A DNA stretch of 28,461 nt, taken from a virus. Position 1 is the stretch's first letter. Each line of letters starts with the position of its first letter. Made by a program: the position numbers and the translations under genes. The DNA lies in the IMG/VR virus record IMGVR_UViG_3300006917_002381, positions 1-28,461 of that record; one strand, written 5' to 3'. This document shows positions 1 to 28,461 of the stretch, one piece after another. Below the pieces are notes generated by a model. It saw nothing but the letters and a program-made list of their open reading frames with translations. It did no database searches and was not told where the DNA came from.

Positions 1-21
1 CATCCGTGTCCATCCGTGTCC
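1..21. repeat. Two tandem copies of catccgtgtc
   Basis: The 10-bp unit catccgtgtc occurs twice head to tail at the window edge, inside the 3' visible part of the SWIM-like gene. A related stretch with the core tcatccgtg lies at 2291-2323 in the same orientation. From memory, this sequence family is scattered between genes in Verrucomicrobiota genomes. Here it has been read into a coding region, or it marks the place where that coding region decays. Confidence 0.6.
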
Positions 22-203
22 AGTTTCTCCTTCACCGCCGCCAAGTGAACGCACCCGCTGGTGTGCCGGCAATGGACGATCTGGCAACTGCACGCCCCTT
101 GCCCGCCGTTCTCATTCACGTCCACCAGATACGGCGGTTCGCCCGGCGTCCGGCTGTCCACCAGATACCGCCCCGGCTCGTCGTGGTATGGGGTGATGTT
201 CAT
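1..203 (-). CDS. SWIM-type zinc-finger protein, 3' end cut by window edge
   Basis: The start is ATG at 203, which overlaps the TGA of the upstream gene as ATGA, so the two are translationally coupled. 67 codons are visible before the window edge. Cysteines and histidines at residues 38, 40, 45, 47, 51 and 53 include C38-x-C40 ... C51-x-H53, the CxC-xn-CxH pattern of SWIM zinc fingers. These fingers usually bind DNA or protein partners. The motif PYLVD/RYLVD occurs twice near the N terminus. The last visible residues are encoded by a tandem 10-bp repeat (positions 1-21). It is the last visible gene of the early operon. The SWIM call is from the motif only, and the role in the phage is unknown. 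Confidence 0.6.
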   Translation of the reverse strand, partial: MNITPYHDEPGRYLVDSRTPGEPPYLVDVNENGGQGACSCQIVHCRHTSGCVHLAAVKEKLDTDGHG

Positions 204-1039
204 TGCACCGATTTATCCAGCAATTCGCGCAAGATCGTCACCGCCAGCGCGCCCGGCTTGCCCACGCTCCCGCGGCCCACGGCATCCACACAGCGCGCGT
301 GCGCCGTCTTGATCGCCTCATGGAACACCGCCAGAACATGCTGCTCGGGCACGCGCCCGGCGTAGGGCCGTAGCACGCTCACCAAACTGCTGCGCGTGAA
401 CATGTCCGGCGTCACCTTGCAGTTATCCCAATACCAGTTGCTTTCCAGCACCGCGCCGGCCACGCGGTTCAGTCCTTCCAACGTCAGATACCCCGCCCGC
501 GCCGGCTGGCCGTTCCTCCCCCTTGCATCCCCCTCTTTCATGCTTCTAGGCGGATTAGACGGTTCGGAGTGTGGTTGTGATTCTGACTGTCGTTCTGATT
601 GACCAGCCGTAACGGGTTGCGTGACGGCTTCCGTGACGGACTTCGTCACCGGGGTCGCTACCGTCCAGGTAGTTATGCCGGTGATCGGGTCGGTCGCGGG
701 GGTCAAATGCGGGCGCTTGCCCGCCAATGCGGTGCGGTTGTAGTTCTCGGCGTATTTCGCAGCCGAATCGTTGAGCGATTGGATCACCCCCCGATGGACC
801 AGATAAGCGCCGGCACTAAACCACCCCTTTTCCGTCAGTCCCAGCTTCACCTTGCCCCAAAGGGATTCCGGCGTGCGGGTGATCTGGCGTAAAATCTCGT
901 TGTCATTCTTGGGCGGCCGTTCCATTGCCCAAATGAAGTCACACAACCGGCGGTGTGCCAGTTCCGTGTCCCGGTCCATGTCCTGGGTGTCCACGATCAT
1001 GTCCTTGGCCTTGTAAAAGATGAAATGCAAATCGTTCAT
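200..1039 (-). CDS. DUF1376/YdaU-like phage replication protein
   Basis: The frame is open from 1201, but I choose ATG at 1039 (279 aa). It overlaps the preceding stop as ATGA, and the N terminus then begins directly with the conserved domain. Residues ~3-105 follow the DUF1376 pattern: an aromatic N terminus, a 'D..DT..M..' stretch, 'LAHRRLCDFIWAM', then 'PKNDNEILRQI', 'WGKVKLGL' and a closing basic helix. Proteins of this family sit in phage replication modules and are often treated as initiator or helicase-loader-like. The middle (~125-185) is a Thr/Val/Ser-rich low-complexity linker (VTKSVTEAVTQPVT), followed by a second helical domain (~190-279). Its position in an early operon with a resolvase and methylases fits DNA replication. 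The exact biochemical role is not shown by the sequence. Confidence 0.6.
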   Translation of the reverse strand: MNDLHFIFYKAKDMIVDTQDMDRDTELAHRRLCDFIWAMERPPKNDNEILRQITRTPESLWGKVKLGLTEKGWFSAGAYLVHRGVIQSLNDSAAKYAENYNRTALAGKRPHLTPATDPITGITTWTVATPVTKSVTEAVTQPVTAGQSERQSESQPHSEPSNPPRSMKEGDARGRNGQPARAGYLTLEGLNRVAGAVLESNWYWDNCKVTPDMFTRSSLVSVLRPYAGRVPEQHVLAVFHEAIKTAHARCVDAVGRGSVGKPGALAVTILRELLDKSVQ

Positions 1040-1317
1040 TGTTCCTGATTCCAAAGTAACCACCGGCGTTTCAGCGCCAGATTGGCCAGCGCCTCGTCCA
1101 ACGTGTACCCCGTGGCGCGAAAATACGGCATGGCATCCGGGTAACTGTCCGCGTAGATCCACACATAAAACGGATACATCGGATCGCCCGTCTCGGGGCA
1201 ATCATCGCCGGCGATCACGTTCGGCACTTCCTGGATCTTGATTTCGTGCGCCTTGATCCACCGCAACCGCGGCGAATCACCGGCCACACTCTTGCTGCTG
1301 AAAAGTTCTTCGCTCAT
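1036..1317 (-). CDS. Hypothetical protein, 93 aa
   Basis: ATG at 1317, TGA overlapping the start of the DUF1376-like gene. I recognise no family. The protein is mildly acidic and rich in aromatic residues (MYPFYVWIYADSYPDAMPYF), and it ends in a helical, basic segment (TLDEALANLALKRRWLLW). No zinc ligands, signal peptide or membrane helix are visible. The tight coupling to its downstream neighbour is the main evidence that it is real. A clear Shine-Dalgarno sequence is not visible upstream. Confidence 0.65.
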   Translation of the reverse strand: MSEELFSSKSVAGDSPRLRWIKAHEIKIQEVPNVIAGDDCPETGDPMYPFYVWIYADSYPDAMPYFRATGYTLDEALANLALKRRWLLWNQEQ

Positions 1318-1352
1318 ACATTGATTCGCCTAACCAGTCGTCGCAGCGGACG

Positions 1353-1634
1353 CTACGCGCCGCTGGACTTGGTGTTCGGCGCACCCTGTCGCTCGATGCT
1401 TATGGTTCTGCATCCCGTTTCTAGCGCCCCGCGCACTTCTTCGATAACTCTTTCAGTTGTGCGACACTCCCTTACATCACCCCATGCCACCACGTTCCAC
1501 ACTTCCGGGCCACCGGACGGGTGCGCCCAACCAGCCGGTGCAGCCAATCCGCTACCCGCAGGGCATGAGCCGTGCATCCAGTGTGTCTGTCCACACTTGT
1601 TGCAGTAAGCGTGTCCGGTGTATTCTCCGCTCAT
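1353..1634 (-). CDS. Small protein with N-terminal zinc-ribbon-like cysteines
   Basis: ATG at 1634 has a good ribosome binding site (GAAAGG, spacing about 7-8) and overlaps the preceding stop as ATGA. The 93-aa product has C11-x2-C14, then H18, H21 and C24 near the N terminus, which could bind one zinc ion. The middle is Gly/Pro/Ala-rich and the C-terminal half is predicted helical (RTTERVIEEVRGALETGC). I do not recognise the family. Its context is a run of short accessory genes of the early operon. Confidence 0.65.
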   Translation of the reverse strand: MSGEYTGHAYCNKCGQTHWMHGSCPAGSGLAAPAGWAHPSGGPEVWNVVAWGDVRECRTTERVIEEVRGALETGCRTISIERQGAPNTKSSGA

Positions 1635-1804
1635 GGCTGACCTTTCTCGTTAGCCGTATTTTTCTTCATCAACTTCTCCAAATGTTTCAGGCTGTCCCCG
1701 GTCACGATGGGCCGCGGTTCATAGCTTTTATACCACTTCAAATAGCGCGTGGGCCTTTCCCGCACGCCGCAATGGGTCATGTTCTTCACCTTCGTGTTGC
1801 TCAT
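1631..1804 (-). CDS. Hypothetical basic protein, 57 aa
   Basis: This short gene is linked by ATGA overlaps at both ends: its start overlaps the RusA-like stop (1801-1803) and its stop overlaps the next ATG (1634). It fills the gap exactly, which is the main argument that it is genuine. The product is rich in Lys/Arg and aromatic residues (RPTRYLKWYKSYEPRP, then HLEKLMKKN). That would suit a nucleic-acid-binding or partner-binding peptide, but no family is recognised. Confidence 0.65.
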   Translation of the reverse strand: MSNTKVKNMTHCGVRERPTRYLKWYKSYEPRPIVTGDSLKHLEKLMKKNTANEKGQP

Positions 1805-2148
1805 ACGAATTGCACCTTAACGATCACGCCTTCCGCGCCGTTGGTTTGTTTTTGGCCGTACTCCCAATCAATGGCGGCCGCTCCGTCATCAATGGCCAGG
1901 GTTTTGGCGATGGCATCCTGCAAGGGTTTGAAGCTCGCCACGTTGTTATCCTTGTCCAGAAGTCGCCGGCGCTCGGCCATGAGGCTAACGCGCACGCCCA
2001 CGCGGCCCGCGCCGCCTTGGTGTTTCCGGTTTCCACGGTCCAATGCCGGTGTTTGAGGCGGTTGGGGCTGACCGGCCGCCACGCCACCCATACCAAATAA
2101 ATGCGGGTTTCTCGCTTTGAACGCTTTACTGGCATAAGGAAATTCCAT
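1801..2148 (-). CDS. RusA-like Holliday-junction resolvase
   Basis: 115 aa, close to the ~120 aa of RusA. Residues 61-91 carry the pattern RRLLDKDN...PLQDAIAKTLAIDDG: D65-x-D67-N, a downstream D78 and the D87-D88 pair. This matches the acidic metal-binding signature of RusA (D-x-D-N ... K..DAL ... DD). RusA cuts Holliday junctions made during phage DNA replication and recombination. The N-terminal ~45 residues are Gly/Gln/Pro-rich and less typical. ATG at 2148 lies just after the end of the cytosine-methyltransferase remnant, and the stop overlaps the next gene. The assignment rests on the motif and on gene context. A divergent structure-specific nuclease of another family is the alternative. 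Confidence 0.62.
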   Translation of the reverse strand: MEFPYASKAFKARNPHLFGMGGVAAGQPQPPQTPALDRGNRKHQGGAGRVGVRVSLMAERRRLLDKDNNVASFKPLQDAIAKTLAIDDGAAAIDWEYGQKQTNGAEGVIVKVQFV

Positions 2149-2155
2149 GTCGGTT

Positions 2156-2288
2156 TCAGGTTAAAACGTGGTTCAGCGGCGCGACGGCATCCACCAAATC
2201 AATGCGTTCCCCGATCCAGCGGATGCCACGCCACGGACGCGGCTTCGATGCCGGAGCAGACGGACGCAAATGTTTTCCCCGTGGTCAT
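2156..2288 (-). pseudogene. Internally deleted C5-cytosine DNA methyltransferase (dcm-type) remnant
   Basis: From ATG 2288 the frame reads MTTGKTFASVCSGIEAASVAWHPL, the start of phage C5-cytosine methyltransferases (motif I, SVCSGIEAAS), then hits TGA after 29 residues (2199-2201). In the next frame, starting within the same bases, it reads GIRWIGERIDLVDAV and runs to TGA at 2156-2158. That is the typical C-terminal end of the same family (usually ...VP.MRWIGERI). The central catalytic part (PCQ motif, recognition domain) is absent. This looks like a large internal deletion that joined the 5' and 3' ends out of frame over shared bases CATCCGCTGG. It should not make active enzyme. Confidence 0.7.
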
Positions 2289-2290
2289 AA

Positions 2291-2323
2291 ATCTGTGTTC
2301 ATCCGTGAAATTCGTGTCTAATC
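2291..2323. repeat. Verrucomicrobia-like dispersed repeat fragment
   Basis: The stretch starts atctgtgttcatccgtg and continues as aaattcgtgtc. It lies between the Cys-rich gene and the methyltransferase remnant and slightly overlaps the end of the former. It shares the tcatccgtg core with positions 1-21. It may be the scar of a host-derived repeat. The call depends on my memory of verrucomicrobial intergenic repeats. Confidence 0.45.
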
Positions 2324-2572
2324 TTTTTCCGCCGGCAGGCATTGCTGCCCGCGCGCCACGCGCTCCTGCCGCCCGGCCGCGCACTCCCCGCACTCCGCGA
2401 TCAGTTCCGGCACGGCCAGCACCTTGGGTTGCGGCGACAACGGCCTGCCATTGGCATCACAGAACCGCTTGCATTTCTCGCATTGCTTCATCGTCTTGCT
2501 TTCCGCGTAATTCCGGCATTGCTGCATCCACCACGCGCCGCCTTGCAATCCCTGCCAACGTGTCCGCCTCAT
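2318..2572 (-). CDS. Cys-rich, probable zinc-binding protein
   Basis: 84 aa from ATG 2572; a TTG two codons upstream (2578) is possible but less likely. Cysteines at 19, 31, 34, 38, 61, 64 and 78 include two CxxC knuckles (CEKC and CGEC), enough for one structural zinc ribbon. The N terminus is Arg/Trp/Gln-rich. The gene follows the 61-aa gene with only 2 nt between stop and ATG. Small zinc ribbons like this are common in phage early regions, where they act as host-takeover or transcription factors. The specific role is unknown. Confidence 0.6.
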   Translation of the reverse strand: MRRTRWQGLQGGAWWMQQCRNYAESKTMKQCEKCKRFCDANGRPLSPQPKVLAVPELIAECGECAAGRQERVARGQQCLPAEKD

Positions 2573-2574
2573 GG

Positions 2575-2760
2575 TCAAAATTCCTGGTTGAAAAACCGCG
2601 CGATGGTCCGCGCCAGTTTCGCCTCGCTAAAATCCCCCGCCTCCCCGGCCCGGTTGGCGATCCACACCTTGCCGCGGATGCCGGTCGGGGACGGCTTTAC
2701 CAGCATCAGGTTGCCGATAAACAGCGGTTTCCGCCGGCTGGGTTGTTGGGGTTTAGCCAT
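2575..2760 (-). CDS. Hypothetical protein, 61 aa
   Basis: ATG at 2760, 3 nt after the stop of the HTH gene; the stop lies 2 nt before the next ATG. The product has a basic, Pro-rich N terminus (MAKPQQPSRRKP) followed by alternating hydrophobic strands (LFIGNLMLV, GKVWIAN) and a C-terminal helix (AKLARTIARFFNQEF). No family is recognised. The tight spacing supports it as a member of the early operon. Confidence 0.6.
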   Translation of the reverse strand: MAKPQQPSRRKPLFIGNLMLVKPSPTGIRGKVWIANRAGEAGDFSEAKLARTIARFFNQEF

Positions 2761-2763
2761 GGT

Positions 2764-3108
2764 TCACGCCGCTTTCCGCCGCAAATCCAGCACCGCGCGC
2801 TTGGGCCATTTGCCCTGCTCTATCGCCGCGTCCAGTTCGGCCCGCTTGAATAAGGGCGTGCCGGCCCGCTGATAGCGTGTGATCACCCCGGCATCCGCGG
2901 CCCGGTCAATCTCGCTGGGGCTGCAGTGCAAATACGCGGCCGCCGCTTCGCGGTCGCACCACGGGCTTACGCTCCGCAACTGCGCCCGGCTCATGGACTG
3001 CGCGACTTGCGCAAAAAAGGCGGGGCTGGCAATCGCCTCGGCGGACCGCTTTAGGACCGCGGCCGCCGCCTGCAATTCCGCGTGGACAATCTCTAATTCT
3101 GCACTCAT
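2764..3108 (-). CDS. Excisionase-type helix-turn-helix protein
   Basis: 114 aa. Residues ~50-95 form a MerR/excisionase-type winged helix-turn-helix (HTH_17 class): WCDREAAAAYLHCSPSEIDRA is the turn helix, then GVITRYQRAGTPLFKRAELDAAI with the typical 'G.plf.+.eLd..i' wing. The N-terminal ~45 residues are an Ala-rich predicted coiled helix and the C terminus is basic. Such proteins act as Xis (directing the integrase toward excision) or as small repressors. The integrase is nearby but on the other strand, so the Xis role is plausible and not proved. The start ATG 3108 is the first in frame. Confidence 0.7.
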   Translation of the reverse strand: MSAELEIVHAELQAAAAVLKRSAEAIASPAFFAQVAQSMSRAQLRSVSPWCDREAAAAYLHCSPSEIDRAADAGVITRYQRAGTPLFKRAELDAAIEQGKWPKRAVLDLRRKAA

Positions 3109-3132
3109 GTTTGGTTGGTGTTTACTGCAAAT

Positions 3133-3507
3133 TCAGAGGGGCAAATTTCTTTTCCAGATTGTGGTAATGCTGCCGTGAACCTTCTTATCCTTGGCCTTGC
3201 CGTAGCCGGCTACCTTGATAAGCCCGATTTGCCGCGCCCAGTTTATGATTGCGCCCCAAGCTCTTTCCTCGGGCGGCATGGGAATCTTCTTAACCTCGTA
3301 GGCGTATTTCCGGAGATCCTCGGCCATAAATCCGGCGTCCCCGATAAATTTCAGGTAATCAATAAGCGCCGTTCTGGCTAATCCGGACCACTCGCCGTCT
3401 GTTTTCCGGTCCGCGGCGTCGGCGGCATCTTGCGCGCGCTCCTTGGCGATCCGCGCTCCTTCTTTGGCGTTGAAGTCCAATTCCGGGGTAGTGATTGTGG
3501 TGGTCAT
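3133..3507 (-). CDS. Phage protein of unknown function, possible winged helix
   Basis: 124 aa with a Thr-rich start, a charged Ala/Lys helix (~13-35), then a compact domain (~40-122) containing FMAEDLRKYAYE, PMPPEERAWGAIINWA, a 'GLIKVAGYG' strand and a basic end (ITTIWKR). I recall similar small phage proteins in replication regions ('...PP..RAWG.i...A...glI...GY......s..vWkr'). No function is established for them. The succession of helices followed by a beta wing suggests a winged helix. It sits 6 nt downstream of the Dam-type methyltransferase gene. Confidence 0.6.
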   Translation of the reverse strand: MTTTITTPELDFNAKEGARIAKERAQDAADAADRKTDGEWSGLARTALIDYLKFIGDAGFMAEDLRKYAYEVKKIPMPPEERAWGAIINWARQIGLIKVAGYGKAKDKKVHGSITTIWKRNLPL

Positions 3508-3513
3508 ATCTGG

Positions 3514-3948
3514 TCAATTATTGCGTGGCTTGAAAACGACGATTGCAGAAGGAAACGGCGCGCTGTTTTTGTGGCCGTTGAACTTCAACCTTCCGCGAAC
3601 AAAAGTAACTTCTCCCTTGGCGGCGTAGTCGTGCCACCAAGCCGTGTCTGTCCGGGCCGGCACTAAGCAAACCACCAGCGCGCCGTTGCCGGCTTCCTCG
3701 AAGGCTTTCCGCATCCAATCCCCGATAACCCGCCCGTAGGGCGGATTCATCCAGCACCGCGCGCCCTCCCCCCCCCAATTTTTTTCTAAAGCGTTGTCCT
3801 GCTTAGTGTAAAAGCGTTTGCACTTGGCGTTCTTATCTGTGGCGCACACGTCCAGGTTGAAAAGCCACACATTATTTTGCGCGTTGAAAAACTCTTGTGG
3901 AGTCGCCCACTCTTCGCTTTTGCTGGAAAAATGAACCTTGGTGTTCAT
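3514..3948 (-). CDS. dam: Phage Dam-type DNA N6-adenine methyltransferase
   Basis: 144 aa, slightly shorter than usual for the phage DNA N-6-adenine-methyltransferase family. Visible features are the N-terminal SEEWATPQEFF (typical 'd.W.TP...f'), the SAM-site-like NLDVCAT (residues 31-37), the catalytic NPPY at 68-71 (WMNPPYG), and the C-terminal strand series LVVCLVPARTDTAWWHDY and VTFVRGRLKFNG. It methylates adenine in DNA, most likely to protect phage DNA or to mark replication. ATG 3948 follows the upstream stop by 2 nt. A run of nine G and a nearby run of seven A (plus coordinates 3768-3776 and 3779-3785) lie in codons ~54-60, just before the catalytic motif, so the frame could slip there. 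Confidence 0.85.
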   Translation of the reverse strand: MNTKVHFSSKSEEWATPQEFFNAQNNVWLFNLDVCATDKNAKCKRFYTKQDNALEKNWGGEGARCWMNPPYGRVIGDWMRKAFEEAGNGALVVCLVPARTDTAWWHDYAAKGEVTFVRGRLKFNGHKNSAPFPSAIVVFKPRNN

Positions 3949-3950
3949 GG

Positions 3951-4097
3951 TCAGAATTTCGCCACCACCACGCCGAACGCGATCCAGCCGCCGGCGGCCA
4001 CGATCAGCGCGCCGACCAGCCAGCCAATCAACTTGGTGTTCGCCGCCGCCAGTTCCTCGCGCGTCGGCTGGTTAAACCATTTCGTTTCTTGGTTCAT
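3951..4097 (-). CDS. Single-pass membrane peptide, 48 aa
   Basis: ATG 4097 lies 4 nt after the stop of the RHH gene, and TGA 3951-3953 ends 2 nt before the methyltransferase ATG. The product has a polar head (MNQETKWFNQPTREELAAAN) and one membrane helix at ~23-46 (LIGWLVGALIVAAGGWIAFGVVV) followed by a single Lys and a Phe. The exact fit between two genes supports it. The function is unknown; superinfection exclusion or membrane tethering would suit its size and location. Confidence 0.6.
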   Translation of the reverse strand: MNQETKWFNQPTREELAAANTKLIGWLVGALIVAAGGWIAFGVVVAKF

Positions 4098-4101
4098 AAA
4101 T

Positions 4102-4290
4102 TCAGGCGGCTTTTTCGTATTCCGGCAGCACGCGGTTGAGGCTCATTCGCACCACGTCCGAAACGTCAATTCCGTTGCGGACCGCGATTTTTTCCAGCCG
4201 CTCCATCAACTGACGGGAAACGCGGCAACTCACACGGGGTTCTTTGGAAGGCTTGATTTTATTGGCTGAAGTCTTTACTGGCTTGCTCAT
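4102..4290 (-). CDS. Ribbon-helix-helix (Arc/CopG-like) regulator
   Basis: 62 aa from ATG 4290; a GTG at 4314 would add 8 residues but lies inside the operator. After a basic tail the core SKEPRVSCRVSRQLMERLEKIAVRNGIDVSDVVRMSLNRVL has the beta strand (RVSCRVS), helix A, a turn at NGIDVSD and helix B of RHH repressors. It heads the leftward early operon and probably controls it and the divergent integrase operon. A TTGACA-18-TAACGT promoter ends 7 nt before this ATG, which points to a leaderless message. Its core resembles that of the divergent RHH gene, so they may be paralogues or competing regulators of the same sites. Confidence 0.75.
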   Translation of the reverse strand: MSKPVKTSANKIKPSKEPRVSCRVSRQLMERLEKIAVRNGIDVSDVVRMSLNRVLPEYEKAA

Positions 4291-4297
4291 GCTCCCA

Positions 4298-4327
4298 ACG
4301 TTACCCAATGACACCCACCGGTGTCAA
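4298..4327 (-). promoter_or_regulatory. Leftward early promoter with overlapping inverted-repeat operator
   Basis: On the minus strand, TTGACA (4322-4327) is followed 18 nt later by TAACGT (4298-4303), and 7 nt later by the RHH ATG. An inverted repeat TGACACC-cacc-GGTGTCA (4309-4326) covers the spacer and most of the -35 box. This layout is typical of a self-repressing regulator. Binding by the RHH protein is inferred. Confidence 0.55.
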
Positions 4328-4355
4328 ACATTTTTGTTGCTTTTTTTTACCAATG

Positions 4356-4372
4356 GGTGACAATGGTGACAA
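4356..4372 (+). promoter_or_regulatory. Tandem GGTGACAA operator half-sites
   Basis: GGTGACAA occurs at 4356-4363 and 4365-4372 (9-bp step), directly against the ATG of the rightward RHH gene. A related GGTGTCAA lies at 4320-4327 in the leftward promoter. RHH proteins often bind tandem short half-sites, so these are likely operators shared by both divergent transcripts. The GGTGA inside the second copy could double as a weak ribosome binding site. A convincing rightward -35/-10 pair is not seen. Confidence 0.5.
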
Positions 4373-4669
4373 ATGAAACCCAAAGAGCCAAGAATATCGG
4401 TCCGCGTGGATCAGGATTTGAAGGCGCGCATTGAAGCCGTGGTAAAGAAAACCGGCATTGATGAAACCGTGCTGGTCCGCAACTGCATCGAAGCGTTGTG
4501 TGCCAGCGTGGAAAAATCCGGGGCGCTTACTTTCCCAATCAAGATCACCACGGAAAAACCCAATTCCTTTCCTTCCCAAATTGTCAGCAATGCCGGGCCG
4601 CCGGCAATAATTAGTCCCGCGGCGCTGAACGAACCCGCACCCCGTTACCGCATCCACCGCAAGAAATGA
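4373..4669 (+). CDS. Ribbon-helix-helix regulator heading the integrase operon
   Basis: 98 aa. Residues 1-45 form an RHH domain: KEPRISVRVDQDLKARIEAVVKKTGIDETVLVRNCIEAL, with the strand RISVRV, helix A, a TGIDET turn and helix B. The remaining ~50 residues are Pro/Ser/Ile-rich and end in a basic tail (RYRIHRKK); they may be a flexible partner-binding arm. The stop overlaps the next ATG (ATGA), so the gene is coupled to the 45-aa membrane peptide and on to the integrase. It probably regulates lysogeny functions from the GGTGWCAA sites next to its start. Confidence 0.75.
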   Translation: MKPKEPRISVRVDQDLKARIEAVVKKTGIDETVLVRNCIEALCASVEKSGALTFPIKITTEKPNSFPSQIVSNAGPPAIISPAALNEPAPRYRIHRKK

Positions 4670-4803
4670 TCCGCGTCCGCCGCCAATACGCCGCCGCGTT
4701 CCTGATTGTCCTCGGTCTGGACATGCTGCCCGGCGTGGCCGGCGCGCTCGGCAAACTCTGCGCCGGCATCATCCTGGCGCTCGGCATCCTGCTGCTGATA
4801 TGA
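4666..4803 (+). CDS. Two-helix membrane peptide, 45 aa
   Basis: ATG at 4666 overlaps the RHH stop, and the TGA at 4801-4803 overlaps the integrase ATG, so ATGA junctions occur at both ends. The product starts with a basic head (MIRVRRQY), then two hydrophobic helices (about 9-26 and 31-45) separated by a short Pro/Gly turn. Both termini probably lie in the cytoplasm. No family is recognised. The perfect fit in the integrase operon is the evidence that it is real. Confidence 0.6.
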   Translation: MIRVRRQYAAAFLIVLGLDMLPGVAGALGKLCAGIILALGILLLI

Positions 4804-5939
4804 ACCGCACCCGCATAGCTCCCCGCACCTACGTTGACGACCGCGGCCGGTTTTGGGCGCGTTACCCCGTGAACCGCCGGTACACATGGCGGTTGCTCCG
4901 TAAGGTCAAAAACAAGCGGGAAGCCATTGCCGCCGCGCAATCCATCAATGAACCGCGCGCGGATAGCTTCGCCGCGCTCGCCGCGCTTTACGTCGCTGCC
5001 GGTTGTCCCAATCGCCGCATGGAAGCCCGCACCGCGGAGTTTATCCGCCGGGAAACCGTGCGCGTGAACAGTCTGGTTAAATGGTTCGGTCCGATGTTGC
5101 CGGATAACATCCGCCTGCCGCTCCTGCCCCAATATGCCACTTGGCGGATGCGCCAATGCCGCACCGCCGGCAAAGGCCAGCGCACCGTGGACATGGACTT
5201 GAACACTTTGAGCAACGTCCTGCAATACGGGATCACCACCCAGCAGATTGAGCAAAACCATATCCGCCACAATCGCCCGCGCTTTCGTCGGGCTGCGGAC
5301 GTGAATCATTCCCGCCAACGGATGCCGGAAAGCGCCGAAGAAATTCACCGGTTATCCGCCTATTTTCTCGAATTTGTAAAATCAGAAGTATTTGCCTGGA
5401 TGAACTACTTTCAAATGTTCACCGGCTGCCGGACCGTGGAACTGCTGCGCTTGCGGATGTCTGCCCCCGCCGAAAGCGCCGGACATATCGCCAACGGTTA
5501 CCTGCACCTGGGCCGCCGCGCCAAGTCCGGCGTGAACCCGTGGTGTCCTATCGGCCCGGAGTTTCAGCAAATGCTGGATTGTTTTCACCGTTGGCACCGT
5601 GCGCGGTTTCCCAAATCCGCGTGGTTCTTTCCCGGCTTGTCCGGCAACGTGGTTGATCCCGGCAGCCATGGCCACGCGCTGGTCCGCGCCTGCCGCGAAC
5701 TTGGCTTGCACCACATCACCCCGCACGGATTCCGCGCGTTCTGCGCCACCAAGATGCTGCGCGATGGCCGCACGCAATCCGAAGTTGCCGCGCATATTGG
5801 CGACAAGACGCCGGCCATTATTGGCAGCACCTACGGCGATTGTCCGGGCGGCGCGAAACTTTCCTTCACTCCCGCGGATGGTTTGCCTTCGTGGATGGTT
5901 TGGCGTTCGCCAGCCTCAAAACTGGCCAAAATCGCCTAA
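4800..5939 (+). CDS. int: Tyrosine-recombinase integrase
   Basis: 379 aa, normal for a phage integrase. The N-terminal ~60 residues are an arm-binding-like domain (DDRGRFWARYPVNRRY...), ~70-180 the core-binding SAM-like domain, and ~185-350 the catalytic domain. The catalytic set is visible: R211 (GCRTVELL), K242 (RRAKSG), H309-x-x-R312 (PHGFRAF), H332 (AAHIGD) and the nucleophile Y345 (GSTYGD). It inserts the phage into a host tRNA gene and, with an excisionase, excises it. The start ATG overlaps the upstream stop. The stop is followed within 5 nt by the first arm-like repeat of attP, as usual for int-attP cassettes. The HTH gene at 2764-3108 is a candidate partner. Confidence 0.93.
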   Translation: MNRTRIAPRTYVDDRGRFWARYPVNRRYTWRLLRKVKNKREAIAAAQSINEPRADSFAALAALYVAAGCPNRRMEARTAEFIRRETVRVNSLVKWFGPMLPDNIRLPLLPQYATWRMRQCRTAGKGQRTVDMDLNTLSNVLQYGITTQQIEQNHIRHNRPRFRRAADVNHSRQRMPESAEEIHRLSAYFLEFVKSEVFAWMNYFQMFTGCRTVELLRLRMSAPAESAGHIANGYLHLGRRAKSGVNPWCPIGPEFQQMLDCFHRWHRARFPKSAWFFPGLSGNVVDPGSHGHALVRACRELGLHHITPHGFRAFCATKMLRDGRTQSEVAAHIGDKTPAIIGSTYGDCPGGAKLSFTPADGLPSWMVWRSPASKLAKIA

Positions 5940-5942
5940 AAC

Positions 5943-5960
5943 CTGACTCTGAAACTGACT
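5943..5960. repeat. Putative integrase arm-type site, left
   Basis: CTGACTCTGAAACTGACT contains two CTGACT half-sites 12 bp apart. It matches 6160-6177 in the same orientation at 17 of 18 positions. The pair brackets the tRNA-derived core, the arrangement expected for arm-type integrase sites. Confidence 0.6.
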
Positions 5961-5969
5961 CCAAAGACA

Positions 5970-6001
5970 AACGGCTTACGCTGCGGTAAGCGTAAGCCGT
6001 T
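5970..6001. terminator. Strong hairpin between int and attP core
   Basis: A perfect 13-bp stem (AACGGCTTACGCT / AGCGTAAGCCGTT) with a 6-nt loop lies 30 nt after the integrase stop. There is no U-run on either side, so a classic intrinsic terminator is doubtful. It could stop or stabilise the int message, or be a recombination-accessory structure. Confidence 0.5.
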
Positions 6002-6008
6002 GAAAGAA

Positions 6009-6053
6009 TGGTGCCCCGGCTAGGACTCGAACCTAGGACCAATTGATTAAGAG
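6009..6053 (-). other. attP core: 3' part of a tRNA-Lys(CUU) gene
   Basis: On the minus strand this reads as the 3' half of a tRNA: anticodon loop CTCTTAA (anticodon CTT, Lys), 3' anticodon strand TCAAT, 5-nt variable loop, a perfect 5-bp T arm around TTCGAGT, then CCGGGGC-ACCA. The matching 5' half is missing; the bases before the anticodon loop cannot form the stem. It is therefore a partial copy that restores the host tRNA on integration, with crossover probably in or near the anticodon loop. It is not a working tRNA gene in this molecule. Confidence 0.8.
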
Positions 6054-6069
6054 GCACTTCGTTACCAGT

Positions 6070-6098
6070 CCGCATTACTCCCTTGCGCAATAATGCGG
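6070..6098. repeat. Inverted repeat beside the att core
   Basis: CCGCATTA (6070-6077) and TAATGCGG (6091-6098) are perfect inverted copies across a 13-nt spacer that holds the palindrome TTGCGCAA (6083-6090). It lies inside the attP region between the core and the right arm repeat, so it may be an accessory-protein site. Confidence 0.4.
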
Positions 6099-6159
6099 CG
6101 TATTGCCAAGGGTTTGCAAGAATAGAGTTTCGCCGGCTTGGGGCGGAAAAACGGAAAAA

Positions 6160-6177
6160 CTGACTCTGGAACTGACT
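6160..6177. repeat. Putative integrase arm-type site, right
   Basis: CTGACTCTGGAACTGACT is a direct copy of 5943-5960 with one mismatch, on the other side of the tRNA-derived core. Confidence 0.6.
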
Positions 6178-6221
6178 ACGGATCGCCCGAAAGAAAGTTT
6201 GATCTATTTCACTTTTCCCGC

Positions 6222-6249
6222 TTGACATAACCTAACGTTAGGTTATTTT
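6222..6249 (+). promoter_or_regulatory. Rightward promoter with palindromic operator in the spacer
   Basis: TTGACA (6222-6227) is separated by 16 nt from TATTTT (6244-6249). A perfect 20-bp palindrome centred between 6236 and 6237 (core AACCTAACGTTAGGTT) fills the spacer and touches both boxes, so a bound dimer would block RNA polymerase. The first ATG is 8 nt after the -10, so transcription would begin at or just before the start codon. It drives the block 6258-7692. Confidence 0.7.
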
Positions 6250-6257
6250 AGTGGTGC

Positions 6258-6602
6258 ATGAGCGAAAAAAATAAAACCTCTCCGGCGGTAAAGGAAAGCC
6301 GGGAATCCAGTGTGGCCGTGGTGTTGAGCATAGGAAACCTTAAGGAACTGCTCCGCGTTGCTGAAAAGGTGGCCGCGGGTTACGGGGTGGGCATGGGCGA
6401 TTCGGATTGCCTCATTTACAAGGTTGAAACAAACGAAAATGGTATGGGCAATATCAAGGCTGTGCGCGCCGCTGGCAGCCGCAAGTTTTTCAACCCTTCC
6501 AACCTGATGAATGATGGCAGTTTGATGCCTGCCAGATCGGCCGCGGTTTACGCCGGCAGTCATGTTTCCGGTAGTTTGGACGACAACAACAACGACAACT
6601 GA
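6258..6602 (+). CDS. Hypothetical protein, 114 aa, probably leaderless
   Basis: ATG 6258 is the first codon after the promoter and has no Shine-Dalgarno sequence; the predicted transcription start falls within about 3 nt of it. The protein has a polar N terminus, then a hydrophobic strand (VAVVLSIGNLKELLRVAEKVA), a Gly-rich middle, 'SRKFFNPSNLMND' and an Asn/Asp-rich C terminus. No fold is recognised and no HTH is evident. As the first gene under a repressible promoter it is a candidate immune, decision or host-takeover factor, but this is by position only. Confidence 0.6.
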   Translation: MSEKNKTSPAVKESRESSVAVVLSIGNLKELLRVAEKVAAGYGVGMGDSDCLIYKVETNENGMGNIKAVRAAGSRKFFNPSNLMNDGSLMPARSAAVYAGSHVSGSLDDNNNDN

Positions 6603-6612
6603 AAGGAGCATT

Positions 6613-6834
6613 ATGAAACGCATGGTCAGAATTGTTTCGCGGGAGATCATCACCGATGAATATAGCGCATGGCTCGGTGACGATAAGTTTTGGCGGCTTG
6701 TGCGCGCGGGCTCCAACAGCCCGATACGCACCTTTAGGACGTTGGCGGCGCTTTACGTCTATTTAGACGACTTCATACCGCGCCCGAGTGATCCGAAACC
6801 CAACGGCAGCATGGAGGTTTGTTTTGGTGGTTAA
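6613..6834 (+). CDS. Hypothetical protein, 73 aa
   Basis: I choose ATG 6613 rather than an upstream in-frame ATG, because GAAAGGAGCATT lies directly before it (ideal ribosome binding site) and the upstream codons overlap the previous gene. The protein is mixed beta/alpha with basic and aromatic residues (VRIVSREIITDEYSAWLGDDKFWRL, then RTFRTLAALYVYLDDFIPR). No family is recognised. Confidence 0.6.
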   Translation: MKRMVRIVSREIITDEYSAWLGDDKFWRLVRAGSNSPIRTFRTLAALYVYLDDFIPRPSDPKPNGSMEVCFGG

Positions 6835-6848
6835 ACGAAAGGAACATT

Positions 6849-7211
6849 ATGAAATACAACGGACCAACTAAGTTCAAGATCACCACCAGCGCCGACGAAA
6901 ACGCGCGCGCGCTACCAACCGAAGCCCCGCGGCCGGGGCGGGAGTCCAAGGAAGATTGCCTTTTGAACTTCTCTTATTACACCCTTTGTAAAATCTCGGC
7001 CGCAATCGGGTTTACCTATCCCACGCCCGCCAGTATGGCAATGCGGTGCAAGGAAGTTAAGTCGGACCTCGAATTGACACTAGATCCGCTTGGCAACTTT
7101 GTCAGCCTGTTGCCAAAGGCGCGGAATTATGCCAACTACAGCGTGACGTTGGAAAAGACGGCGGAAAAGCCGTGCAACTGCGATGCCTGCTTATATGGGG
7201 ATGGACACTAA
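6849..7211 (+). CDS. Hypothetical protein ending in a half zinc ribbon, 120 aa
   Basis: ATG 6849 is preceded by GAAAGGAACATT, almost the same leader as the gene before, so I prefer it to the ATG at 6819. The body is unremarkable (a Pro-rich N-terminal stretch, then a helical segment with FSYYTLCKISAAIGF and an Asp/Leu-rich strand region). The C terminus is CNCDACLYGDGH with C109, C111 and C114, then TAA. The same frame continues past the stop and supplies the second Cys pair of a zinc ribbon, so the gene may be truncated or subject to readthrough. Confidence 0.6.
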   Translation: MKYNGPTKFKITTSADENARALPTEAPRPGRESKEDCLLNFSYYTLCKISAAIGFTYPTPASMAMRCKEVKSDLELTLDPLGNFVSLLPKARNYANYSVTLEKTAEKPCNCDACLYGDGH

Positions 7212-7328
7212 TCGGCACGGGAATACGGTTGGATACTAACAGCCAACGGAAAACATTATTGCTCGAAAGACTGCAAACCATTAAAACACCACTCCCATGA
7301 AATGCCCCCATTGCAAAAAGCAGATTAA
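7212..7328 (+). pseudogene. In-frame continuation after TAA, second half of a zinc ribbon
   Basis: Reading on in the frame of the 120-aa gene after its TAA (7209-7211) gives 38 sense codons to TAA 7326-7328. They include the segment AREYGWILTANGKHYCSKDC. The pattern 'A+e.GW....gk.yCs.dC' after a CxxC is a common zinc-ribbon ending, so C111/C114 and the two later Cys residues would form one four-Cys site. There is no early ATG for a separate gene. The options are a nonsense mutation, programmed readthrough or a base error. Confidence 0.45.
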
Positions 7329-7692
7329 CCCGGCGGCCATGCTGGGCAGCATCAAGAGCAAAGCCAAGGCGGCCGCGGTCCGCAAAAACGGCAAGCTTGG
7401 CGGCCGGCCGCGCAAGGACAAGATTAATGAAATCACCATTGCGGCCAATGCTTGGGAGAAAGAGAAACTGGCAAGTGATCCTGATTATTTACCACTGTTT
7501 AAGCAACACGTTTACCGCGTGAAATTATTAGCGGCAGTAGAACGGGTTAAACTTGGCCGGATGCTGACCAGTAAAGAGTCTATAGCTATTGCGGAAAATG
7601 CGCTAAAACAACTCAAGAAAGAAAAAAAACAGCTTGATGAGTTTTGCAAATTACCTGGGGCGCGCGCTTTCTTCCACGATCTGACGCAATAG
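7297..7692 (+). CDS. Small protein with CxxC knuckle and GGRPRK basic motif
   Basis: 131 aa. It opens with CPHCKK (a single CxxC knuckle), then a Lys/Ala-rich stretch leading to RKNGKLGGRPRK, a motif repeatedly seen in small bacterial and phage DNA-binding proteins and similar to an AT-hook core. The rest is helical and charged (about 65-120, Lys/Leu/Glu-rich, coiled-coil-like). No Shine-Dalgarno is visible before ATG 7297. Its last 42 nt overlap the 3' end of the giant gene on the other strand. DNA binding is plausible; the function is unknown. Confidence 0.6.
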   Translation: MKCPHCKKQINPAAMLGSIKSKAKAAAVRKNGKLGGRPRKDKINEITIAANAWEKEKLASDPDYLPLFKQHVYRVKLLAAVERVKLGRMLTSKESIAIAENALKQLKKEKKQLDEFCKLPGARAFFHDLTQ

Positions 7693-10600
7693 CGCCGGGT
7701 CGGGATAGGCGGCCATACCTTCACTTGGGAACAAGTTTGATTCGCGGCCGTCCAGCGCCGCAATGCGCTGGTAATACTTGTTCGCCAGTTCGAGCTCTTG
7801 CTTCTGCTTCGGCGTGAGCGTGGCAAGGTAAACTTCCCGTTCGTCTTCGTTGAGATCGCTCAACGGGTCTTGGTTGCGGATACTGGCGTCCAGTCGTTCG
7901 GCCGTGTAGCCAAAGTCAATCAGCCGCATATAGAACCGCTCCGCGTTGGCCACGTCGCCGCGGTAGATCGCCTTGCGGAAATTGCGCAACGCCAAAGCCT
8001 CCGGGGCGGTATAGTTGCCAAACTCGCTGCGCTTGCCCGTCTTGGCTTCCTTCCAGTCGGCAGCATCCTCGCGCGCCTCGTAGTAGGCCCATTGTTCCGG
8101 GTCGCGCCGGCGGATCTGCAGAATGATCTGCTGTAACTGTTCGCTGGCGGGCTGGCTGTAATAGTCCTGATCAAACACGTTCCGGAAGGTGTTGACCGCG
8201 CGATCATCGGTGAGGTTGCCGAATAACCGCCAGAACCGGTCCGATTGCGGAATGGTCCGCTGATCCAGCACGTCCGGGAACGTCGCCTTGCCGCTGGCCA
8301 TTTCGTAAGGAGCTTTGATAATCGGGCCGGCGGACTGCACGCCCTTGTTGATCACGTCCTTGGGCAACTGCTTGGCGTAGTCGGCAATCACCTGATCCAG
8401 CGTGATCTGACCGCGCGTGTATTCCATGAATAAGCGCTTCATGTTCTGCCCGCCCATCCATTCCGCCACGTCGGACCATGCGGACGGCGTATAAGCCACC
8501 AATACCTGGCCCTTTTCATCTTTGCCCAGGATGATATGACCGCGCCGCCGGTCGGCTTCGCTCAACTTGCTTTCCAGGTCGTCGTCCTCATTCCACAAGC
8601 CCATTGCCACGCCGCCGAACTGGTTCCAAAGCTCTTTGGCAATGCCAACGGCTATCAGTGTGGCCACAACCCGCACGCCGGCGTAGCGGAGCGCTGCCTT
8701 GCGGGCGGTATCGCCGGCGGCACCTTCCTTGCGTAATCCGTCTGCCAGGTTTCGAAGTTGGTTGGCATGATACCGGAAATTAACATCCTGCCAGGACCAG
8801 AACGGCACGGCGTATTGCCGCAACCATTGGCCGGCCACGCCCAGCGAATTGTAATCCCCGAAGGTTTTTAGGCTAATTTCCGCCGCCTTGGCGTAGATCA
8901 GCGCGTCCCCCTCCAAAACCGGCCTTTGTTCGCCGGCCGGCTCGCCCAGCGCTTTAACGTCGCCGTGGAAAGCGCCGGCGTACACTGGCTCTTGGCCCGC
9001 GCGCAACCGCTCCACGTCTGCCAGGAACTTGGCAAAACGGAACGTGCCTTCCCGGAACTTGCTGCCCCGCATGGGGCGCTCGAGGAACTTCCGAACCTGG
9101 AACCAGTTGTTTTCACCGGGGGTCAGGAATTGCTGGAATTGCGGCAATTCCGTCAGTTCGCCCGCCTCGCCGGCGGTGATCGTGTCAAACACGCCTTCGC
9201 GCGCCGCGGCTTTGAACTCGGGGGATTGCTCGCCCTTGTCGGCGTTCCAAAGCTCTTTGGCGGCCCGGCTAAGATACTTGCCCGCGCCGGGGTCGGCCGC
9301 CAGGATCTTGTCCACGGCGTCCGTGGAAAGGTTGCCGTACTCGTACCGAATCCAGTTCCACGGGGCAAACAGCTTGGTTTTCTTCCAAAAATTGTTGACC
9401 GCGCGAAACGGCAGGCCAATGGCGTGGCCCAAGCCGGGGTTGGCCGCCGCGGCTTCCCGTTTGGCGATGCCGTTCAGGGCGTCCGCGATCTCCGCCGGCA
9501 AAGCCCATTGGATCTTCTCCCCGGCCACCAACGCCGCGTGCAGATCCTCGGGTTTAACCTTCAACACCTTGTTCGCCTCGCTCTGCCGAACGCGCAAATC
9601 CCCGTCATTGAACAGCACGCCCAGCTTTTCCGCCATGACTTCGCGGCTAAGAATGTAATCCATGCGCAACGGCAGCTTTTTGAACGGGGTAAACAGCTTG
9701 TAACCGGGCGGCAGATTCCAAGGTTTGTTCCAATTATCACCGTGTTGGGCCTTCAATTCCGCGCTAATGTCGTAGGGTTGCCAGTATTTCTGCACCAAGT
9801 CCACGCGGGCATTGTGCGCCAGCACGTCCGCCGTGTGCAGATACATGGCTTTGAGATAGTCGGTCTGGATCAACTTGCCGCTGCCCATTGGGGCAATCAG
9901 ATACCGGCGGAAGTCTTCTTCCGTGGTCGGCCGAACGCGGTCCACGCGGCCGGTCCACGAGTCAATGACGTGGTGCGGGAAATACAGCGGATTGCGGAGG
10001 CTTTCCGGAATGATCTCGCCGTGGGCGAGGATGCTCTTTTGTAGTTCATCAGTTAGCGCGTAGTGCCGGCGCAACGCTTCGGTGATCGCCAGCCCGTCCG
10101 GGTGGTTCTCGATCAATCCGGTCAGCTTGCGGAGTTGTCCCGCCACTTCGTCCACTGTCAGCCCTTGCGGGAGGGTGATCGGGTTGCCCTGCTCATTCTT
10201 GAGATACGTCCCGCGCCACCATAAATCCCGGTAAAGCACCAGCCGCCGGAACAGGTTAAACGGGTCTTTGTTAAGGTGTTGTTCCAGCTTTTCCATGCGC
10301 TGCTGGATCTCCGCCCGCTTGGCGGGGTCCATGGCCGCGCGTTGCAGACTCTCCCCCAGGCGGTAATAGGTTGCCAGGGCAGAATTATCGGCGGCCTTGC
10401 GCCCCAGCTTAGTGAGGGGTTCAAGCACGTTTTCCACCTTCTTGGCGGCTTCCATCCGGACGGCGTTGTTTTCCACGGCAAACAGCCGGTAACCGCGCCG
10501 GAATAGGGCGGACTTCTCGGCCCGCTCGCCGCGCAACGGTAGTTCCGGGATCGGGCTGGTGAGGTAGCGCAAGCCGTTTTTCACGGTTGCCAGCCATTCC

Positions 10601-13600
10601 TGCCAGGTTTTATGCGTGGAATCCGTGGCGGACTCAAATTCCATGAAGCGCCGGCGGGCCTCGAGGCTGTCCGGGGTCGGCTGGGATTCGCGCACGCCGG
10701 CCGACTTGAGATCGTTCAGATCATTGCTCCACCCCTTCAACATCATCAGCCGCGCCTGTAAATCCTGCCGGAGTTTGACCAGATCCGCCGGCAGGGCCTC
10801 GCTCCGGGCGTTTAGCTCGGTAATGGCGTCCTGGATCGCGTTCAGGGTGTCCACCGTGTCGCTGATCAGCGCCGCGGTTTCCTCCCGGCTCCGGGGCACG
10901 TCCACATTAACGCGCGTGCCCATCGGGTCCGGCGCGTTCATCACGGCGTCCCATTGGCTGTTTAGATCCTGCACCGGCTTCCAATCGCCCGTGCGCTGGG
11001 CCTCGGGGATTGCCGCCTTGATCTCGTTATCCAGCCGGATCAGCTTCAACCGCGTTTCCGTGGACCGGATGCCCTTATGGACGTTCGCCGCCTTTTCCGC
11101 CGGCAAGCTGCCCGCGGGCGGGGTATTCCGCCACATTGGCTTGATCTGCCCGGTGGACTTGATCTGCCGGACCACCGCGCTTTCCAGGTAACTCCGCGCC
11201 TCGGCATCGTTGAAACCTTTCACCCCGCGCATGGTATTGACCGCCTCGGTGATCGCTTCCGCCAGGCTGCGGCCGGCTTTAACCGCGGCCCGGATCGTGC
11301 GCAACGCGGTATTGGCCGCCGCGCGCGTGATCCACGCCGGCGCGCCGGTTACACCTTCCATCATCTTGGCGGGGTCAAACTTGGTTGCCTCGATCGCCTT
11401 ATCAAGCCATTCCAATAGCTGTTGTTCCAGTTCGCGTAAGCGGTCCGTCAAAGTTTTTCGCTTGGCGGACTTTTCTTCGTCAGCCGCTTTTTGAGCATTC
11501 TCGAGCCGCTTGGTATCGCGCTCAATATCGTTTTTAAGGTAATACGATCCGTTGCCGTCTTCGCCCACCCTAGCCAACTCGAGCTTGTTTTCTGCGATCT
11601 GGCGGCGAAGGGTTTCTACGTTTTCGTCGGGCGCTTCGTCCAACTCGCGTAATTGCCGCAATACCTCTTGGCGTTGCGCTTCCAGGCTCAACGGCTGGCT
11701 GTCCTGCTCAAACAACAATCCCTTCTTGAGCGCCGCGCGTTGTTGGGCGGCTTGGCTGCGGGTGGCTTTCCCCATCAGGGCCGACTGTAATTCGTCCAGC
11801 TTCTTGCGGTTGTCCTTCAATTCGTCGGCTTTTTCGAACTTCAACCCCTCGAATTTCTTCTGCCAATCGGCCAGCGCTTTGGCGGCCCGGTCGGCGTTGG
11901 TTTGGGACTTGGTGGACTGTTCCGCCGCGCGCTCGCCAATCGCGGCCAGGGCCGCCGGCAGCCGGGTTAAATCGGAAAGCTGGCTGGAAAGCGTACTTTT
12001 GCCGCTCTGCCAGCCGTATTCAGAATAAGGCGGTTGCTTGTCCGCCACGGTCCAATCAATGTAATACGCCGGCGTGATTTGCGCTTTGCCCTTTTCGTTC
12101 CGGCTAGTGGTGGTCCGGGCTTTGACCAAGGCAAAGACGTTATCCCCGAATTTGACGACGAAATCCCCCAGGTCGGTGTTATCGCGCAGCGCGGATTTGG
12201 TTTCTACTGCGTGGTCGTATTTCTCTTTGAGGATCTTAAATACCCGATCATCCACCTTGCCCAGCGCTGTTTTAATGTCTTCCGTGCCCGTGTAGGTGTT
12301 CTTCTCGCCGCGCATGACGAGGGTATCTTTATCGGCGCTGGCTTTCTTCGCGGCCGCGCTCAATTCGTCATAATCCACCTTGGACCGTTCCGCCCAGGCT
12401 TTTTCACGTTCGGCGGTGTCAATTTCCCGCTTGGTGTCGGAAACATTGCGATAGTAAGCGCTTTCCTCCATCGTCAGCTTGCGGACCGTTTCGGTCAGCT
12501 TGGCAACCTCGAGCGCCCGAGTGTCGCCCGTGGCCGCCGCCACGAGTTGGGCCATTGCCGCGGTCATTTCGCTGGCCGGATCTTCAAATTCATCCCCCAG
12601 GAATTGCCCCTTGAGCGCTTGCAAGGTCATTTTCCCCTTGGTCGCCATCATGTTGTAAATGGGCGCGTCCATGCTGCGCTCTTGCGCCCAAAGCCGGACA
12701 AATACCGGTTTATTCCAGTTCTTGGGACTGTGCAAATTCCCTTGGCGGATGATCCGGCCGATACATTGCTCGAGCTTGGCGGCCGTCATTTGCATGGGCG
12801 GGTCCAGCCGGGCGAGGTAGCTCATGCGCTGGGGCACGTCCACGCCTTCCCCGATTTTTTCCGTGCTGCCAATCAGAATCCGCACCGCGCCGGCCCGGAC
12901 CTTATCGAATAGCAACTTGCGTTTGGCGTCCGTCTCATGCTCGGTGATAATGGCAATTTCATTCTCCGGCACGCCGCGCTTGATCAGTTTGGCGCGAATA
13001 TCGTTGTAAAGATTGAACGTCCCCACGGCGTTTGCCGCGGCGTCCCGCTCGTCTTTTGAGGCGGCCGCGTCAATATCCTCGTTTGCGTCCGGTAGATCCT
13101 TCGCCGCGGCGGCATCGTCCACGGCAATCTTGGCGGCTTCCGCCTTGGCAACATGGTGATCCGCCCCGATAAAGGCCCGGAGTTTATCCGTATTCAGCGT
13201 GCGGTACAGGTCAGAGAACACCATCATGGTAGTGCGGCGTTCCTTGCCTTCCGTGTAGTGCTGCATGATCTCGTCTATCGCCTGGTTCACCTTGCTTTGC
13301 GGGTGGTCGTTGGCGTCGGGGAAGATCAGCCGCGGGTCAATCGCCGCGGCGGCGCCGGCGCGCATGGTGGCAATCGGCACCCAGCTATTTTCAAAGCGCT
13401 CTTTCTTTTCCAGGCCGTCCCATTCGGTGGCAATGTCTTCCACCATGTCCAGCCAACGCTGAAACTCTGGATTCGGGGGCACGATCTTAACCTGCGGGCC
13501 GCCGCCCTGCATCTTGGGCACGTCCAAGCCCAATTCCTCGTTGCCCATCTTCACGGCCAATCCCATGCGCGTAAGCGAGGTTAGCGCGCTGCCGTTCTTA

Positions 13601-16600
13601 AACTTGGCCATGCGCGTGACTTCCTTAAACTTGTTATCCCAGCCAAATTCAAAATTGCTGGTGATTTCGGCAAAGGCGCTGGCAAAGCTGTCAAACGTCT
13701 TGATCCCCATGTCTTCCAGAATCTTGGGGTTTACCAAATGGATTTGCCCCCACAATTCCGCCAGCGTGTTACTTACCGGCGTGCCCGTGTAGAAAAACAC
13801 GTTCCGGCCGTTGGTCTTCTTCTGCACGGACCGCGCTTTTACCATCAAATCCACCGCGCGCTGGCTAAAGCTGGTGGGGATGCCTTTGATGTTATCCAAC
13901 TGCGTGGGCACGGGCAGATTCTTGAAGTTGTGGCTTTCGTCAATATGGATGCCGTCAATGTTCAGATCATCCCAGGACAAGCCGGCGTCCTGGTGGCGCT
14001 TGATTGCGTCCAGGTGATCGTCCAGCCGCTTTTTCATGGACTTTAACTGCTTAACGATGTTCCGCACCTGGGAATCCATCCCGCGCGTGCTCTCGGCGTC
14101 CTCGGCATCGGCCGCGCCTAACTCCTGCAACGCCTGGCGCAACCCGTCTATCTGCTCGTTGAAAAAGTCCTTAACTCCCTGCTCGCTGGCGGGGATGGAC
14201 TTGAATTGTTCGTGTGTGACAATAATATGGTCATATTTCCCGGAAGCGATCCGGGAGAATAAGCGCCGGCGGTTCTCCTTTTTGAAGTCGTTTTCATCCG
14301 GGATCAATACCTTGCTGCCCGGATAAAGCGCCTCAACCGTCTGCCGGAACTGGTCCACGGTCGGCTTTTTCACCGCAATGATGGTTTTCCGCGCCAAGCC
14401 GACCCGCTTCAATTCGCGGTCCAGGATCGTCATTAGGCTGGTTTTGCCGCTGCCCACGCCATAGGCGAACACACAGCTACCTTGCTGCAGCCCGCGCTGC
14501 ACGCCGTCCATGATATGCGCCTTGCGCCAGAACCAATCCGAGACGCCCGGCAATTTGAGGTTTTTCCCGTCATACTCGGGGGAGACAAAGCTGTTTTTCT
14601 GCCGGTTAAATTCCCGTTCCATCACGTCCCAAACCGGCAAGTTCTCGCGCACATACGCCCCTTTTTCCGCGTCAAAATAGCGATAGGGCACGCGCGTATC
14701 CGTGGACTTGGCCCATTTCTGAAATTCTTCCTTCATCTGGTCAACCTTCTGGTTGGCCAAGGTGCTGGCGTCCACGTCCTCGTAAGTCTTGCCGTCCCGG
14801 CCCGTGTAGGTAATGCGGATGCGCTTGGTATTAACCGCAGCATCCAGCAGTTCCGCCGCACTCCGCTCTTGCGTGGCCCATTCCACGCGCGACTTATCGC
14901 TTTGGTTGTACCGCGCGTAGCGGCCGCCTGTCTTCACGGCAAAACTCTCTGTCACCGGCACAAACCGCACTTCATCCCCGTTCAATCCTAATACCTGCTT
15001 GGCAAATTCGTTGTGGATCTCGACCGGTATCCAGCGCGCTTCAATGCCAAAGCGGATTTTCCCAAAGGGTTCAGTCGGCGGGATGATCGCTTTCAACGCC
15101 TCCACGTTCGCCAGATATTTGGGATCTTCCTTGGCGCTGAATATGGCCTTGGCGTATTTGTCCCGAATATCGCCCGCCAGGTACTCGAGGCGCGTTTCCA
15201 GCTTGCCGGTATCAGGGTCCCGAAACGCCAGATCCGCGTGGGTAAGCTGGTTTTCAATCTCGGCTTCATCCAGCCCGGTCAACTGCTTGAGGTAATCCAG
15301 ATCCAGCCCGCCGCGGTACGCCTGGCTGATGGCCAAGGCGTCCGCCGCATTATCCGCCTTATCCGGCGGGGTGTCCACCTGCCCTACGCGCCCGGACAAT
15401 ACGGCCGCCGGCGTGATCGTGGTCATGGACTTGGAAGGGTCTTCCAGGTCTTGCGTGACTTTTACATTTTCCAATCCCAGCAGCGTGTAATAGTCCGGGT
15501 CGGTTTTGAGGTGCTTCAACTTCTGCAAGCCGGCTTTGGTGTTAATCTCCGTGCCCAATTCTTTCACCAGCGCCTTGTACGCTTTGGCCAGCTTGGTCCG
15601 GTTGCTTTCAATGTCGCCCGCCGCCACGCCGGCCGCGCGTTCCAACCGGTATTGCTCTTTAAGGGCGTCCCGCGCGCCAATGTAGAGTTTGGCCCGGTGG
15701 ACCAACTGCTTGTTGTTGCTGTCCCAGGTCGGCAACGTCTCGGTGTAGTTCATGGACTGCACCACATGGCCGGATTTGTTGACGTACAGAGAGTAATCCT
15801 CGCGCTGGGTCGTCGTCGGCTGGGATTCATCCGCGGCCGGCGGCTGTAAAATATCCTTGGGCAGCCGGTCCAGCGCCGCGGCCAGCTTCGGCCCAAGCGG
15901 TCCATGCCCCTCAACGGTGTAACTGTTCTTCCGGTACATCGTGCCCGTGAGTGCATGTTTGCCTAGCACGTTTTCCGGGTGGTTGGCGTAATACTCATTT
16001 ACCAGGATCGGCGCTTCGCTACCTTCCGGCGCCACGTCCACCACGTTCCGCCAGTTCTCCGCCGGGAAGGGTTTGCCGTCCGGCTTCCGCAAGATCAATA
16101 AGTCGGTGACAACCTCGGTATCCGCGCTTTCCTTGAACGCATTGTTTGGCAGCCGGATTGCCGCCACGAGTTGCCCCCGGTCGGCCAGGATGGCCCGTTG
16201 CCGCGGGTTGGCGTCCATGGTGCCCTTGCTGGTGATTGCCACCACCAACCCGCCCGGCTTCACCTTGTCCAGCATCCGCGCGATGAAATAGTTGTGCAAG
16301 TTCAGGTCCGGGTATTCCTTGCCTGGGCCAACCTCGTGAAACGGCACGTTGGTAATTGCCAGGTCGTAATAGCCATTCGGCAACTTAGCTTCCTCGAAAC
16401 CCTGAATCCGCATGTCCGCTTCGGGGTACAGGTAGGACGCAATCTTGCCCGTCATGGGGTCAAGTTCTACCGCCGTCCAACGGGTATTGACCGCCAGGTT
16501 CTCCGGCGCGTAGCCCATGAAAACGCCGCTTCCGCTCGAGGGTTCAATCGCTTTCCCGCCCTGGTAGCCCAGGCGCGCCGCCGCTTGCCATGCCCAATCC

Positions 16601-19600
16601 ACCACTTCCTTGCTGGTGTAATGCGCGTTGACACTGCTTTCGGCGGCCGCGTTAAACTCGTCTTCGGTCAGCAGTTTCTTGAGCGAGTCATAGGCTTTGC
16701 CGTATTTCTTCTGCCAGTTTACATCCCACTCCCGGCGCTCGGCCTTGCCTTCGTTGAATATGTTCTTGAACGATCCCCAGCCGGACCAGGCGGATAGGGT
16801 TTTGATTTCTTCCGGGGTCGGCTGGCGCTTTTCTTCCTCGAGCTTTTTGACGACGCGAATTGCGTCAATGTTGGCCTTGATCCGCTGGGTGGCGGTCGTG
16901 GGGGCGGGATTCTCCGTTAAGCGGAGATTGCGGCGGCCGGACTCGCCGGGGAGAAGGTTTCCGGGTCCAGAAATTGGTCCAGTTGTTGATCCACCGCTTG
17001 AAGTTGCGCCGGCGTCAGGTCGAACTTCGTCCCGCTTGCCGGGCAATCGGTCAGCATCGGTTGAAGACTTTCCTCCACGTCCAGTTCCGCCCCCGGCGGC
17101 TGGCCGTCCAGCATCCGTGCCGCTTGCAGGTTGTACGCTTCCTCTTTCTCCGTCAGATACGCCGCCAGCTTGCGGGTCGTCGCCAGTTGCACTAGCAGCG
17201 CCGGGTTGCGCTCCTTCAATGCCGCGATCATTATATCCGCTTTTTGTAGGCTGTTCAGCATTGGCTGGTTTGGCTAGTCCGCCGGCCAAACCACCGTTAC
17301 CGGGGGTTTGCCGTTGTTCTTCGCCTTGTGGTAATCCGCGTCCGCCTTGATCACGTCCGTCAGGTCGCCCGGATTCCAGTTGGCGAGCCGGTTCAGGAGA
17401 TCCGGTTTCGGGGCGGGAGTCGGCGGGTTTTTCGGAAGGTTTTTCGCGTTCATTTTGCCCAATCCTTACAAAAGAATCATAGGCTTGTTGGTCTAAAATT
17501 ACAAGCCCATTCTTGTCTTTTTTCGCAATTAAATACGCGCCGCCGGCCTCTTTTGGGCGGTTGTTATCGTAGAGCAAAAGCAAGTCTAAATGGCCCTCGT
17601 CCACCAGTTCCAAATATCTGTGCCAGCTTTTGGAATAGCCAACGTGCCCGGCCCGGTTCACGTCCTCGGGCAAGTGCCGGCCGGTTTGAATTTCCCGCTG
17701 ATGCGCGCGCCTTATCGCTTCGTCCGGGTGAACGGTTACCCCCATCATTACCGTTTGATGCCCGGCTTTCTTGGCTTCGATGATCAAAAAGCTATCGTCC
17801 CCGTGATGGCTCATGGTGGCGTCATACACGCCGGATTTCTTTTCGTGGACCAACCGCGCGAACGCGGCTTTGGCCATGAACGTGGATTCTTTGTGGACGA
17901 TCACCGCCGCGCGTGGATCGCCGGCCGCCCGGATGCTTTCGTATTCCGGTATGCCGGCCGCGCCGGCGCGCTCCACGTCACCTTCCCCGGTTTTGAAGTC
18001 GTCCGCCGATATGGAAACCGTCTTTTCGGATTCGATCTCGCCGGTGGCGATCGCTTTTTTCAGCACCGTGGATTTACCCGCCGCCGGACCGCCGCCGGAA
18101 AAGATCATGGTCGGCTTGGTGCCGTCCGCGTGTGGTTCAACCAGGCCGGTTACTTTCTTGATCTGCACCAACTGCCAGTTGTGCCGCGGCGTGCCGTCCT
18201 CCATCGTCAACCGTTCGAGGGTCGGCGTTAAATCCGTGCCGAACGTGGCCAGCAATTTTTCGCGCGCGCCCTTCCAAAGCTGCACCTTGCCCTTGGCTTT
18301 CTCGGTGTTCAGCTTGCCGATCACCGCGATATTGTCCGCAATGTCCGCCAGCTTGCTCTGCACCGCGTCCCGGTTCTGACTCAACCGCGCGATATACTGA
18401 TCGTAAGTCTCGCTGTCTTTGCGCCACGTTTCCGCGTCCACCGCGTCCGCGATGCGGTCGCCAAACTTCTGCCGGATCTCGTCCAGCGTGGTGTTGGTGT
18501 CCTCTACAATGTCGTGGAGATACGCGATCGCTTTCAACACGGGATCGTGAACCATGTCCGCCACGCGCTCTATATGCTCGCTGGCCAGATCGCCGGCGTG
18601 CCGGCGGACACCTACAAACCTTTCCAACATCAGCGCCTTGGCGCGCGCGGCCACGTCGTCCGCGCCGGGCTCGGTCTGGTTCGCGGTGGCGGTGGCTGCG
18701 TCTTTCTTAATCTCTTGTAGCTCTGGTTTTTCCGGCGCTTGCGCGGGCGCGTTCAAAGCGTCCAATTCCGCTTGCTTGCGGGAAATCTTGTTTTCCAACG
18801 CCTGCAACGAATGACCGTGATCGTTGATGGCCATGTCCTCGGCCACGGGCAATCCCTGCTTCAACTGCTTCAATTCCGCTTCGATGGCCTTGACGGACCG
18901 CGCCGGCTTTTGCGGTTTCACGGGCGCGGCCGCCGGCTGGGTTTCTTTAACCTCGGGGGTTAAAGGTTTCGCTTCACCCTTGGCGGTGAGCACCACCGAT
19001 ACCATGTGCGTTTTCTTGCGCGGCACATTGAGTTGCGCCACGGCTTTCTGTTGCGCGGCGTAGGTGGTTGGCGCTTGAACCTCGATCTTCTTTCCGTTGT
19101 AGAAAACATCGTAGGTGTTCAGCGCCGGCGTGGGCGGGGTTTCAATTTCGGCCAAAGTACCATCCGGCATCCGTTTGGCGGGAACGTCTTTTGTATAGTA
19201 ACTGCCGTCCGGGTTCTCGATTCTTTTCTTAACCGTGAGATTGCTTTCCGCCGGCGGATTGGCTGACTTCAACGAGCTCACCTTGCGCACTACCCAATAC
19301 AGCGGTTCGCCGGTAGTCAGGTCCGTGCCGGCGTGCATGGTGACGTGCGTTTCAGAGTTCCATTTAGAGAAGTCCGCTTCCGTAATCGGCTTGTCTGTTG
19401 CGGCAAGGTCCGGTTTCGGCACGTCCAGCTTGATTTTGTTGGCGGCCGGCGTCTCGCTTCTACTCTTTTCGGGTAGAACCGAATTGGCGGGCGGCGGCGC
19501 CTGGGTTGCCAACGTCGCCTTGAGATTCTGCAGCCGCGCCTTGTCCTTCTTGGATAGCACGCCTACTTCCGCGGCGGCTTCCAGTTCCGCTATCTGATCC

Positions 19601-21135
19601 TGGATCTTACTGATCCGGGGCGAGGGATCATTCGGCTTTGGCGCGTCCAACTGGATTTTCTTAACGTCCGGCAGATCATCAAACGGCGTCGGGGTGGATT
19701 GTTGGGCAGGCGCGGCGGGAGTCGTCGCCGCACCCGTAAGATTGCCCTGGGGTAACACACTCTCAACCTTAGAAGGCAACTCCGAAGGCGCCGCCGGCGG
19801 GGGAGCAACAAGGTCCTGTTCCGCGCCGGGCAGATTGGCCAACGCCGCGCGCACGCTCGCCGGATCAGACTTGGCCGCCGGGGCGGGCGGTACAACCTGC
19901 GTCGCCGGGGCGGGGGTGTTGCGCGTTTCTGCAACGGGCTTGGCCGCCGGGGCGGGCGGTGGGGGGGTGGCCGGCGTCGGCGTGGCGGTCGGCTGGGTAT
20001 AAGGCACGCCCGCCTTTTTGGCAAAAGCCGCCACTTTTTCCGGGGTAGTCCCGGCCACTTCGGGGGAAACACCGCCGAACAATACCCGGGCTTCCGGGGA
20101 AAACTCACGTTTCCCGTTCGCGCCCTGTTTTTTAACGCTTTCGCGCAAGTTGGCGGCGATTTCTTCGGTAGCTTGCTGGAAGGCTTCGCGCGCGGCGGCT
20201 TGCTGTTTGGGCTCGGCCAGGCCGGCCAAGCCGGGAATACCCAAAGCGCCCAAGGTGATGGTCTGCTCGGCAAACTTCTTGAAAAACTCGGTGGGGTTTT
20301 CCTGGTACAACTGCCAGTATTCCGGCGTATTCAGGGCGTGCCCGAACGCCTGGATGCCCGCCTGTTCGCCGGCCAGGCCAATGGCCCGCGCGCCCATTTC
20401 ATTTACCAACCCGCGCGCCATCAGTTTTTCCGCCACCTTCTTGCCAACCAGCTTGCCCCATTGGCCGGCATACGGGAATAGCGCGCCCAGCGCCGCGGAT
20501 TCTACGGCCGCGCCCGGCGACCGGGTATCGGCGTAAGTACTCGCCCCGAATACCGCCGGCGCGGCGGCCCCGGCCGGGATGCCTAATGGCGCCGCCAAAC
20601 CAGTACCCAGCAACGTGCCGGCGAGCTTTACCGCCCCGCCCGCGCCGCGTTCCAGCACGCCCACGATCCCCGGGGCTTGGGCGGCTTCAATTTCGGTGGG
20701 GAGTAGCGGGACGGTTGTCGGCATGTCGGCCACGGCCAGATTTTCCGCGCGCCCGCCCCCGGCCACGCGCCCAATATCGGCCGGGATTGCCAGCAAGGTC
20801 CGGCCCATTGAGGAAAAGGGAGATCCGGCAGCCGCGGCAATATCGCTGGGCAACGAAGGGGCAGGTAGATCGGGGGTGCTGATAATCTTCGCCAGCCGGG
20901 CGAATTGCGCTTGCCCCTCCGGGGTGGTGGCCATTGGCGCGAATTTTTGCGCGAAAGACTGCTCGATCATCGGCCGCACCGCCTGTTCCCCTAAAAAGTT
21001 CAGGGCGGCAAGTTCGTTGCTACTGCTGGGGATCTTCACCTGGGCGTTAATCGCGGGCGAAGTATCTGGCAGATCGTCAAACGGGTTTGCGGTAGCTACT
21101 GGCGCATCCGGTAGATCGTCAAAAGGATTTGGCAT
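7651..21135 (-). CDS. Giant polyvalent virion protein: HD hydrolase, Zeta kinase, N6-methylase, SNF2 helicase
   Basis: 4494 aa, one uninterrupted frame. N terminus: two NPFDDLPD motifs (residues 3-24) and a third PFDDLPD at 484-490, with Pro-rich linkers (~375-430). Residues ~840-945 are a SpoT/Mesh1-like HD domain: H854, H874-D875, E878-D879 and D931. Residues ~1005-1205 are a Zeta-toxin-type kinase with the P-loop GGGPAAGKST (K1021), SADDF and TGRHLPEDV. A Gly/Pro/Arg-rich linker follows (~1225-1415). Residues ~1440-1680 are an N6-adenine methyltransferase (WSGWGSF, EPSSGSGVF at 1531, NVPF at 1596). Residues ~2205-2830 are an SNF2/SF2 helicase (GVGSGKTS with K2231, DESH at 2399, TGTPVSN, GRIIRQGN near 2797). 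Then come charged coiled segments (~2830-3200) and a C-terminal ~1100 residues with a membrane helix at ~4149-4170. The position after three internal virion genes implies packaging and injection, as known for P1 DarB and other polyvalent proteins. Likely role: protecting incoming DNA and countering host defence. Confidence 0.88.
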   Translation of the reverse strand: MPNPFDDLPDAPVATANPFDDLPDTSPAINAQVKIPSSSNELAALNFLGEQAVRPMIEQSFAQKFAPMATTPEGQAQFARLAKIISTPDLPAPSLPSDIAAAAGSPFSSMGRTLLAIPADIGRVAGGGRAENLAVADMPTTVPLLPTEIEAAQAPGIVGVLERGAGGAVKLAGTLLGTGLAAPLGIPAGAAAPAVFGASTYADTRSPGAAVESAALGALFPYAGQWGKLVGKKVAEKLMARGLVNEMGARAIGLAGEQAGIQAFGHALNTPEYWQLYQENPTEFFKKFAEQTITLGALGIPGLAGLAEPKQQAAAREAFQQATEEIAANLRESVKKQGANGKREFSPEARVLFGGVSPEVAGTTPEKVAAFAKKAGVPYTQPTATPTPATPPPPAPAAKPVAETRNTPAPATQVVPPAPAAKSDPASVRAALANLPGAEQDLVAPPPAAPSELPSKVESVLPQGNLTGAATTPAAPAQQSTPTPFDDLPDVKKIQLDAPKPNDPSPRISKIQDQIAELEAAAEVGVLSKKDKARLQNLKATLATQAPPPANSVLPEKSRSETPAANKIKLDVPKPDLAATDKPITEADFSKWNSETHVTMHAGTDLTTGEPLYWVVRKVSSLKSANPPAESNLTVKKRIENPDGSYYTKDVPAKRMPDGTLAEIETPPTPALNTYDVFYNGKKIEVQAPTTYAAQQKAVAQLNVPRKKTHMVSVVLTAKGEAKPLTPEVKETQPAAAPVKPQKPARSVKAIEAELKQLKQGLPVAEDMAINDHGHSLQALENKISRKQAELDALNAPAQAPEKPELQEIKKDAATATANQTEPGADDVAARAKALMLERFVGVRRHAGDLASEHIERVADMVHDPVLKAIAYLHDIVEDTNTTLDEIRQKFGDRIADAVDAETWRKDSETYDQYIARLSQNRDAVQSKLADIADNIAVIGKLNTEKAKGKVQLWKGAREKLLATFGTDLTPTLERLTMEDGTPRHNWQLVQIKKVTGLVEPHADGTKPTMIFSGGGPAAGKSTVLKKAIATGEIESEKTVSISADDFKTGEGDVERAGAAGIPEYESIRAAGDPRAAVIVHKESTFMAKAAFARLVHEKKSGVYDATMSHHGDDSFLIIEAKKAGHQTVMMGVTVHPDEAIRRAHQREIQTGRHLPEDVNRAGHVGYSKSWHRYLELVDEGHLDLLLLYDNNRPKEAGGAYLIAKKDKNGLVILDQQAYDSFVRIGQNEREKPSEKPADSRPETGSPEPARQLESGRPDGRDQGGRGLPQGEEQRQTPGNGGLAGGLAKPANAEQPTKSGYNDRGIEGAQPGAASATGDDPQAGGVSDGERGSVQPASGTDAGRPAAGGGTGRGGKSSTDADRLPGKRDEVRPDAGATSSGGSTTGPISGPGNLLPGESGRRNLRLTENPAPTTATQRIKANIDAIRVVKKLEEEKRQPTPEEIKTLSAWSGWGSFKNIFNEGKAERREWDVNWQKKYGKAYDSLKKLLTEDEFNAAAESSVNAHYTSKEVVDWAWQAAARLGYQGGKAIEPSSGSGVFMGYAPENLAVNTRWTAVELDPMTGKIASYLYPEADMRIQGFEEAKLPNGYYDLAITNVPFHEVGPGKEYPDLNLHNYFIARMLDKVKPGGLVVAITSKGTMDANPRQRAILADRGQLVAAIRLPNNAFKESADTEVVTDLLILRKPDGKPFPAENWRNVVDVAPEGSEAPILVNEYYANHPENVLGKHALTGTMYRKNSYTVEGHGPLGPKLAAALDRLPKDILQPPAADESQPTTTQREDYSLYVNKSGHVVQSMNYTETLPTWDSNNKQLVHRAKLYIGARDALKEQYRLERAAGVAAGDIESNRTKLAKAYKALVKELGTEINTKAGLQKLKHLKTDPDYYTLLGLENVKVTQDLEDPSKSMTTITPAAVLSGRVGQVDTPPDKADNAADALAISQAYRGGLDLDYLKQLTGLDEAEIENQLTHADLAFRDPDTGKLETRLEYLAGDIRDKYAKAIFSAKEDPKYLANVEALKAIIPPTEPFGKIRFGIEARWIPVEIHNEFAKQVLGLNGDEVRFVPVTESFAVKTGGRYARYNQSDKSRVEWATQERSAAELLDAAVNTKRIRITYTGRDGKTYEDVDASTLANQKVDQMKEEFQKWAKSTDTRVPYRYFDAEKGAYVRENLPVWDVMEREFNRQKNSFVSPEYDGKNLKLPGVSDWFWRKAHIMDGVQRGLQQGSCVFAYGVGSGKTSLMTILDRELKRVGLARKTIIAVKKPTVDQFRQTVEALYPGSKVLIPDENDFKKENRRRLFSRIASGKYDHIIVTHEQFKSIPASEQGVKDFFNEQIDGLRQALQELGAADAEDAESTRGMDSQVRNIVKQLKSMKKRLDDHLDAIKRHQDAGLSWDDLNIDGIHIDESHNFKNLPVPTQLDNIKGIPTSFSQRAVDLMVKARSVQKKTNGRNVFFYTGTPVSNTLAELWGQIHLVNPKILEDMGIKTFDSFASAFAEITSNFEFGWDNKFKEVTRMAKFKNGSALTSLTRMGLAVKMGNEELGLDVPKMQGGGPQVKIVPPNPEFQRWLDMVEDIATEWDGLEKKERFENSWVPIATMRAGAAAAIDPRLIFPDANDHPQSKVNQAIDEIMQHYTEGKERRTTMMVFSDLYRTLNTDKLRAFIGADHHVAKAEAAKIAVDDAAAAKDLPDANEDIDAAASKDERDAAANAVGTFNLYNDIRAKLIKRGVPENEIAIITEHETDAKRKLLFDKVRAGAVRILIGSTEKIGEGVDVPQRMSYLARLDPPMQMTAAKLEQCIGRIIRQGNLHSPKNWNKPVFVRLWAQERSMDAPIYNMMATKGKMTLQALKGQFLGDEFEDPASEMTAAMAQLVAAATGDTRALEVAKLTETVRKLTMEESAYYRNVSDTKREIDTAEREKAWAERSKVDYDELSAAAKKASADKDTLVMRGEKNTYTGTEDIKTALGKVDDRVFKILKEKYDHAVETKSALRDNTDLGDFVVKFGDNVFALVKARTTTSRNEKGKAQITPAYYIDWTVADKQPPYSEYGWQSGKSTLSSQLSDLTRLPAALAAIGERAAEQSTKSQTNADRAAKALADWQKKFEGLKFEKADELKDNRKKLDELQSALMGKATRSQAAQQRAALKKGLLFEQDSQPLSLEAQRQEVLRQLRELDEAPDENVETLRRQIAENKLELARVGEDGNGSYYLKNDIERDTKRLENAQKAADEEKSAKRKTLTDRLRELEQQLLEWLDKAIEATKFDPAKMMEGVTGAPAWITRAAANTALRTIRAAVKAGRSLAEAITEAVNTMRGVKGFNDAEARSYLESAVVRQIKSTGQIKPMWRNTPPAGSLPAEKAANVHKGIRSTETRLKLIRLDNEIKAAIPEAQRTGDWKPVQDLNSQWDAVMNAPDPMGTRVNVDVPRSREETAALISDTVDTLNAIQDAITELNARSEALPADLVKLRQDLQARLMMLKGWSNDLNDLKSAGVRESQPTPDSLEARRRFMEFESATDSTHKTWQEWLATVKNGLRYLTSPIPELPLRGERAEKSALFRRGYRLFAVENNAVRMEAAKKVENVLEPLTKLGRKAADNSALATYYRLGESLQRAAMDPAKRAEIQQRMEKLEQHLNKDPFNLFRRLVLYRDLWWRGTYLKNEQGNPITLPQGLTVDEVAGQLRKLTGLIENHPDGLAITEALRRHYALTDELQKSILAHGEIIPESLRNPLYFPHHVIDSWTGRVDRVRPTTEEDFRRYLIAPMGSGKLIQTDYLKAMYLHTADVLAHNARVDLVQKYWQPYDISAELKAQHGDNWNKPWNLPPGYKLFTPFKKLPLRMDYILSREVMAEKLGVLFNDGDLRVRQSEANKVLKVKPEDLHAALVAGEKIQWALPAEIADALNGIAKREAAAANPGLGHAIGLPFRAVNNFWKKTKLFAPWNWIRYEYGNLSTDAVDKILAADPGAGKYLSRAAKELWNADKGEQSPEFKAAAREGVFDTITAGEAGELTELPQFQQFLTPGENNWFQVRKFLERPMRGSKFREGTFRFAKFLADVERLRAGQEPVYAGAFHGDVKALGEPAGEQRPVLEGDALIYAKAAEISLKTFGDYNSLGVAGQWLRQYAVPFWSWQDVNFRYHANQLRNLADGLRKEGAAGDTARKAALRYAGVRVVATLIAVGIAKELWNQFGGVAMGLWNEDDDLESKLSEADRRRGHIILGKDEKGQVLVAYTPSAWSDVAEWMGGQNMKRLFMEYTRGQITLDQVIADYAKQLPKDVINKGVQSAGPIIKAPYEMASGKATFPDVLDQRTIPQSDRFWRLFGNLTDDRAVNTFRNVFDQDYYSQPASEQLQQIILQIRRRDPEQWAYYEAREDAADWKEAKTGKRSEFGNYTAPEALALRNFRKAIYRGDVANAERFYMRLIDFGYTAERLDASIRNQDPLSDLNEDEREVYLATLTPKQKQELELANKYYQRIAALDGRESNLFPSEGMAAYPDPALLRQIVEESARPR

Positions 21136-21138
21136 GGC

Positions 21139-22155
21139 TTACAAATCTTGTCCGGTCATTTGTTTGAAACGGGCGGAAACCGCGCGCGGATCTTTCCCGC
21201 GGGCAATGGCATCTTGCGCTTGCGCGCGTAAATTGGCGTGCGGGTCCGCCGCCGGCGCAGGGCGCTGGGTGGAACTTCTCATAGCCTGGTCGCCCACGCC
21301 GCTATTCTGGCCAGTTCCGGGAGCGTCCGGCGCAACCGCGGCGGGGGCGTTCGTTGCGGGGGCTTGGTCAATCCCCATTTGCATATCAAACGCGCGAATC
21401 GCGGACTGCTTGGACCGCGCATCCATCTTCCGATCGGCTAGGATCTCGCTTACAAACTTGGCGCGCGCCTGTTCCACGGCGCTGGATTTGGCCGCCGGGG
21501 GCAATCCGGTAGCGCTGGGATCAGCCGGCAAGCTGCCATTGGCTTCTGGCTGAAAGGCGCGCTCGCCCTGGTTCAATGTTACCAATCCCTGGGCAAACCG
21601 GCTGCCGGGGTTCTCGCTGCCGGGCGGATTCACCAAGGTTTGGTTCGCGCCTACGCGAAGCGGCGGATTGTTTACTTGCTGCCATTGGGTATCCGTCACC
21701 GCCGCCCCGTGTTGCACGGGCGCGCCCATCCGGGCGGCATACTTGGCCGTCGCATCCTGGCTGCCGTTGGATTCGATCATGGATTGCATCCGACCCATGA
21801 AGTCCATCGCCTTTTCCGGGTTTTTGCTGGCAACTTTGCCGAACGCGCGCATGGCGTTGACGCCCGCCGCTCGGGAGTCGCCCCCGCTGGTCATGGCAGA
21901 TTGCAGGTTGGCAAGGCTATCAGCAAAGGCCGCTTCGTCCGCCTGTTCGGCTTTGATCTGCCCTTGTTTGGCATCCGCCAATCCGGCTTGGGCATGGTAA
22001 AGGCCCGCGTGGGCATCCATCATTTGCGCCTGTTGCTGGCGTTGGGCTTGCTGCGCGCGGAGTGCTTGGGCTTGCAACATGGTGCTGGCCATCGTTTGAC
22101 CGATCGCCGCCACCCCTTGCGCGGCGTCCCCCCAAGGATTGTAGTATTGGCTCAT
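21139..22155 (-). CDS. Internal virion / ejection protein, 338 aa
   Basis: 338 aa, starting at ATG 22155, 7 nt after the previous gene, and ending 3 nt before the giant gene. The N-terminal ~100 residues are Gln/Ala-rich helix (MLQAQALRAQQAQRQQQAQ..., then AKQGQIKAEQADEAAFA) that should form a coiled coil. The middle is Gly/Asn/Pro-rich and disordered, and the C terminus returns to helix (ANLRAQAQDAIARGKDPRAVSARFKQMTGQDL). This composition and place resemble T7-like internal core proteins, which leave the capsid and build the trans-envelope channel. There is no sequence motif that fixes the identity; the call is by composition and synteny. Confidence 0.6.
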   Translation of the reverse strand: MSQYYNPWGDAAQGVAAIGQTMASTMLQAQALRAQQAQRQQQAQMMDAHAGLYHAQAGLADAKQGQIKAEQADEAAFADSLANLQSAMTSGGDSRAAGVNAMRAFGKVASKNPEKAMDFMGRMQSMIESNGSQDATAKYAARMGAPVQHGAAVTDTQWQQVNNPPLRVGANQTLVNPPGSENPGSRFAQGLVTLNQGERAFQPEANGSLPADPSATGLPPAAKSSAVEQARAKFVSEILADRKMDARSKQSAIRAFDMQMGIDQAPATNAPAAVAPDAPGTGQNSGVGDQAMRSSTQRPAPAADPHANLRAQAQDAIARGKDPRAVSARFKQMTGQDL

Positions 22156-22162
22156 AAAATCA

Positions 22163-22903
22163 TCACCGCGGCATCCATTTTTTTATGGTTTGCCAAGGAT
22201 TTGCTCCGGGGGCATAGGAATATGAATACCCGGTAAACGGATTTGTTCCAATGGTTGTTCCCGCCGGCGCGCCGCCGCCCCCGATCATGCCCGTGCCCAC
22301 ACCCATGCCCACTGCGCTGCCCACGGTGCCCAGCATACTGCCGATCCCGGAAAGCGAATCGCCGGCATGGCTGGCGGCTTCTAGTTGCAACGGGAGCAAG
22401 TTTGCTTGCCCGCGCGCGAGGTTGCTGGTCACGGCGAGGCGCTGGCTGGCGTCCGCGTTCTCCACGGCCCGGTTGCTGGCCCAATCGTTATAGCTGCCAA
22501 TGCGCGCCGCGTTGCCGGCTTGCACGCGCGCCCAGGCGTTGCCGGCGTCCTGCGTGGCGGTCCGCGCGCGGTCGGTCGGCGTGCTGACCACCCGGTTACC
22601 GGTCCCCCCGGCGGCATCCAAAGGCACGCCCACCATTGGCTGGGTGGCTTTGGTAGCGGCTTCGATCGCCTGCAGCCGCGCCGCCTGCCCTTGCGCCATG
22701 TCTTTTTCGGCGGTATCCCGGCCGGCGGTGGTCATGGACTTGTTGACGACCGTTTCCGCCTGGCGCTGAAACTCTTTCTGCTTGGCCATGCCTTGCGCGC
22801 GGGCGCTTTCCATCGCCTGGCGGGACTTGGCGGCGCCGGCCATCTGCATCCCCGCCCCGGCAGCAGAGGCGGCTAAAGCGACTAAAGCAAGTGGGTACGG
22901 CAT
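22163..22903 (-). CDS. Internal virion protein, gp14-like, 246 aa
   Basis: ATG 22903 has a good binding site (TAGGAGCATT) that overlaps the stop of the gene before. The protein begins with a hydrophobic helix (residues 4-25, LALVALAASAAGAGMQMAGAA), then a long Ala/Gln/Lys-rich helical region, and ends in a Gly-rich tail (SAVGMGVGTGMIGGGGAPAG). A small membrane-active N terminus followed by helices is the plan of T7 gp14 and related ejection proteins that enter the outer membrane. The evidence is architecture and synteny only. Confidence 0.62.
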   Translation of the reverse strand: MPYPLALVALAASAAGAGMQMAGAAKSRQAMESARAQGMAKQKEFQRQAETVVNKSMTTAGRDTAEKDMAQGQAARLQAIEAATKATQPMVGVPLDAAGGTGNRVVSTPTDRARTATQDAGNAWARVQAGNAARIGSYNDWASNRAVENADASQRLAVTSNLARGQANLLPLQLEAASHAGDSLSGIGSMLGTVGSAVGMGVGTGMIGGGGAPAGTTIGTNPFTGYSYSYAPGANPWQTIKKWMPR

Positions 22904-22910
22904 AATGCTC

Positions 22911-23516
22911 CTATTCCACGAAGGTACTGCTCGGACTGGTCACCCGGTTGCCGAACATCATGTTGGAAAAACTCTGCAAGCTGGGATCGTTGGCGCGCGC
23001 CGCCATGTTGCCCAAATAGACGTTTTGCCAGTCGGCAAACATATTGCCGATCGGCCTGAACGTGGACGGCGCTTGTAATCCTGACGTAGCGCTGGCCGCC
23101 TGGGCCGCCGCGATGCTGGGATCGCCACTGGCTACCAGTTGGTTGGTGATTGTGCTCTTTTGGTCCTGCACCTGCTGGCGTAACTGGTTTACCTGATCCT
23201 GCGCGGCGTTCCCCAGCGAAACATTGTTTTGCGCCAAGGCGTTGGCCAATGATCCTTCCCGTTGTGCCGCGGCGCCGGATTTAAGCAAACCGTTCCGCGC
23301 CAGCGCGAATTTCAGATTGTCGCCCGCTTCCTTGTATTGCTGCTGCACCTGGGGGGCGGCGTAGTCCAGATATGCCTGTTTCCGGGCATCGTAAAAGCTG
23401 TTATCAAAGCCGGCGAAACGCTGGTCAATATCCGCCATGCCTTGTTTGATTCGCGCCTGGCGTTCCGCTTCCATTTGGGCCGCGCCGCCATCGCCTCCAC
23501 CGCCTCCACCGTACAT
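22911..23516 (-). CDS. Virion-associated helical protein, 201 aa
   Basis: I choose ATG 23516 (GAAAGGACTCTT before it). The frame is open to 23570, but those codons run through a terminator hairpin. The product begins with MYGGGGGGDGGAAQ, then helices rich in Gln/Ala (DYAAPQVQQQYKEAGDNLKFALARNGLLKSGAAAQREG...). It ends with 'PIGNMFADWQNVYLGNMAARANDPSLQSFSNMMFGN'. Sequences of this style occur among internal or head-completion proteins of podoviruses. It is the first gene of the ejection cassette, immediately after the terminator. Confidence 0.6.
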   Translation of the reverse strand: MYGGGGGGDGGAAQMEAERQARIKQGMADIDQRFAGFDNSFYDARKQAYLDYAAPQVQQQYKEAGDNLKFALARNGLLKSGAAAQREGSLANALAQNNVSLGNAAQDQVNQLRQQVQDQKSTITNQLVASGDPSIAAAQAASATSGLQAPSTFRPIGNMFADWQNVYLGNMAARANDPSLQSFSNMMFGNRVTSPSSTFVE

Positions 23517-23535
23517 AAGAGTCCTTTCGTTAAAG

Positions 23536-23576
23536 AAAAAAGCGCACCGGCGGGGAGCGACTCCCGCCAATGCGCT
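23536..23576 (-). terminator. Intrinsic terminator before the ejection-protein cassette
   Basis: On the minus strand the sequence AGCGCATTGGCGGGAG pairs with CTCCCCGCCGGTGCGCT across a 3-nt loop. The stem is about 16 bp with two G-U pairs and one bulged G, and it is followed by TTTTTT. It lies between the stop of the 221-aa gene (23607) and the ATG at 23516, where there is no space for a promoter. Confidence 0.8.
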
Positions 23577-23606
23577 GATTGGTCAAAACTTACCGTCTCA
23601 ATTCAT

Positions 23607-24272
23607 TTATGACACCAGCCCTACCGGCTGGCAAGGGTTTTCCGCCGCGTCGTAATCCCGCAAACTGCTCCAAGTAATGGCGGCCGCAAACCCGCGCTTC
23701 AAATAGATCAGGTGCATGAACAGATCCACGTCCGCGCACCGCACGGCCGGCGCCAGCGCCCGCACGGCCGGGTCGGCGTGCGCCGCCATCATGTCCCCGG
23801 CGTGACACCGGATCAGGCATTGCACCAGTAACGTTCGCATTTCCAGCCGGTACTGCCGGCAAAACGGGTTGTTCGCCAGCAGATCGAAAAAGCGCCACAT
23901 CGCATCATGGGCGCTAACGTTCCGTTCTTCCGGCCACGCGGCCGCTTGCACATTGGTATGCCACCAGCCGTAAAACAGGTGGCCCGGCCGGCCGCCCTGG
24001 TTGCTGGTAGCTCGCTCGATCTCGGTTTCGAGGATCGCCAAAGCCAATTCCTTGCTTTCCTGATTTATCCCCGTCTCGTCTAGCAGATCGTCAAAAGCGT
24101 GTTCGAAATTCCAGATCCGCCACATGACTTCGAACAGTTCATCGTCCCCGTCCGCCATCACCTGGAAAGCGTGAAACGATCCGTTGGGCATCACCGGTTC
24201 GCCCTTGGCCGTGGCGAGCGCCGCGGACTTGGCCAGTTCCTCGGGCCGAAGCATGTAATCAATCGGGGTCAC
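23607..24272 (-). CDS. Late-operon protein of unknown function, 221 aa
   Basis: GTG start at 24272 overlaps the upstream stop (GTGA). The protein is helical and rich in Trp, His and Asp (DDELFEVMWRIWNFEHAFDDLLDETG, LFYGWWHTNVQAAAWPE, then Cys-containing helices). The 'D..L.DETG' and paired His/Trp patterns look like a folded, possibly metal-binding domain, but I recognise no family. Set between the nozzle genes and the terminator, it may be a tail-assembly or lysis-timing factor. It ends 31 nt before the terminator stem. Confidence 0.55.
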   Translation of the reverse strand: MTPIDYMLRPEELAKSAALATAKGEPVMPNGSFHAFQVMADGDDELFEVMWRIWNFEHAFDDLLDETGINQESKELALAILETEIERATSNQGGRPGHLFYGWWHTNVQAAAWPEERNVSAHDAMWRFFDLLANNPFCRQYRLEMRTLLVQCLIRCHAGDMMAAHADPAVRALAPAVRCADVDLFMHLIYLKRGFAAAITWSSLRDYDAAENPCQPVGLVS

Positions 24273-25501
24273 TTGTTCGTGCCAGCGTTAAATTGCACCG
24301 TGGCGCTCGATAACCGCGCGTAAACGGCGCTGCTTTCCGTAAATTTCAGGCTGAAATGCGTCCCCACGCCGGTTAAAGGCACGCGGTACAGGCGGAAAGT
24401 CGGGGTGGTGCCGGTATAAACCTGGGTGTAGGTCGTGCCGTCATAGTCAAACGCCGTGGATACCGCCCAGGTCCCTTCCATTGCCACGTCCATCCCGGTA
24501 AACACCTTCCGCGTGCTGGGCATGTCCGCGCTTAAATACGGGATCGTGGCCGTCACCCCGCAATTCTCGTAGGTTTCCCCATCCGACCCGCCGTAAATAT
24601 AGATACCCGCCGCATCCCGCGTGTAAACCTTGCCCTGATACACCACAAACTTGTCCGGGCGGAAGGGGAGATTGCTGCCGCTATAGCGGAAAGTTGGCGA
24701 ATAGGTGGACCAGGCTGCGATCTGGCTCGATGGGAAGTAGCTAAAAACGTAAATCTTGCCCTGGGTCGTGGCGTTGTCGGGATCGGGGACATAAACCCAA
24801 TACCGGTTATTGGTCGGCTCTACGCACCCGCACGCCTTGGCCTTGAGTACATCCGGCAAGCCGGCAATGATCGGTTGCAAAATGGAATCAATCGGCGTCC
24901 CCACGTCCGCCAGAATCGCGTTATTGCTCGAATCGCGCACGCGGATGGACCGCACGCCATTATCCGCCAGGCAGTAAACATCCAGATCGCCCACGTTATG
25001 CACCGACAACGGCGCTACCGTGCCCACGTTGGGCAGGATTTGGGCCAGCTTGAATTGCGCCGGGTCGGGATCATATTGGTAAATAATCGTGTTGCGCCGG
25101 GAAAGCAAAGCGATCTTCCCCTGATACGATGCCAGCCCGTTTAATTCTTCCTGGGCAGAAAACTGGTTATTTGTTTCGATGAAACCCGATCCCAATCCTT
25201 GGCCCTCAAACATGGTAGGGTCGCCAATCGCAGAAAAGTACACCGTGCCGCCGCTCGTAAAATACACGCGGTTGGCCAGGGTTATGGCCGCATTGGGTTG
25301 GGTGCCGATCACGTTACCGGCTGCCATTGTGAACGTTCCGGTAGAGGATACTATGTCCAACCGCAACTGATCCAGCGCGCCGCCGGGGGTGTCCAGGGCC
25401 AGCGCATACTTTTTACCACTGCCCGCCCCGCCGGCATAGCCACCGGCAAAAGACAGCGCCGTAAACTGGTAATTGGTGAAGGATGTAAGGAGCGCGGGCA
25501 T
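24269..25501 (-). CDS. Tail nozzle protein, C-terminal beta-propeller part
   Basis: 410 aa; ATG 25501 is 1 nt after the stop of the 751-aa gene. The protein is a series of beta strands with the hallmarks of podovirus nozzle/stabilisation proteins (P22 gp10/T7 gp12 type). These are NRVYFTSGGTVYFSAIGDPTMFEG, then GLASYQGKIALLSRRNTIIYQYDP, VGTVAPLSVHNVGDLDVYCLADNGVRSI and NNRYWVYVPDPDN. Such propellers build the distal tube of the short tail through which DNA leaves. It begins inside the propeller rather than with the usual nozzle N terminus, which is carried by the upstream gene instead, so the nozzle seems to be made of two chains. Confidence 0.7.
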   Translation of the reverse strand: MPALLTSFTNYQFTALSFAGGYAGGAGSGKKYALALDTPGGALDQLRLDIVSSTGTFTMAAGNVIGTQPNAAITLANRVYFTSGGTVYFSAIGDPTMFEGQGLGSGFIETNNQFSAQEELNGLASYQGKIALLSRRNTIIYQYDPDPAQFKLAQILPNVGTVAPLSVHNVGDLDVYCLADNGVRSIRVRDSSNNAILADVGTPIDSILQPIIAGLPDVLKAKACGCVEPTNNRYWVYVPDPDNATTQGKIYVFSYFPSSQIAAWSTYSPTFRYSGSNLPFRPDKFVVYQGKVYTRDAAGIYIYGGSDGETYENCGVTATIPYLSADMPSTRKVFTGMDVAMEGTWAVSTAFDYDGTTYTQVYTGTTPTFRLYRVPLTGVGTHFSLKFTESSAVYARLSSATVQFNAGTNK

Positions 25502-25502
25502 G

Positions 25503-27758
25503 TTAGATGAAAAAGAGATTTCCGGTTACAGTCACATACTTACCTACCCCGGCCGAGGAATCCTTAAAGGTGGCCGTGATCTGCATTAGTCCTTTGACAT
25601 ACAAGAACGTGTCTATGGTGATCAGCACCGTAAACTTGCCGTTCGCATAGGATAATGAAGCGCTCGGGCCGTCCGCCCCACTAGCGGACTCTTTTTTCCC
25701 CCAGGGAACAAAGGAGCCGGAGGAATTTGTAGATTTCCAAGTCATGTTGGCAGTATTTAATGCCGAAGATGACAACGTGTAAGGAGTAGTCCCGCCGCTG
25801 ATAACTGGCGTGGCATCCGCGCTGTAAGTGTTATAGATCACGCCCGCGCTGTAAGTTTTGTCCGCAATCGTCGCGTGCAAGGCGGTTGGAAAATAGCCGT
25901 TGCCGACATAGCCGCCGGCGGTAATCGCGCTCCCGCCGGTCATATTCACGCTGTAACCCGTAGGCAAGGGATCGGTGGCCGGGTCGCTGGTCCGCACCCG
26001 CTTGCTGATTACAACGTTATAGGTGTATTGGTTTGGGATGGTGGTAGTATCCACCAGCACCACATAAGCCGCGGTGTACCCCGTGGTGGCGGCTTTGGCT
26101 TGGATCTGCGCCGCAATCGCCGCCGCAAAAACATCCGGCGTGGCGCCCGTCGCGCTGGCGTTCATTAGGTTGGTCGTCACCCCGCCGACCGTCACATTCA
26201 CCTGGTCGCAAGTGTCGCTGTTGTTGGCTGCCGTCAGTTGGAAGCTCGCCGCGTCCGTGCAAAAATCGTTTACGCCCGTGATCGTCAGATAGGCGGAGTT
26301 GTTGGACGTGGCGTTTTCGTTGGTGTGGATGGAGATTTGCGCGCCGCTATTGATCGCGGTGTACCCGCTGGGCGTGGTATTGATCGCCGCCGCAATCGCC
26401 CCGGCAAAGTTGTTTACATCCGCCGTCATGTCCCCGCTCCGGGCGGGCATTACCAACGGCGTGCCGGTATAGGAAAACAAATCCACCGTGTTACCCGCCG
26501 GCGTCGTCACCTGCAGCCGCCGGATGCCCGCGGACCGCATGGCGCTGGCGGTTTGGGAGGTCTTCCCGGTCATGTTTACTGCAACGGTAAATGTATTTAA
26601 TCCCGTAACCGTGATTTCAAAAGTTCCGTTGAGCGCGTTATTGGCAGTGTTAAACCCGCTCAAAGTCACCCATTCGCCCGTATTCCATCCGTGATTAACG
26701 CCTGTGGTGATCGTGGTAGGAGACGCAATCGAAAATGAGCTTACCGCAATCGCCGTCCCGCCCTGTCCACCGGTGATCTTAAATTGCGCCACGGCGCCAT
26801 AACTTGGGGTGGGCGAGATCGGCGCTTCGGAATACGTCGCGGTAAAGTCGTCGGTCGTCCCGCTTACCACGCCCGCCGTAACGGTAAACTGCATACCGTA
26901 ATCACTGTAAACGTCAAAGCTGGTCGCCGCTACCTTGTTGGTCACATGAAACCCGGCCAATCCGCCGTTGTCCCCGTCCAGCAAGGCATACATCCGGTTA
27001 ATGAACGAGGTGGCCGTAATCAAGTACCCTTGATACCACTGCCCCAGCGCTACCCCGTCGTAAAAGACAAAAACCACGTCTTCGAACGTGTCCGGGAAGG
27101 TAGAATTGTTGGCATCGAAAAACCGCGCGGCCACCCAGGCTTTCCCGCCAAAATTGGCCGTCACGTCCACCCGGTACATTTTCCAAGTGCTATCAATCGG
27201 GTTGGTCAGTTGCTTATAGGTCAACTGCGTCGGCAGGGTCGCCGGGGCGCTGGCGCTCCCGAACACCGTCAAGCCGGCGTCAGTTTCTTCCAAACCGAAA
27301 AAAGCCGGCATGACGTAGATCGTCATGGCCGCGTCCGGCGTGAGCGTGGCCCAATATGGATCGTCTGACCAGATCACCCCGGTCCGGTAATAGGTCGTAG
27401 CAATCGGGTCTTGGTCCAACACGGCCACCAAGATGCCGGAATGAAGAATATCAGAAGAAGTCACCCGCTTGCCTACGTCCGTGGCCAGGAAATACCCTAC
27501 CGGCGAGGTTGGCGTTTGGCTGATCTTGTAGTAGTACGATACGGTGCCGGAGATCGTAATGGTGGACGACGACATGATGGTAGCGCGCACATCGCCGCCG
27601 CTAAGGCCATACCGCACAAACGCCTTGCGCTTCTCGATCTCCCCGCCGGCCGTGATATGCGCGTTGTCCAACTCCAACAAACTGCCCGCCGGCAGCGCCA
27701 GCTTGTACTTGCGCGCGTCCAATCCCGCCCGAAAATCGTTGATGGATAGGTAAGACAT
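25503..27758 (-). CDS. Tail nozzle-related protein with FCCH-like and repeated beta domains
   Basis: 751 aa. The N terminus (INDFRAGLDARKYKLALPAGSLLELDNAHITAGGEIEKRKAF) matches the opening of nozzle-type tail proteins ('..l.naf.t.gg.ekRkgf'). Around residues 345-405 there is an FCCH-like beta domain (ITTGVNHGWNTGEWVTLSG... LNGTFEITVTGLNTFTV), common in tail proteins. Two related segments follow (ADVNNFAGAIAAAINT... and TPDVFAAAIAAQIQA...), looking like a duplicated domain. The C terminus (~655-751) is an Ig-like fold (ISGGTTPYTLSSS...). It is very rich in Thr/Ser/Ala/Val and low in Lys, typical for exposed virion structure. The role is probably the tail tube or nozzle with decoration. Confidence 0.68.
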   Translation of the reverse strand: MSYLSINDFRAGLDARKYKLALPAGSLLELDNAHITAGGEIEKRKAFVRYGLSGGDVRATIMSSSTITISGTVSYYYKISQTPTSPVGYFLATDVGKRVTSSDILHSGILVAVLDQDPIATTYYRTGVIWSDDPYWATLTPDAAMTIYVMPAFFGLEETDAGLTVFGSASAPATLPTQLTYKQLTNPIDSTWKMYRVDVTANFGGKAWVAARFFDANNSTFPDTFEDVVFVFYDGVALGQWYQGYLITATSFINRMYALLDGDNGGLAGFHVTNKVAATSFDVYSDYGMQFTVTAGVVSGTTDDFTATYSEAPISPTPSYGAVAQFKITGGQGGTAIAVSSFSIASPTTITTGVNHGWNTGEWVTLSGFNTANNALNGTFEITVTGLNTFTVAVNMTGKTSQTASAMRSAGIRRLQVTTPAGNTVDLFSYTGTPLVMPARSGDMTADVNNFAGAIAAAINTTPSGYTAINSGAQISIHTNENATSNNSAYLTITGVNDFCTDAASFQLTAANNSDTCDQVNVTVGGVTTNLMNASATGATPDVFAAAIAAQIQAKAATTGYTAAYVVLVDTTTIPNQYTYNVVISKRVRTSDPATDPLPTGYSVNMTGGSAITAGGYVGNGYFPTALHATIADKTYSAGVIYNTYSADATPVISGGTTPYTLSSSALNTANMTWKSTNSSGSFVPWGKKESASGADGPSASLSYANGKFTVLITIDTFLYVKGLMQITATFKDSSAGVGKYVTVTGNLFFI

Positions 27759-27759
27759 G

Positions 27760-27933
27760 TTATTTCCGCTTCCGCCGGCAGCGCGGGCGGATGATCTGCC
27801 GGGCTGTGTCCAACAGGTAGTTGATCGCCACGATCGAATCCCGCGCCATTTCCCCCCGGCCTCGGCGCGCGGCTGCCTCGATCTCGCGCCCTAACTGCGC
27901 TTCCCGCACAAAATGATAACTTTCGGTTGCCAT
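27760..27933 (-). CDS. Hypothetical basic protein, 57 aa
   Basis: ATG 27933 has a strong binding site (GGAGG, 7 nt upstream) and overlaps the TAA of the 23-codon peptide as TAATG. The stop lies just before the 751-aa gene. The product is helical and Arg-rich, ending in RPRCRRKRK. No family is recognised. The excellent ribosome binding site makes it credible despite its size. Confidence 0.7.
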   Translation of the reverse strand: MATESYHFVREAQLGREIEAAARRGRGEMARDSIVAINYLLDTARQIIRPRCRRKRK

Positions 27934-28004
27934 TATTCATCCTCCAACCAGCACCACAACAACCAGCACAGCGCGCCGGCACAACCCAGCGCCCACAGCA
28001 GCAT
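27933..28004 (-). CDS. Micro-gene for a 23-aa hydrophobic peptide
   Basis: ATG 28004 lies 7 nt after the previous stop and its TAA overlaps the next ATG by one base (TAATG). After Met the peptide is almost only Leu, Trp, Ala, Cys and Gly for ~19 residues, followed by the acidic tail EDE: one membrane span. Its end also carries the strong binding site of the next gene, so it could be merely a coupling leader. A pinholin-like or lysis-regulating peptide is possible but unproved. Confidence 0.4.
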   Translation of the reverse strand: MLLWALGCAGALCWLLWCWLEDE

Positions 28005-28011
28005 TAGCCCG

Positions 28012-28239
28012 CTATTCGGGGTCGGGTTCATTTTGCCAGTGCGGCGGCACTTCGCCGGCAATGGCCGCGTTCATGGCCGCATCGCAATAGGCGTGCAGCT
28101 TGTCCTGGGTATCAATGTCAATCACCCCGCCGGCGAATAGGTCCACGATATAATCCTTCGTGGCTTTGATGAACTTGGCGGCATCCGGCGCGGCTTTGAT
28201 GCCGGCCTGAATGAGAGCGATGATGGTTAGCGGGTCCAT
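28012..28239 (-). CDS. Small phage protein, 75 aa
   Basis: ATG 28239 lies 3 nt after the stop of the gene before. The N terminus (MDPLTIIALIQAGIKAAPDAAKFIKATKDYIVDLF) is amphipathic to hydrophobic and the C terminus is acidic, ending in VPPHWQNEPDPE. I recall short proteins with the same 'l.....d.a....a..g.vP.HW..epdp' ending beside structural or lysis genes of other phages, without known function. Membrane association through the N-terminal helix is possible. Confidence 0.65.
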   Translation of the reverse strand: MDPLTIIALIQAGIKAAPDAAKFIKATKDYIVDLFAGGVIDIDTQDKLHAYCDAAMNAAIAGEVPPHWQNEPDPE

Positions 28240-28242
28240 AAA

Positions 28243-28461
28243 TCACTTGGGTAATGCTGCGGTTGCGGTGGCGGCCAGTCGTTGACCATCGGCCAGTATT
28301 GATTCCAGCGTGGTCAGGTTCGCCGGCACGGGATGCAACAGATACGCCTTGCGCGCCGCGGCCCAGCGCAGATTCACCTGCACGGCCACGGGGCGGACGG
28401 CATCCAGGCTATGCTTTATTTGCGGCGAGATTTTCCAGAGCATCGCCCGGTTATCCCGCTC
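28243..28461 (-). CDS. Hypothetical protein, 5' end beyond window edge or ATG at 28443
   Basis: The frame is open to the right edge; an ATG at 28443 would give 66 aa, but the six codons before it (ERDNRA) read like normal protein and no clear binding site precedes the ATG. The visible part is helical and Ala/Arg/Leu-rich (VQVNLRWAAARKAYLLHPVPANLTTLESILADGQRLAATATAALPK). No family is recognised. It precedes the 75-aa gene by 3 nt. Confidence 0.5.
   Translation of the reverse strand, partial: ERDNRAMLWKISPQIKHSLDAVRPVAVQVNLRWAAARKAYLLHPVPANLTTLESILADGQRLAATATAALPK

Follow-up and report, generated by a model that had tools for sequence, protein, structure and literature searches.

Why a phage would commit about a third of its genome to one giant protein, and what the unrelated enzymes joined in that protein might do at infection, are the questions raised by this locus.

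One gene makes up a third of a probably temperate phage genome

The window, that is, the whole stretch of DNA analyzed here, is a complete virus record from IMG/VR, 28,461 bases long. A single ORF of 4494 aa, with an ATG start and no internal stops, takes up 47% of it and begins 3 b past the stop of an upstream 338-aa gene. A second IMG/VR contig of 41,053 b (G001) matches the whole window at 99.97–100% identity, with one or two mismatches. This independently confirms the ORF and, with it, the remark in an earlier note on this DNA that one gene fills nearly half of the window. Both ends of G001 fall within the giant gene and overlap each other by ~126 b, which indicates a circular or circularly permuted genome of ~40.9 kb, ~33% of it occupied by the giant gene. 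G001 further contributes the genes for the terminase subunits and the major head protein. The following features of the window were delimited:

4800..5939, plus strand: tyrosine integrase
7651..21135, minus strand: gene of the DarB-type polyvalent protein, 4494 aa, intact also in G001
18676..21135, minus strand: Gly/Ala-rich N-terminal region (aa 1-820), FDDLPD repeats at aa 5, 19 and 485
18301..18654, minus strand: RSH-type HD alarmone hydrolase (aa 828-945), from profiles, residues and predicted fold
17548..18138, minus strand: Zeta/PezT-type kinase (aa 1000-1196), from PF06414, motifs and 1gvn/PezT profile matches
15856..16884, minus strand: N6-adenine methylase (aa 1418-1760), motif I EPSSGSG at 1531 and motif IV NVPF at 1596-1599
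12736..14598, minus strand: SNF2-type ATPase (aa 2180-2800), Walker A GVGSGKT at 2226, DESH at 2399, TGTP at 2450 and GRIIRQGN at 2793
7654..11427, minus strand: C-terminal region (aa 3237-4494), 69% identical to that of the sister phage L005

The phage is probably temperate, since the window holds a tyrosine integrase. This protein found one good match, in the Verrucomicrobia MAG KTt_bin-1485 (49% identity, E=3e-106), and none in 249 genomes of Breoghania's phylum; the resemblance is a faint hint that the host may be verrucomicrobial. Searches for a host prophage, run without a positive control, returned no matches to the C-terminal query among genome contigs, nor in 388 genomes of a Verrucomicrobia MAG's phylum. 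The window also encodes a separate phage-type Dam N6-adenine methylase (3514-3948, minus strand; PF05869, 1e-28) and, adjoining the integrase, a 98-aa ribbon-helix-helix protein that is weakly RelB-like (4373-4669, plus strand).

The methylase-SNF2 core belongs to a family of virion proteins

The DarB-like antirestriction profile phrog_10089 matched aa 1216-3300 of the giant with E=0 and 1195 bits. A tblastn search located the core in 125 phage records, with Bcep22-like podoviruses and their relatives at the top, and full-length comparison revealed that aa ~1250-2980 are the sole part common to the Bcep22-like relatives. Identity over the core was 27-33% in the giants of JC1, POI1126, LASTA, VvAW1, Y7 and others. 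Judged by its methylase-SNF2 motifs and the unrelated enzymes in the same chain, the giant is a DarB-type phage polyvalent protein, and the profile match and catalytic motifs uphold the methylase-plus-helicase class (P1 DarB) to which it had been assigned in the earlier note. In another family member, L019 (Pseudomonas phage Itty13), the deposited genes run opposite in strand to an open DarB-like frame of >4100 aa.

In JC1, CsCl-purified virions yielded 51 unique peptides of the homologous gp69 (4515 aa; PMC9144972). The window's giant gene sits likewise within a virion-protein operon, with the terminase and major head protein genes in G001 and ejection-type genes directly upstream:

21139..22155, minus strand: gene of 338 aa immediately upstream of the giant, at the place of the JC1 gp68 virion protein (synteny only)
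22163..22903, minus strand: ejection-type candidate of 246 aa (33% identity with the L005 counterpart)
22911..23570, minus strand: ejection-type candidate of 219 aa (36% identity with the L005 counterpart)

Because the homologue JC1 gp69 is a proven virion protein, the giant is probably located in the virion and enters the host, as the earlier note had supposed. P1 DarB is described as a virion-head protein that shields injected DNA in cis and protects it from type I restriction (PMC5512222). By analogy with these relatives, virion delivery and anti-restriction are already known for this protein class.

The upstream genes occupy the position of the JC1 virion proteins gp67 and gp68, and in VvAW1 one gene at this place is annotated as a DNA-transfer protein; calling them ejection-type is reasonable by position only. 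The layout, several small genes and then a very large one, is like that of T7 gp14-gp15-gp16 in position only. In sequence, neither the small genes nor the giant gave any PHROG or Pfam match to T7 gp14, gp15 or gp16, and the JC1 counterparts are other virion proteins. The proposal of T7-style internal proteins is thus not borne out, and nothing was found in favor of the giant doing the job of the ejection motor.

Outside the core, the N-terminal Gly/Ala-rich region is comparable in style to those of L005, L013 and L113, and no murein hydrolase was recognized in aa 1-820. Just the first ~110 aa of the C-terminal region are common to L013. The membrane-containing C terminus that had been proposed reduces to a single borderline hydrophobic/TM stretch (aa 4147-4165).

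HD and Zeta domains with intact active sites precede the core

Profile searches assigned aa 828-945 to the metal-dependent phosphohydrolases of phrog_990 (E=5e-25) and to TIGR00691, spoT_relA (E=1.4e-7); Pfam HD_4 scored 22.7 bits (E=9e-5), under its curated cut-off of 27.2. All catalytic residues are kept (H854, H874-D875, E878-D879, D931 and N935). Indeed, the metal site and the ED pair (H, HD, ED, D, N) are invariant across seven aligned HDs, including that of a Mannheimia phage. The PDB entry closest in sequence was 7smg, which is a (p)ppApp hydrolase, at E=2e-7 for the window HD and E=3e-11 for that of L005. The AlphaFold (AF2) model of the domain (pLDDT ~93) also found 7smg as its best Foldseek match, with a TM-score on target of 0.86 and an rmsd of 1.9; Mesh1 and further small alarmone hydrolases ranked lower. 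In the HD tree, the backbone is without resolution and the window HD falls outside the MuF-linked clade, though its best matches are Aph1-type; specificity for (p)ppApp versus (p)ppGpp is therefore not readable from its place. Its best phage relatives include an HD gene of Mannheimia phage 1152AP2 (37%) that adjoins a MuF gene, which is the layout of the Apk2/Aph1 toxin-immunity pairs, where Aph1 hydrolases are immunity proteins against (p)ppApp synthetases in MuF toxins (PMC12226406).

The Zeta segment matched PF06414 with E=6e-22 and 78.4 bits, against a cut-off of 22.3. It carries the Walker A motif GGGPAAGKST (1014-1023), SADDFK (1043-1048) and VHKES (1080), and further VYDAT (1103), RAHQR (1143) and TGRHLP (1151). 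The Walker Lys, the SADDFK Asp, the VYDAT Thr and the Arg residues are invariant in four phage Zetas. A profile of these four sequences retrieved the solved Zeta 1gvn (E=4e-11) and PezT (E=7e-8) from the PDB, where a single-sequence phmmer search gave no matches; in the structure prediction, confidence in the Zeta half was only partial. The profile searches run on both domains, together with the HD fold and the full residue sets, bear out their earlier labeling as an alarmone-type HD and a Zeta-type kinase.

HD enzymes strip a 3'-pyrophosphate, whereas the Zeta reaction puts a 3'-monophosphate on a sugar. Erasure of the Zeta product by the HD was considered and is disfavored, given this difference in chemistry.

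The slot ahead of the core appears exchangeable

The closest relative, L005 (IMGVR_UViG_3300037882_001335), encodes a giant of 4068 aa that is 60% identical in the core and 69% in the C-terminal region. Its HD is kept at 51% identity and is followed, at the place of the window's Zeta, by a RelA/SpoT synthetase. Pfam did not list the synthetase on the entire protein; it was listed when the segment was scanned alone, at 27.5 bits for PF04607 against a cut-off of 27.0. The structure model of the segment, with a moderately confident synthetase half, best matched the bifunctional RelSeq, aligned over HD and synthetase at an overall TM-score of ~0.3. In a by-eye alignment, the D of SDYLRAR, the Y/H of ALYHGIH and the E of TAELQLQ fall at what we take to be the RelSeq active-site places. 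The HDs of the window and L005 group together in the tree with weak support, and it is likely that one ancestral HD had its partner swapped later.

Because L005 holds an alarmone synthetase in place of Zeta, the slot ahead of methylase-SNF2 looks exchangeable. N-terminal cargo elsewhere in the family comprises SLT in JC1 and LASTA, a cell-wall hydrolase, M15 and inorganic pyrophosphatase in POI1126, InPase in Mwe-JY07 and ddrB-ParB in Y7. HD and Zeta are both missing from the more distant relatives L113 and L013.

How rare the combination is was estimated from two sets of 80 loci, picked by similarity to the core and thus a non-random sample. Domains were counted with profiles built in this analysis, since searches with PF04607 and PF13328 missed the known domains of L005. 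Within the same ORF, Zeta occurred in 3 of the 80 viral loci and HD in two (this phage and L005), and neither was found in the 80 bacterial-genome loci. A Zeta query uncovered more giants, some in which Zeta precedes the core (L196, L197, L204 and L205) and some in which it follows (L194 and L202). In L114 (335-19741), Zeta occupies aa 2463-2646 of a 6469-aa ORF and precedes the methylase-SNF2 core. The remaining HD relatives recovered from viral contigs were all ORFs of 110-234 aa. On these counts, Zeta with methylase and SNF2 is recurrent and HD within a giant is rare, so that the claim of an unusual HD-Zeta combination stands for the HD fusion (two phages), but not for Zeta joined to methylase-helicase, which recurs in viral giants. 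Three BFVD phage proteins of ~1100-1320 aa (A0A516LGL6, A0A516L6N4 and A0A6J5KIV2), one of them named 'DdrB-like domain-containing', aligned to the L005 HD-synthetase model over at least 400 columns and may be further HD fusions.

Two other arrangements were observed. In L157 (IMGVR_UViG_3300008005_000048), a methylase-SNF2-Zeta giant (9338-17841) is directly followed by a 262-aa RelA/SpoT synthetase ORF (PF04607, 41.5 bits), which is a second instance of Zeta near an alarmone synthetase. L243, L260 and L261 each carry a two-Zeta gene (1.6-1.9 kaa) and, a few kb upstream of it, a stand-alone RSH-type HD gene.

Three other explanations were weighed. First, HD and Zeta could be inactive passengers, with the methylase-SNF2 core alone mattering, as in a plain DarB-like antirestriction protein; the core is indeed the sole part conserved family-wide, and L013 and L113 do without both domains. 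Against this, metal-binding and catalytic residues are intact in both HD and Zeta, the HD is retained at 51% identity in L005, and other enzymes (SLT, InPase, M15, ddrB-ParB) fill the same region of similar giants, all of which makes this explanation improbable.

Equally doubtful is a role of Zeta as an entry tool that replaces an N-terminal transglycosylase and weakens the wall for DNA entry. Such a role would fit the SLT of the JC1 and LASTA giants and the cell-wall hydrolase of POI1126, where none is recognized here, and Zeta domains have been suggested to weaken the wall and thereby aid entry (Iyer et al., PMC5512222). Yet Zeta lies elsewhere along the chain in the L202 and L157 giants. 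Moreover, the substrate of Zeta is a cytoplasmic precursor, so it could act solely after delivery.

The main rival reading takes the slot as a toxic kinase (Zeta; in L005 the alarmone synthetase) with the HD as a safety device or as a relic of an HD-synthetase module in which Zeta took the synthetase's place; the aim would be poisoning of the infected cell or of competitors rather than countering a defense. It draws on the RSH order of HD and then synthetase in L005, on the immunity of Aph1 against (p)ppApp synthetases in MuF toxins, with Apk2-Aph1 as a precedent (PMC12226406), and on the Zeta giant of L157 directly before a synthetase gene. Two points speak against it, both weakly: the HD residues are all intact here, although loss would be expected in a mere relic, and the toxic partner in the window is Zeta, with UDP-GlcNAc-3P as its product. 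To our knowledge, the latter is not an HD substrate. We consider this reading rather unlikely, if less so than the two preceding ones.

A proposed role in DNA entry and host manipulation

We favor, at a probability of roughly 0.6, a virion-carried, injected DarB-type protein that couples DNA methylation to an exchangeable slot for small-molecule enzymes, here HD and Zeta. Its computed basis comprises domain identities, active-site residues, the HD fold, the family of the core, the order of the genes and the swapped slot of L005; virion presence we infer from the homologue, and injection, substrates, timing and benefit are proposals. The giant would be packaged together with the ejection-type proteins and injected along with the genome. 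The methylase-SNF2 dyad would probably travel on the entering DNA and protect it from host restriction by methylation, in the way suggested for P1 DarB, while the cargo slot ahead of it would hold enzymes acting on small molecules. The HD would most likely strip the 3'-pyrophosphate from alarmones ((p)ppApp and/or (p)ppGpp) and lower their level, an action that would reverse a toxSAS or stringent-type shutdown during entry. Zeta would most likely phosphorylate UDP-GlcNAc or a similar nucleotide sugar, stalling wall synthesis in the infected cell.

Enzymes that make alarmones are now recognized as anti-phage effectors, and phages commonly encode stand-alone alarmone hydrolases. A narrower proposal, which we put forward tentatively, is that the giant delivers an alarmone eraser whose HD cancels alarmone-based (toxSAS/stringent) abortive defense before phage expression, in an exchangeable slot that in sister phages takes an alarmone synthetase as well. 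We found no published description of an alarmone hydrolase as part of a DarB-type polyvalent protein. Were it injected, the HD would be a counter-measure that precedes phage transcription. HD-Zeta versus HD-synthetase in sister phages constitutes a natural domain swap, which makes an alarmone role at entry testable.

Comparison with known systems

The giant resembles the Bcep22/JC1-type DarB-like proteins (phrog_10089; Lessievirus and relatives) in being encoded by a single giant gene (3.6-5.1 kaa) that closes the virion operon. It differs from them in carrying HD and Zeta where they have N-terminal SLT, InPase, M15, cell-wall hydrolase or ddrB-ParB, and in a C-terminal third that is unrelated by BLASTP. 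With the polyvalent proteins of Iyer et al. 2017 (PMC5512222) it shares many unrelated enzymes per chain and the methylase-SNF2 dyad. That survey lists Zeta-like kinases for conjugative elements and MuF fusions, and the RelA/SpoT synthetase for phage proteins; its main text contains neither 'HD domain' nor 'phosphohydrolase', nor Zeta next to a phage methylase-SNF2 core.

Kinase family and active-site residues of the giant's Zeta are those of the epsilon/zeta and PezAT toxins (1gvn, 2p5t), whereas here the kinase is embedded within a giant chain. Finally, the Apk2-IapK-Aph1 modules of MuF prophage toxins (PMC12226406) are akin in that 7smg is the closest solved structure to the window HD and that their hydrolase gene adjoins a virion-protein gene. 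In those modules the hydrolase is a separate immunity gene, whereas in this phage it is fused into the giant protein.
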